From Aurelia coerulea (Eukaryota; Cnidaria; Scyphozoa; Semaeostomeae; Ulmaridae), in contig CM076943.1 in the NCBI GenBank assembly GCA_039566865.1, positions 43,470,663-43,534,662 on the forward strand: DNA of 64,000 nucleotides, in the 5' to 3' direction. Position numbers and translations under genes: made by a program. Below, one piece after another: positions 1 through 64,000 of this stretch. Position 1 is the first letter of the stretch. Each line of letters opens with the position of its first letter. The notes beneath the pieces were generated by a model, which was given only the letters and a program-made list of their open reading frames with translations, made no database searches and was not told the origin of the DNA.

Positions 1-720
1 GGTAGTTGTTGTACTATCCATATTGTAAATGATATCGCATGAATGAAGGTGAAGTGCTGGGAGGTTTCTCTCTGGAAACGATATGGTGATTTTACAAAAC
101 GAACGTAATGATTTAAACTTGTGTGTCAATATCACATGACAGCCAGAAACCCCCAGAAACTAGCTTTATGATTCTGATTTCTGTGATGCTAAAGATTTGT
201 GAGTAACAAGCAATTGTTAGTAAGTATTTGGATTTATGCATTTTGAAATAGGCAGAAGGAAACTATGGAACAATTGATAATTGTTTGGCAACCTTCCTCA
301 CAAAATCGATGCCTTCTCGTTGTAATCATCTTGCTGCGGGTATCTCCATATTTTCAGTCAACCTTAAAAAGTTGCTTTGGTTACCGCTGCAGAAACAGAC
401 AACAACACATTCCGCAAAAGAAAAGACGGATTTGCTTCTACAATCCACTCCTGTTTCTTGGTTGAGTGGTTGAGTATTTGAATGGAATATTGAATATTGA
501 ATTTTGATCTCTCTTTGCAGTGGTATTTGGATTGAAATACCTTGAATTGAAAGCCATAGTGCCGCAGGGCAGGCCCATATTAGCTTTTTTCACAGGGCTG
601 ACTCGGGTTTAACAAATAGACATTTCTTGTGTGCTTGCTTTCTTTCACAGAGGTCTGGGTCGGCGCGCTCTGACCATCGACTAGCAATAGAAACTGGAAG
701 ATACGTAAGATGTAAAGTTG
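1..720. repeat. dispersed repeat, copy A
   Basis: This stretch matches bases 45505-46770 in the same orientation. Shared blocks include the region around the tgatatcgcat motif, the cagacaacaacacattcc block near 396, and the cacagaggtctg block near 647. Copy A lacks the 630-bp palindromic insert found in copy B, so it shows the empty site. I see no coding role, and the short frames here do not line up between copies. Confidence 0.6.
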
Positions 721-836
721 ATCCAAAAGTGCAAAGTAACCCAAGATGAAATTCATAGTCTTGTAACATGTCAGAGCTGTGGGACAAGCCGCGATGTCTT
801 TTTTGACGAGATCATAAAATCAAAACCCAGCTTCAT

Positions 837-1111
837 GTTTACACTCTTTTTTATAAGAATATTTTAAATTTTGTCCAGCCTCGATATTCTTAAGGAATTT
901 TCTTTTTGAGCCTGAATATATTCGTAAAGTATTTATGTCAGGCATGCGATTCTCTGTTATGAACATCACAAAACAGGCAACTGCTGAAAAATGAGACACA
1001 AATATGCTAGCTGAGGCTGGCAATATTCTTATAATGTTCTTAAAAATTGGATGATTCTGAGCCTGAATATTCTTATAAACATTATTCTTATAAAAAGAAA
1101 AGAGTGTATGC
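837..1111. mobile_element. small fold-back MITE
   Basis: The ends are inverted copies: acactcttttttataagaa at the left and ttcttataaaaagaaaagagt at the right, each shown here in part. Short internal repeats of gcctgaatattcttata lie near both ends. No transposase is present. The target duplication is unclear. Confidence 0.5.
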
Positions 1112-1303
1112 ATTCTAATGACAAGTTTGTATATTTGATACAAAACGGATCAAATATACAAGTTTATCCATGTTTATCGAATCGAGCTTGCTCGCCACCT
1201 ATGAACATATAAATAAGATACTTACCGATGCAGCTGGAAGCTTTAATTTATAATAATGTTTTTTTAATTGTTTTGATCTGTTATTTTCAGTTAGTTATCT
1301 CGT

Positions 1304-1426
1304 AGACTTACTCCAAGTCTCGTTCGTTATCGTATTCGGGCCTACTCGGTTGGCAGTGAGCTGCTGCTGGCAAACCGAGTGGGCCCGAATACGATAACGA
1401 ACGAGACTTGGAGTTGGAGCAAGTCT
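1304..1426. mobile_element. 123-bp palindromic element with 11-bp target duplication
   Basis: The two arms, about 48 bp each, are near-perfect inverted repeats around a short GC-rich loop near 1353-1372. The element is flanked by agttatctcgt at 1293-1303 and again at 1427-1437, an exact 11-bp direct repeat. This is what a transposed hairpin element would leave. No coding capacity. Confidence 0.7.
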
Positions 1427-1437
1427 AGTTATCTCGT

Positions 1438-2062
1438 CTCGCTGTTGAAATGTATAACCGTAGTGTTATGGCAGGCTCTTTGAGAATTAAATTGAAATTG
1501 AAATATGTAGCAAAGGGAATCCCCTTCCCTTCCTCTTCTGTCAGAACTGCATATTCTACAAACACCTGAATGCAGTTGCAATTTGCCAATTTTCTTTTTT
1601 TTCGGTTGCCTGGCAATGAATCACATGATTAATCATTTGTCATTGCCATATTTCAACAGCTAATCCTCTAAAGAAAAACAGGGGTAAGTCTTACTGTTAG
1701 CTCTTTTGTAGTTCTGGAGAAAAAGAGGGGGGGGGGGGCGAAATCCCTCAGCACAAAAGAAATAAAACGTCGCCCAGTACAGTACGGATAGTTACTGATA
1801 CTGTGCACTTAAAACAGAGAGGGCCACGAAAGGCTCACAAAGGCTTATGGTGTGAAAGCGTTAACCTGTCACATTACAGTAATATTTGGAAGATTAGTTT
1901 ACAAGGAAACGTTTCTTTCTTGGCGTTCGACAGATTGGCACTGCATCATGATGATAATTTAATTTACTGATTTCAGATTCATGCAGCGAGCGAAACGATA
2001 AGATATTGCAATGAAACTCTAAATACTTAGCTGCAGATATTAATGAAATTGCATTGCTATAG
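1438..2062. other. gene-free stretch
   Basis: No gene or RNA is recognisable. There is a poly-G run at about 1728-1738, the kind that is prone to sequencing error. Confidence 0.5.
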
Positions 2063-2071
2063 ACTTCCTCC

Positions 2072-2119
2072 TACCCTGGGTACCAGACTTTTATGTTAGA
2101 GAGTCTGGTACCCAGGGTA
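2072..2119. mobile_element. 48-bp minimal palindromic element
   Basis: The sequence consists almost only of two inverted ends: TACCCTGGGTACCAGAC, a few bases of loop, and the reverse complement. It is flanked by acttcctcc (2063-2071) and acttcctca (2120-2128), a 9-bp duplication with one mismatch. The same ends bound the 2.8-kb element at 5492-8285, so this looks like an extreme internal-deletion derivative of that family. Confidence 0.65.
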
Positions 2120-2130
2120 ACTTCCTCATA

Positions 2131-2857
2131 ACCCTATTCCACGTTGGGTCTTTGCATTCACTCCTCCCGTGGGGGGGCATTATGGCCCCCCTAATTATAT
2201 CCAAAACTAATAAGGGTTATGAAGTTGTAACTTGGTAGATAGTATCTCCAACCTATTGTGCATCTAATTAAGTAACTATATTCAAATTAGTCACGTGACC
2301 TGCTGCTAAGCAACTAATTATCTTGAGACCAGTCTCCAATAAGCTTGTGTATGGGAACTAATATGATATCAAATATTTCTAAGAAAACAAAGTTTATCCT
2401 AATAAATGATTAATATTCTAGTATAGCAATAGGTTTTCTCGCAAAATACTGCATTTATCTTTAATTTTTCACACATCTATTCAAACAATGACGTCATAAA
2501 GATATATGACGTCATCGTTCTAAACAACCATAAATGTACGCAAAAATTAACAAACTATATATCATATGAAAGGTCTTGACAAGAGCAATTCAATGAGACT
2601 AATTTGAACGAAATCAAACAAGGATTGGCAAATTAGAAGCATTTTACTGTTTTCTTTTGTGACCTCTCTCCAAATAAGGGCATTTAATGGTCATGTGACA
2701 CATCAAATTCGAAAAAAATTTTCAGAATATTGTAGGTAATTAAATTTTAGGAAAAGTCAGTAAGTATCAGCCCTCTAACTGCAATGGTTTAAGCACTGCA
2801 TAACAATGTTTGGTTGGGGGGTCATTATGGCCCCCCACGTGGAATAGGGAGGGTTAT
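2131..2857. mobile_element. fold-back MITE with AACCCTATTCCAC ends
   Basis: The left end reads aaccctattccacg followed by cattatggcccccc. The right end carries the inverted version, ggtcattatggccccccacgtggaatagggagggtt. The interior is AT-rich and non-coding. The ends resemble those of the element at 46864-47450. Confidence 0.5.
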
Positions 2858-2871
2858 CAGAAAATCTACTT

Positions 2872-4720
2872 GGGAGGCAGCCTTCCCCCGATCAAAAAAA
2901 GGGCTCAACAAACTTCCGACAGACATTCGAACTGTCAACAGACCTCATTATCATTTACTTGATATTCCTTACTGATAATTTCCCAATTTTTGGAATTTTA
3001 AATCTTCCCTTGCAAAACTCGCCCTTGTGACGGTGGGGTGAGGGGCAGATAACTGCTCGTGAATGGTAGTGAGGAATTGCCCCCCCCCCCCCCAATGCTG
3101 GCAGACGAGAGGATTCTTCTGAGCTGCATTCACTTAACTATATTAACGGCTAGTTAATGAATAAATGGAGCTTTATAAGTGGAGAATACCTTGGGATTGG
3201 GACACTGTGATAAATGTGTTCATAGTAAAGCCTCTTGAAAAAGGCTTCTGTGAAGGGCAGCACTTCTGTTAAATCGCTAGCAGCAGCATATGTCTGGCAG
3301 CAAATTGTATTGAATTGTATTGTGTTGAACTGTATATCCATTGTATGTAATTTTTTCTATATTTATCTTATTTAGTGGTTCTTTTATCTTATACAATGTG
3401 CTAAGTTTATTGATGTGAATGAAAAGTTTTAGTTTCAGACTGAATATCTTCCCGCCAAAGTCTCATTTTCGTTGCGAGGCTCAAAGATCGGAGGGATCAA
3501 CCCCGTCCTCTTCCCCTTCGCAGAAAGGTGAGAGGAATGGATTTTATTATTATTATTATTATTATTATTATAACATTCTTTAAAGTTGGTTGTTAAAAAT
3601 AGCTCTACTCAAGAAATAATAAAGATAAAGACCAACTATTTACAGAAACAAAATAAATTACAGTTCATGATAAGAAACGAAAATACCCGAAAATACCCTA
3701 TTTACAAATTTTGCAACGGCAAGTCTCTCCAATCCATTTTTTTATGCATGACTTAAAAGAACAGACAGAGACAGCAATTTGGTCTTGTGCCGCCGCGGAA
3801 GGCACAACAGGCGTCCACAATGGTTCACAAGTTTGTAGCAAAGGCGATTTGATATTTCATTTTTCATTTTTCATTTTTTCATTTTTCATTTTTGATCTTT
3901 GATTTTAGATTAGATTTGATGTGATGATTTGTTTTAACAAAAGCGCTGCCCTTCAACAGAAGCCTTTTTCAAGATGCTTTACAATAAACACATTGATCAC
4001 AGTGTCCAAGGTATTCTCATCTTATAAGCTCTATTTATTCATTAACTGGCTGTTGAACCCGCACATAAGAACCTAAGATTTTGAACTCAGCCTGTTTAGG
4101 TTCTTATGCAATGAGGTACATCCAGTAATCAGGGTGTAGGTTCTTAGCACAGGGAAATATGTGAATCTAAATATTAGCCAAACTTATTTACACTCTTGGC
4201 CCTATCCATTTCAACCCAAGCTTACCCATTTTACCCCTGCATGCCCTGCCTATCACAGTTCTGCAAGTAATGCTTTGGAGTTCACGAATGAGGTCGATCG
4301 GCAAACAGATTGCATTTATTTCCCAATGAATGAATGAAACCCTTTATTAAGAACCTAGTTATGATATCAGGCTGAAATAGTTCTAATCCATTGGGTACAA
4401 AATATATGATTTCAGGCTGTAGGTTCTTAATAAATGAAGGTTCTTATGTGCGGGTTTTTACTGTAGTTAAGTGAATGCAGCTCAGAAGAATCCTCTCGTC
4501 TGCCAGCATCGGTGAAATGCAGTTACTCACTACCATTCACGAGCAGTTATCTGCCCCACACCCCATTGTCACAAGGGCGGGTTTTGCAAGGTAAGATTTA
4601 CAATTCCAAAAATTGGGTAATTGTCAGTAAGGAATATCAAGTAAATGATGTCTGTTGACAGTTCGAATGTTCGTCTGAAGTTTGTTGAACCCTTTTTTTT
4701 GTCGGGGGAAGGCTGCCTAG
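2872..4720. mobile_element. large fold-back repeat with nested insertion
   Basis: The left arm (about 2872-3272) is repeated in reverse complement by 3937-4055 plus 4457-4720. Matching landmarks are the ggaggcagcc / ggctgcct outer ends, the gcagctcagaagaatcctct block, and the caagggcg block. The right arm is interrupted by a separate MITE at 4056-4456. The loop (3273-3936) holds a short ATT microsatellite near 3548-3571 and a pentamer run of cattttt near 3855-3895. No gene is seen. Confidence 0.6.
4056..4456. mobile_element. MITE inserted in a fold-back arm
   Basis: The terminal inverted repeats are AACCCGCACATAAGAACCT and its reverse complement. The insert splits the right arm of the 2872-4720 fold-back at a place where the left arm is continuous, so it is the younger event. 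Internal subrepeats of aggttcttat occur. Confidence 0.6.
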
Positions 4721-5203
4721 ACTGATGATATGGTCGTAGTTATCGCTATTGAAATACTGCCGGACGCTCCTAACTACGACTCATAATCAAACGCCATTAT
4801 TTTGAAATGACTATGACTGCCTCGTTTCGATAAGGGCCTAGGCGCAGAAAAGCACAAACATTTGTAGTTTTCAAATGAAACACATTGATTTGAAAACTTC
4901 ACAATAAATCAGTTAATGCTTAGCGAAAGCAGCAAAATAGTACCTACGTACAAAATTTGATATTGTCGCCAACTGTTTTCATGGTATTCTTGTTCATAAG
5001 ACTTTGTTCTGTCCGGCCAGGCTCCTCGAAACTCTGCTTTGAGCTTCGAGTTTCCGTTGGTCAACATCAATCAATCGAATTTGCAGAGATTCTAATGGCG
5101 TTGTATTTGGTTGTATACTTTGTACATGACTGTGTATAGCAGCCTCGTTCCCAAGGGCGTTCAAAAGTGAAAAAAGTCAGTCCAAAAATATTGCCGTAAT
5201 ATT

Positions 5204-5274
5204 ATGAGTCCCAGTAAGAGCGGTCTCGGTCTGGCGTAATAGTCTCGTTTTGGATAGCGATTACTGGGACTCAT
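5204..5274. mobile_element. short hairpin element, ATGAGTCCCAGTAA ends
   Basis: ATGAGTCCCAGTAA at 5204 is followed by its reverse complement ending at 5274. Similar atgagtccc / gggactcat ends recur at about 38600-38650. No clear target duplication. Confidence 0.4.
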
Positions 5275-5329
5275 CGTAATCAGTCTAAAGGCTGCCTCAC
5301 AAGTGTATTTTTCTGATAGCCCTGTTATG

Positions 5330-5390
5330 TAGCCTGCGTGCAGACTCGACTATCCTAAAGTTTGGGATAGTCGAGTTTGCACGCAGGCTA
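5330..5390. mobile_element. 61-bp hairpin element, TAGCCTGCGTGCAGACTC ends
   Basis: Two inverted copies of TAGCCTGCGTGCAGACTC (one mismatch) surround a short palindromic centre. The same ends bound the insert at 7935-8040, which defines a small family. Confidence 0.55.
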
Positions 5391-5598
5391 TATGTAGTGA
5401 GGCTGTGAGGCTAGTATCTGTTGAGGTCTAGCCTCCTATTAAAAACAACAGATACCCTTGGGAACGAGGTTGCGACATGTCTTCTTTGGGCTACCCTGGG
5501 TACCAGACTCTCTTACACAAAAAACAAACAAACTCCGTTTTTGATTACAAAGTCCAACTTTGTAATCTAAGAGGGGGCTCCGGGTCAGTCAGAAAGTC

Positions 5599-5640
<42 letters not shown>

Positions 5641-6817
5641 TCCGTCACGCTCGTTAAAGCAATTGATTAACGTTTTACCTCTGCTAATTGGCACTGAAAT
5701 AAAGAAAGCGCACATTAAGCGCACACAAGACAGAAGTTTCCCGCGATCCGATACAAAAATTTGACGTCGGCATATTTCATGTTAGACAGATTTGACACCG
5801 TAAGATTGATAAATTACCATGATGTTTACCCTGGCACAGCAACAAATTTAACCAGAATTGGCACGTTCTTGACTTCATTAGCAGCTTAATTATGTTAAAA
5901 CAATCGTTTTCTAGAACGAACGCATCATTAGCCACTTGTTAATAGTACTCATTATGCAAATAAGTCAACTTTAGAGGATGATGTAACCGGCGGCATGCAC
6001 AGAGGCTAGCATTCGCAGCATCACCGAAGGTAGAAGGACCCCCTCCTACACAGCTACAGATGCAAAGATGCAAACGTCGTAGGTGAAGTTGAGAGGAAAG
6101 GTGCAGAACCCCAGCAAACAATGGCGCCATTGACTGGGGGAAGGCATATGATCACACTGAACCAAAACATCTTCATGCATACGATTCTGCACAGATGTTA
6201 TCTTCGTGACTGCTTGTCTCAAATTAGATGCCCGCGAATAGAAACGTTCTGCAGAGTTCTGCATAAGTAATTTTGCGTTATCGTTAATCTCACATGACAT
6301 CTAATTTGAGACAGATGCATCATGCATGAACCAAGCGAACTATGTATTTTTATTTGTTGCGTATCATCTTCGTTTGAGATGAAGATCAAAATATTGCTTT
6401 TCGGGCGATTCTTGTCGTTATTCATGGCGCTTGATTTGCTATTGAAGGCGACTTTAGCAGCAACACTCATCTCTCTGACTGTAGCTAAAAACAGCATCAC
6501 AACGATCATTTGGGGTATGAAGAAATCAATATTCAGATTTTCTTATGCTTGCTTATCTCAGGACGGACTTTGTAACCATCCAAAAGGATCTTATGTTTGA
6601 TTACAAAGTCCCTTTGTAATCTAAGAGGGGGCTCCAGGTCAGTCAGAAAGTCAGAAAGTCAGAAAGTCAGAAAGAAAGAAAGAAAGAAAGTCCGTCACGC
6701 TCGTTAAAGCAATTGATTAACATTTTATCTCTGCTAATTGGCACTGAAATAAAGAAAGCGCACAGAAAGCGCATACACGACAGAAGTTTCCCGGGATCCT
6801 ATAGCAGCATTTGACGT

Positions 6818-7506
6818 ACATACATACATACATACATACATAATTTATATTATACAGGTTATCTTAAGGCAGCTTAGGCAGCTGATGTGGACCTGTTTTC
6901 TACTTTGTCTATTAATTACTAAATAAAAAAAAATAATAAAAACTTTATGGAAAATAACCCTATTTATAACATATCTATTTACCCTTTGTTTAAAAATACT
7001 GATAGCAAGAGTTAGTTGTGTGAATCTCTGCTAATCCTTTTTTAAAACTGACGCTATCTAATTTCCCTTTTATTTGATAAAGTTGTTTTTTGAAGTTTGA
7101 ATAACTTGCCTCATTGATGCCTTCTTCAATACCGTTCCAGATTACAGGTCCTCTGTACCGTATCGATCTTCTACCCAACTCTGTTTTAAGTCTTGGTAAT
7201 ATGAATTTTGATTTCCTTCTTAACTGATATTTGTTCTCTTCTTTCATAAACAGGTTACCAATAACGTCTACAATATCCTTTGTGTGTACTTTCTGCATTA
7301 ATAATAAAGCTATTCTTCGTTTGTACATATATGAAATACTGTCCCAATTTGCTCTCTTTAGAGTTATTTCATCGTTTTCCCCTTTTGCTACTTTCCGTAT
7401 TATTCTTGCTGCTGAGCAATGAATTTTTTCAATCTCATTAAATATCGTATTTGAGCAGCCACCACAAACAGGTATTGCATACAAAACCGTTGGGACTACT
7501 GTTTTG
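6818..7506 (-). pseudogene. LINE (CR1/L2-like) reverse transcriptase C-terminal relic
   Basis: A minus-strand frame (6990-7484, extending in frame to about 7506) encodes the C-terminal tail of a non-LTR retrotransposon polyprotein. It has the typical conserved pieces: an IEKIHCSAARII segment, the segment GRRSIRYRGPVIWNGI, then a closing SNFKKQL helix. The catalytic reverse transcriptase part is missing, so this is a 5'-truncated insertion. The 3' side ends in an (ATGT)n tail at about 6818-6843, a common LINE tail form. It interrupts copy 2 of the surrounding duplicated unit, while copy 1 is uninterrupted. Clade assignment (jockey superfamily, CR1/L2-like) is by impression only. Confidence 0.7.
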
Positions 7507-7934
7507 AAGTATATTTCATGTTAAACAGCTTTGACACCATAAGATGGATAAATTACCATGATGTTTACCCTGGCACAACAACAAATTTACCCAGAATTGG
7601 CACGTCTTGACTTCATTAGCAGCTTAATTATGTCAAAACAATCATTTTCTAGAACGAACGCATCATTAGCCACTTATTGATAGTATTCATTATGCAAATA
7701 AGTCAACTTTAGAGGATGATGTAACCGGTGGCCGGCACAGAGGCTAGCATTCGCAGCATCACCGATCAACAATAGAACCGTTCTGCAGGGTTCTGCATAA
7801 ACATAAGTAATTTTGCTTTGTCGTAAAACTTACATGACATCTAATTTGAGGCAGATGCACCAACAGTTTCATGCACGAAATAAGCAAACTAAGGGTAATG
7901 ACTTTTGATTTTTTGCGTATCATCCTCGTTTGAA

Positions 7935-8040
7935 TAGCCTGCGTGTGCAGACTCTTGGACAGGACAAGACAGGAACGAGAGAGAAAAGTAGTACTTATAA
8001 CCCTTTTTTCAATTTTCTGACAGAGTCTGCACGCAGGCTA
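7935..8040. mobile_element. MITE, TAGCCTGCGTG ends
   Basis: Ends TAGCCTGCGTGTGCAGACTC and its inverse bound a 106-bp insert. The flanks are cgtttgaa (7927-7934) and cgtttgac (8041-8048), an imperfect 8-bp duplication. The duplicated copy 1 of the host element, near 6365-6375, lacks the insert. Confidence 0.55.
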
Positions 8041-8295
8041 CGTTTGACATAAAGATCAAAATATTGCTTTTCATACGATTGTTCTCCTTATACAAGGCGC
8101 TTGATTTTCTTTAGCAGCAAAACTCATCTCTATGACTGTAGCTAAAAACAGCATCAGCGATCATTTACGGTTATGAAGAAATCATCGTTCAGATTGTCTT
8201 ATGCTTGCTTAGCTCAGGACAAACTTTGTAATCATCCAAAAGGATCTTATGTTTTATGTTATTAGAGAGTCTGGTACCCAGGGTATCTTTGGGCT

Positions 8296-8493
8296 TGCAC
8301 CCCTCTTCAAAGCGCCATCTTTATCGGTAAAGCATAAAGCTCAGGACGGCCCACCGTAACATATATTGGATAGAAAATATGTGGTCTGTGGAATACGGCC
8401 AGTGGCGGACTAGCTCTGATTTTTGCACCGGCCATGGATGAGTTAAGGGGGCCCTAAATGGGTGTGGTCAAGGGGCAAAATTCGTCGCAATTC
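8296..8493. other. gene-free stretch
   Basis: No gene is seen. An orphan CAGTGGCGGA motif, which resembles a hAT end, lies near 8400 without a partner end. Confidence 0.4.
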
Positions 8494-8642
8494 TGTTAGT
8501 TACTTTATTCGGATAGACCGGTGTTCAGCTTACTATACAACGACTGTCTAAGAATGAGGGGATATGTGCAGGGGCGACTACATATACCTTAAGAACAATT
8601 CGTGCGATACTACACGAGTGCAAACCAGGGGGCAACCCTACA
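8494..8642 (-). repeat. 3' LTR of the minus-strand Gypsy
   Basis: On the minus strand it begins TGTAGGG directly after a purine tract (ggtagggaggaa) and ends in taaca, giving TG...CA. It contains an AATAAA signal near its end. At 149 bp its length matches the 151-bp LTR of the plus-strand relative, although most of the internal sequence differs. Confidence 0.6.
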
Positions 8643-8840
8643 TTCCTCCCTACCTAAATAAACGAAGTTCTAAAACGAGTGCAACAACAAAACGGGTTAA
8701 ATGCGATTAAATACGATTAAATGCGGTTATATACGAATTGCATCCCATGGAATTGCACCAGGGATGTCTCGAGTTTGTCTTTGCCTCCGAGGTTGGTCCC
8801 TTGCCAGAATGTTGTCTAACGGGGCATTGTCTTCTTCGTC

Positions 8841-10361
8841 TTATACGTCACTCTGCTCAGATTCGGAAAGGGTGTAATCACTGTCATTTGACTCTTCAGT
8901 ATCCGCGTTTTGTGGCAGAGTTTCATCGGTTGAGTTTTCCTCTGATTTGTCAGCAGTGCCATCTCCAACGACCGGTAAGAGGCGATCATGGTGAATAACT
9001 TTACGTTCCTTTCTCGAATTCTCGATCTTAAAGTTCACACCGTTAGGAAGCTTTTCAAGCACAGTCCAAGGGCCGTCCCGACGGGGTGCTAACTTCCTGT
9101 TTTCTCCCGTTTTGTAGTGCTTCACTTTCAACCATACCTTCTGCCCGACTGCATAATCAATGAAACGAAGGTTTCGGTTATATTGCTGTTGCATCTTTTG
9201 CTTGTTCAGCTGCAGGGTTTGGACAACTTGAGCAAACACGTCCTTTAATATGGAGCTCACTTCATTCTGGTATTCGCCAGCCGATATCTGGTCATACTGA
9301 TCGGGTCGATCAAGATCGAAGAGGATGTCTTGGGGAAGAACTGCATGACGTCCGAATACTACGTCAAATGGGACACAATGGGTAGCTTTACTTACGCTTG
9401 CGTTGAGGGCGAAGACAAGTTCAGGCAGGACGGAACGCCATTTTGTTTGCTGCTTTCGACGATGTAACAGGACTGCACGTAACATATCTTTAACTGTACG
9501 AATATTTCGTTCAGCAAATCCGTTCCCTTGGCTGTGATACGCTGATGAACGGCGTTTTTCTATGCTCAAGGAATTACAAATTTCTTTCATCACCTCCCCA
9601 TCAACATTGGAGCCTTGATCCGTTAATAGGTAGTAAGGCATGCCATGAATAAAAAGCCAGCTTTTGAGGAATGCATCAACGATGGTCGGAGCAGTCTGAT
9701 CCTTCAATGGTACTGCTTGGATGAATTTAGAGAACACATCTCCAATTAATAAGATGTATTGATAACCTCCATTGTCTGTAGGAAGGTAGCCAATGTCCAA
9801 CGAGACGAATTGCATTGGTGCATTGGGTACAAACATGGGTAACAGAGGTGCTTTTGGCGGTGCTGTATCACACTTTGATTTCTGGCAGGTAGTACAGGCC
9901 GATGTAAAAGCTTGGATATAACTGTACATATTAGGCCAGTAAAAACGCTCCTTGAGCAAGGCATAAATTTTGGCAGTTCCGAAATGGGCCACGTTGTGAT
10001 AGTTGGAGACAACGAGTTTTCTTAGTGATGGTGGAACGATAGGTCGGCCAGACTTTGTAAGTATACCCTCGTGAATACGTAACTGTGCTTGTACTCTTTT
10101 TAAGCGACCTTGGGCGATTGGCTCTCCTTTTGAAACGTTTTGAGTAGCCTTGGATAACACTGGGTCTTGACTTTGAGCTGAACGGAGCTGTTCGTTAAAC
10201 TGCATATCTTCTGCAAATGTGGCATACACTTTGTCTTCGAACTCAGGCTCTGGTTGATCACGGCTGGCGGCGTAATTCCTGGACAATGCATCGGCCTTGA
10301 CGTTATCTTTTCCACGTATGTATCTTATTGTATAATCGAATTCTTCAAGCTCGGAGATCCA
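8841..10361 (-). CDS. Gypsy integrase region (pol, 3' part)
   Basis: This region encodes the retroviral-type integrase that would insert the cDNA copy. The 481-residue frame shows an HHCC zinc-binding segment (YHNVAHFGTAKIY then CTTCQKSKC). A DDE catalytic core follows, with Asp in VSLDIGY, Asp in LLTDQGSN and Glu in GFAERNIR. The C-terminal LAPRRDGPWTVLEKLPNGVNF segment is basic, as in integrase C-terminal domains, and an acidic tail ends the protein. It is in frame with the upstream RNase H part but is separated from it by a UGA at 10362-10364. The product matches the plus-strand copy's integrase throughout. I see no chromodomain. Confidence 0.85.
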   Translation of the reverse strand, partial: WISELEEFDYTIRYIRGKDNVKADALSRNYAASRDQPEPEFEDKVYATFAEDMQFNEQLRSAQSQDPVLSKATQNVSKGEPIAQGRLKRVQAQLRIHEGILTKSGRPIVPPSLRKLVVSNYHNVAHFGTAKIYALLKERFYWPNMYSYIQAFTSACTTCQKSKCDTAPPKAPLLPMFVPNAPMQFVSLDIGYLPTDNGGYQYILLIGDVFSKFIQAVPLKDQTAPTIVDAFLKSWLFIHGMPYYLLTDQGSNVDGEVMKEICNSLSIEKRRSSAYHSQGNGFAERNIRTVKDMLRAVLLHRRKQQTKWRSVLPELVFALNASVSKATHCVPFDVVFGRHAVLPQDILFDLDRPDQYDQISAGEYQNEVSSILKDVFAQVVQTLQLNKQKMQQQYNRNLRFIDYAVGQKVWLKVKHYKTGENRKLAPRRDGPWTVLEKLPNGVNFKIENSRKERKVIHHDRLLPVVGDGTADKSEENSTDETLPQNADTEESNDSDYTLSESEQSDV

Positions 10362-10364
10362 TCA

Positions 10365-10676
10365 GCCAATTTTTCCTCGGGGATCTTTCTGCGTTCTCAA
10401 AAATGTTAACGGATTGTGATCTGAATTTAAGGTGAAATTGGTCCCGGCTAGGTAAACATTCCAGTGTCTGACGGCTAATACTAAGGCAAATGCTTCTTTT
10501 GTTGTGGCAGACCAATTTTGCTGAGATTTCTGTAAGGCAGTGGAGAAATAAGCAACTGGATGCAATTTCTTATCAGCTCCAAACTGTGATAGTACTCCGC
10601 CTACTGCATAGTTGCTTGCATCTACCTCGACTATGAACTCTTGGCCGAAATCAGGAAACTTTAGGACTGGTTCTGA
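10365..10676 (-). pseudogene. Gypsy RNase H region between two stops
   Basis: This in-frame segment of pol lies between stop codons at 10677-10679 (UAA) and 10362-10364 (UGA). It encodes the RNase H core: a VDASNYA segment with the first catalytic Asp, the FSTALQ and TKEAFALVLAVRHW segments with the Glu, and NSDHNPL with another Asp. The plus-strand copy reads through both positions without a stop, so both are point lesions in this copy. Confidence 0.8.
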
Positions 10677-12410
10677 TTACAGCGCCTGCTTGAGTGTAAC
10701 GAATGCATTCTCACATCGTGTATTCCATTGGAATGGAACAGTTTCACCGGTAAGCTCGTTAAGTGGCTGGCTAATATTTGCAAAATTAGGAATAAATGCT
10801 CTATAGAAGCCGGCAAGGCCAAGAAATCCTTTGAGTTCCTTCTTGTTGGACGGGCGTTGAAACTGCTCAATAGCTTCCGTTAATCTTGACTGTGGTTTGA
10901 TACCTTCTCTAGACAATGAGAATCCAAGGAAGTTCACTTTTTCGCTGGCAAATACAAATTTCGACAACTTCAAGGATATGCCAGAAGACCGCAAACGTTG
11001 AAATATGTGCTCCAAATTCTCTAAGTGTTCTTCAAAAGTCTTGCTGAATATCGCGATGTCATCCATATACGCGAGGATACGATCTGATTGAAGACCCGAG
11101 AGTGTCATGTCTATCATTCTTTGATACGAAGCTCCTGCATTACACAATCCATATGGGGTGACAGTAAACTCGAATTTGCCACGGGGTACTGAAAATGCCG
11201 TTTTCTCCTTATCATCTTCTGCTAAAGGCATGGACCAGTACGCTGATGCTGCATCGAGGGTAGACCAAAATCTAGCACCTTCCATTTTATCAATTACATC
11301 GCGTATGTGGGGCAAGGGGTAGGAATCTTTCTTGGTAACATCGTTCAACCCGCGAAAATCGCATACGAAACGCATTGAATTGTCCTTCTTTTTGACCAAA
11401 ATGATGGGTGCGTTCCACGGTGAAGACGAACGGCGAATAATACCATTTTCGAGCATTTCTTGAATCTGGTAATTGACTTCATTATTCCATGCTTCAGGGA
11501 TGCGATGAGGTTTCCCTCGTACTGGTTGCGCATCCCCGGTAATTATTCGATGTTCCATGGTCTTAACCAAGGATGGCTTTTTAGGGTTGGCAGCAAAAAT
11601 ATCAGAATATTTTGTAATTAACGACGTCAATTTCTGTCTTTCTTCACGCGGGAGGCTTTCCCCATAAACTACGCTTGACTCAAAGTCTAGAGTGTCGACG
11701 TTATGTGCTAAATGTGGCTGTGTATCCGTTGTTATGGGGGCATGTAAATTACCGATGTACTTCCGAGAATTAAGGACGACTGGATCAGGATTCACATTTA
11801 ATACTGTGATTTGAAACACACCATCAATGTTGGGAACGACTCTACATCTTGTAACATAAACTCCTTGGGAACCATTGATTTTAACTGGTTCAAAATCAGC
11901 TGTTATCAGCGACACAGACTTTTTACATTGAACATTGACTACACATTCAGAGCGGGGAGCCAGAGAAACTTTGCTTTGTAATCGCACTCTTTCTTTACCG
12001 TGAAACTTAACGCTCGAGTACCATTTGCCTCCCAATTTTATACCGTTACGATCGAAATCGAACTCAACAGGACTGAATTTTGCCAGAAAATCTCTGCCTA
12101 AAATCACATTTTGGTATGTTTTAGTATTCACGACTTTCATATTTTGAGTAACATTAATCCCCTGTGTTGTGATGTGAACGTCGAGGTCACCTATGATACT
12201 CATGCTGTTTCCCGAAGCATCAATTAAACGATAATCGGAAGGCTTTATGCTCGTTTGCAGTCCTAATTTCTGCACACTACCAAGGTCTATCAGCGAACAA
12301 CTAGCACCGGTATCTAATAAAACGTTAATTGGCTGATTCGCAAATCGAAAATTCAAAATGGCAGAGAAACCTTTTTCGACAGTTTCTTTGTCTTGAGCGG
12401 GGCCGTCTAG
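10677..12410 (-). CDS. Gypsy protease and reverse transcriptase region (pol, 5' part)
   Basis: A pepsin-type protease with the LLDTGASCSLIDL active-site segment comes first, followed by a linker and the reverse transcriptase. RT landmarks are the WNAPIILVKKKDNSMRFVCD palm entry, the TLDAASAYW segment with catalytic Asp, and LAYMDDIAIF with the YMDD box. The RT thumb and connection region follow (KFVFASEKVNFLGF, then LGLAGFYRAF). The frame starts directly after an in-frame UGA at 12411-12413, without a Met at the usual place. It therefore looks like the downstream half of a gag-pol readthrough product. It ends at a premature UAA at 10677-10679. Confidence 0.85.
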   Translation of the reverse strand, partial: LDGPAQDKETVEKGFSAILNFRFANQPINVLLDTGASCSLIDLGSVQKLGLQTSIKPSDYRLIDASGNSMSIIGDLDVHITTQGINVTQNMKVVNTKTYQNVILGRDFLAKFSPVEFDFDRNGIKLGGKWYSSVKFHGKERVRLQSKVSLAPRSECVVNVQCKKSVSLITADFEPVKINGSQGVYVTRCRVVPNIDGVFQITVLNVNPDPVVLNSRKYIGNLHAPITTDTQPHLAHNVDTLDFESSVVYGESLPREERQKLTSLITKYSDIFAANPKKPSLVKTMEHRIITGDAQPVRGKPHRIPEAWNNEVNYQIQEMLENGIIRRSSSPWNAPIILVKKKDNSMRFVCDFRGLNDVTKKDSYPLPHIRDVIDKMEGARFWSTLDAASAYWSMPLAEDDKEKTAFSVPRGKFEFTVTPYGLCNAGASYQRMIDMTLSGLQSDRILAYMDDIAIFSKTFEEHLENLEHIFQRLRSSGISLKLSKFVFASEKVNFLGFSLSREGIKPQSRLTEAIEQFQRPSNKKELKGFLGLAGFYRAFIPNFANISQPLNELTGETVPFQWNTRCENAFVTLKQAL

Positions 12411-12945
12411 TCATTGGTAATTTGGGCAAGCATTATCCCATGCATCGTGGCCTCTATTCCCACAGGCTTGACAAAATCGGGTGGGACAATCACGGAATAA
12501 ATGCTCGGAGCTTTGACACGAACGGCATTTTCTAGGTTGTTGAGCTCTGTTGCCATAACCACGGTTACTTGGGCGCCTTGAAAACTGTCCTCTGCTCCTC
12601 TGCTTGCTTTGGTGTTTCTTTTATTCTGGAAGGGCCGGTAACCAGAATATGTTGCATTTCCTGTTTCGTTATTACCCCCGTCTTCACCTCCTGGAAAACT
12701 GACGGAGGATATTTTCATCTTTTCAATGACTTTTTCCGCTATTGTGTCAACCAAGGAAGGGCTGTCAACATTCATGCATTGTTGTGGATTATCTGCAGCA
12801 AAGGATCCAATACCTGCCAACTGCAATCTTGTTGTTTCCAGAGCCAATTTGCTGATATCCGCTTTGTCGAAGTCTTGCAATGCTTTCAATGCAATCTGCA
12901 TTTTTGGATGAACTCCGTATAATATATCAAAGACAGTCAAACCAA
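12407..12945 (-). pseudogene. Gypsy gag, N-terminally truncated and frameshifted
   Basis: The 177-residue frame starts in the middle of the capsid-like region (HPKMQIALKALQDFDKADIS, matching HPQMQTALK in the intact copy). It runs to about 12560, after which the sequence continues in another frame. That other frame encodes two CCHC zinc knuckles (CRSCQSSEHLFRDC and CQACGNRGHDAWDNAC) and ends in CAA-UGA-CUA. One frameshift in the basic linker explains the switch. Upstream gag and leader sequence are absent. Confidence 0.75.
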
Positions 12946-15900
12946 ACCAAATTTAATGAAGCTAAGACAATGATAGTTGCTACCTAATTCCTACCAATTG
13001 ATCGCTAAAATCTTTTGAAAAGATCATTTTTGACTCACGGTAGTGAAGTCATAGGGGTGGTGGGCATTTTCCTGTTTACAAAATCTTTTATGTCATGGGG
13101 TGAAGGACGTGATGAAGTCCACATCAAGCCTTGCAACAACGCGAGGTCAAAGCTTGTCGTTCAGCGGAGGCCCTCCTGAGGTGTATGACATCTTAAAGGT
13201 CAAACGCTCCAGCGGTTTGAGCACGCGCGGCCCTCTACGGAAAGAACGAATCATGGTCGCGGAGCCTGCACGCTCAAAATGCTGAATGAAAAACTGCATT
13301 CAACGAGCAAAGAAAGGTCCGTCTCTCATCTTTGATCAAGAAGTTTATCAACTTACTTTTTCGTAGCTGCTTAAAATCAATTTTCAATTCAAGCCTTGCA
13401 TTTTTTAACTTTCTGTGCATTTTATTTGAATCATAGCCGATTTTGCTTCAAAAGTAGGCCTAGATTTTTAATTTGTTCAGCAATAGTCTGAATTCAATGT
13501 TTTGTTCGGACTAGACCTCTAAGTTGACTTGTGCAAAGCACATTGATCTTGAGGTTTGCGCTAAATTGTGAATAATAAACTTCTGGAAAACAGAGGGACT
13601 GCAGCTGAGAACAGGCCAAGATTGGAAAATATAATGTGTGTGGCATGGCAGCCACCTTGCTCGCCTGTGTTTATGCATCATTTCACAGAATGAGATTGGT
13701 TGCTAAGGGAAACTTCTCCAACAAAATGAACTCTTTGAGTGCAGTAATTAGCTCAATGACGTTCCCATCAAAATTATTTCAAAAAGCTCTTTGTTAGCAT
13801 TTTTTCAAGATTATTGTTAGTTTTCTAAGAACTTTTAGGCAGCTGATCAGTCAAGTAGAACAAAAATCGAAGAGTTTTCAAGAAACCAATAAATTTCCCA
13901 CCCAGTACTGAAAGTCTCTTTTAGCTTTCAGTAAACAGTTGAAATTAGCAGATCATGGGTACCAAAGGTTTTTGCAGTTTCTCCGCATCCTTCTTAAATG
14001 TTCGTTGTATTCATTGATAGGTAACTTCCCAAGCATTTCGTGAGTTTTACCAGAATACAGCGCCAGTATGCGAATTACCTTCTCAGACAAAATAAACAAG
14101 TTTCTTGAGCAATATCCAAGTTCTCAGTCGAGGTTCTTACTGGTTTAGTTCTTAGTTGAATTCTTGAAAAGAGTTTCTTATTAACAATAGCACTGTTTAA
14201 TCATGCTGAAAACGGATTACACGTTTTTTTATAAGAAACTGGTTTATAAGAAACTAGTACTACGATGACCAAATATTTAGCAAACTCTAGTACTACGCTC
14301 AAGAACAGTTAAGAAACTCTAAAACTTTATATCTGTATGTCTCTCTTATTCTATGTCTCTCTAACAAAGGTGCCTTCGTCTTTTCTTGACTTTTAACTGC
14401 AAAATTGGTAAATTTGGCCTTGATGTGCATGGCTTCTTCTTGATGACAATGTCAATGCAAAATGGAAGCCCTTTCTCGAGAAGAAGGCTCAACTTCGAAC
14501 AATACCGCAATTTTAGGCCCAAAAAAATAAGAAACTAATTAAGAAACTTTTACTACTAAAACACCGAAATTTTCATGCGAAATTAAGAAACTTTTAGTAC
14601 TAAGTGCTGATCCAAGTCTCTTATAATAAAGAAAAACGTGTATTTCGTGATTAATTTGATTGCTTGTGTGTTTAATTAGATTGTTTGTTCTCCACTGAAA
14701 AATCTTCAAGCAAAGACTAAACATTTCCTGCACGCCAATTTTTGATGGTTGCTTCCTCAGACTGCATTCTGTAACGTAACATTACAGCATATTTACTCAT
14801 ATTTCGAGGAAGGTGCAATAAAATTGCACTGATCTTCCTTTGCATTCTCATGGCATAATTTGGAAAATTTCACAATAAAAATCATTAAGCCCGTGAGTCA
14901 CTTCTAAGGTCCTTTGATTTTAAATGTGCCTGCAGATAAAGTGCGTGCTTACGCACTTTGGCGATGCCTGTCCGGGATTTTGGGTCCACCCCAGACATAA
15001 GACCAAAAACTCTATAGTACCTCCGGGGAATAAAACTGACCAGGCAGAAAACACAAGAAAAATCGACACGAAGTTTAAACCAAACAAAACATACACACCA
15101 CTAAACTAAACTACGTCGAGAGTGTATCGAAATTAACCTCACTGTCCAAACTAAATACGAATGAATGTGAAAACAGCGATAATCAGCAATATTTAAAAGA
15201 GCTAAGTCTACAATCAATCAAACAATTAAACGGCATATGTCATGAAGCTGATTGGTTCATGCAATACAATTCTCTCTATTGTTTATTACAAAGCACAGGA
15301 TCGAGGCTGAATTTTCATTGCAACAAAAATTCATGAAACAGAAATGAAAAGTCTCGAAACAATGGAATTCCACTCCAAACTTGTTTGTTGTATTAACCAA
15401 TTGCTAATGTGACATATGTCCTTTAATCAACGAAATGTGTCGAGAAACTTCTTCGTTAGCAAGCTCCCGATGTTGTAAATAGTAGATTCACCGATAAAAA
15501 ACAACTTCTGATAATAAGTAAGAGGACTGTATAAATATGAACAAAATCAACGTGAATAAATGCAAAATGATACTGCTATTCTAAGAGCTAAAACTTAGAA
15601 CCTTGTAGGTTTCATGCATAGGACAACGACTAAGCATACGATCAATTCGAATGGGTTGAAATGTTTTAACTTACTTTCAAGCATATGTCTGACACAGATT
15701 CTTGCGTCTCTTCTGGCCCGTGGGCCTGTTGTCTGCCGGCCCCTAAGGTTGCAACCTCTATTTATATGGGTTCCTAATTCAAAGGGGCTAATTCTCCGAC
15801 CAAAATTGACCTAGTTTAGTTGTCAATTGTAAAGTGAACGTTTCCTAACGAGGCCGTAAAAATTCCGAAGATGAAAGCTTCTGGGTATGAACTTCGCCCA

Positions 15901-16865
15901 CAGTAGAAAGAGTATACAAATTCTAATCTAACTACTTCGAGTATACGTCAACGTAAACAACGATTTAAGTAATAAATGGTAATAAAACTTCGAACCTACT
16001 GAATATAAGAAACGTTGATTTCTAAAGCTCATGCAAATTTAGTTTCGAAAAACAAGTCGTAAAAATGTCATTAAAAATACGGTCAAGTTCATTCATACCG
16101 TTCTTCGTTACAAATGTGACCTAAATTCCCTTTCCCAAATCTTTAATTCAGAGGAATGTATGCTATTCGGTGGTAACCCAATTCAATAAATCGCGCCCTA
16201 ATTCCTACTCAGTAGCGTAGCCAGGGGGCAAGGGGGCAGCCGCCCCGCCCCCCCCAATCATCGCTAAAGTTGGGTTTCGTGATTCATCCAAATCCGCTGA
16301 GAAACTGAAGGAGGGGGGAGGGGTAAGTTGTATTTTCTGCCAACAGCTGTAGCATCGCTGTTTGTGGCAAGTCCATGCTGGTTGTAAAAGTAATCAAAGG
16401 TGAACCTAGGGTTGACTCACGTACAAAGGTCTACGATGACTTACTACTTTTATGAAAGCAGTAAGAGGGAAACATCGTCTGGGAAGGATTGCGAAGAAGA
16501 TTTCTTCTGCGTATGAAATCCAACCCTCTCATTCCCAATGACGTAATATGACGTCACACATAACAGGCAGCCTTGCTAGAACACAACATGCCCGTGGGAG
16601 GGGGGGGGGGGGACTCATATATTTTTCCGTTCGGGGACGTGTGGCTGAACAGGGTATCATTCTCAGGATTCCTACTCCAGGACAGGGTATCACTTTAGCA
16701 TATTCGGCCCCATGACAGGGTCCCTATTTATCTATTTATGACAGGGTCCAACTAATATATTTACATAACAGTGCACTTATTGTCTGAAAACGTGCACTTC
16801 CGCATAAACGTTTATAGATAATTGTGGTTACATAAATGCAGTCAACTGTCTCTAAAGTAGACACC
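12946..16865. other. gene-free stretch with decayed repeats
   Basis: I see no gene. Many aagaaact and agtactac repeats occur at about 14080-14620. An isolated hAT-like end (cagtagcgtagccaggg) lies near 16206 without a partner. Copies of a gacagggt-type short repeat occur near 16640-16750. A poly-G run lies near 16602-16612. Confidence 0.5.
14220..14640. mobile_element. possible fold-back MITE
   Basis: cacgtttttttataagaaac at the left is matched by an inverted cttataataaagaaaaacgtg at the right. The interior is rich in aagaaact repeats. The ends resemble those of the 837-1111 element. No target duplication was resolved. Confidence 0.35.
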
Positions 16866-16870
16866 TTCAG

Positions 16871-17157
16871 GCATGGATGGAGCATTGCGGACACCTTTAT
16901 TTTGTAGGAAATTTTTATTCGATACTACTACCTTAAGTCCGTTGCGGAGGAGCATTGCTCGCGAAGTGAGCTACCTCTCCGAAGGAGCGAGCTAGCGTAG
17001 CGCTTGATAAGATTTCAAACCTTCTCGCTCGCTATGCTCGCTCGCTCCTTCGGAGAGGTAGCTCGCTTCGCGAGCAATGCTCCTCCGCAAAGGACTTAAG
17101 GTAGTAGTTTCGAATAAAAATTTCCTACAAAATAAAGGTGTCCGCAATGCTCCATGC
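16871..17157. mobile_element. 287-bp long palindrome with TTCAG duplication
   Basis: The two halves are close inverted copies from gcatgg...gagcattgcgg to ccgcaatgctccatgc. A GC-rich inner stem (gcgagctacctctccgaa type) surrounds a short loop near 17000. The direct repeat TTCAG flanks it at 16866-16870 and 17158-17162. It lies inside a copy of the MITE whose ends read gcagtcaactgtctcta; compare 29608-29778, which lacks the insert. Confidence 0.65.
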
Positions 17158-17344
17158 TTCAGGGCCAACTAACAGTTATTTTTGTTGATGCAGACTGGCT
17201 ACATTCATCATACTATACATGCAAGTACAGTCAGAAATTAGGCCCCCCAGTTACTGTAAAATTTATATCTGATTAACCAAAAGTGAGACGTAATTTGAGT
17301 TGACGATATTTTCGTAATTCCTCATTACATTTATATAGTATATA

Positions 17345-17961
17345 CCGGGTGACCCAGAAAAAAATGACCCAACGCAATCTGTTACAGAAAATTAACTGAG
17401 TGGCCTATTGAGATGCTTCAAACGTTGTTCTGTCGCTAAAAGACTAGCCTATGCCATGAGTATTTTTCGCAATTTTTTCGACACTTTAAATTTCCAAAAT
17501 TAAGGATTTTGAGGAAAAGAGCATACCTGAAATCCTCAAAAAGTCGTCAAAAACAGGGCATCGATTTACAGCCATTTCAAATCTTCAAAACAACGAGGAG
17601 CGTGTTTCATTTCAAACTGGGAATAGGTAACACAGTCGGAAGTCTTCAGAGCAAGTTTATAGTCCCTAGGTACTTGAAAATATTCTCAGGCAGAAAGAAA
17701 CACGCTCCTCGTTGTTTCGAAGATCTGAAATGGCTTCAAATCGATCCCTTGTTTTTGACGACTTTTTGAGAATTTCAAGCCTGCTCTTTCCCTCAAAATC
17801 CTTAATTCGGAAACCTTCCCGTGCCCAAAAAAATTGCAAAAAATACTCATAATGTAGGCTGGTCTTTTAGCGACAAAACAACGTTTGAAATATTTCAATC
17901 TGCCACTTACTTTTTTCTCTATAACAGATTGCGTTGGGTCACTTTTTTCTGGGTCACCCGG
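17345..17961. mobile_element. TA-flanked fold-back MITE, CCGGGTGACCCAG ends
   Basis: Inverted arms of roughly 280 bp begin CCGGGTGACCCAGAAAAAA and are bounded by TA on both sides (17343-17344 and 17962-17963), as in the Tc1/mariner group. The two arms contain matching long frames in opposite orientation; these are shadows of the palindrome and not genes. Confidence 0.65.
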
Positions 17962-18115
17962 TAGAAAGGAGCTTATGATTTATCGACCCAGTACAGCAGC
18001 ACTGTTTTAGTACTCCAAAACCCAATCGAGTAATTGTAGTAATTACTTTAAAGACAGTTGACTGTATTTTATGTATTTAATATTAATATTCACTCGTAAA
18101 ATGCAGTCAACGGTC

Positions 18116-18871
18116 CACTGTGAGCCAGCAAATGTAAGAAAAGGCAAAATGTCAAGAAAAATTTAATTGTAGGAAATCCTCTTTGTTACTATTTTTCCAA
18201 TACAATATACATTGAATATTGAAACAAAACAAATCTGAGCTCAATCGGACTTCTAAGTCCAGAGAAATTCTATTTCAAAGTTGTACCAAATAAACCATCG
18301 CTAAAACAACGGCTGCAACTATGTAACAACTCCTTACCGGATGTTAATAAATTTTGCAATATCTCCGTCTAGAGTTGTCCAATTTCAAAAAACTTTTTTT
18401 TATTTTGAAGAGCATCGTATTGACTTCCAATTGGGAGGAACAGCCAACTTTTTCATGATTAATTTGTAAGAAATTTATTATGACTTCTTATACTCGTTTG
18501 TTCTCCGGAAATAGCCACTTAAGATATGTAAATTTCACAACTATAGTTGAAAATCTAAAAAATAAGTAAAAGTAAGTCTACCGGCACACGCTTTCCATCA
18601 AGTACCATGTTTGAGTAAGTCATGTACAAAGGGAATCGTGTAAGATCGTACAGGGGGAAAACTTATGGAAATTTGAAGATACTGACTTCTTTGCTTCTCA
18701 TTTCGAAAAATTTCCTCATTTTGCACCTTCCCACGTAATTATCCTAAAAACATGACCTTGCTATTAGCGATGAAGCACCCAATGGTTCAAGCATTTTTAT
18801 GATGTGATTTTTCATAATAAAAAACTGAATGGTCTCAATTGCTCCTGTGCAGGGGCTATCTTCCAGACTAA
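18116..18871 (+). repeat. left terminal inverted repeat of Transib
   Basis: It pairs with 28838-29607. The outer tip is CACTGTG, then 12 bases, then TAAGAAAAGG. The arms match closely to about 18871 (landmarks: tgtaggaaatcctctttg, ttaccggatgttaat, ctgaatggtctcaattgctc). Differences look like scattered substitutions plus one 9-bp length difference near the tip. Confidence 0.85.
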
Positions 18872-19225
18872 GAATCTTAAATCTAATCATCTCAAACACG
18901 CAAATCTTTAAAGTATTGAGTTGCTATTTGATCTCGAACTTCTAAAGTATGACGGAGGTCCTTCTCCCTCAGTTGGGAAATAAGCATTACTCCTTGACTC
19001 TTGCCTTCATTCTACTGAACAGTTGCCTCAAAGAACAATAAGTATATCTTTTCAGGGAAGGCTATGTTGTAGCATATTGTAAATTTCTTCTAACCACCAT
19101 TTTCTTTTTATCAACTCATGTACATTCCATGGCAACTGTTTCCTTATTCTTTTCGCCATCATGTTATCATATCTTCCAAAAGCCAGGATTGATGATACAG
19201 CTTGTTATATTGAACGTGTAGTGAT

Positions 19226-21175
19226 GTGATATTCAACCCTTTATTGGAAATGTCTCTCGAAATTACGAATGGTGAAGTTTTGGATTTCATTTTAAGTAAT
19301 GGTAACTTACAAGACAGAACTGTGAAGATAACAAAAAAATTTCGACAGTTAGCATCTCTCTTTATAAAGAAGTATCATCTCGCTGCCAGCTTAAGTTCCA
19401 TTCAAGTAACTCTAAAGGCAATCTACGATGTCAAAACCAAGGACGATGCTTGGCGAAATACTGCGAGAATGTTTGAAAAGGAGAATTTTGAGCCCAAATC
19501 AAAGCTCGGCCGACCGCCACTGAGTTTATTGGATAGTCCTTGCGAGAGAGTGGAGAGAAAGATTTTGAAAGATAATCTGTCTCTTGTGGCTACAGTAGCA
19601 GCTGAGCATGGGGAAACAAAGGAAGAGATGTTGAAAAAAATGGTCGAAGAAGCAATACGATCCAGAGAGTGGGACATGACAACTTTCTTTGATTCGTTTA
19701 ATCTGTCCCCTGAAATTCCTATCCACGAGCTTACTGCTCTGTTTCACATTGCCAATCTATCCCAGAGGCAGTACCAGTTATGCAGAAATTTGTTGACAAA
19801 GTATGGTATTAAGTCTTTTGCCCCTCGCAATGACATTGATGCTTACAAGAAAACGTTATTTCCTGGTGTCAAAATTGAAAACCTGTCTGCTTCTGTAGTC
19901 CCTGAGGATCTCTTCTATTCAACACTAAGTGACATCATTGACTGTGAATCCTTGCATGAAAAAATTGCAGCGTTTCCAGACGATACCGTCATCAAATTCG
20001 AAGTTAAAGCCGGTCTCGACGGTTCAGGATCTCACATGAAACGTCATCAGTTATCCGGTGACGGTGAAGATGATTCGATGCTAGGAAGCGCTGATAATTT
20101 TTTGGGAGTGTTCATGACACCCATGTCCATATCGGTCAATTCTCAAACTGGTCCTGTTGTTTTGTGGCAAAATCCAACACCGAATTCCATCTTCTTGACA
20201 AGGCCCATTCATCTTTTCAAAGCCAAGGAATCAAGAAGTTTCACTGAAAGCATTTTCCCTGAACTTCAAGCATCTCTTGATGTTCTTGCATACCCTCGTG
20301 ACGTCAATGGTATTTCCAAACAAGTTTCCATTGATACCAAATTCACGATGATTGATGGAAAGATGCTAGATATCCTCCAAGGGGACTCTGGTGCTTTTTG
20401 TCACTATTGTGACATTAAGAGAGCAGATGCTAGCAATTTCCAGGTGATATCTGCATCTGGAGCTGGTGGAATGCCCATCAACAAGACGATCGAGGAGTGC
20501 TATGAGAGATGGGAACTTGTTGAGAGTGGTGAAATTACACATAGTAATCGATTAAGAGCTGACCAGTGTCACAAGCCACTCTTAACACAGTCTGGTTGTT
20601 TGTTTGCGATACTACACCAGGCATTGCGCTCCTTGGATTTCGTTTTGAAAGTTCTTTACCATTTAGTGGCAGGGCACAAAATTTGGAGTGAAGCAGATCC
20701 CAGGGTGAAGGCTGATGTTGCTGCTAGTAAGGCCAAAGTGATCAGCTATATCAAGGCAAACTGTGGTGGTCTGCTGGTAGATTCTCCTACCACAGTAGGT
20801 GGCAACACTAATACTGGTCCAGTATCGCAACGCTTCTTTGCTTGGTTTAACAGAGAAGCAATCTGCAGTCTCATCGATGATGCAGTTGATCGAGAAAATT
20901 TGAACATTCTTCTCGGTCAGTTTATTACATCTTTGTCTGTCGCTGAGAGTGTTGATGTTACTAAAGTTGTTGATGTCCGCAGAATCAAGATGCATTGTCA
21001 TGAAACCATGATTCACATCACGCTCCATTTCCCATGGGTGAAAATTAGCCCATCAGTTCACCAGATGCTTGCCCATAACTGGGAACTTTTTGAGATGCAA
21101 AATGGCGGCCCAATTGCAATCTGGTCTGAGAGTGCTCTCGAATCATGGAACAAATGCAGGGATACACCCCCGTGA
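19226..21175 (+). CDS. Transib/RAG1-core-like transposase, 5' part, split by Gypsy
   Basis: This is a DDE transposase of the Transib/RAG1 superfamily, expected to bind the element's ends and cut them by hairpin chemistry. In the 643 genuine residues I see a first Asp at 265 (AGLDGSGSHMKRH) and VLWQNPTPN at 312-320. The second Asp is at 377 (FTMIDGKM), followed by a CHYC zinc pair at 392/395. The HQMLAH pair is at 612/617, and the Glu at 635 lies in WSESALESWNK. Order and spacing match RAG1 D600, D708, C727/C730, H937/H942 and E962 (family knowledge). The true coding part stops at 21154; the last few residues of the open frame are LTR sequence. It resumes at 28388. The start may instead be the Met at 19250. 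No internal stop is seen. Confidence 0.85.
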   Translation: MIFNPLLEMSLEITNGEVLDFILSNGNLQDRTVKITKKFRQLASLFIKKYHLAASLSSIQVTLKAIYDVKTKDDAWRNTARMFEKENFEPKSKLGRPPLSLLDSPCERVERKILKDNLSLVATVAAEHGETKEEMLKKMVEEAIRSREWDMTTFFDSFNLSPEIPIHELTALFHIANLSQRQYQLCRNLLTKYGIKSFAPRNDIDAYKKTLFPGVKIENLSASVVPEDLFYSTLSDIIDCESLHEKIAAFPDDTVIKFEVKAGLDGSGSHMKRHQLSGDGEDDSMLGSADNFLGVFMTPMSISVNSQTGPVVLWQNPTPNSIFLTRPIHLFKAKESRSFTESIFPELQASLDVLAYPRDVNGISKQVSIDTKFTMIDGKMLDILQGDSGAFCHYCDIKRADASNFQVISASGAGGMPINKTIEECYERWELVESGEITHSNRLRADQCHKPLLTQSGCLFAILHQALRSLDFVLKVLYHLVAGHKIWSEADPRVKADVAASKAKVISYIKANCGGLLVDSPTTVGGNTNTGPVSQRFFAWFNREAICSLIDDAVDRENLNILLGQFITSLSVAESVDVTKVVDVRRIKMHCHETMIHITLHFPWVKISPSVHQMLAHNWELFEMQNGGPIAIWSESALESWNKCRDTPP

Positions 21176-21305
21176 CTGGACAGTTGTAGATTAGATAATG
21201 TTTACTTATATTCCGCTGTGCTGTATGTTTCGTTATTCTGTAATAGATCTTCTCTCTGAGTAGGCCACAAGAAGTATTCTCTCTCGAGTCTCGACTACGG
21301 CTACA
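21155..21305 (+). repeat. 5' LTR of the plus-strand Gypsy
   Basis: It starts TGCAGGG (TGTAGGG in the 3' copy) and ends GGCTACA. A TATA-like cttatatt lies at 21205-21212. The sequence ATTCTGTAATAGA at 21235-21247, about 28 bp further on, would be near the start of the transcript. Confidence 0.9.
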
Positions 21306-21307
21306 TT

Positions 21308-21320
21308 TCTATTACAGAAT
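21308..21320 (+). promoter_or_regulatory. candidate self-priming primer-binding site
   Basis: TCTATTACAGAAT begins two bases after the 5' LTR. It is the exact 13-base reverse complement of LTR positions 21235-21247, where the mRNA is predicted to start. No TGG-initial tRNA-complementary site is seen here. This arrangement is known from Tf1-type elements, whose mRNA 5' end primes its own reverse transcription. Confidence 0.6.
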
Positions 21321-21324
21321 CAAA

Positions 21325-22251
21325 ATGGAAAGCAAAATTAAAGTGTTTAACGGAGAAGGAAATGTGAAAGAATTTATCGTTAAGGTCGAGCTACACTCAT
21401 CTCTAAAAGGGTATACCGAAGAGAAATGTGCACAGGATTTGGCAAGCAGATTAGATGGGCCTGCTTTCGATGTCTATACGAGACTGTCTACAGAGGATAA
21501 GAAAAAAGTGGACAAAATAAAAGAAGAGCTCCTGAAAGAATTTGAAAAAGGCCAGTTGAATCGAGAGGAAGCAATGTTTGAACTTTCAAACCGCCCTAGA
21601 AAACATGGCGAATCTGCGCATACCTACGCATACAAGTTGCTCGAATTGGTGAAGCTAGCATACCCAACCTTCAACGACGAAACTCGTGCGACGTTAGCAA
21701 AAGATTATTTCGTCCGTGGTTTGCATCCACAAATGCAAACAGCCCTCAAATCTATGGAGAAGTTTTCAACAAGTGACATCAAAGCCCTGGCTTCTGAAAC
21801 AACACGACTTCAATTGGCGGGAGTTAAGTCCAATATCGAAATTCGTACTTTAGTTAATGAGATTAGTGACAACGCGAACAACAGTTCAAAAGAAATTCCA
21901 GCCAACATTGTTGACGCAATTGCTGATAAAGTCCTTGTCAAAATAAATTCTATCAACGTTGGTTCCGGGGGTCACGAGAATCTTGAAAATGATGTAAGTT
22001 TCACAACAAAGCCATCCTTTGTTGGCCAAAGAACATTTGCCGGCAGAAATTTCAGAGGTCGTGGTCAAGGTCACCAGCCTCGAAGAAGAGGAAATTTTCG
22101 CGGCGGCTACAGAGCCCCTACCAACCAGCTGAAATGCAGATCATGCCAAAGCACCGACCACTTAGTTGCAAGTTGTCCAACAAGATTTTGCCAAGCATGT
22201 GGCCAACGAGGTCATGACAGCTGGAATGATGTGTGTCCAAAATGCCAATGA
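21325..22251 (+). CDS. Gypsy gag polyprotein
   Basis: This is the structural protein of the retrotransposon particle, 308 residues long. The N-terminal part (KVFNGEGNVKEFI, ASRLDGPAFDVY, DYFVRGLHPQMQ) is a capsid-like helical region typical of metazoan Gypsy gag. A basic Arg/Gly-rich stretch follows at about 235-265. Two CCHC zinc knuckles end it at 271-284 (CRSCQSTDHLVASC) and 289-304 (CQACGQRGHDSWNDVC). The Met at 21325 follows the LTR and primer site by about 20 bases and is the obvious start. The stop is UGA followed by CUA, and the same frame continues open into protease, which suggests programmed readthrough. Confidence 0.9.
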   Translation: MESKIKVFNGEGNVKEFIVKVELHSSLKGYTEEKCAQDLASRLDGPAFDVYTRLSTEDKKKVDKIKEELLKEFEKGQLNREEAMFELSNRPRKHGESAHTYAYKLLELVKLAYPTFNDETRATLAKDYFVRGLHPQMQTALKSMEKFSTSDIKALASETTRLQLAGVKSNIEIRTLVNEISDNANNSSKEIPANIVDAIADKVLVKINSINVGSGGHENLENDVSFTTKPSFVGQRTFAGRNFRGRGQGHQPRRRGNFRGGYRAPTNQLKCRSCQSTDHLVASCPTRFCQACGQRGHDSWNDVCPKCQ

Positions 22252-22254
22252 CTA
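22249..22254 (+). promoter_or_regulatory. UGA-CUA leaky stop between gag and pol
   Basis: The gag stop codon is UGA followed by CUA. After it the same frame stays open through the protease motif at 22342. UGA CUA is a known efficient readthrough context in eukaryotic and viral mRNAs. The minus-strand relative has the same CAA UGA CUA at 12408-12416, also in frame with its pol. Confidence 0.6.
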
Positions 22255-22636
22255 ACCGCCTCCACAGGAGCAAGCCCCTCCGAGGATCCCTGTACCGTTG
22301 TTGTTGCTGCAAAACTCCAAAAGCTGGATACTCACGTAATAATGGACACTGGTTCGGGATGCTCAATAATTGATTTAGGAACATTACAAAGAATACGCCT
22401 CGATAATTGTATTGATAAACGCTCCCCAAAATCATTGATAAACGCTTCCGGGGACACCATGAACATATTGGGGTCTGTCAAGATTGATGTAACGATTGCT
22501 GGAAGCCAGCCTCGTAATCATGTTTTCCAAGTACTGGATTCATTGACGTATTCAAACGTATTACTTGGCAGAGATTTTATGCGCCTCTTTGGTTCTGTCC
22601 AGTTTGATTTTGCCAGAAACAGAATCCAGTTAGGAA
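22252..22636 (+). pseudogene. Gypsy protease (pol 5' part), split by hAT
   Basis: The frame continues from the gag stop. The aspartic protease active site is IMDTGSGCSIIDLG at about 22342, and a flap-like ASGDTMNILG segment and SNVLLGRDFM follow. Translation into RNRIQLG is cut off at 22636 by the hAT insertion. The same frame resumes at 24896 because insert plus duplication is 2259 bp, a multiple of three. The C-terminal residues of the apparent 173-residue frame past 22636 are hAT sequence. Confidence 0.8.
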
Positions 22637-24887
22637 CAGTGGCGAAGCTGGGCGAAAATGGTAGGTCATGCTCTGGGCGGAAGGCGAATAGAAGAAGCTC
22701 CTTGCGCCGGAGGCGGAAACGGTGCAGAAAGTATCTTGTGCCACGCCCATTTTTCTGCCTGGGAACGCCCATTGTTGTAAAAAGGCTTGAACAATGCCAT
22801 TTCTGTAGAGATATAAAATACACCTATAAATTCATGAAAAATTCTTATTTTCAAACACTTTAGGCCAAGAATTGTTCCCAAAATTTTCTTGTTTCAAATC
22901 AGGCATATCAGCAGTAAAACATTTGTTTATCACTAATCTGGCAGGCATGTGTTAGGGTTTCAGATGTCATACAATCATTTCTGTTGAGCAGTTGCCATTT
23001 TTTAATCCTCAATGAAAAGATCATTGACTGAAACTCAAGTCCCAGATCACAGGAATATCTTTTTAAGCAGAAGGGAGAAGGGAAGCAGAAAAAGCAAAGT
23101 TCTCTTGGAAAGCTCATTTGGTTGGTAACACATATGCTGATAATAACCTGGTGGGGGGTTATTCTTATATAAATAGGGTAAGGGTGCTCTGGCTGTGGTA
23201 CAAAATATCAACCAAAAAAAATTTCTAGCATCAAAATGGACCCACAAGATAACTTTTCTTAGCCTACATAGCCAAAACTATTTATTCTTTGTCATCAACA
23301 ATATATGGAAAATGCCCTGAACTGATAGATTTCATGTAATGTATATATTTAAATGTTCGCGTATTTTGATAATGCTGCTTGACTTTGATTTTGTTTGTAA
23401 ATTCATTTTTATATTCTATTCAATTTTTCTCAGTTTGAGACCCAGAAAATAATCCAGAAGTTCAGGGAACTCATAGAAATTCTTGTACAAATGACAAACC
23501 CAAAAATATTATTTTTTTGTCAAAGTTTTAGACCCAAAGAGTAACCTGAGCACCCCCCCCCCCCCTTCCTAACCAAAGCAAAGTACCTTGGAGATAATTA
23601 TTATGCAGAGAGAAAATTATCTTGCAAAAGTTCCTTTGTCAGCAACAAATTATGATAATACTGCAAGAACAGGACAATTTTCTTCGAAGGTAAGTCTAAA
23701 ATACTAGGCTTGTCTATGAATATGGCGAGAACACTTGCGCATATTTTTTTATGAGAAACTAAGAATTTTGCTCGGTACTGAAAGTTTCTTAAAAATATCA
23801 GATTTTCAGTACTCAGAGTTTCTTATGAGTTTCTTACAGGTTCTATAACAATCTTCATGGTCACTGCCTATGCCCTTATGAACATTTCAAAACGATGTTT
23901 TTGTAAGCTTTCCAATGTTTAGACATTGCTCAAGTACTTTTCGAGTAATATGATATAGGAAACGAGTGAAAAAACTGTAAAATATGTTAGGCACATCCTT
24001 TATCAAAATAAATAGTTTCTTAATCATTTATTTTCACAGTACTGGAATTTCCCCCACAGCCTACCTTTCTACCTTCCTTCATTTACCACGAGACTTCTTG
24101 GAATATCTTGGGACACTGTCCTTCCTCTTCAGAACAAGCTTTGCTTTGCAGTTGGCGTTTAGTTATTGGCCTAGGCCTACGATCACATACCCTCCCTTTC
24201 TGGCTTCTGCTAGCCTGAAGCTGCACAAGATTTTCTTGAGAACTAGGCTGCACAATGTCTCCCTCGATAAAGAAGGACTTCCAGTGAATCTTTGCATTCC
24301 ACAATAATCAAAATTCAAATAATAATCCTCCAACTAGACGTGTATGTAGGGGCACTGACACTTCATCTTGAACGGAGCCTAGGCCAGTCAATCTCACAAA
24401 ACAAAGTTTATATCGTCATCATTTCCATTGTTTCAATGCGTATCCTGCTTTTGAACTTCCGCAGGACCTTATGTCGAAAACTGGCGCAATGGGCATGCGT
24501 TAGATCAGCTTCAGCCAATCAATTCATTGCTAGGTTTATGATTATAATGACCCATCTCCTGCGATTTCAGATCGGCAAGACATAACATAGGGAACCAGTA
24601 CGGAAAACAGTGAAATTTGACCATAACTACACAGTGTAGCTACAACATTAGTATAGAAACCCTATGATAGGTCTGGCGCTCCGAATCGAGCACGAGTTAA
24701 CACAGGGGACCAAGGTATCGACAGGTCAAGATACAAAGGGTAAAATTTGTTGTACTATGACATATGTTGTGATTTTAAAGAAAGTTTTTCAAAGAAATAT
24801 TTTTTCTGGTGAAAAAATATTCATGATATCTCTGAAAATTGTTGGTCATGCTGAGCATGAGCAGCATGATCGCTAGATTCGCCACTG
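22637..24887. mobile_element. non-autonomous hAT-type element
   Basis: It begins CAGTGGCGAA and ends TTCGCCACTG, with 8-bp direct repeats GTTAGGAA at 22629-22636 and 24888-24895, the hAT pattern. At 2251 bp it holds no recognisable transposase. The interior has aagaaact-type repeats near 23750-23840, a poly-C run near 23556-23567, and short frames near 24000-24300 that I do not recognise. It interrupts the Gypsy protease-RT coding sequence. Confidence 0.85.
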
Positions 24888-24895
24888 GTTAGGAA

Positions 24896-26739
24896 AACTC
24901 TCAGTGTCCGGATTATCATCGAACACAGCAAGAGTGCGATTAAGCGAAAGTGTTACCATTCCTCCCCGCTCAGAATCGGTTGTTTTAGTAAAATCCTCCA
25001 CGAAAAATTCTCTGTTACCAGGTGATTTTGAACCCAAAATTGGACCAAAGATACGGGGCCTGTACGCTACAAGGTCCCGCGTGATACCGAACATGGATGG
25101 AATATTTCAAATAACAGTCCTCAATGTTACTTCATCAGACATTTCATTGAAATCGCGAACCTCGATGGGTTTTATCCAACCAGCCGATGAAATAGTTATG
25201 AGCGTTGCACCTGATGAAAGCCTCAATTCAACCCTTGCGGACATCACAATCGGTGACAGACTATCATGTGACGAAAAGTCAGAAGTAACCAGATTGATCG
25301 AACAATATAAGGATGTTTTCGCTGCCAATCCTAAAAAGCCCAAGCAAACAATGCTGCTAGAACATCGAATAATCACCGACGACGCCCTCCCTGTGAGTCA
25401 TAAACCCCGTAGGATACCCGTTGCATGGGAGAAGGATATGGATAAACAGGTCGCTGAAATGCTATCAAATGACATTATTCGCCCTTCATCATCCCCTTGG
25501 AATGCCCCAGTGATACTGGTGAAGAAGAAGGACAACAGTACGCGTTTCGTTTGCGATTTCCGAGGAGTTAATGATGTAACAAAAAGAGACACGTATCCCT
25601 TGCCCCATATTAAAGACGTAATTGACAAGATGGCCGGAGCAAAATACTGGACGACGTTAGATGCTGCCTCAGCATACTGGTCGATCCCTCTCGCAGAGAC
25701 TGACAAGGAAAAGCCAGCATTTTCTGTGCCCCACGGCAAATACGAATTTAACGTTACGCCATATGGCCTATCGAACGCTGGTTCTTCCTACCAAAGGATG
25801 ATAGACATGTGTTTATCTGGTCTCTCAACTGAAAGAGTTTTAGCGTACATGGATGACATTGGAATTTTTAACTCAACATTCCAGGAACATATTCAAGATC
25901 TTACAGCAGTCTTTGAGCGATTGCGACTTGCGAATGTGACTCTCAAAGCCTCAAAGTGCGTATTTGCATCGGAATCAGTCGATTTTTTGGGATATGAGCT
26001 TTCATGTCAAGGTATTAAGCCACAGCAACGTTTGACCACCGCTATTGATCAATTTCCTCCACCGGCATCAAGAAAAGAATTAAAGCGTTTTTTAGGGCTG
26101 TCAGGCTTTTATCGGAGCTTTATTCAGGACTACGCAGTGATCAGTGAGCCCCTTAACAAACTTACCTGTGACAATGTGCAATTCTTGTGGACCAGTCAAT
26201 GTGAATCTGCTTTCAAGGAGCTGAAACAACGATTAACATCACAACCAGTGCTGGCATTTCCAAAGCTCAATAAACCATTTACAGTCGAAGTTGATGCAAG
26301 TGATTACGCTGCAGGTGGTGTGTTATCGCAAAGCGGAGAAAATGGCCTTTTGCACCCTGTTGCTTATTTCTCGACAGCTTTTAAAGGTTCTCAACGTCAA
26401 TGGGCACCAATAACAAAAGAAGCATTTGCTCTCGTCTTAGCTGTGAGACACTGGCATGTATATTTAGCGGGTACCGAATTTATCCTGAACACGGACCATA
26501 ATCCACTCGTACATCTTCGTAAACAAAAAGACCCAAGAGGAAAATTCGGGAGGTGGATCTCCGAACTTGAAGAGTATGACTATACGGTCAGATATATCCG
26601 TGGAAAGGACAATGTCAAAGCCGATTTCCTCTCTCGAGATCGATGCGCAAATCCTGATCAACCGATTTCATCATTTGAGGACAAGGTTTATGCTACGGTT
26701 GTAGAGAACGCTACGTTTTTGGATCAATTAAAGCAATAG
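24896..26739 (+). CDS. Gypsy reverse transcriptase and RNase H region
   Basis: This is the pol segment downstream of the hAT insertion, 611 residues from the first start-like codon at 24904. It carries the protease-RT linker, then RT with RRIPVAWEKDMDKQV, NAPVILVKKKDNSTRFVCD and TLDAASAYW (catalytic Asp). The YMDD box is at about 315-318 (LAYMDDIGIF). The connection LGLSGFYRSF follows, then RNase H with VDASDYAAGG, TKEAFALVLAVRHW and NTDHNPL. The protein would act in the particle to copy the RNA. It ends at UAG 26737-26739. The integrase lies in the same frame just after, and the minus-strand relative has a sense codon here, so this stop is a lesion in this copy. Confidence 0.9.
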
Positions 26740-28221
26740 AAAGGTACAGACCCCGTGATCAGCAGAGCAAAACGACTTATAGCAGCGGGAGAAGTAATTT
26801 TACAAGGTCGATTTAAACGAGTTCAAAACCAGCTCCGAGTGGAAGATGACATCTTAACCAAGTCTGGTCGACCAATCGTCCCCGCATCATTACGAAAGTT
26901 TGTATTGACTGAAATACATAACGTAGCACATTTTGGGACAGACAAAACGTATTCTCTCCTGAAAGAGCGTTTCTTTTGGCCGAGCATGTATGGACACGTC
27001 AAGCGTTTTGTTACCTCTTGCATTCACTGCCAACAGACAAAATGCGACACGTCACCACCTAAGGCGCCCTTACTTCCGATGGTGATCCCAGATGCTCCGA
27101 TGCAGTTCATTGCACTTGACGTATCGTATATGCCACGGAACAATAAAGGATTCGAGTACTTTCTGATTATCGGCGATCTATTCTCCAAATACATTGAAGC
27201 AGTGCCGATGAAGGACCAGACCGCACCAACAATAGTAAATGCTTTGATGAACCATTGGATCTACATCCATGGCACCCCACACTTTATTCTTAGCGATCAA
27301 GGCTCAAATGTCGATGGAGATACAGTCAAAGAAATCTGTAATACGCTAGGTATCGAAAAGCGACGGTCGTCCGCTTACCATTCTCAAGGCAATGGATTCG
27401 CAGAGCGCAATATTCGCAATGTCAAGGATATGTTACGAACAGTACTATTACAAAGGAAATTGAATCAGTCAAATTGGGCCTCATTGCTACCAGAGTTGGT
27501 GTTCGCATTGAACACGAGTGAGAGTAAAGCAACCAAATGCATCCCGTTTAAGGTTGTTTTTGGCAGAGACGCTCGTTTACCAATTGATGTCTTGTTTGAT
27601 CATGATCGACTCGATTGCCCCAAAGACACAAACACCGCTGCAGAATATGCCGACGATCGTAATTTTGCTTTAAAGGATGTGTATGATACGGTTATCACTA
27701 ACTTGCAACTCAGCAAAGAAAAGATGCAAGCCCATTACAACAAAAACATCCGTTTCATCGACCACAAAACCGGAGATAAGGTATGGCTGAAAGTAAAGTA
27801 TTATAAAACTGGCGAGAATAGAAAACTCGCACCTCGTCGTCGGGGACCATGGACAGTCAGCAAGAAATTGCCGAATGGCGTTAACTTCGAAATTGTGAAT
27901 GACCAAACAAAGGAAACGAAAATAGTCCACCACGATCGGTTGTCACCTGTAAAGGAAGGAGCAGTAGAGGACGTTGAAGCTCCAGATATCACAATTAAGC
28001 GAAAGACGATCGTTAAAGAACGCACGCCCGATAACTCCTATGCACCCGAGTCAACAGACAGCGAAAGTAGCGATAGTGACGATAGCGATGACTATAGCCC
28101 TGATACGGACGACGATAACCAAAACAGAGAACACGAAGTCCAGCATAGACAATATCCCTTGAGAAACAGGAGAGCGCGCCAAATTCCAAATAACATTCCG
28201 TGGTCTGCGATTCATATATAG
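26740..28221 (+). CDS. Gypsy integrase
   Basis: This is the integrase of the same pol frame, 488 residues from the first Val/Met-like codon at 26755. It has an HHCC zinc domain (IHNVAHFGTDKTY, then CIHCQQTKC). The DDE triad is Asp122 (ALDVSY), Asp181 (LSDQGSN) and Glu217 (GFAERN), which gives the classic D,35,E spacing. A C-terminal LAPRRRGPWTVSKKLPNGVNF segment precedes an acidic Ser/Asp-rich tail that ends in a basic stretch (YPLRNRRARQIP). No chromodomain is evident. The stop is followed directly by the purine tract and 3' LTR. It appears intact in isolation. Confidence 0.9.
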   Translation, partial: KGTDPVISRAKRLIAAGEVILQGRFKRVQNQLRVEDDILTKSGRPIVPASLRKFVLTEIHNVAHFGTDKTYSLLKERFFWPSMYGHVKRFVTSCIHCQQTKCDTSPPKAPLLPMVIPDAPMQFIALDVSYMPRNNKGFEYFLIIGDLFSKYIEAVPMKDQTAPTIVNALMNHWIYIHGTPHFILSDQGSNVDGDTVKEICNTLGIEKRRSSAYHSQGNGFAERNIRNVKDMLRTVLLQRKLNQSNWASLLPELVFALNTSESKATKCIPFKVVFGRDARLPIDVLFDHDRLDCPKDTNTAAEYADDRNFALKDVYDTVITNLQLSKEKMQAHYNKNIRFIDHKTGDKVWLKVKYYKTGENRKLAPRRRGPWTVSKKLPNGVNFEIVNDQTKETKIVHHDRLSPVKEGAVEDVEAPDITIKRKTIVKERTPDNSYAPESTDSESSDSDDSDDYSPDTDDDNQNREHEVQHRQYPLRNRRARQIPNNIPWSAIHI

Positions 28222-28232
28222 GAGGGGGGAAA
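28222..28232 (+). promoter_or_regulatory. polypurine tract
   Basis: gaggggggaaa lies immediately before the 3' LTR (starts 28233) and is the usual plus-strand primer site. Confidence 0.8.
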
Positions 28233-28383
28233 TGTAGGGATACACCCCCGTGACTGGACAGTTGTAGATTAGATTATGTTTACTTATATTCCGCTGTGCT
28301 GTATGTCTCGTTATTCTGTAATAGATCTTCTCTCTGAGTAGGCCACAAGAAGTATTCTCTCTCGAGTCTCGACTACGGCTACA
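28233..28383 (+). repeat. 3' LTR of the plus-strand Gypsy
   Basis: It starts TGTAGGGATA and ends GGCTACA. It is identical to the 5' LTR except at three positions. It is followed by CAAA, the target duplication. Confidence 0.9.
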
Positions 28384-28387
28384 CAAA

Positions 28388-28600
28388 CACATAAGAAATT
28401 TCCGCAGTGGTGCTGGTTGCAGGGCAAGGCAGACATCAGTAAGACATAACATCCATGACATTTTCGTGCGCATGCTCATTACCTCGGCTCCTGTAATTGC
28501 ATCAGTCAGAAGAAACCTTTTGGTTAAGCGACAGCAGTCTTCTTTTGCTGGATATGTTCCCAATCAGGAGGAAGTCATTATCAATGAAATGTACTTGTAG
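28388..28600 (+). pseudogene. Transib transposase, 3' part after the Gypsy insertion
   Basis: After one copy of the CAAA duplication the transposase frame resumes and stays open for 70 codons to UAG at 28598-28600. The first residues (HIRNFRSGAG) directly continue the WNK of the upstream part, giving the WNK-xxRxFR arrangement seen after the catalytic Glu in RAG1 (GNKLFRRFR). The later IFVRMLITSAPVIASVRR segment matches the closing helix of Transib proteins. The full protein would be about 713 residues, normal for the family. The only visible lesion in the gene is the Gypsy insertion. Confidence 0.8.
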
Positions 28601-28837
28601 AGTAGCAATTTGGTGACAGAAACAACATACTTTGTTCTTAAGATTAGTGAAGAGAGATGCTATTTTCTCTGTTGCGAGTTGGTTATTTTTGTTCAATCCA
28701 AAATCATATGGTAGGTAATAGGAATGACTATCAAGGATATGCATGACTTTAGAAAATGAAACAATTCGTTAGCAAGATCGTCACATTTTGCGATTTCCTT
28801 TATCTACGGAAATCAGTGGCTGCTTCCAAAAAATTAA

Positions 28838-29607
28838 TTCTTAGTCAGGAAGATAGCCCCTGCGCAGGAGCAATTGAGACCATTCAGTTTTTTATTATTA
28901 AAAAAATCACATCATAAAAATGCTTGAACCATTGGGTGCTTCATCGCTAATAGCAAGGTCATGTTTTTAGGATAATTACGTGGGAAGGTGCAAAATGAGG
29001 AAATTTTTCGAAATGAGAAGCAAAGAAGTCAGTATCTTCAAATTTCCATAAGTTTTCCCCCTGTACGATCTTACACGATTCCCTTTGTACATGACTTACT
29101 CAAACATGGTACTTGATGGAAAGCGTGTGCCGGTAGACTTACTTTTACTTATTTTTTAGATTTTCAACTATAGTTGTGAAATTTACATATCTTAAGTGGC
29201 TATTTCCGGAGAACAAACGAGTATAAGAAGTCATAATAAATTTCTTACAAATTAATCATGAAAAAGTTGGCTGTTCCTCCCAATTGGAAGTCAATACGAT
29301 GCTCTTCAAAATAAAAAAAAGTTTTTTGAAATTGGACAACTCTAGACGGAGATATTGCAAAATTTATTAACATCCGGTAAGGAGTTGTTACATAGTTGCA
29401 GCCGTTGTTTTAGCGATGGTTTATTTGGTACAACTTTGAAATAGAATTTCTTTGGACTTAGAAGTCCGATTGAGCTCAGATTTGTTTTGTTTCAATATTC
29501 AATGTGTATTGTATTGGAAAAATAGTAACAAAGAGGATTTCCTACAATTAAATTTTTCTTGACATTTTGCCTTTTCTTACATAATTTTGGCATTCTGGAT
29601 CACTGTG
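28838..29607 (-). repeat. right terminal inverted repeat of Transib
   Basis: It is the reverse complement of 18116-18871. Read inward from 29607 it begins CACAGTG, a perfect RSS heptamer, then 21 bases, then TAAGAAAAGG. Confidence 0.85.
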
Positions 29608-29778
29608 CGGTCTCTAAAGTGAATACCTTCCAAACCAACTAAATGTGTCCTCTCTAACAAGGTGTGTACTTTACAGAGAGAATCTTAGCTAACATTTGTC
29701 AATAGGGATGCAAAAATAATTCCTTTCTTAACAGTTTGCCCATGATATAATGGTGTCGCTTAGAGACAGTTGACTGCA

Positions 29779-30695
29779 GTGCAATACTTAAAAACTATTC
29801 GTGATATATTATGAAATCAACAAAATATTATACAATCAGGCAGGAGACCTGGCTCTTGCTAGGGGGAGGGGGGAGGTGGGGAAGTTGCATAGGAAACATA
29901 ATAGGAATGGAAACGAAAAGGGGTATACTTCATGTTGTTTTTATGGAACCACCAAGAAATTTTAGGAGAATTTCCTTATCAAACCAATTCTAAATGTTTT
30001 CAACCTAACTGTTGCACGGATGGATGGTCGTATCCTCGGCTGAGTTGGACCAAAGATAGAGACTTGATCTACACCTAAGTTTGTCTCTTCCATAGACTAA
30101 ATGCTCCATTCACTGATGGTTGCATTCCTGAGGAAATGTAGGTACTTTTGAAAACTCACGACTTGCTGCTATCATTTGCATTTTTGCTCTATTGTTAAAA
30201 GTAATAACGACTTTTTTACATTACTTATAGGATTGATAATAAAATCTTGAAATATCAAATTTTGACTGAGAGCCCGTTTACACGGAAACGAATCCATTTT
30301 GATTTCCAACATTTTCAAGGCTAAGGAAAATGCCTCACATAAACAAAATAATGAATCTAGCAGTAATTTGCACACTTTAACTGCATATTTCAAAGCCAAC
30401 CAGTTTTAAAAGCATTCATATCTGCCAGTTTGGTCCTATTGAAAAGGTAATAATCACATTTAAACATAATTGGTGCCTGCTGTAGGCCAAATGGGAAAAT
30501 TGAAGATTGATCTCGTTATCAAATTTTGATTTGTGAAACGTTCCTATTTTTATTGGCACATCCCGTAACTGGTGATTCTATCATGAATTACTGACCAGAA
30601 TAATGCAGCCTGCCCCGCAGAAACCGTAAAAACGAGTTTCAGTGCAACCTATTTGGTTATTTTGTCAGTCTCTGTTATTGTAGGCCACTTTGTAA
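29779..30695. other. gene-free stretch
   Basis: No gene is recognisable on either strand. A short G-rich run lies near 29860-29880. Confidence 0.5.
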
Positions 30696-30697
30696 TA

Positions 30698-31010
30698 CCG
30701 GGTGTCCCAAAAAAATGTATACAGATTTGGTTGACTCCAGCGATGTGAATTTAGCTTTAATCCATGGCTAACTACTCTCAAAATGTTCCTCGATAGTTAA
30801 CTTGAACATAGATACCTTGTTTGTTGGTATTAGTGCTTTAAGAGCAGAAATATCAATCTTGAAAGCTCAAATTTGCGTCTACTTGCAAACCAGAGCTTTG
30901 ACCTTTGGCCTCAGCAAATTCTTGAACCACATCGAAATTAAGATCTGAAATTAGTGAAACATTAAGAAACATCTTAATAAGTGACTGGGGGGGGGGGAGG
31001 AGGTGACTTC
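30698..31010. repeat. one-ended MITE fragment, CCGGGTGTCCCA end
   Basis: TA CCGGGTGTCCCAAAAAAA begins at 30696. The following 300 bases resemble those after 62111 and 63228 in the 1116-bp tandem repeat. The opposite end is missing, and the copy fades out before the Gypsy LTR at 31036. Confidence 0.5.
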
Positions 31011-31035
31011 TGGAAAACATAATAACACACAATAT

Positions 31036-31175
31036 TGTAACATTATTAGCCTCGCTTGGGTGTTCTGTTGGGCATGCACCCTTGTTGTTGTTGGTTTGGA
31101 GCACGAGACTGAGAAAATGGAGAACTTATGAAATGAAACTTGTTTGTTTATATTTACTTGCTGGAAACCTTTACA
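31036..31175 (+). repeat. 5' LTR, K02A2.6-type Gypsy
   Basis: It begins TGTAACATTATTAGCC and ends CCTTTACA. Length is 140 bp. It is followed at once by TGGTGTCAGG, a tRNA-type primer-binding site at 31176. Confidence 0.9.
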
Positions 31176-31213
31176 TGGTGTCAGGTGAAACACCCATCTT
31201 TGATGTGTAGCAA

Positions 31214-34200
31214 GTGGAAGATTGCCTTGCTGATCTTTGTTTATGTTCAAGCTGTACAGCGTCTCGACTTACAGTAGTGATGACAAGTCCAGATCAAAAT
31301 GTTTCTGGGCCCAGTGCTTCTCCTGAAGGAAATGGAGCAACATCTTCGTTTATATCTAACGTGCCATTACCCCCAAGATTACATTTAGGAGGCAATTTAT
31401 CAGAGAATTGGAAACAGTGGAAACAAATATATGATGCCTATGAAACCGTTACGAATTTGAAGTCTAAACCTGATAATTTTCGAGTTGCTGCTTTCATCAC
31501 CTGTATAGGACCGGAAGCTCTCAGTATACACAATTCACTTCCGTACGAGGATGAGGGTGAACGTCAAAACATTGAGAGAATTTTTGAATTATGGAATACT
31601 TACTGCATTGGTGAAACAAATGTAATTTACGAACGCTATAAATTCAATAATCGTAATCAAGAACCTACAGAATCAATTGAAACTTATGCTGCTTCTTTAC
31701 GTGCCCTCGCAGCAACTTGTGCGTTTGGAGCTCTTAATGATGAGCTGATACGTGACCGAATTGTTTGTGGAATTCATAATAATGCTGTGCGACGTAAGCT
31801 GCTGCAGGAACCAAAATTATCATTATCTAGATGCATCGATTTATGCAGGGCAACAGAAACAACTACCGCTCAAGTAAAAGCAATGGCAGGCCAAGCTGAT
31901 AATCATGATCTTATGGCAAATTATGTTAGGAAACAAAACATCCCAAGAAGAGCCACTGGAGACACCAGAGCTTTTATATCAGATTGCAAATTTTGTGGAC
32001 GTAGCCATAGAAAAAACAAAGATTATTGCCCAGCCTATGGTAAATTTTGTTCTGGTTGTGGTAAGAGAAACCATTTTGTTGAAAAATGCAGCGTGCAGAA
32101 CTCACCAGGTAAGAGAGATACATTTTCTAAAGCCAAGATACATGCAGTGAAAGAAGAAACCACTTCTAGTGATGAAGAAATTCTTATTGTTGAAATTTCA
32201 TCCCAAAACAATTTGGAAATCAATGCTGTGTCCCACTTTCCTCCTAAGAATAAAATCTTTGCCTCTATGATTATACAAGGCAGGCAAATTTCCTTCCAAC
32301 TTGACTCAGGTGCTACCTGTAATGTTCTTCCAGAACATTTTGTTCCTTCAGGCACAATTGTTGAAAAATCTGATCACTCTTTGCGCCTGTACAGTAAAGC
32401 TCTTTTACCCATAAATGGCATTTGTAAGCTTAAGGTAGTAAACCCCAAGACCCAGACTGAGTACACGGTCAGATTTATTATTGTGAAAGGGGATTATGTA
32501 CCATTATCAGGAGCTAATGCTGCGCAAAAGATGGGCCTATTGACTGTAAATTATGATAATATTTTTCATTCAAATATAGACAATTTTAGCTCTAATAGCA
32601 TTGCTTCACACAGCCCATGTCAACAAGCACAACAACATGCTGTCCCAGAAACAGTTTTGTCAGCCACCGCAGATGCTCCACTCAGTGCAGCAGATATAGA
32701 GAACCACTTTGGATCTGTCTTTGAAGGACTTGGTCATATGCCCGGCAAGTTGCACTTAGACGTTGATGAATCACAAACCCCTGTTGTCATGCCACCCCGC
32801 AGAGTCCCCATCGCTCTCAAAGCAAAGCTCAAGGCTGAGTTGGAAAGGTTGGAAGATCTTCATGTCATTCAGAAAGTTACAGGCCCAACAGATTGGGTAT
32901 CAAACCTTGTCATTGCAGAAAAGCCAAATGGGAAACTGAGGTTATGCATCGATCCACAACACCTCAACAAAGCACTGAAACGAAGCCATTACCCTTTACC
33001 GCTCATTGACGACGTGTTGCCAGAGCTAGAAGATGTCAAGGTATTCAGCAAAATTGACCTGAAGGAAGGGTATCTTCAAATAGAGCTCGATGACGAATCA
33101 AGCATGCTTACAACGTTCCAAACACCATGGGGGCGTTGGAGGTACCTCAGGATGCCCTTTGGGATAAAACCAGCCTCAGAGCATTTCCAGCACAGATTTG
33201 ATCAGTGCATTGAAGGCCTATCTGGCGTATATGCAGTCGCTGATGATGCACTCATTACCGGAAGAGGGGAAACATACGAAGAAGCTGTTAAAAACCATGA
33301 TGAGAACATGCTAGCACTTTTGAAACGATGCCAAGAAAAGAACATCAAGCTGAACAAAGACAAATTCAAGTTTAAATGCAATGAAGTTTCCTTCATTGGT
33401 CACACCCTAACACAGAACGGTCTGAAGATAGACCCCGCCAAAGTGGAAGCCATCACAAAGATGGACAAACCTCAAGATGTTGCAGGCGTACAAAGGTTCA
33501 TTGGCATGGTAAAGTACCTGGCCAAGTTTCTCCCCAGACTGTCAGAAGTATGCGAACTTCTGAGAAGTTTGACCCACAAAGATACACCATGGGTATGGGG
33601 AAAAGCTCACGAAAAAGCATTCACAGACATACAAAAAGCAATATGCGAGGCACCAGTTCTAAAGTATTTTGACCATACAGTAGCAACAGAAGGCCAAGGT
33701 GACGCATCATCGAAGGGGCTTGGTTTTGTGCTCATGCAAGAGGGGCGTCCAGTCTCCTATGCAAGCAGAGCACTCACCCCTGCAGAGCAAAATTACAGCC
33801 AAATAGAGAAAGAGCTGCTTGCACAAGTATTTGGAGTAGAACATCATCATACCTACGTATATGGCAGAGAGATCACACTTTGGACAGATCACAAACCACT
33901 TGTCTCAATCATCAGCAAGCCACTCGCATCTGCTCCAAAGAGACTGCAAAGACTATTGTTAAGATTGCAGTCCTACGATGTTAAAATCTGCTATAAACCT
34001 GGCAAAGAAATGGTTCTAGCAGATACACTCTCTCGAGCATACCTACCGACAAGTGAGAGACAGAAGTCAGAAACTGAAGAAGAAGTCGAAACTATCCATA
34101 TGATAAATCATCTCCCAATATCTGAGCCACAGCTGAAAGAAATCCAAAGAGAAACCAGATGTGACAATACTTTGCAATCACTGAAGGCAACGATTTTGAA

Positions 34201-34261
34201 TGGATGGCCAGAAAGCAAAGAGACCCTCCCTCAATGCATTCATCCATACTTCTCAGTTTGA
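31214..34261 (+). CDS. gag-pol polyprotein (gag, protease, RT, RNase H)
   Basis: This is a 1015-residue fused polyprotein. The gag region (about 50-250) carries LGGNLSENWKQWKQIYDAYE, typical of K02A2.6-like Gypsy elements. Two zinc knuckles span 258-292 (CKFCGRSHRKNKDYC, then CSGCGKRNHFVEKC). Protease is at about 345-445 with LDSGATCNVLP (Asp364). RT covers about 545-735, with IDLKEGYLQ and a variant catalytic box VADDAL (677-678) instead of Y-x-DD. RNase H is at about 820-935 (GDASSKGLG, SQIEKELLA, WTDHKPL). The start could also be the Met at residue 23 (MTSPDQN). The frame ends in UGA at 34259-34261, and the integrase continues in the same frame, so this stop is probably a lesion. Confidence 0.9.
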   Translation: MEDCLADLCLCSSCTASRLTVVMTSPDQNVSGPSASPEGNGATSSFISNVPLPPRLHLGGNLSENWKQWKQIYDAYETVTNLKSKPDNFRVAAFITCIGPEALSIHNSLPYEDEGERQNIERIFELWNTYCIGETNVIYERYKFNNRNQEPTESIETYAASLRALAATCAFGALNDELIRDRIVCGIHNNAVRRKLLQEPKLSLSRCIDLCRATETTTAQVKAMAGQADNHDLMANYVRKQNIPRRATGDTRAFISDCKFCGRSHRKNKDYCPAYGKFCSGCGKRNHFVEKCSVQNSPGKRDTFSKAKIHAVKEETTSSDEEILIVEISSQNNLEINAVSHFPPKNKIFASMIIQGRQISFQLDSGATCNVLPEHFVPSGTIVEKSDHSLRLYSKALLPINGICKLKVVNPKTQTEYTVRFIIVKGDYVPLSGANAAQKMGLLTVNYDNIFHSNIDNFSSNSIASHSPCQQAQQHAVPETVLSATADAPLSAADIENHFGSVFEGLGHMPGKLHLDVDESQTPVVMPPRRVPIALKAKLKAELERLEDLHVIQKVTGPTDWVSNLVIAEKPNGKLRLCIDPQHLNKALKRSHYPLPLIDDVLPELEDVKVFSKIDLKEGYLQIELDDESSMLTTFQTPWGRWRYLRMPFGIKPASEHFQHRFDQCIEGLSGVYAVADDALITGRGETYEEAVKNHDENMLALLKRCQEKNIKLNKDKFKFKCNEVSFIGHTLTQNGLKIDPAKVEAITKMDKPQDVAGVQRFIGMVKYLAKFLPRLSEVCELLRSLTHKDTPWVWGKAHEKAFTDIQKAICEAPVLKYFDHTVATEGQGDASSKGLGFVLMQEGRPVSYASRALTPAEQNYSQIEKELLAQVFGVEHHHTYVYGREITLWTDHKPLVSIISKPLASAPKRLQRLLLRLQSYDVKICYKPGKEMVLADTLSRAYLPTSERQKSETEEEVETIHMINHLPISEPQLKEIQRETRCDNTLQSLKATILNGWPESKETLPQCIHPYFSV

Positions 34262-35519
34262 GATGAGCTAGCAACACAAGATGACGTAATATTCAAGGGT
34301 CAGCGAGCAGTTATTCCAGAGACACTACGCCAAAAGATTCGAGAGAAACTGCACGTGGCACACACGGGAATACAGAGTTGCCTCAGAAGAGCAAGAGAAG
34401 CAGTCTATTGGCCTGGCATGAACAAAGATCTGACCGACTTCATTTCAAAATGTGAAATATGTAACATATTTCAAAACGACCAGGCCAAAGAACCCCTCAT
34501 TCCCCGTGAAATCCCAAGCCACCCCTGGCAAATCATTGCTGCCGACATTATCACAGTCAACAACAACGACTTCCTCTGTACTGTGGATTGCTACTCCAAC
34601 TACTTCGATAGATCGTCTATTCTACAAAACTGCTGGGGAAGTTAAGAAGAAGCTCAAGAGACACTTCTCTACGCATGGCATACCAGATAAGTTCATGAGT
34701 GACAATGTACCATTCTCTTCCAAAGAATTCCATGATTTTGCAAAGGAATATGAATTTACCACCGAGCCAAGCTCGCCAGGGTATGCTCAAAGCAATGGCA
34801 AAGCAGAAAATGCGGTCAAAACTGCAAAGATTCTGATGAAAAAAGCAGCTGAATCTGGCAATGATTTCTATCTTGTGCTGCTTGAATGGCGAAACACGCC
34901 CTCTGAGGGGATGGACAGCTCTCCTTCCCAGCGTATTTTCAGCAGAAGAGCCAAAACTCTGCTTCCCATGTCCAAGAAGCTCCTCAAACCAAAGGTAGTC
35001 ACAGGTGTTCAAGAAAAACTTCGTCAGAGGAAAGAGATACAGTCAAAGTATTATAACAGAGGCACAAAGGAGCTGAGCACATTAAGGAAGGATGATGTGG
35101 TTCGGATCAAACCAAGCAATAATGACAGAACAGGCCGCTGGACCAAAGGCTGTGTCACAGAGCAAGTTGGTGTAGGATCTTATAATGTAAAAACAGAAGA
35201 TGGAAAGATCTTTAGACGAAATCGAAAGTTTCTACGCCATACCAAAGAGCCATTCAACGCTGATGAAGAAGATTCAATCGTTTTCCCAAGAAGAGAACAA
35301 GGAGCGATGACTCAACCTCTTAAGGACCACCAACCGGAAGTGGAGCCATTGGATCCACAAGAGGCACCTCACTTACGACCTGATGATGTTGACGCAGAGA
35401 CAGCCGCCAACGGACCTGCTGAGACAAGAATTGATCACAGGCAATTGGACTTTTACCAACCAGTAACGACAAGAAGTGGCAGAAGAGTAATTCGGCCTGA
35501 CTACCTTGCTGGACACTAA
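34262..35519 (+). pseudogene. integrase, frameshifted
   Basis: It continues the pol frame after the UGA. The HHCC domain is present (HVAHTGIQSCLRRAREAVYWP, then CEICNIFQ). The first catalytic Asp is in IIAADIITV, after which the frame is lost at about 34605-34640. The rest is read in another frame up to 35519, with Asp in FMSDNVPFSS and Glu in GKAENAVKTAK. A C-terminal basic region and the closing TTRSGRRVIRPDY follow. All three catalytic residues survive at the DNA level, but no single frame spans them. Confidence 0.85.
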
Positions 35520-35595
35520 TGATTAACAAACTTTAAAGACAATTAATTTCTCTTTATATTACAGTTCCTTTGTTTGTTTTTTGTTGGAGGAAAGG

Positions 35596-35735
35596 TGTAA
35601 CATTATTAGCCTCGTTTGGGTGTTCGGTTGGGCATGCGCCCTTGTTGTTGTTGGTTTGGAGCACGAGACTGAGAAAATGGAGAACTTATGAAATGAAACT
35701 TGTTTGTTTATATTTACTTGCTGGAAACCTTTACA
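35596..35735 (+). repeat. 3' LTR, K02A2.6-type Gypsy
   Basis: It is preceded by the purine tract ggaggaaagg (35586-35595). It is the same length as the 5' LTR, with three differences, and is followed by the AATAT duplication. Confidence 0.9.
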
Positions 35736-35740
35736 AATAT

Positions 35741-36343
35741 AATATTGCTCAAATTCTATCAAGGCTCTCATTGATTTATACACTGTGCCTTAAGAAATTG
35801 CTCAGGCCAAAAGGCTTACGTCTTCCTCCGAAAGTTCCCCCCGTGACAGATTCACCACACACCCACTGACAAATCGTCCCTTTAGTCTCCCATTCTCCAA
35901 AACAACCAGCTTCGTTTCCAACCAGCTCCGCATTGATAAGGAGCTTATGAGTATATATATATTTGGATCTTTCTATTGCTTGTTTTGTTAGTTCACACGT
36001 TTTTTTCTTTCTAGCTTCCGCGAGACGGACACCGCCGCCGACTTTAGCAGCTCTTTACTCTGCGCTTTCTTTGATCTTCCCATTGCCGCCTTTGGCTACA
36101 CCCCTATTTGCACCTTTAATGACTTATTGTAATAATCAGGATCCCGCTCAGGCTATTGTTTTTATATTGTATTGTTATTTCAAGATTTATATGTATGCTC
36201 CATCTAATTTGGAAAGCTATTACCGATGAAGGCTTGCGCCGCAACGTTTACTAGAATGTGTTTTTCTTGACTACATATATTTATATATATATATAATATG
36301 TATATTTATCATGAGTGGGCTACCACAATTGGAGAATTAAAAT
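35741..36343. other. gene-free stretch with a hammerhead-like motif
   Basis: No supported gene. At 36223-36245 the plus strand reads ccgatgaaggcttgcgccgcaac, a degenerate hammerhead-type core. The phrase ctagaatgtgtttttcttga occurs at about 36249 and again at about 36609, bracketing the SINE-bearing segment. Confidence 0.45.
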
Positions 36344-36418
36344 GTGCCCCTGCCTGGGATCGAACCCAGGGTCTTCGTGTCAAAAGTTTCTCCAACATTT
36401 CACTGCGCCACTCAAGCG
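36344..36418 (-). repeat. tRNA-derived SINE head
   Basis: On the minus strand, TGGCGCAGTG (A-box-like) and GGGTTCGATCCC (B box, 36356-36367) sit at tRNA-like spacing, with a closed T-arm stem (cctGGGTTCGATCCCagg). The acceptor ends do not pair, so this is not a functional tRNA gene. The surrounding sequence contains inverted copies of ctccaacatttca. Confidence 0.6.
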
Positions 36419-36498
36419 CAATGAAATGTTGGAGAAATCTGAAGTCATTCAGATCCCTGGGTCTTACACCACGACAGAAGCCATTTTTTTGTTTTTTC

Positions 36499-36526
36499 GT
36501 GTTTCGGCATTAAGCCTTCATCAGAG
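36499..36526 (-). ncRNA. hammerhead-ribozyme-like core
   Basis: The minus strand reads CTGATGAAGGCTTAATGCC then GAAAC, which is CUGAUGA, a GGC/GCC stem II and GAAA. I could not close a standard stem III with a cleavage site, so activity is doubtful. Similar cores are known in Penelope-like and other retroelements. Confidence 0.35.
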
Positions 36527-36869
36527 ATTTATCATGGGTGGGCTACCCATGATAAATATATTTCACCGTGTCAGCTGATGCCGAATGATATACCGTATAC
36601 TAGAATGACTAGAATGTGTTTTTCTTGACTACATATATATATATATATTGGCAATAAAGAAACAATAGAATTGATAATATAAGTGCGGATGAAGAACGAA
36701 CCGAGAAATAGACAAAAATTTGATGTTTTTTAGCACACTAATATGCAATACATACGTATATACAGAGTTAACTAATCAAAATCGAATACGTAACGGAAAC
36801 AAATTAAATATTTTTATAAATTTTAATTGCACTGGCAAGATTAAGTAAAAACTTTCGTAAAACAGGCAA

Positions 36870-37740
36870 CGCTTTATAATTACGCATATGACAATACACT
36901 TGCCTATTTTTCTAAGATCATGCCCGATCTTGTTAATATTTTGGAAAAAGAAACCGGAGTTGCCTTATCATGGCTAGAAAAAAAATGAAATGATTGCCAA
37001 CCCTGAAAACTTCCATGCTATACTGTTTAAGAAAGACTGGACAGATACCAGCGGAGAACAAATTAACATTATTGGGAGAATGATAAAATCTGAGGAGACC
37101 GTGAAACTTCTAGGCGTTACGTTGGATTATAAACTTGATCTCGATCCACGCATTTCGAATCTTTGCAAAAAAGCTGCCACGCAATTGAATGTTCTTAAAA
37201 GATTAAAGACTTTTATTGGCTCTAAAGAGAAAAAGATTCTTGTTCAGAGCTTTGTATATTCTAATTTCAATTACTGTCCCTTGGTATGGTATTTTTCATC
37301 TTCGATATGATTACAGAAAATTGAACAGTTACAAGAACGTGCTTTAAGATTTCTCTATAATAATCATATCAGTTCGTACAACGAGTTGCTCTTGAAGTCA
37401 GATAAATGCACGATGCTTATTGCTCATCAAAGAACCCTTTGCATTGAGCTATTCAAAACAGTGAAACAGTTAAATCCACCTTGTATGCAGAACATATTTA
37501 GATTACGGTCTTCAAATTATTCATTAAGAAATCCAAAGAACTTAGCCCATGTTAGGCCTAATCAAACAACATTTGGGTCCAACAGTCTAATGTCTATTGG
37601 CCCACAGATTTGGAATGGCCTACCAAACGAGCTGAAATCTGCAGATAATTTTAAAAATTTTAAGAATCTAATAAAACAATGGGACGGACCGACTTGTAAA
37701 TGTAGTGCCTGTCAGTGCCTGCCTGTCAGTGCAATTTAAT
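36870..37740 (+). pseudogene. LINE reverse transcriptase relic (CR1/jockey-like)
   Basis: This is the C-terminal half of a non-LTR retrotransposon polyprotein in three frame pieces. At about 36872-36990 the palm motif reads NYAYDNTLAYFSK, where active relatives have YADD, so the second catalytic position region is altered. A frameshift leads to 36990-37310 (VKLLGVTLDYKLDLDPRI, then SFVYSNFNYCPLVW). A UGA at about 37308-37310 precedes the tail at 37311-37739 (ERALRFLYNN, then SIGPQIWNGLPNELK). It is clearly dead, and the 5' part of the element is absent. Confidence 0.8.
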
Positions 37741-37813
37741 GAAAATTAAAGTGTTTGGGTGGACGTGATTCAAGGTGTGCACGTGATGTGGGTGCAGATG
37801 TGCATTCCTACTA

Positions 37814-38580
37814 CATGGCCTTGTTGGGGATACATGGTACTCCCCGTATTGTTTTTCAGCTTTGTTTTTTTGGGTCAACTTGACAGCCAATCAGCACGGG
37901 GACTATGAACACATGCGCTGTGGATATAATTCAATCATTCAAATATTTGCAGCCGTTGCGAAGAAAGTTGCAGTGACAGCAAACTGTCGGGGAAGATTCG
38001 CAGCTCGATATATGGGAAACTTAGCTTATATTTTATCAATTCTTAACTGCAGTTATGTTTGATATATGCCTACAAGAAGCTGCAAACAAAGATTTCATGA
38101 TGGACCTTTCTGGAAACTTGGCACAAGTAAATGTTGAACGGTTTTGGTCTTGCGTTGATAAATTGGCCTAGGCAAAACAAGATAGCGGCAGCGCTCTGTG
38201 CTATTTCGACAACATTTAAAGGAGGCCATTTGAAACAAACCAAGCAAAGCTAAGTAAGTTAGCATATGAATATCATTTCTTAGCCAGATGAATACATTCC
38301 TTTGCCAAGCTTTCATGAAGCGCTGTCGCCAGTGATTCTGAATGAAAACTTTTCAGTGTTCTCTCATCAAAAATTACTTGTTCTGTAGCGGATGTGGTTT
38401 CGTTTCAATGTCTGACTTCCGGTTGCCTGTCGAATGACTAAAAGTTCGTGATGAAAATAGTGGCAATACGTAATCGAATAAGCAAAAATTTACACACTAC
38501 GCATGCGTTCATAGTCCCCGAGAGGATATCCACGTCCTCGTCAACTTGAGCTTGCACGTATCCCCAACAAGGCCCTGGTG
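37814..38580. repeat. diverged fold-back repeat
   Basis: ggccttgttggggatac near 37817 and cggggactatgaacacatgcg near 37897 recur inverted near 38557-38575 and 38500-38523. The arms are diverged. There is no coding content. Confidence 0.4.
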
Positions 38581-38589
38581 CTAGGCACA

Positions 38590-38776
38590 TAGACTTATGA
38601 CGATGAGTCCCTCGTATCCCTGCGTTACCTTGCTCACAGGGACTCATAATGTAACCAGTATATTTGGCCTAATAGGGTCAGGTTTTTCAGAGAAATTATA
38701 TGAGTCTCTGTTGACCGAGGTGCCATTTTGAAATCAAAGAGCACAGGGAAACAAGAGACTCACTGTCATAAGTCTA
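38590..38776. mobile_element. small fold-back element, TAGACTTATGAC ends
   Basis: tagacttatgac at 38590 is matched by the inverted gtcataagtcta ending at 38776. An inner atgagtccc / gggactcat hairpin lies at about 38603-38647. Confidence 0.45.
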
Positions 38777-38879
38777 AGGCACATATACGGCGTTCTGGCC
38801 GCTTGGGCCAGAAACTTCGTGCCGATCTAATTTTTGAAGGCGGAGTTTTCCTATTATTTTGGTGCTGTCCACCCAATTG

Positions 38880-39845
38880 TTTATCAATTTTGTTTTAGAT
38901 TGTGCCGCAGGCGTGACGTATACCACGCCTGCGTCGCATTTGGCTTGAATATTATTTGTGCTCTGGTTACATTGTTGCTGCTGGTTGTTGGTTTTCGTTG
39001 TTGTGTTGGTTGTTGTTGTTGCTGTGGCTACTGATGGTTGGCTGCTGCTGCTGGCCCTCTGATTCTCTGCGCATCAGAAATGAGAAACATCGGGGATAAG
39101 GAAAAGAAACAAATCAGAAATAAGAAACAAAGGAGAACATTGAAAAAATATCGAAACTGATTCGAATGCTGATTCTTGCTTTACGTCATTGAAACATCAG
39201 AGATGTAATGAAGAACTAAAAAATGCCACATTGTATAAATTCTGGTACTGTTTACCATTTTACTACATCTCACCCTCAAATACAGTGGCGGAAATTCTGC
39301 TTTTTGAATGGAGGGGCAAGGACCGTCAATTTTCCGAGTCTAGGAAATGCTTTTCTTTTCAGGTGTTTTGCTGGAAGACCGGACATACTAGGCTCCTTAA
39401 ATGTGCTAAGAGAATATGTATATCAGATTTCAAAACTATTTATATTCAGCAGTTGATAGAAAGAGCCAAGAATGTATTCTGAAGGTAGGTCCAACAGCTG
39501 CAAGGACTCTGGGAGCGAGCCCCCCAGGAAAATTCTTGATGACACGCCCTATACATTTGCTAAGAATGCCTTTCACGGCCCTATGTTTGCCAGTTCTGAA
39601 TTGGGATTTTGACAATTTTGTAACTTTTTTCATGGAGCAGCATCCCCCAGGAACGTTTTTGAATAAAAATAATTGATTTTGGCTCAGGAGATCCCTTGGA
39701 TCCCTTGTGCGCCAGTGCCAAATCTGAATATTTGACGACTTGAATAACCACTTCTAAAAAAATTTGCACAAAGAACCCCTACTCTGTCTTGGAACACTTT
39801 TGACGCTTTTGACGCTTTTGGATACATGCTTACTTAAGCAGTATG
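38880..39845. other. gene-free stretch, GTT-rich
   Basis: A perfect short hairpin (cgcaggcgtg ... cacgcctgcg) lies at about 38905-38932. It is followed by GTT/GCT-rich low-complexity sequence to about 39050. An unpaired hAT-like cagtggcgga lies near 39284. No gene is supported. Confidence 0.4.
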
Positions 39846-39847
39846 TA

Positions 39848-40592
39848 CAGGGTGTCCCAGAAAATTTTTTCGACGTTTGATTAAATATTAAAAGTTAATA
39901 ATAAAAAATACAGGTTTCTGGTTAGACAACCCTGTTCCTAAGATTTTAAATAGATATTTGACGCCAGAATCTTGCGAATACGCTAAGAATTCACGGAGTT
40001 TTGGAGTTCAAGTTTGTGTGAAAGCTGAAACAAGACGCCCTTAACTGAACTGTTTTTCACGAAGACGTCCCAAAATCGATGTAAAAGAAAACTGTGTAAT
40101 GTAAAAACGCTTGCTGATGTCAGAGCAAACCAAATATGACATAAAGAGTAATTCAATTCTTGTAACCGTTACCAAAATCTATTTAAGAATGCGAGGATCC
40201 AAAAACATGGAATGAAAACTTAATCGATGAGAGACGGGGCAAATCCAAATTGTGCTCAACAGGATTCCTCCAAGCATCCATAACTTTGATTGAATGTTAG
40301 CGAAAGCCAATTTATCGAAAGTTCTTTTTCAACTCCATTTGATTTAGTTTGAATAGGCGAGATGCTATTTTCACAAAATATGCAATTTAGGGGCGTCTGA
40401 TTTCAGCTTTTGCAAAAATTTAAACTTCTAAGGCTTGTAACTTCTTGAATATTTAGCCGTTTTTCTAGCTTCTTGTGTCTAAAATCAATTTAAAATCTCA
40501 GCAATATGATTATTTTACCATGGAATCTATTCATTTTTTCGCTATTGTTTAATATTTAATCAAACGTCGAACAATCTCTTTGGGACACCCTG
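39848..40592. mobile_element. TA-flanked MITE, CAGGGTGTCCCA ends
   Basis: Inverted ends CAGGGTGTCCCA... and ...TGGGACACCCTG, with TA on both sides (39846-39847, 40593-40594). The subterminal tttgattaaatatt is also inverted near 40552-40566. At 745 bp it has no transposase. A related single end lies near 41430-41472. Confidence 0.65.
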
Positions 40593-40625
40593 TACGTATG
40601 TATGTATCAGTTGCCACGTCAATTA

Positions 40626-41397
40626 GAAAGGTAATAATTGTAGAATTCCTTACCCATTAGTTGACCAGTTCTCTAATTTGCATCCCTGTTGATCAATTTG
40701 AATGAACAAGATCAGTAAACGTTCGTTTCTTTGCAGTATCTTTCTCGACTCTGTTCAGTTAAGCCCCCCACGAGGTCGAACTGTTGTTGTAACTGTAAAA
40801 GTTTGTCAACCCTCTCCTTCGTAGCGACGTAAAAGGGAAATCGCAGGGGAGGAAGATCTTTTTTTCTTGAAAAACTTTTACAGCTACAACAGCAGTTCGA
40901 ACTCGTGAGGGCCTAACTGAACAGAGTCAAGAAAGATACTGCAAAGAAACGAACGTTTACTGATCTTGTTCACTCAAATTGATCAACAGGGATGCAGATT
41001 AGAGAACTGGTCAACTAATGAGTAAGAAATTCTACAATTATTTTGTGTGAACAAGATCAGAAAACGTTCGTTTCTTTGCAGTATCTTTCTCGACTCTGTT
41101 TAGTTAGGCCCCCCACGAGGTCGACTTGTTGCTGTAACTGTAAAAGTTTCGTCAAGCCTCTCCCTCGTAGCGACGTAAAAGGGAAAGCGCAGGGGAGGAA
41201 GATCTTTTTTTCTTGAAAAACTTTTACAGTTACAACAGCGCAGTTCGAACTCGTGGGGGCCTAACTGAACAGAGTCAAGAAAGATACTGCAAAGAAACGA
41301 ACGTTTACTGATCTTGTTCACTCAAATTGATCAATAGGGATGCAAATTAGAGAACTGGTCAACTAATGGGTAAGGAATTCTACAATTATTACCTTTC
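40626..41397. repeat. compound palindrome, duplicated hairpin unit
   Basis: A unit of about 400 bp folds on itself (gaacaagatcagtaaacg inverted near 40955, with ctgttcagtt and gaagatctttttttcttg landmarks). It is followed by a second partial unit (41041-41397) in direct orientation. The outermost gaaaggtaataattgtag at 40626 matches the inverted end at 41397. Confidence 0.55.
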
Positions 41398-42785
41398 CTT
41401 CCCACAAAATCGGTGCATCATCGCCCATGATTTAATCAATCGTCAAACAATTTTTTGGGACATTCTGCACAAGAGTCTATGACAAGAGTCTATGACTTGA
41501 AACCTTTGGCAAGTATATCAAAGACCAAATAATTTCCCAGGTAAAGGTAATCTTTCGATTGGTTTTGAAATTAATAAATTTAGTTTTTTTAACTGCCTGA
41601 TTACTAGATTAATTTTTCTTTGGTCATTGAGCTTCCAGTATATCAACAAATGTCAGAAAGAAAATCAAACTATCTTTGTAGATTTGAATCATAGTGAAAA
41701 GTCTCATAATAATGGCAAGATTACAATATTGCTTGAAGAATATAGCTCAGAATAAGGATTTTTAATGTATCATTTTATCCCATTTAGTTGATGAAAACAA
41801 GCATTCTATCCTTTTAAAATATAGTTGGATTATTGACAACGGAGATAAAAAGAAAACGTTTTGATTTGTTTCAAAATCGAATCTAGGTGATTTTTAAACG
41901 GGATTGCTTTTCATTTGGACCTCAGGTATATAGACTGTAGAGACCATAATAAACCGACAAATGCAACATTAGACACTATAATATGCGGAAAGGAAACTAC
42001 TAGCTCAAACCTACGAGGCTACAAGGCTGCAAAGAGCCTGGTATATTGAAGGGTTAAAAAAGAGTACTCTTACCGTTCGTTCCCGTAAAATTTGCTGGCC
42101 AAATCATTCGGCGAAGTCTTCTGTTTCTCATGTGCTGTCTCATTCCGAACGCGAAAACCACTATAAGCAGAAAACTTGAAATGACTGCCGTTGCTTTAAA
42201 AATTGGCGATTTAAGAACGCTTCTTTCCTTGCCTACAACGCAAAGTAGATAGTTTCAAATTTCAATTGAAAAAAAGTATTCTGAAAGTGGATCCTCCGTT
42301 GCAGAAAATATTGCATAAACTCGATGGGCGCTGCATAATTTGTAGCATCATTTTAAACGAGGGCTTGATCGGAAATTCTTCTTTCTCTTTCTGTGATGTT
42401 GGCTATGGTCACACTACTGTATTTTCCCGTTGTAACATGAATTGCTTCACTTTCTTGCAATTTGTTTTTGTCGCCAGAAAGTACGGCAACATAACGGTAC
42501 AATGACACCCGGTCACACAATGATATGATTTATCATGTGACAACTACGCAAGGCTGTGATTGGTTCATTCTCCAAAATAACGCTGAAATATTGGTCGGGA
42601 CCTTGTTTTGCCCGTTGCTTTGCATGTGATAATTTTCTTATGGAATCAGCTCTCAGGACCAAAGTGCTGTAACAGCGTTGTATGTGAAAACCAAATGCAG
42701 TCACATATCACAGCGTAGTTAACCCGTTGTTTGCAAGGGATACAACGGGGTCAAAACGTCAAGTGTGACCGCAGCCGTTGTCTTT
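41398..42785. other. gene-free stretch
   Basis: I see no gene on either strand. A fragment near 41430-41472 (aatcgtcaaacaattttttg, gggacattctgca) resembles the end of the 39848-40592 MITE family. Confidence 0.45.
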
Positions 42786-42917
42786 GTGACATTGCATTAT
42801 TAGCCTTGTTTAAATGTTATATTGCGCATGCGCCAAAGTTTTTGTCTTGTCCGAAGCACGAGACTAGAAGATCGAGGATTGAAATAAAGCTTATTTGTAG
42901 TAGACTATTATTTTTTG

Positions 42918-43249
42918 CCCAGGGGGGCACTCAGTACATGCACATACGGGGAGGTAAGTCAGATATTTTTTGGGTCAGAATATTGCCAAAAGTGATATTT
43001 TGAGTCTAAATTAACTGAAATTATGGCAATGATATATTTGGGCAACAAATATAATTAAAATGATCGCTAGAGACAATCCTGTCCTCAATAATCTGCATTG
43101 TTTCAGGTACTTTTATGATCGTTTACAGGCCTCAATGTATGCAATGAGCTGATATTTTTGGGTTGCAATGAAACTAAATTGATATTTTTGGGTTGCTTGA
43201 AATTTCTCTGACTGACCACCCCACGCGGATGTGCTGAATGCCCCCTGGG
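42918..43249. mobile_element. hAT-like MITE, CCCAGGGGG ends (copy 1)
   Basis: It starts CCCAGGGGGGCACT and ends GCCCCCTGGG. The flanking 8-mers attttttg (42910-42917) and attttgtg (43250-43257) match at 7 of 8. The interior repeats gatatttttgggttgc. Confidence 0.6.
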
Positions 43250-43379
43250 ATTTTGTGTTATCTGCTGGAAAACTTTACATGATGTCAGATGAAAAAGCCA
43301 TCTTTGAATTGATGTGTAGCAAATGGAAGACTGCCTTGCTGATTTTTGTTTATGTTCAAACTGTACAGCGTCTCGACTT

Positions 43380-43800
43380 CCCAGGGGGTACTCCCCAACT
43401 TTCAACACAGTGGAGGGGGGTCTATTCCACTATTTCTTTGCTGACCCCTAAATATTAAGCCTAATGTTTTTGGGACCCCAAATATTGAGTCTAATGTTTT
43501 GGAGACCCCAAATATTGTTATTTATTTCTGGGGCCCCTAAAAGGTTTTCGAATGATCTCAATTTGAGCTTCTTGATCTTTCTCAGTTTTTGAATAATACC
43601 AAAAAATTATTTCATGATTTGCCACTTCAGGGCAAAATTGCAGGGTTCTTCCTTTCTTCAGATTTGTGGACCCCAAATATCCAACTCTTGTCCATGCTGT
43701 AATGTACAGACCCCAAATATTGATTGACATAAAATTTCGGACCCCAAATATTGGCACGGACAGTTATGATAGTCAATTAGTACCCTCCCCCCTCCCTGGG
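43380..43800. mobile_element. hAT-like MITE, CCCAGGGGG ends (copy 2)
   Basis: It starts CCCAGGGGGTACTCCC and ends CTCCCTGGG. Flanking 8-mers ctcgactt (43372-43379) and ctcgattt (43801-43808) match at 7 of 8. The interior has many accccaaatatt repeats. The intact relative near 31265 shows the uninterrupted site. Confidence 0.65.
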
Positions 43801-43846
43801 CTCGATTTACAGTGATGACAAATCCAGATCCACATGTGCCTGGGCT

Positions 43847-44167
43847 TAGTGGTGGATTTAGGGGGGCAATTGGGGGCCATCCCCCCCCCCCTTCACGATG
43901 AAAACTCAGCTTGGTGCTTCTTTTTTGGCGAGAAAAGCACCCCTAATCCTCACTCTAACGCACAATCTTTTAACTGTTTCGATTTGAATATGGGGGAAAC
44001 ATATAAATCAAGGCGTTATTTAGTAGCAAATCAAAGAATTTTTTTAAAGAGCGTCCAAAAAATTGTTCACGCGCCTTCGGCACGCTCACTTTCCATTATA
44101 TCTTTGGTGCCCTCTTTGCAAGTTGCCCCCCCCCCCCCCCTTCAACTTCGGGCTGGATCCACCCCTG
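43847..44167. mobile_element. hAT-like MITE, CAGTGGTGGAT-type ends
   Basis: It starts tagtggtggattta and ends CTGGATCCACCCCTG. Flanking 8-mers cctgggct (43839-43846) and gctgggct (44168-44175) match at 7 of 8. Poly-C runs lie near both ends. Confidence 0.6.
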
Positions 44168-44345
44168 GCTGGGCTAAGTGCCCCCCTGAAGGAGATAGAG
44201 CAACACCTTCGTTCATATCTAACGTGCCATTGCCCTCAAGACTACATTTATGAGGCAATTTATCAGAGAATGGGAAATAGTGGAAACGAATATAATCGAA
44301 TACATGATGCCAATGAGACCGTTACGAATTTGAAGTCTAAACCAA

Positions 44346-45504
44346 GGTCGCCTACCTTCCTTGTAGGTACTATGTTTATTCTCAGTACTGGAACTGTTTT
44401 CACAGAGTCTGTCCTGAGAAGGTCAAGATGATGTAAAGTAATTGTGTGGTTTCAAATTCTGGTTTTGATTTAATACGAGATCAACTGTTACATATACGAG
44501 ACGACCACAGGGAACCATAGTTATTAGTTTTATTGAGTATCTTTGGTGACCCTACATCTTGGAAGCTCTTAGGATTTGCTTTGACTCTAAAACTCCCGTC
44601 CAGTACACCACAGTGAGAGCCTTCTGTGCTTGATTACCAATAATTTGAATCATTGTGCCTTCATGTATTCGCGAGGTTATAAATTGGTACATAAAGTCAA
44701 GAAAGAATGTCTCGTTATCAAGGGCCCGCTTTGTCCAATTCTGGGGGGCCCGGGTGGTCTCAGCCACCTAGCCACCCGGGCCATTCCGCCCCTGCAGAGC
44801 AAATCTGGTCTGCAGTGTGCGCAATTCCATCTCAATAATGCTTCTCCAGGAAAGTACAATATGGTGAGTGTTGACGCTGAGCGCAGGCTGTTTCACAAGT
44901 GTCATAATAGTTGAGAAAAAAATTTGGTCACTTCTAGCAGCGTTTCTTCGTTTTTTGGCAGATGCAACAACTGTTTCTTACGATCACTTTTTTTGTAAAA
45001 AAAAAAATAAGTACGAGCGGAAATCTATCAATCACATTGCCCCATAAAAATGGGTAGCCATACAGTCCATTATTTCAATAGTCCATCAGTCCACAATTCG
45101 TGTTTTTAAAGCTTTCTTGACAATGTCCCTTTGATGCCATATTCTTGTTATGACAGGTATCTAATCAAAAGATTCGACCAAGAACAGCGTACAATATTCG
45201 TTGTGGTCTAGCATTGCAAAAAGACGCATTATTAAAGAGAAGAGGACTTTCTTGGATGAAGTTCAACGGGTATCATGCTTTATGTTATTCATAGTATTCA
45301 TGTTTTTTCTGCTTTCCTTCTGTGATCTATTTATGTGGTAAGTTTGAATCAAACTTCGAAGATCTTTGACCTTGCACACTCCCTTCAACAGAAAAGCCAA
45401 AACAAAATGGCGCCGAAGTTTGACTAAATAAAAAGTGTTTATCAAATAACAAATGTGAAAGTAAGCTGCGAGGAGGAAAACAGCAGCGAAAGCAAGGAAA
45501 TACG
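44346..45504. other. gene-free stretch with GC hairpin
   Basis: A hairpin gggcccgggtgg ... ccacccgggcc lies near 44746-44782. A minus-strand frame at 44552-44767 is unrecognised and unsupported. An A-run lies near 44997-45010. Confidence 0.4.
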
Positions 45505-46770
45505 TTTAATTGTTGTTGTATCATATTGTAAATGATATCGCATCAATGAAGGTGAAATGCTGGGACGTTTCTCTGGAAACGAAACTGGTGATTTTACAAA
45601 AGCAAAAGAAAGTAATAAAATAATTTATACTCGTGTGAGAATATCATCACTTGATAGACGGATGCTATATATTTTAGTTTTGGTTCTGATTTATGTGATG
45701 CTAAAGATTTGTCAGTAACAAACAATTGTTAAAGTAAGTATTTGGAGTTATGCATATTGGAAAAAGGCAGAAGGAAACCATGGAACAGTTGACAATTGTT
45801 TGGCACCCCTTCTCATTGTCTCACAAAATCGATGCCTTTCTCGTTGTAATCATCTTGATGCAGTTATTTCTTGCATTGTGAGGAGGGTATCTCCATTTTT
45901 TCAGTCAAGCATGAATAGTTGCTTTGGTTACCGCTACAGAAACAGACAACAACACATTCCACAAAAGAAGAGACGGATTTGCTCCGACTGTTATTTCCAG
46001 GTTGAATATTTGAATATGGCTATCTTGAAAACATGGAATGTGGAATACTGGAATAGAATACTGGAATAACATGGAATACTGGAATACCATAGAATATTAA
46101 TTGATAATCCATGGAATACTAATTGGTATTCCATGGAATACTAATTGGTATTCCATGGAATACTTTAATAGGTTTATATCCCAGACATCTTTTCTTTCCT
46201 TGATTGTTATGTCTTATCAAGCAATTATTCTCAATTAACTTTGTCGGAGTGGTAGCAATTATTCCTTTTATCAAGGAGATGCCACCATTGTAAAGACTAA
46301 GTTCATGTTATGAAATACTTGTCGATGATCAGATAACTTTGGTATCTCAACTTACACCAATAAATGTGTGACAGTACTTTCGACTCACTTGATGCGAAAG
46401 GTAGAAATTCTTCAGATCCTTTAATAGAAATTTCTAAGGATCATACAATAAAGCTCTTTCTCTGCCAATCAATTGCGTAATGTCTTTTCATCAGACCTGC
46501 ATACCTTCATCAATTAATTTGGAATACCAATTAGTATTCCATGGAATATCAATTAATATTCTATAGTATTCCAGTTTTCCAGTATCCCATGTCATTCCAG
46601 TATTCCATTCCAGTATTCCACATTCCATGTTTTCAAGATAGCCATTTGAATATTTGAATGGAATATTTAATATTCAATTTTGATCACTCTTTCGACCGAT
46701 TATTGCATTGAAATACCTTTTCACAGAGGTCTGAGTCGGCACCCTCCTTTTCTGGGAGATTGCGGATAAC
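45505..46770. repeat. dispersed repeat, copy B
   Basis: It is homologous to 1-720 in direct orientation and is interrupted by the palindromic insert at 46016-46645. Confidence 0.6.
46016..46645. mobile_element. 630-bp palindromic element with 14-bp target duplication
   Basis: Ends ATGGCTATCTTGAAAACATG and the reverse complement lead into arms of about 150 bp built from ggaatactggaat and ttccatggaatacta units. The exact direct repeat ttgaatatttgaat flanks it at 46002-46015 and 46646-46659. Copy A of the host repeat has a single such site. Confidence 0.7.
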
Positions 46771-46863
46771 GGCCATAGAAAGTCAGTAAGATCACAGCCA
46801 TTCCATTCTCCTATTCTTTGCATATTGTTCTTATCATCCAATCAAATGTTTGACAAATTGCCT

Positions 46864-47450
46864 TTAACCCTATCCACCTGCGAGGGAGGAGGGGGTGGAT
46901 TCCAGCCCCGCAACCAAACTTGTGTTCGCCAATGCTAGAATATGCAAAGCAGGATGCCAAGATTCCGCTACTTTGACTTTATTTCTATACTGTATCAAAT
47001 GATGAAAATTTCAAGATTCTAAATATAGCACCGTAACCATGGCAACAAACGTTTTACCGTGTAATCAACAAAATTTGTGAATTTCTTTTTAATTGTTGCA
47101 GATATTAAATCTAAAATATATGCCAGATTATGCCTACACATGTATTTGATCATATCCAACTCTATTTGAAACAAAAAGTTCAATTTAATGCCTCATTTCA
47201 TTGTTTCAATCATGTTGCTAATAATCATGATAATCATAACTTGATATCTTCTTATTGTCATAACAACAAGAACAATAGAGATAATTTGATTTAATCACGT
47301 GATGTTGATTTTTTGCATCCAATTCCATCCTTTTGCAAAGTTTAAAGATTATAGCTACTATAATAGTGAAGAAGAGGGGGGGGGGTGGATATGGAATCCA
47401 CCCCCCCCAGGTATTGACCGCTTCAAAAGTCCCAATTGAGATAGGGTTAA
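46864..47450. mobile_element. fold-back MITE, TTAACCCTATC ends
   Basis: ttaaccctatccacct at the left is matched inverted by gagatagggttaa at the right. Inner ggtggattcc and ggaatccaccccc are also inverted. The ends resemble the 2131-2857 element. Confidence 0.5.
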
Positions 47451-47654
47451 GTTGTTAGGTTGTTAGCCTTACATTGTGAACTGATAAATCAACAATGACA
47501 AGAGCAAGGAAGGTTTTCTAAACGGTTGTAGCTAAAGAAAATATGTAAATTAAAAGTAACTCTGCTTTCCGCTCTTGTTCTTTCTCCATTCATTTGGGGT
47601 AACCTATCTCAGACAAAATTGTATACCTTACAACGTTTTGAGGACCGAGCTTCG

Positions 47655-48150
47655 TCTATAATAAAATACAAGAATTAAAGATGAATGGCCAGGAAAGTGG
47701 TTAAAAGTTGAAGATCTCATCAAGTTTGACCAGGCAGTAATGATTTTCAAATTCAACAAAAAACTATGCCCACAAAGCTTGTGCAATAAATTTCAGCAAA
47801 GACGTGAGATCTCTTGTTATAATACCAGAAACTGTAGGTACATCTAAATCCCAAAGATGAACTTAGAAAAGATGGAAAAAGGCTTTCACTACACTTGTCT
47901 TAGCGTGTGTAATAACATTCCAATTGAAATTAGAGAACTCCCCTTGATCTATCAATTAAAAAAATCTAGGAAATTGTCTAGAGCCTGAAAACGAAAACAC
48001 GACTCCCTCGAAGAACAGCATCTAGACACATTTATTTATGTATATATTCTTAAATCAATCTACTATGTACATAATTATGTATTTACTTTGTAATTTATTT
48101 TTGTTGCTGAAAGGATTACGTGTATAAAGAATAGAAATGAAAGAAATGAC
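47655..48150 (+). pseudogene. LINE C-terminal relic with 3' UTR
   Basis: From about 47668 one frame reads KWLKVEDLIKFDQAV, MIFKFNKKLCPQSL and SCYNTRNC. After a break it continues as KGFHYTCLSVCNNIPIEIRE near 47880-47940. These are the closing pieces of a CR1/jockey-like LINE polyprotein. The downstream tttgtaatttatttttgttg and ttacgtgtataaag blocks look like its 3' UTR. A poly-C run follows at about 48150-48168. Frameshifts and stops make it a relic. Confidence 0.65.
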
Positions 48151-48539
48151 CCCCCCCCCCCCCCCCCCCGTGATCCCGTTAAATGACTATCAGAGTTGAC
48201 CTATCAAAAATCGCACTGTCTGGTTCCCTGTTTTCATCTCTTATAACAGTTGATTTGGTTTTACATGAACACCGGAATTTGAAACCATGCAAGTATTCTT
48301 GCATCGTCTTGAAAGGACACCAGTTGGTCTGTGTAAAGTGTTATGAAAACATGACTGCGAAGAAAAACACAATCCATACAATGCCCTTGAGTAGATTACA
48401 AAGTAAAGAGTAGAGTGTTAAGTGGATTAGAGGCTAGAGTAGGTAGTTGGGTAGAGCGATTCTTGAATGAACAGTGTGTACTTTCAAACACGCCATGTCA
48501 ATGAACAGATTGTATTCAGGAAAGGAAAGGTGTCCGCCC

Positions 48540-49600
48540 TTTGTATCACTGTGGGATTGAGTCCATGCTGTTAACATTAATATTTGATAGAAATAACGTA
48601 CTTCATGCTGTTTTATCGTTGATTATTTAAACAATTTATTAACCAATTCATTGTTCAAGTTGTTCATATTTTAATATTCCTTTAGATTCTCGCAAACTGT
48701 TAATTGGAGAAACTCTAAAGGATAGTTAAAAATGATTGATTAAGTAAATGAAATTATTAACAGTTAAAAATTTTAAAAATGAATTTAATTGTGTATGTGA
48801 GATATGATTAAAAATAGGGAAAAATGTATTATTCATAAAAATTGCAATGCGAAACTTTCTGATTTTCATTTGACTGGCCTATATCATCCTCCCAAATATT
48901 TTATCGAATGTTTTCCACACATCACCAACCTCATTCCCAGGGTGTTTTACGTCATAAGCTGATTGGGAAGCGGAATGAACACCCTTGTACGCTTCGATCG
49001 AATCTGTCCAAAATAGCAACATTTTTAATCTGTACGTAATCTGTCCAAAATAGCAACATTTGTCAACATTTCTTAGTGACAAAATTACATTGTTGTTATT
49101 CGAATGATTAGGAATTTTTCGAGAAGTGGTTTGTGTTTTTTTTTTATTGCTTTCCAATAGCCAATCGAATTGTTGAATGGCCTCTTGTGTCCAAGAGTAG
49201 ATGTAAAACAACGAACTCACTCTGGGATGAGATTGGTAAATGAATCAAATAAATGCCGAACATTAAACTGATCTGCGGTCTGCATTCCTGTGAAATTTAA
49301 CCCATGCTGTTACGATTAATTTTTGATAGAAATTTCACAGCATCATGCTGTTTTCTCGTTAATTAATTTATTAATTGATTTATTCATTCATTCTTCAAAT
49401 TTATTCAAGTTTTAATATTCATTTAGCGAACTGGAAATTGGGACACTCTAAAAGATTAATATATGATTCTTCATTAATCAAATTGAGTTACTGAAAGTTA
49501 AAGATTGAAAAAATGAATTAAACTGTAAAGATTTATACGCAACAAAATAAAAAGTAACGAAACAGTTATTGTGGACAAAAAATGTCATCAGAAACTTTTT
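48540..49600. repeat. pair of diverged direct repeats
   Basis: About 48540-48870 and 49265-49600 share blocks in the same order (ccatgctgtta, tttgatagaaat, catgctgtttt, agttttaatattc type). A short internal duplicate, ctgtccaaaatagcaacatt, occurs twice at about 49006-49060. No gene is supported. Confidence 0.45.
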
Positions 49601-50056
49601 TTATACCATGGCATTTCTAACTTTATATGTTTCACACTATGGCCTTGTGATTCTTAGCAATTCACGATTCCCCTTATTCGCGATGCGCGCAATGCATTGT
49701 GGTTTTGGTAGTCAAACCGCACGTGGGCCTAATCAAAACAAACAGAGATCACTACGAAAATCTCGCAAGTATGAAAACGAAACACAATTCAAATGAACGA
49801 TCTCAAGTTCTGTTTCTTCAACCTGACCCTAGTTTTTTCTAAACTCATGCACGGATACTGGGACCAACGTGGAAGGCGGTAAGGCCGGAGAAAAATTATT
49901 TGCAAGCAGAGAAACACCATGGAGAAGCGGAAGGCGCTGATGCTAGGCCTAACGTAGTCCTGGTAAAATACGGTCTGACTGGAGTGTTACTTTAAAGAAC
50001 ATGCCAAGGTTCTCCGAAGTACAGTTGAACGAAAAACTCATCACAACAGTTCAACC

Positions 50057-50266
50057 ATGCCTGACAACATTACCCAAAAAGCCTACCGTAACAAGTTGCA
50101 AGGGTACAAGCTTTGGAAGGAAGGTTACGTATCAAGTGTAATTGTGAAACCAAACGTTTCTGCAGGTAACCTGGAACTATTTTTGGTGAAGTCAAAAGTT
50201 TCTGCAGCGATGAAAAGTCAAAAGTATGATGTCTACATTTATTTTTTTATAAGAAACCGCTTCTAA
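50057..50266 (+). pseudogene. inverted partial copy of SWIM-type gene start
   Basis: This 69-residue frame in the left arm begins MPDNITQKAYRNKLQGYK and runs to KSQKYDVYIY. It is the mirror copy of the minus-strand frame at 51060-51251, which continues into a SWIM zinc-finger region. Here the homology stops at the arm boundary near 50233, so this copy can only make an N-terminal fragment. Confidence 0.55.
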
Positions 50267-50594
50267 GAAACAGTAGGTTCAATTTTTCGAAAGTTAAGAA
50301 ACAACCCTACCTGAATTTAAAATGCTAAGAAAATTTTGTCATTTGCAGTTTCAATTTCCTACCGCACTCAAAAATGTTTTGACACTGTACGGTTATAGCA
50401 ACCGTTTGGACATTATTTTGAGTGCGAGTGATGTTATTTACTTGTTTTGAGATCTTACTAAGTAATTTGGGAGCCCTCTTGACAAAGCTGAATTAAGTCT
50501 ACCCTTCCGCCATTAAAAATATAAGAAACACGTAAGAACTTATTGTCAGCAAAATGGGCCAAAAAATTAAGAAAATGCCTACCAGCCTCGGACC

Positions 50595-51251
50595 TTAGTT
50601 TCTTAAGAAAAATATGTGTATATGCAACTTGAACATGAAACTGCAGAGGTAAATTTTAATAGCGTGGTTGTTGCAAGCACATTGCTGTCGTACTGTATAC
50701 AGTCCTGGACTATTGTTATCAGATGACATTGTTTCTCTTGCAAAAAGAGGAGTGGCACAGTAACGTTCTCTACTGCCAGTCCAACTGGTCTCTTGCACTT
50801 TTTGAATTGGTCTCTGTAGTAGTCTGCTCTTTCAAACTCAAACTCTGTACATTTCACAGCTACAGCTATGTCAGTTTTCTTCCTGGAGCATTCCATTTTT
50901 GAAGGACTTATGTGTAACTGACATCTTCAGGAACATAAGTCCAAGATTAAAATATTCCAGGAAGTGTAAGCGCGTAAGCATGGCAGTAACATGCTTGCAG
51001 CAATCACCTTGTCGTGCTTTGCAGCTGCATTTGGTAAAATTTACCTCTCCATTGTCGTGTTAAAGATGCACATAAACATCATACTTCTGACTTTTCATCG
51101 CTGCAGAAACCTTTGACTTCACCAAAAATAGTTCCAGGTTACCTGCAGAAACGTTTGATTTCACCATTACACTTGATACATAGCCCTCCTTCCAAAGCTT
51201 GTATCCTTGCAACTTGTTACGGTAGGCTTTTTGGGTCATGTTGTCAGGCAT
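50595..51251 (-). pseudogene. SWIM zinc-finger / YqaJ-associated-like gene fragment
   Basis: On the minus strand the frame MPDNMTQKAYRNKLQGYK runs to KYDVYVHL, then a UAA. Past the stop the same frame continues HDNGEVNFTKCSCKARQGDC and then CKHVTAML, a CxC...CxH SWIM-type zinc finger. After about 200 bases and frame changes there is a further piece (FEFERADYYRDQFKKCKRPVG, then a separate frame with TGSRERYCATPLFARE). From memory this order resembles large cnidarian proteins with a SWIM finger ahead of a YqaJ-type nuclease; the nuclease itself is not present. Several stops show it is non-functional. Confidence 0.5.
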
Positions 51252-52109
51252 GGTTGAACTGTTGTGATGAGTTTTTCGTTCAACTGTACTTCGGAGAACC
51301 TTGGCATGTTCTTTAAAGTAACACTCCAGTCAGACCGTATTTTACCAGGACTACGTTAGGCCTAGCATCAGCGCCTTCCGCTTCTCCGTCGTGTTTCTCT
51401 GCTTGCAAATAATTTTTCTCCGGCCTTACCGCCTTCCACGTTGGTCCCAGTATCCGTGCATGAGTTTAGAAAAAACTAGGGTCAGGTTGAAGAAACAGAA
51501 CTTGAGATCGTTCATTTGAATTGCGTTTCGTTTTCATACTTGCGAGCTTTTCGTAGTGATCTCTGTTTGTTTCGATTAGGCCCACGTGCGGTTTGACTAC
51601 CAAAACCACAATGCATTGCGCGCATCGCGAATAAGGGGAATCGTGAATTAGGTTTATGTATACAATGCATGGATTTTAAGTAGATGCATGTCTCTAGATC
51701 AAATGCAATTTAGCGGATACAGGTTCCAAGGAAAACGGAGGTTGAATTGAATTATATTTTAAAAATTTATCGCTGATTGGCTAATTAAACAAAAGTAATA
51801 AATATCCTGTCATCTGATTGGATAATGCAAAATTCGATCGTGATTCGACTGATTCGCACTGGCAAATGGACGTCAAAATGTTTCAAACAAGGACTAAATC
51901 TGCAGCAAGAACCGGTAATCGATATATCCTTGCAGCTGATAATTTTCGGGGTCTACCGCCCCCAAAACCCCGCTAGTTCAATAATTATACTTCATTATAA
52001 GTACTGATGCGTTTTTCATCCAAAATCGGTAGAAAATTAAAACGCGGGGAACTGGTAAAAGTGTGTCCGCTAAAGTACAAACCAGCGTCCATGAGTTATA
52101 GCGTCCATG

Positions 52110-52144
52110 ATAATAATGTTAATAATACATTAATAATAATAATG

Positions 52145-52193
<49 letters not shown>

Positions 52194-52197
52194 TAAC

Positions 52198-52244
<47 letters not shown>

Positions 52245-52285
52245 TAACAATGATAATAGTTATAATAATAATAATAATTTCATCA
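52110..52285. repeat. (AAT)n microsatellite
   Basis: This is a run of AAT units with a few AAC interruptions. The RLE LINE fragment lies directly downstream of it. Confidence 0.9.
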
Positions 52286-52820
52286 TTAAAAATGATGAAA
52301 TTGAATTGTTATGGGACTTTTCGATGCAAACTGTAATGAGAATAGAGCATAACCAGCCAGATATTGTGGTCCTTAGATTAGAAACAGAAGGTGTGCCTCG
52401 TCATTGATGTTGCATGCCCGTGTGACACCAGAATCAAGAAAAAAGAGCAAGAAAAGATAGAGTACTATACTGACTTGAAATATGAAATTCTGAAATGTTG
52501 GAACAAAGAAGTTGACATGATCCTACCAATCATCATAAGGGCTTTGGGAACTGTGACAAAGAATTTGAGAAAAAACCTTGAAAAGCAAGACCTGCTCCTG
52601 GGGTAGATGCACTGCAGAAAACATGTCTTCTTGGCACAGCACGGATTATCTGGAAAGTCATTGATACGAAGTAAAGAGCAACGGTGAACAGCAAAGAAGG
52701 ACAGTAATAAGAAGAGAGACAGAAATGCTTCTCATCCTAGACCACGGGTAGTGGTTCGATGGGAAACGTAATTTTGACAATTGGCCGGTTGGTACATCAA
52801 TAACGTGTGAAATCAGCATC
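52286..52820 (+). pseudogene. 3' end of an RLE LINE (fragment 1)
   Basis: Coding traces run from about 52295: LLWDFSMQTV and NQPDIVVL, then after a frameshift CLVIDVACPCDTRIKKKEQE. This is the PD...(V/I)D restriction-like endonuclease core at the C-terminus of R2/R4-type LINEs. The frame ends at 52606 and a 3' UTR follows. It closes in a short ATA repeat near 52820. The upstream part is missing, so this is a 5'-truncated copy sitting beside (AAT)n. Confidence 0.7.
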
Positions 52821-52930
52821 ATAATAATAACTACTACTTGACCAAGATGCTAAGCAAAAAACTGCTCAAAAACTGGTGTGTTGCCGTATTCCCAGGAATG
52901 TATCTGCTAAAGCCCGTTTACTACTAACAA

Positions 52931-55684
52931 CTACTGTCCCAGTGTCTTTTTCACTCTGTTCCTCCAGATATAGTTTCCTCCAATTAAACACGATATCGAA
53001 CACCATTTCATCACATTCTTTACATTTTCTTTACTTTGGGAGAATTTTCTCAATCCTTTCCATACATCACTTTTTACACACCCAAGCGAACCGAAACAAA
53101 GAACAACCAGCTGCACTGAGAATCCATTTCTCTCCAGATAATCACATAACTCCTTATATCTTGTAACTTTCTCTTGATAAGCATTTTCCAAATATAAATC
53201 ATAACAAACAGTTATTTCCACTATTGTACACTGCCTCTGGATACGATCAAGAATGACAATGTCTGGTTTACGATGAACAATCTGCTTAATTCCTTCTTTA
53301 AATTCAGGGAATATGGTTTCTGCTAACAAGTTGGATGAAATTCTTGCCCGTGGCTTATTTTCCTTTATGAATTCTGCAATCTTATTCACAATTCGATCAT
53401 GGCGACGTGAATAGAAATTCTTAAACTCGTTGCAACCGTTTAATAGGTGAGCTACGGACTCAGTATGACTGTGACAGAATGGGCATTCTGGATTGTGATC
53501 TCTATTCCACAGGTGAAGAGTAAAGTTAGTGGGAAGAATACTAAGTCTCGCTTTGATTGTAAATATCACAAGAGCATCATCAACTTTCCAATTATAATAG
53601 ATCGAGTGTGACGATTTTATATGAACATTCTCAAGATTGAGATAACATCCTTGCACAGTTAATTCCTTAGAAGCCTCGACATCTCTTACAACACACAGCT
53701 GATACAGCTTCTTTTGAAGCTCACACTGATTGTCATACCATGTTCCTTTAATAAGAGCCATCGCCTTGTCATTCACATACTTAATATCAACGTTCAAGCT
53801 TCTTGCATATCTTACCATGTCTGGCCAGTCGGACTGACAACCGAAATTTGTGTTACAAGCCAAGAAACCATCATCAGTTAATTCATATCCAAGGAAATTA
53901 TTCGCACCATCTGTTGGCCTGACTCCTCTTCTTTTCATGTCTAACTCAAGAGACGACCTCGCAATGTGCCTAAAATGCATGACGTCATGATTTAGCATTT
54001 TAATAAGAAAGGCTAAACGTGTTGATCTATAGACATCAGAAATTCGCTTAATGCCAAGACCACCATTTTCTCGGGGGAGGAATATCACAATTCGTGTTGT
54101 GGATTTGTAGAGGGAAAATAATTCTCGAACTGCGTCAGTTATTATATTGTCAAGCTGGTCCAACTGCTTCACACTCAGTCTTGAATTATAGAAATGGTGT
54201 AATATTTTTGCAAGAGCAAGATTGTTCATGGCACTTCCTTTTAGAGCTAAGGGTAAATCAGAACCTTTGATTTTCGTTACGAGATCTTTATACGTGTCAA
54301 CAATGTCTGATATATGTTTTGCATCTTCTCCAACAATTGAAATAGATTTACCGAGATATTTATATGGCTTATCACGTTGATACACAGGTAGTTTATCAGA
54401 CTTAATTTCTACCTCAGGTGTAGCATTTTCTTTGCCCTTGTACCAATTGTTTCCCGAACGACGGCCATAGAATACAGCACACTTCTCATGCTTAACCTGC
54501 AGACCAGCTTCGTCCATTTTTGATTCAGCTGCCCCAATCATACTCTTTATCACATTTAAATTATTTGCAGCTAATACAATACCATCAGCAATCGCTTGAA
54601 CTGGCATTGGATTCAAATATATCTCATCCCTTATATTCCTTTCTACGATTGCAGCAGCTACCATAGGCTTACAGACACGGTCAATAACCATGATGAATAG
54701 TAGAGCGCTCAGGGGGTCACCTGTTTTGGTACCCCTTACGATGTGAAACCTTTTTGACATCTTATGGCCACAAATTACTTCAAATGATGAATTCTTGTAA
54801 AGATGTTCAATTATGCAGCAGTACATCTGTGGAACTCTAAACTCTTTTAGGGTTTCAAATATGAAGTCATGTCTAACACTGCCAAATGCATCCGCAAAAT
54901 CGATGAATACCAAATATAGTCTTGTGCTCTGGTGTCTAAAGTCGTCAATTGATGTCTTTAAGGTATAAACTAATTCTTGGCGATCGCGTTTGCATAAAAA
55001 TGCACGTTGCCAAAATGCCACTTCCGTAGGAATATACGGCAATAATCTACCACACAAAGCCTTAGAGAAAATCTTGTATGAAACTGGCAATAGAGAGATG
55101 TCCCGCAAGGTTGACAAATCATTTGCATCAAAATTCTTTTTTGGTATGCGTTGAATAGCAGAATGTTTCCAGTGATCTGATAACTTCAGATTTTTTAATG
55201 ATATGTTGAATACATCAAGTAAAGTGTCCCCATGATTATCCCAGACTGCCTTGATGTCTTCGTAAGAAACACCATCAATCCCACACGTCTTTCCGTTCGG
55301 ACAAGACTTCACTACTGTTTCTATTTCCTCATGCTGAAAAAGCTCCTCATCAGCTACCACTACGCTAGATCGATCAAAATAATCCTCATTGTTGACCACA
55401 AAATCTTCAGCTTTCACATATTTGTTCAATGAATCGTAATATTGTTCATTCTGAACAGGTGTCAAATGAAAAGTATCCCTTGAGGGCCAATAACCATCAT
55501 TCTTTATTACAGATATCGCTTTTTTTCGTCTATTCAACCAAAGTTGTGTCAACTTCTCTCTTGGGATCTTTACATCTTGATTGTTTGTTGACTGTTTTAA
55601 TGAAAAGAAAGGTCTGATTGTATTTTTGATATAAAAAAGTTGATGTTCAAGATACTCAATTCCATTCAGTTCCTCCCCGTTCAA
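52931..55684 (-). CDS. LINE polyprotein: reverse transcriptase plus restriction-like endonuclease
   Basis: This protein of a site-selective LINE would nick a target and copy its RNA there. RT covers about 125-420: GKTCGIDGVS, FIDFADAFGSV with catalytic Asp262, and TKTGDPLSALLF at 319-330. The catalytic box at 364-368 reads AIADG, where active enzymes have (Y/F)ADD, so the second Asp is replaced by Gly. A C-terminal zinc knuckle (CPFCHSHTESVAHLLNGC) follows. The restriction-like endonuclease core then reads RKPDIVILD ... VEITVCYD ... K, with the expected acidic residues. The upstream frame is in another phase. I lean towards an R2/R4/NeSL-type clade but cannot say which. The lost Asp suggests an inactive copy despite the long open frame. 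Confidence 0.8.
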   Translation of the reverse strand: MNGEELNGIEYLEHQLFYIKNTIRPFFSLKQSTNNQDVKIPREKLTQLWLNRRKKAISVIKNDGYWPSRDTFHLTPVQNEQYYDSLNKYVKAEDFVVNNEDYFDRSSVVVADEELFQHEEIETVVKSCPNGKTCGIDGVSYEDIKAVWDNHGDTLLDVFNISLKNLKLSDHWKHSAIQRIPKKNFDANDLSTLRDISLLPVSYKIFSKALCGRLLPYIPTEVAFWQRAFLCKRDRQELVYTLKTSIDDFRHQSTRLYLVFIDFADAFGSVRHDFIFETLKEFRVPQMYCCIIEHLYKNSSFEVICGHKMSKRFHIVRGTKTGDPLSALLFIMVIDRVCKPMVAAAIVERNIRDEIYLNPMPVQAIADGIVLAANNLNVIKSMIGAAESKMDEAGLQVKHEKCAVFYGRRSGNNWYKGKENATPEVEIKSDKLPVYQRDKPYKYLGKSISIVGEDAKHISDIVDTYKDLVTKIKGSDLPLALKGSAMNNLALAKILHHFYNSRLSVKQLDQLDNIITDAVRELFSLYKSTTRIVIFLPRENGGLGIKRISDVYRSTRLAFLIKMLNHDVMHFRHIARSSLELDMKRRGVRPTDGANNFLGYELTDDGFLACNTNFGCQSDWPDMVRYARSLNVDIKYVNDKAMALIKGTWYDNQCELQKKLYQLCVVRDVEASKELTVQGCYLNLENVHIKSSHSIYYNWKVDDALVIFTIKARLSILPTNFTLHLWNRDHNPECPFCHSHTESVAHLLNGCNEFKNFYSRRHDRIVNKIAEFIKENKPRARISSNLLAETIFPEFKEGIKQIVHRKPDIVILDRIQRQCTIVEITVCYDLYLENAYQEKVTRYKELCDYLERNGFSVQLVVLCFGSLGCVKSDVWKGLRKFSQSKENVKNVMKWCSISCLIGGNYIWRNRVKKTLGQ

Positions 55685-56070
55685 ATTTAGATTATCTCGG
55701 GGAAACGTATTGACTATCCGCGTGCAAAACTTTACGAAGGCTTCGCTCCACCTTTGTCCACCGGGCTTGGATCGAAGAAATTTACCATATCTTTGTAAAA
55801 AACACCAACTAAAACTTTAATCAACCTGAACCATTGTTCAATGTCACCTTTACAATGAAAATCTCCATAGTTAACTTTTGTTGAGGCAATGTGTTTGCGA
55901 AAAAGAAATTCCCTCTCCTCGAATTGTTTCCATTCAATAGGAGCCAATTGTTTTCGGAACAAAGTAAAATCCTCGTCTTGTCGAAACTTGTGCTTTGGGC
56001 CTAAGTAAACAATCTTTCCAGAGCGAACAGCGGCTTTGTATAAGGCTTTTAACTTTCCAACTAAAGTCAT
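55685..56070 (-). pseudogene. N-terminal piece of the RLE LINE polyprotein
   Basis: The frame at 55732-56070 (VGKLKALYKAAVRSGKIVYL ... WKQFEEREFLFRKHI) precedes the main frame. One frameshift at about 55755-55770 brings the reading into WSEAFVKFCTRIVNTFPRDN, which runs straight into the 917-residue frame. No zinc-finger DNA-binding motif is seen in the piece present. Confidence 0.55.
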
Positions 56071-56271
56071 CAGTAATCACCAGCAGCTACAGGAACACTC
56101 AACGACAAATCCCTGGGAACTTGACTTGCATTTACGACGGCAACTACGACGGATTATTGATTCAAATCACCCTTCGGCAGGAGCCCCGAGGGGCACGTCT
56201 ACCTCGTCGAATTCATCGAATAATAATTGTTAAATGATATCGCAGGTGTCCTAAGGTGAGCTCAATGAGAA

Positions 56272-56342
56272 CGGAAAATGTTGCATTACTTCTTCGAAAA
56301 TGTTGCATTACTTCTTCGAAATGTTGCATTACTTCTTTATGA
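56272..56342. repeat. three short tandem copies of aatgttgcattacttcttcg
   Basis: A unit of about 22 bases is repeated three times with small changes. Confidence 0.7.
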
Positions 56343-56361
56343 CATAATATTATTATTATGA

Positions 56362-56364
<3 letters not shown>

Positions 56365-56441
<77 letters not shown>
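56365..56441. repeat. (AAT)n microsatellite
   Basis: An uninterrupted AAT run, directly followed by an RLE LINE fragment. Confidence 0.9.
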
Positions 56442-56443
<2 letters not shown>

Positions 56444-57400
56444 TCAAAAATTGGACTAGAGAGATACGTACAGGAGAGCAAGGAACGACTATTGAGTGCA
56501 GCTAAAAGATCGCACATGGAAGTGAAGGAAACAGTGAAACAATATAAAGATCGAAGAGCAAAAGAGCGCAAGGAAAACTGGAAGGAGAAAGTCCTGCATG
56601 GCCAATTTATTAGACAAACTGAGGAGATTGCTGGAGAGGAAAGGTGGAAATGGTTGAAAAATAGTGGCATTAAGAGGGAGACCGAGACTCTCATCCTAGC
56701 AGCTCAAGAGCAAGCCATTAGGACAAACCTCATCAAAGCCAAAATCGACAAAACACAGGAGGACAGTAGATGTAGACTGTGCGGTAAGGTTGATGAAACT
56801 ATCAATCATCTCATCAGCGAATGTAGCAAAATGGCGCAGAAAGAATACAAGAATAGACATGATTGGGTCGCGGGAGAAGAATCCACTGGGACATATGCAG
56901 GAAGTTTGGGGGACATGTAAGCGAGAAGTGGTACAACCATGAGCCAGAAAGCGTGGTTGAAAATGATACTTGCAAGGTACTGTGGGACTTTACCATCCAG
57001 ACCGATCATGTAATTGAAGCTAGAAGGCCAGATTTAATTTTGATCAAGAAGGAGGAAAACAACTGCATCATCGTTGACTTTGCCATCCCATATGATACCC
57101 GGATAGAGCAGAAGGAGAAAGAGAAAGTCGAGAAATACCAGGATTTAAAGAGAGAACTACAGAAACTATGGAATATGAAGGTGAAAGTAGTACCCATAGT
57201 CATCGGGGCATTAGGAACACCACCAAAAGACATCAAAAGGAGAGTAGAGGAACTGGGAATTGAGACCAGAATTGAAGAGGTGCAGAAGACTGTAATCCTG
57301 CAAACTGCACGGATCCTGAGAAAAGTCCTTGAAAATTGAGGAGACTTGCTGTCACCAATATCAAGGAGACATTACCGCTGAATGAAATGACATTTTATCA
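56442..57400 (+). pseudogene. 3' end of an RLE LINE (fragment 2)
   Basis: Frame 56492-56920 encodes a basic linker (KQYKDRRAKERKENW), the conserved WLKNSGIKRETETLILAAQE and a zinc knuckle (CRLCGKVDETINHLISEC). A frameshift at about 56865-56920 moves to the frame ending 57339. That frame carries the endonuclease core: ARRPDLILI, IIVDFAIPYDTRI and KVEKYQDLKRELQ, then VPIVIGALGTPP and the tail KTVILQTARILRKVLEN. RT is absent, so the copy is 5'-truncated. (AAT)n precedes and follows it. Confidence 0.8.
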
Positions 57401-57412
57401 GTGTGCGATAAT

Positions 57413-57435
57413 TCAATAATAATGATAATAATAAT

Positions 57436-57468
<33 letters not shown>

Positions 57469-57502
57469 TATAATAATGATAATAATAATAATAATAATAA
57501 CA
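57413..57502. repeat. (AAT)n microsatellite
   Basis: An AAT run between two RLE LINE fragments; it is the tail of the first and the entry site of the second. Confidence 0.9.
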
Positions 57503-57870
57503 AAGTTCACTAAAATCATAGATTTCGCCATTCCCTATGATACGAGAGTAAACTCCAAAGAGATGGAAAAGATCGAGAAATATCAAGAGCTTGCACGAGA
57601 AAGAATAAAGTTATGGGACATGAGGGTGACAGTCATCCCAATAGTCATAGGAGCATTAGGAACAACACCAGAGAGAATGAAGAAGAGACTGGAGGACATT
57701 GGGATAGAGACACGGGTTACTGAGTTGCAGAAAACTGTGATCTTACATTCTGCCAGGATTCTGAGAAAGTTTCTCGAGATTTGAGAAATCTTGTTGATGC
57801 CAAACCCCGAGAACACATTACCCATGACAGTTAGTGAGCAACAAATATACAATAATAATAACAACTAGAT
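57503..57870 (+). pseudogene. 3' end of an RLE LINE (fragment 3)
   Basis: It starts inside the endonuclease core (IIDFAIPYDTRVNSKEMEKI). It continues VTVIPIVIGALGTTPERMKK and ends KTVILHSARILRKFLEI at 57784, closely related to fragment 2. The apparent frame start at 57401 is just translation of the microsatellite. A short 3' UTR ends in an AAT run near 57850. It is a strongly 5'-truncated copy. Confidence 0.8.
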
Positions 57871-58529
57871 ATAACATCAATCAACGAGTGCTGCCGATTA
57901 GTATTTGTACCAAATGCGACTGTAGCGAGGTCAATTTTAAAGAAATTAATTGAATGATTATCACTAAGGAAACGTGCATTATGTTTGAATTTACAATTGG
58001 GTAATGGTCCAAAAGGTAAATGATTTAGAATATCGAGTTACTCTCCTCCGCCAGTTTCTAGTTTCTAGTTCCTGAGTCCAAGGCTCTTGGTTCCGTAGTT
58101 CTGTAGTCCGTGGTTCCGTGGTCCGTAATATTGAGTTAGTGCATTGTCGGAAATATACCTTTGTCGTCCATTGACGTAGTTAGGTAGTTAGGTAGGTAGG
58201 AAGAAGTCATTATCTTTTGTTGGAGAACTTTTGTTGTTGTTTGTTGGACGAATGCTCCCAAGGCGCGAGTATCGATAGAATTTGATAAATGGATAGAGAA
58301 TATTTACAGGAAGAATATTGAGGAAGGTGCTTGAAACCTGAAGAAGATGGACATTGACTTTGAAACCTTTAGTTGCTTGTTGCAACTTGCTTTCAAAGCA
58401 TAGACCAGAACACATCTAGTCTGAGCATGTATAATATAATAATAATTATTATTTTGTTTAAGGTTGGTGTAGTGTATAGCACTAGGCTAATTAACGCCAA
58501 CCATTATTAATAAATACCAAAGTGTAACC

Positions 58530-58945
58530 TAAATGTAACCTAAATTTACAATAAAATCTCTACACAATCTACAGTTGCATGGAAAATTCCAAAACTTAAT
58601 TTCTCTTTTAAAATGCTCTACAGATCGGGACTCTTTTATATGCATTGGCAAATCTCGCCAGAGATTCTGTCCTAAAAACGCACAGTTTCTAACCCATAGG
58701 CTGTAGTCCTAGGTTTGTGTACATAGATATTGCTCGTAGCTCTTAAGCTGGAATGAATTTCTCTCTCCGCAAAAATTTCTTTAATAAAACAAGGATTTAG
58801 ATTCATCCTTGTTCGGTAAATTTCAGTGACAAGCAACGTGAGATTTCGTTGATGAATGGAGACTGAATGGTCTGTAATTAACAGTTTTTCAAGACTTGAG
58901 GGCCGATCATGATACGCTATTCGTAATGCTCGTAATGCCATCAGT
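58530..58945 (-). pseudogene. LINE (CR1/jockey-like) C-terminal relic
   Basis: On the minus strand, ALRALRIAYHDRPSSLEKLL, SVSIHQRNLTLLVTEIY and CFIKEIFAEREI are the usual tail of a LINE polyprotein. After a stop/frame change near 58672 it continues LGQNLWRDLPMHIKESRS and FKREIKFWNFPCNCRLC, to about 58530. There is no catalytic domain. The 3' UTR side shows atgtaacctaa repeats near 58525-58545. Confidence 0.7.
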
Positions 58946-59878
58946 CTATCAATAGCGATAACCTACGAACACATAATCAGTCTACTTCTTCCATCCTTCT
59001 TCTTCTGACTAAACTTCTTTCATCCTTCCATCGTCGAAAGAAAAGTTGAACGTCGCTTCGAACGTCGTTTCGTGACGTCGCTTCGCCTCGAAAAGTCTAA
59101 CTTTGATCCAATCAATCAAGCGCTAACGCTAGGAATGGGCACGTGGTGTGACCTTATTAAACAAGTAGCGATCTGATTGGTCCAGCGTAAACACGGTGGA
59201 GATTCCCTGAATTAGTCTGCGTTTGAAGCTGTACTGTCATGAGTCATGAGTCTCAGACTGAAGCAATAACATCATCCAATTCAATGCGGAAAACTGAGAT
59301 TCATGGAATCAGTCTAATGCTATGCCGGGTTTTTACAGGAATGTCATGTCATAAGTTATTGCATATGTAATGATCCGACTGTGTTTACATCTTTACAGGA
59401 AGGTCGCAAGTTAATGATTGTCTTTACTCCTGCAACAAAATGAAATGAAATTAGCTTTTGTGTAAAAATGTCGATTAAGATTTAACTAAACATGTTTATG
59501 GATACCAATAGAGGTTTGTTGTTTAGGAATAAGTATGTTGAAGCTATCATCTTGGGTATCTCTTCATCTTTCTTGCATTGTTGGAATAATCGTCATTGAA
59601 AGCAGTCTAAATTCTATCAGATGGAAAGCATCATGGGTAAACATTCTTGCAGTTTATCTATCGTGCAGTTTTATGTTCTGCAATCTTTGAAATGGAACCT
59701 CCAAATCATAAATGTGTCCAAGAACAATTTGTTTCACATTTCTGATTATGTTTGCAGTTGGCCAGAAACCTAAAACAACCATTGTTAGGAAAAACTTGAA
59801 ACACTGCGTATGCTGCCTTATCTGGTCTAATCCCACAATTCCTTTCAACTCTCTTTCTTCTTTTTCTTTATTTATTTC
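58946..59878. other. gene-free stretch
   Basis: I see no supported gene. A run of cgtcgcttcg / cgtcgtttcg short repeats lies near 59050-59085. Confidence 0.45.
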
Positions 59879-59879
59879 C

Positions 59880-60530
59880 CTGCCGGTGGCATGCGTGCTG
59901 TTTATCAGTGTCGTCTTGCGCAATGCCCTTAGGCCCTTCATTGATATTGTTCTGTTTCAGTGGCATGCGTGCTGTTTATTAGTGTAAACTCAAGCAGTGC
60001 CTCGTAGACATAGGCCCTTCATTGATATCGTTCTGTTTCAGTGGCATGCGTGCTGTTTATTAGTGTAAACTCAAGCAGTGCCTGGTAGACATAGGCCCTT
60101 CATTGATATCGTCTTGTTTCAGTGGCATGCGTGCTGTTTATTAGTGTGAACTCAAGCAGTGCCTTCCAGGCATAGGCCCTTCATTGATATCGTTCTGTTT
60201 CAGTGGCATGCGTGCTGTTTATTAGTGTAAACTCAAGCAGTGCATGGTAGACATAGGCCCTTCATTGATATCGTCTTGTTTCAGTGGCATGCGTGCTGTT
60301 TATTAGTGTAAACTCAAGCAGTGCCTTCCAGACATAGGCCCTTCATTGATATCGTCCTGTTTCAATGTGTAAACTCAAGCAGTAAGCAGTGGAAACTCAA
60401 GCAATGCCTTCCAGACATAGGCCCTTCATTGATATCGTCTTGTTTCCGTGGCCCCCCTGCAGTTTATCAGTGTAAACTCAAGCAATGCCTACCAGGCATA
60501 GACCCTTCATTGTTATAGTCCTTTTGTCTG
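59880..60530. repeat. 81-bp minisatellite
   Basis: The unit beginning gtggcatgcgtgctgttta starts at 59960, 60041, 60122, 60203 and 60284, exactly 81 bp apart. A degenerate copy lies before and about two after. Copies differ by a few substitutions (cctcgtagac, cctggtagac, ccttccagac). The unit contains stop codons in the frame I checked and is not an array of CRISPR type. Confidence 0.9.
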
Positions 60531-60924
60531 TAAAACCATGAATAATCAAAACAGCAGAGAAGATAAGAGAATCTCATATTTGTAAGAAATGAGAAAATTA
60601 AGGTAGATGTCATACTTACCAAATTTTTTGAAAATTCACTTCTGCTTCTCAAAACGAAGGAAGGCCAGTTTTCTTTCCAAAATTAAAAATTGCAGCGCAC
60701 GCATTCTCAGGCAGCAAAACATTAGCTATGTACCACTTTTTTGTTTTTGCAATATCTAAACACAAATAGAGTCTAGTGGTCATTGTTTAATTTGCGTTGC
60801 AACAACCCAGCACCGACATTTGCCCATAGACCGCGTCTACATGGCAGCTACGCACGCGCTTGGCAGGAAAACCTTATGGTAACCTAATGGCCTGAATCCA
60901 CTCGTCATCATACTCGTGTTTTTG

Positions 60925-61314
60925 GGGACTTTAAGCAACCAAGCTGGTGATGCAACTGCATCGCAGTGTTTCTTGCTTTTCTTTCCAAATTTCGGCTACA
61001 AATGATTCCTTGTTTTTTCGTGCAAATTTGCTTCCCCTGAGAGACCACGGTGTTGTCCTTTTCAATTGCACAACTTGGTAATCGAATTTCTGACGTGCTT
61101 TTCTTCAACTTTAGGGCTGTGATGAAAAACTCTCTTGGTATAAATATTAATTTTCAAGGAAGAATATTGCTCCAACGTATTTAACTGAAGTGGGAGGTTT
61201 TCTCTTGCCATTTTCAATATCATAGGAACGTAATATACACGAAATTATACATAGTTTGTTTCATAAAAGTCGATTTTCTGGCTGGCGATGCTGTCCTGGT
61301 TGCTTAAAGTCCCT
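60925..61314. mobile_element. MITE with GGGACTTTAAGCAACCA ends
   Basis: GGGACTTTAAGCAACCA at the left is matched by the inverted TGGTTGCTTAAAGTCCC ending at 61314. The element is 390 bp. No coding content. Confidence 0.5.
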
Positions 61315-61330
61315 TCTCTTTGCGAAGCGC

Positions 61331-64000
61331 TTAATTTCATCAACTCAATATCGAGAACCACAGTACAAAAAACAAGGGGAAGTATGCTTCAACCGAATTT
61401 AAGGGCTTCATATGGAATAGGATAGTTTCTTACGTTTGTTCTGCAGAATAAGACAGTAATCAAAGGTATTTTGTATAATTTGTTTGACGCTCTGATGAAT
61501 TTCAGTACGGAAGGGTCCTAGGAGTCTCAGGGGTTCTAGGTTCTAGGGGTCTTGTCTTTACAACATGCAAGATATTTCTAAATGTTAATGCATTATCAAT
61601 AAGATGGACAATTGTAACCATCTAAGCCACAGAGAGCTCCCTTGTAAAGTAGTAGAAATAAAACGACTAAGAATTGGTTGAAACGTGGCATCTGCGAAGG
61701 AGCAAGAAGAAATGGTCCATACTCGTTTTGCGCATGGTTTCTTCGTTGCTACTTTATAAGGAAGCCATTGTGACTACATGTCTGAGTCTTACCGGTTGGT
61801 GGTTGTTGGTTGTTTGTTGTTCGCGGAGTCTGCTTTGTGGCTGGAATAAAGACGTCAAAATCTTTCAGCAAGACGACACCGACAAGAATATTGATTAAAC
61901 AATCTTCTAATTATCTTATTCTAATGATTATTTGCTTTAATTTGATTTCAACGAGACCTTCCACTTTTACACTTCCCAATTCACTGACTATGCAAATAGT
62001 GGTCTTTTTAAGATGAGTTTTCTTTCATAGATAACACTTTCGAAAATTCAATGTAATGTTGAAGACACAAGGCTAAGATAGCTGCTGGCCAGAATTTTTT
62101 ATGTAAAGTACCGGGTGTCCCAAAAAATGTATATGGATTTGATTGGCTCCAACGCTGTCAATTTACCTCCAATCAATGTCTAATCCCTCTAAAAATGTTC
62201 CTCTACAGTTAACTAGAACATAGATAGCTCATTTGTTGATATTGGTACTTTTAGAGCAGACATGTTAATCTTGAAAACCCAAATTTTCATCTTCCTGGAA
62301 ACCAGAGTGTTAACCTTTTGGACTAAGCAATTTCTTAAGGAACAGCGGATATATCAACGATAACCGTGATAAAATTTGGACATTATTAGATCTTGTGTTA
62401 TTCTGTTTACCAGAAATCACCCATTGGGAAGTTTCTTAATCTTTCATTAATTTCATCAACTCAATATCGAGTACCAAAGTACAAAAAACAAAAAGGAAGT
62501 ATGCTTCGACCGAATTTAAGGGCTTCATATGGAATAGGAAAGTTTCTTACGTTTGTTCTGCAGAATAAGACAGTAATTAAAGGTATTTTGTATAATTTGT
62601 TTGACGCTCGGATGAATTTTAGTACGGAAGGGTCCTAGGAGTCTGAGGGGTTCTAGGGTCCAGGGGTCTTGTCTTTACAACATGCAAGGTATTTCTGAAT
62701 GTTAATGCATTATCAATGAGATGGACAATTGTAACCATTTAAGCCACAAGGAGCTCCCTTTTAAAGTAGCAGAAATAAAACGACTAAGAATTGGTTGAAA
62801 CGTGGCATCTGCGAAGGAGCAAGAAGAAATGGTCCATACTCGTTTTGCGCATGGTTTCTTCGTTGCTACTTTATAAGGGAGCCCCTGTGACTACACGTCT
62901 GAGTATTACCGGTTGTTGGTTGTTGGTTGTTTGTTGTTTGCAGAGTCTGCTTTGTGGCTGGAAAAAAGACGTCAAAATCTTTCAGCAAGACGATACCAAC
63001 AAGAATATTGATTAAAAAATCTTCTAATTATCTTATTCTAATGATTATTTTCTTTAATTTGATTTCAACGAGACTTTCACTTTAATACTTCCCAATTCAC
63101 TGACTATGCAAATGGTGGTCTTTTTAAGATGAGTTTTCTTCCATAGATAACACTTTCGAAAAATTCAATGTAATGTTGAGGACACAAGGCTAAGATAGCT
63201 GCTGGCCAGAATTTTTTATTTAAAGTACCGTGTGTCCCAAAAATGTATATGGATTTGATTGGCTCCAACACTGTCAATTTACCTCCAATTAATGTCTAAT
63301 CCCTCTAAAAATGTTCCTCCACAGTTAACTAGAACATAGATAGCTCATTTGTTGATATTGGTACTTTTAGAGCAGACATGTTAATCTTGAAAACCCAACT
63401 TTTCATCTTCCTGGAAACCAGAGTGTTAACCTTTTGCACTAAGCAATTTCTTAAGGCACAGCGGATATATCAACGATAACCGTGATAAAATTTGGACATT
63501 ATTAGATCTTGTGTTATTCTGTTTACCAGAAATCACCCATTGGGAAGTTTCTTAATCTTTCATTAATTTCTTGAACTGAATATCGAGTACCAAAGTACAA
63601 AAAACAAGGGGAAGTATGCTTCGACCAAATTTAAGGGCTTCATATGGAATAGGATAGTTTCTTACGTTTGTTCTGCAGAATAAGACCGTAATTAAAGGTA
63701 TTTTTCTATAATTTGTTTGACGCTCTGATGAATTTTAGTACGGAAGGGTCCTAGGAGTCTAAGGGGTTCTAGGGTCCAGGGGTCTTGTCTTTACATCATG
63801 CAAAATATTTCTAAATGTTAATGCATTATCAATAAGATAGACAATTGTAAGCATCTAAGCCACAAGGAGCTCCCTTGTAAAGTAGCAGAAATAAAACGAC
63901 TAAGTATTGGTTGAAACGTGGCATCTGCGCAGGAGCAAGAAGAAATGATCCATACTCGTTTTGCGCATTGTTTCTTCTTTGCTACTTTATAAGGAAGCCC
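61331..64000. repeat. 1116-bp tandem repeat, running off the window
   Basis: The phrase tcaatatcga occurs at 61345 and 62461, and as tgaatatcga at 63577, exactly 1116 bp apart each time. Units run about 61331-62446, 62447-63562 and 63563 to the end of the window. Each unit contains a CCGGGTGTCCCA-type MITE end (62111, 63228) and a short frame starting WHLRRSKKKWS that lacks an ATG. Copies differ by scattered substitutions. Confidence 0.85.

Follow-up and report, generated by a model that had tools for sequence, protein, structure and literature searches.

In the 64-kb window –the whole stretch of DNA analysed– we found a cut-and-paste DNA transposon at positions 18116-29607 of the + strand, which almost certainly belongs to the Transib superfamily. 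It represents a lineage within Transib in which the alpha11-alpha12 segment is kept and the CTT1 zinc tail is missing, with ends that are asymmetric in the copy studied. This mosaic crosses the subgroup lines of the published scheme (Tao et al. 2022). The ends, the target-site duplication (TSD), the empty site, the catalytic and zinc residues, and the lack of a second gene were observed directly. The initial annotation had placed the element in the Transib/RAG1 superfamily, with all catalytic residues in place, RSS heptamers as tips, and a duplication of 5 bp, and all of this held. Its interpretation was supported only in part. It did not note that the spacers are unequal, that alpha11-alpha12 is retained, that CTT1 is missing, or that a third nested element lies within the Gypsy insertion.

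The element spans 11,492 bp as present (some 4.26 kb once the Gypsy insertion is subtracted) and is delimited by its tips, TSD, terminal inverted repeats (TIRs), and empty site. The + strand reads CACTGTG at 18116-18122 and again at 29601-29607; read inwards, the left heptamer is CACTGTG (+ strand) and the right one CACAGTG (- strand), as first described. CGGTC had been claimed for both flanks and is indeed found by sequence comparison at 18111-18115 and 29608-29612. The window contains 13 CACNGTG sites, and a comparison of the outside 5-mers for pairs less than 20 kb apart found them identical only at the 18116/29607 pair. Two traits that define the Transib superfamily are thus present: CAC-starting tips resembling the RSS heptamer (CACTGTG and CACAGTG) and a 5-bp GC-rich TSD (CGGTC, in a single copy with its empty site). 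Scans of viral and prokaryote contig collections retrieved no further copies, and such collections say little here.

The left TIR (18116-18875, + strand) presents a 13-bp tip block, CACTGTGAGCCAG, a 3-bp spacer, and an arm starting ATGTAAGAAAAGGC. The right TIR (28837-29607, - strand) presents a 13-bp tip block, CACAGTGATCCAG, and a 12-bp spacer, followed by the arm common to the left TIR. Both TIRs align with 99.06% identity across 746 columns and share an ungapped core arm of 681 nt with 2 mismatches. Asymmetric TIRs are a trait of all Subgroup I Transibs and part of Subgroup II (PMC9435367), and they are present here with 3- and 12-bp spacers in one copy, on which the end structure of this element rests. 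The asymmetry could be without function if the left end of this single copy had lost 9 bp after insertion. The evidence comes from a single, dead copy, and the arms are only 96% alike over their inner 68 nt, below the core, so that homogenisation may stop short of both edges. We consider such a loss unlikely: substitutions are in excess in the tip block (2/13 bp vs. 2/681 in the core arm; Fisher p 0.0019), so that the tips differ beyond the gap, and asymmetric ends are known in the Transibs cited above.

At the protein level, the gene was said to be open except for the Gypsy insertion, and we could confirm it. Codons 1-635 run from the Met at 19250 to 21154 (+ strand), and the frame resumes at 28385-28600 (+ strand) with a C-terminal piece of 71 aa plus stop. 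All seven catalytic and zinc residues (D257, D369, C384, C387, H604, H609, and E631) fall in the RAG1/HzTransib alignment columns, with the catalytic codons at 20018-20020 (D257), 20354-20356 (D369), and 21140-21142 (E631). The initial annotation was right about their presence and wrong about their numbering: its 265, 377, 392, 395, 612, and 617 were 8 too high, and its Glu 635 was 4 too high. A RAG1-like DDE triad in an RNase H fold together with ZnC2/ZnH2, expected for a Transib, is found in this protein, with the fold taken from a predicted model of a relative, P0001. This closest unbroken relative has an intact protein frame with 90% identity (83% between the C-terminal piece and its own C-terminus). 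Its activity is not assured because Arg replaces Gly after the second Asp. The Pfam scan of the transposase piece gave no family at E<=10; PF26100 is a precomputed tag on many relatives, and the scan returned it for none of eight relatives, five of which bear the tag.

For the alpha11-alpha12 region, the equivalent segment lies at 20411-20611 (+ strand) by alignment and covers 67 residues from CxxC to the following LH. It aligns with RAG1, and all three rows of the HzTransib type have only 27-29 residues there. Thus, the transposase displays the Subgroup I trait of alpha11-alpha12 between ZnC2 and ZnH2, and not the loss that marks Subgroup II (HzTransib-type). The CTT1 tail (Cx2Cx3GHx4C), another Subgroup I trait, is absent from the C-terminal piece and from all eight of the closest relatives whose tail is complete. 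Relatives of the window lineage without CTT1 include P0001, P0002, P0003, and P0007, and a CTT1-type tail is present in P0018 and P0027-P0032. Members of Subgroup I (Tao et al. 2022, PMC9435367) share with this element alpha11-alpha12, asymmetric ends, the NBD GRP motif, and the lack of RAG2L, but they are described with the CTT1 zinc tail that is missing from the lineage in the window. According to the same study, retention of the RAG2-binding segment goes together with retention of the CTT1 tail among Transibs, and CTT2 was suggested as an adaptation to the loss of alpha11-alpha12. HzTransib of Helicoverpa zea, the Subgroup II type, differs in having 28 residues and no alpha11-alpha12 where this protein has 67, and symmetric TIRs (PMC8289069) where the ends are asymmetric here. 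Both proteins share 18-21% identity in fold alignments using the predicted model of P0001.

The element is a Transib rather than a RAGL transposon, and its traits match neither published Transib subgroup. In the best tree, its transposase groups with HzTransib-type proteins (97/91; 95/94 without the alpha11-alpha12 columns), and RAG1 and ProtoRAG make up a branch of their own (100/100). The tree had been set beforehand as the check able to refute the assignment, and it did not place the protein outside the Transib/RAG1 superfamily. The exact branching of the lineage is only weakly resolved by these sequences: AU tests leave standing a clade with RAG (p 0.081) and one with the P0024-type clade (p 0.065), the program flagged long branches meeting, and no reference Subgroup I sequence was in the tree.

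With the Gypsy and hAT-like parts set aside, the transposon carries a single gene, as Transibs do. There is no sizeable second ORF in 18116-19249 or 28601-29607 and little room for a RAG2L, which rules out a RAGL transposon with RAG2L. A decayed, ProtoRAG-like RAGL transposon that lost its RAG2-like gene would keep alpha11-alpha12, the RAG2-binding segment in RAG1 (PMC9435367), and the AU test does not reject a grouping with RAG. We regard this origin as very improbable given the absence of a second gene, the scant room for one, and the grouping with HzTransib-type proteins with or without the columns of the trait. RAGL elements have RAG2L and a CCGHC tail, and neither is found here. Moreover, alpha11-alpha12 is better read as ancestral because it is also present in other lineages compared. 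We also considered, from this shared segment, whether the transposase is closer kin to RAG1 than to HzTransib. The segment occurs in every compared lineage but the HzTransib type. The best tree does not support such a kinship with or without the segment columns, although the AU value does not exclude it.

Regarding the resemblance to V(D)J signals, the right tip had been called a perfect heptamer, and CACAGTG matches the RSS consensus exactly (consensus from PMC8289069); the left CACTGTG differs by one base. A nonamer-like AGAAAAGGC lies 23 bp further in at the right end and 14 bp further in at the left, and these spacers do not form the 12- and 23-bp pair of V(D)J signals. It matches the consensus ACAAAAACC weakly, at 6/9, a level compatible with chance: on the two TIR strands, 2.4% and 1.1% of positions match at 6/9 or better, and 1.8% do so in the window. 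We think that the nonamer resemblance probably reflects chance in A-rich DNA. A chance nonamer at a right-end spacer of 12 or 23 (+/-1) is expected in about 6-14% of tries, and the left spacer of 14 falls outside 12+/-1. Against chance, the right spacer is exactly 23 bp, AGAAAAGGC has the best nonamer score at each end when spacers of 8-29 are scanned, and the transposase retains a GRP motif resembling that of the nonamer-binding domain.

Some Transibs described earlier bear RSS-like heptamers and an asymmetry of the 12/23 kind, so presenting RSS-heptamer tips as special was overstated. In PMC8355894, precedents include Transib5 of Drosophila and Transib2 and N1-N3 of Anopheles as 12/23-asymmetric elements, and certain Transib heptamers and nonamers match canonical RSSs exactly. 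Those elements share with ours an RSS-like heptamer and unequal spacers, but their spacers are 12 or 23 +/-1 with some RSS-identical motifs, whereas we found 14/23 and a 6/9 nonamer. AanRAGL and ProtoRAG are alike in the 5-bp TSD, the CAC tips, and the asymmetric ends. AanRAGL ends have a 13-bp element, 4/13-bp spacers, and a 10-bp element (PMC9435367). In our element the tip block is 13 bp long and the spacers are 3/12 bp, so that the two spacers differ by 9 bp in either case.

It is conceivable, but we doubt it, that this invertebrate transposon evolved a RAG-like end recognition, with CTT1 lost, a bipartite signal of about one-turn asymmetry read by a GRP-type NBD, and 12/23-like pairing without RAG2. 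The bipartite signal would be the heptamer, a 14- or 23-bp spacer, and an A-rich box. This proposal takes the CTT1 zinc tail as the reader of heptamer-adjacent bases in RAGL enzymes.

For the transposition itself, HzTransib and RAG offer a model in which the single transposase would bind and pair the two ends, nick each CAC heptamer at its 5' edge, and turn the flanks into hairpins. The freed 3' ends would then be joined to positions 5 bp apart in a GC-rich target, leaving the CGGTC duplication.

The copy inserted into a short palindrome and was then broken by a Gypsy insertion, making a full-length enzyme impossible. Joining the flanks over one CGGTC gives an empty site in which an imperfect palindrome is restored across the junction (score 53 vs. 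37 occupied). Its left arm and the bulk of the right one lie at 18039-18115, and the rest of the right arm at 29613-29626. Only one of 1000 random window pieces placed after the junction scored as high or higher (mean 39.0, best 55). The Gypsy-type LTR retrotransposon (21155-28383, + strand) lies inside the transposase gene, with a CAAA TSD at 21151-21154 and 28384-28387. Its 151-bp LTRs (21155-21305 and 28233-28383) present 3 differences. Inside it, at 22637-24887, there is an element with inverted tips CAGTGGCGAA(G/T)CT and an 8-bp TSD, GTTAGGAA, at 22629-22636 and 24888-24895, which we take to be hAT-like from its TSD length and tips.

Since the segment persists in this lineage although the CTT1 motif is missing, both traits are separable, and the order of losses from Transib to RAG becomes testable. 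In the literature searched, we found no earlier description of this mosaic (alpha11-alpha12 kept, no CTT1), a claim bounded by that search. Unbroken relatives would offer a RAG2-free enzyme with natural ends that may be RSS-like and asymmetric, with which one could examine if the pairing of unequal spacers arose before RAG2.

Finally, the tRNA scan of the window found none, and the Rfam search gave no match at gathering score. The longer ORFs in the window are retroelements, and two ORFs of 106 and 129 aa lie antisense to the transposase.

The Transib-type transposon proposed in the initial annotation is real and its coordinates (18116-29607, + strand) are exact, as indicated by its tips, the CGGTC flanks and a palindrome at the empty site. 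The left tip, CACTGTG (18116-18122, + strand), and the right tip, CACTGTG on the + strand and CACAGTG read inwards (29601-29607), are both flanked outside by CGGTC. The window holds 13 CACNGTG sites, and among their pairs less than 20 kb apart only 18116/29601 has identical outer 5-mers. The inverted repeats span about 760 bp, with 99.06% identity across 746 aligned columns.

An imperfect palindrome includes the left flank through CGGTC. When the flanks were joined on a single CGGTC, it was rebuilt over the junction (score 53 vs. 37 for the occupied site), and 1 of 1000 window pieces taken as a random control scored as well. Thus, insertion, edges and 5-bp duplication are supported from one copy, independently of sister copies. 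GC-biased 5-bp duplications are described for ProtoRAG, Transib and RAG in PMC8289069. The target, in this one case, was an imperfect palindrome running across the empty site (18039-18115 plus 29613-29626). Immediately left of the transposon there is also a 620-bp foldback (17343-17963, arms 79-86% complementary).

The transposase frame opens at Met 19250, reaches codon 635 at 21154 (N piece) and resumes at 28385-28600 (C piece). It is split by a Gypsy-type element (21155-28383) with reverse transcriptase, RNase H and integrase domains, a weak zinc knuckle under the Pfam cut-off, 151-bp LTRs with 3 differing positions, and a CAAA duplication. Within the Gypsy lies a 2,251-bp element (22637-24887) with inverted tips CAGTGGCGAA(G/T)CT (13 nt) and an 8-bp duplication, GTTAGGAA; from duplication length and tips, we take it to be hAT-like. 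The insertion order is Transib, Gypsy and hAT-like, a three-level nest, and this Transib copy cannot give a full-length enzyme. Elsewhere in the window, a second Gypsy-type pol (8841-12952, - strand) shares 65% DNA identity with the nested Gypsy over 2.6 kb.

Three protein searches, each limited to about 8000 scored candidates, returned 25, 36, and 14 proteins (58 distinct). The nearest unbroken relative, P0001 (708 aa, a 14-sequence cluster), matches the entire N piece at 90% identity. Unbroken copies in this genome or a close one are therefore probable, as the initial annotation surmised; P0001 carries Arg instead of the usual Gly following the second catalytic Asp. Of the 58 relatives, 30 entered a 35-row tree together with the window protein and four PDB references. 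The window protein fell in an 8-row lineage (100/100) inside a 22-row clade (100/99), which joined three HzTransib-type proteins (97/91), apart from the P0024-type clade and RAG1/ProtoRAG. Its membership in the Transib/RAG1 superfamily, as first suggested, is therefore firm. The grouping was kept without the alpha11-alpha12 columns (95/94). AU tests left two alternatives unrejected, joining the clade to RAG (p 0.081) or to the P0024-type proteins (p 0.065). The tree tool also flagged long branches, and we therefore propose the exact branching of the 22-row clade only weakly.

P0024 and P0047-P0059 are a distinct group of RAG1/Transib-like proteins on short contigs, about 770-800 aa when full-length, and P0024 exceeds the Pfam RAG1 cut-off. 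Seven of them are in the tree; all carry the alpha11-alpha12 segment and CxxC in the tail, and among these only P0056 has a near-full CTT1.

Transib Subgroup I has asymmetric ends, a CTT1 tail and an alpha11-alpha12 region corresponding to the part of RAG1 that binds RAG2; Subgroup II, the HzTransib type, has lost alpha11-alpha12 and has CTT2 and symmetric or asymmetric ends (Tao et al. 2022, PMC9435367). Among the 35 rows, the stretch from CxxC to the next LH measured 27-29 residues in three (HzTransib, P0023, P0025) and 57-73 in 30. The window row has 67 residues (20411-20611) by alignment, the pattern having stopped at 42 on a chance TH match, and the 3jbw RAG1 row was left out of the count, as its sequence piece ends there. 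One change on the tree suffices for this trait.

CTT1, given as Cx2Cx3GHx4C in PMC7204232, occurred exactly or in near form in the tails of 11 relatives: exact in P0031, P0032, P0035 and P0036, ending GHx6H in P0018, P0020 and P0027-P0030, and without the last ligand in P0034. The tail comparison found no CTT1 in the window C piece, in any of the eight nearest relatives with a complete tail (P0001, P0002, P0003, P0006, P0007, P0010 and, outside the tree, P0011 and P0041), or in P0015, P0016 and P0019; these counts leave out truncated or garbled tails (e.g., P0014, P0033, P0037, P0039) and tails missed by the pattern. Compared with the published description, the window lineage thus combines the Subgroup I segment with ends that are asymmetric in this copy, and lacks the Subgroup I tail.

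A 13-bp tip block (CACTGTGAGCCAG / CACAGTGATCCAG, 2 differences) is common to both ends and is followed in this one copy by a spacer of 3 bp on the left and 12 bp on the right and then by the shared arm ATGTAAGAAAAGGC. Mismatches are more concentrated in the tip block (2/13) than in the ungapped 681-nt core (2 mismatches; Fisher p 0.0019), favouring a cause other than random decay; the lower likeness of the arms at their inner edge (96% over 68 nt) speaks against this. The algal AanRAGL ends, in which 4/13-bp spacers separate a 13-bp from a 10-bp element, show the same 9-bp spacer difference (PMC9435367). Most Transib families have symmetric ends, according to PMC8289069. The box AGAAAAGGC is spaced 23 bp from the right heptamer and 14 bp from the left one. 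Six of its 9 positions agree with the RSS nonamer, a likeness that can be chance, since such boxes are frequent in A-rich DNA. The RSS heptamer highlighted initially does stand at the right tip (CACAGTG; the left tip, CACTGTG, is one base off), but it is not new by itself, as PMC8355894 already records 12/23-asymmetric Transibs and motifs identical to those of RSSs.

By homology with HzTransib and RAG, the transposase would bind paired ends, nick at the CAC edge, turn the flanks into hairpins and carry out strand transfer with a 5-bp stagger. In RAGL enzymes, CTT1 touches bases adjoining the heptamer, with the nonamer-binding domain playing an auxiliary part, and vertebrate RAG depends on the nonamer domain and spacer asymmetry (PMC7204232). 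By analogy, a Transib lineage that lacks CTT1 and has both unequal spacers and the nonamer-binding domain's GRP motif might function in a more RAG-like way.

The window holds further elements and repeats. An LTR element (31211-35519, + strand) has 140-bp repeats (31036-31175 and 35596-35735; 97.9%). An open frame of 961 codons encodes a non-LTR-type reverse transcriptase (52931-55816, - strand). Inverted repeats of 577 bp (49659-50235 and 51073-51649; 97.4% identical, about 840 bp apart) are perhaps another foldback or TIR element. Finally, direct repeats of about 1.55 kb (61331-62884 and 62447-64000), 95% identical and shifted by about 1.1 kb, overlap at the window's right end, and part of them also matches 30691-30934.
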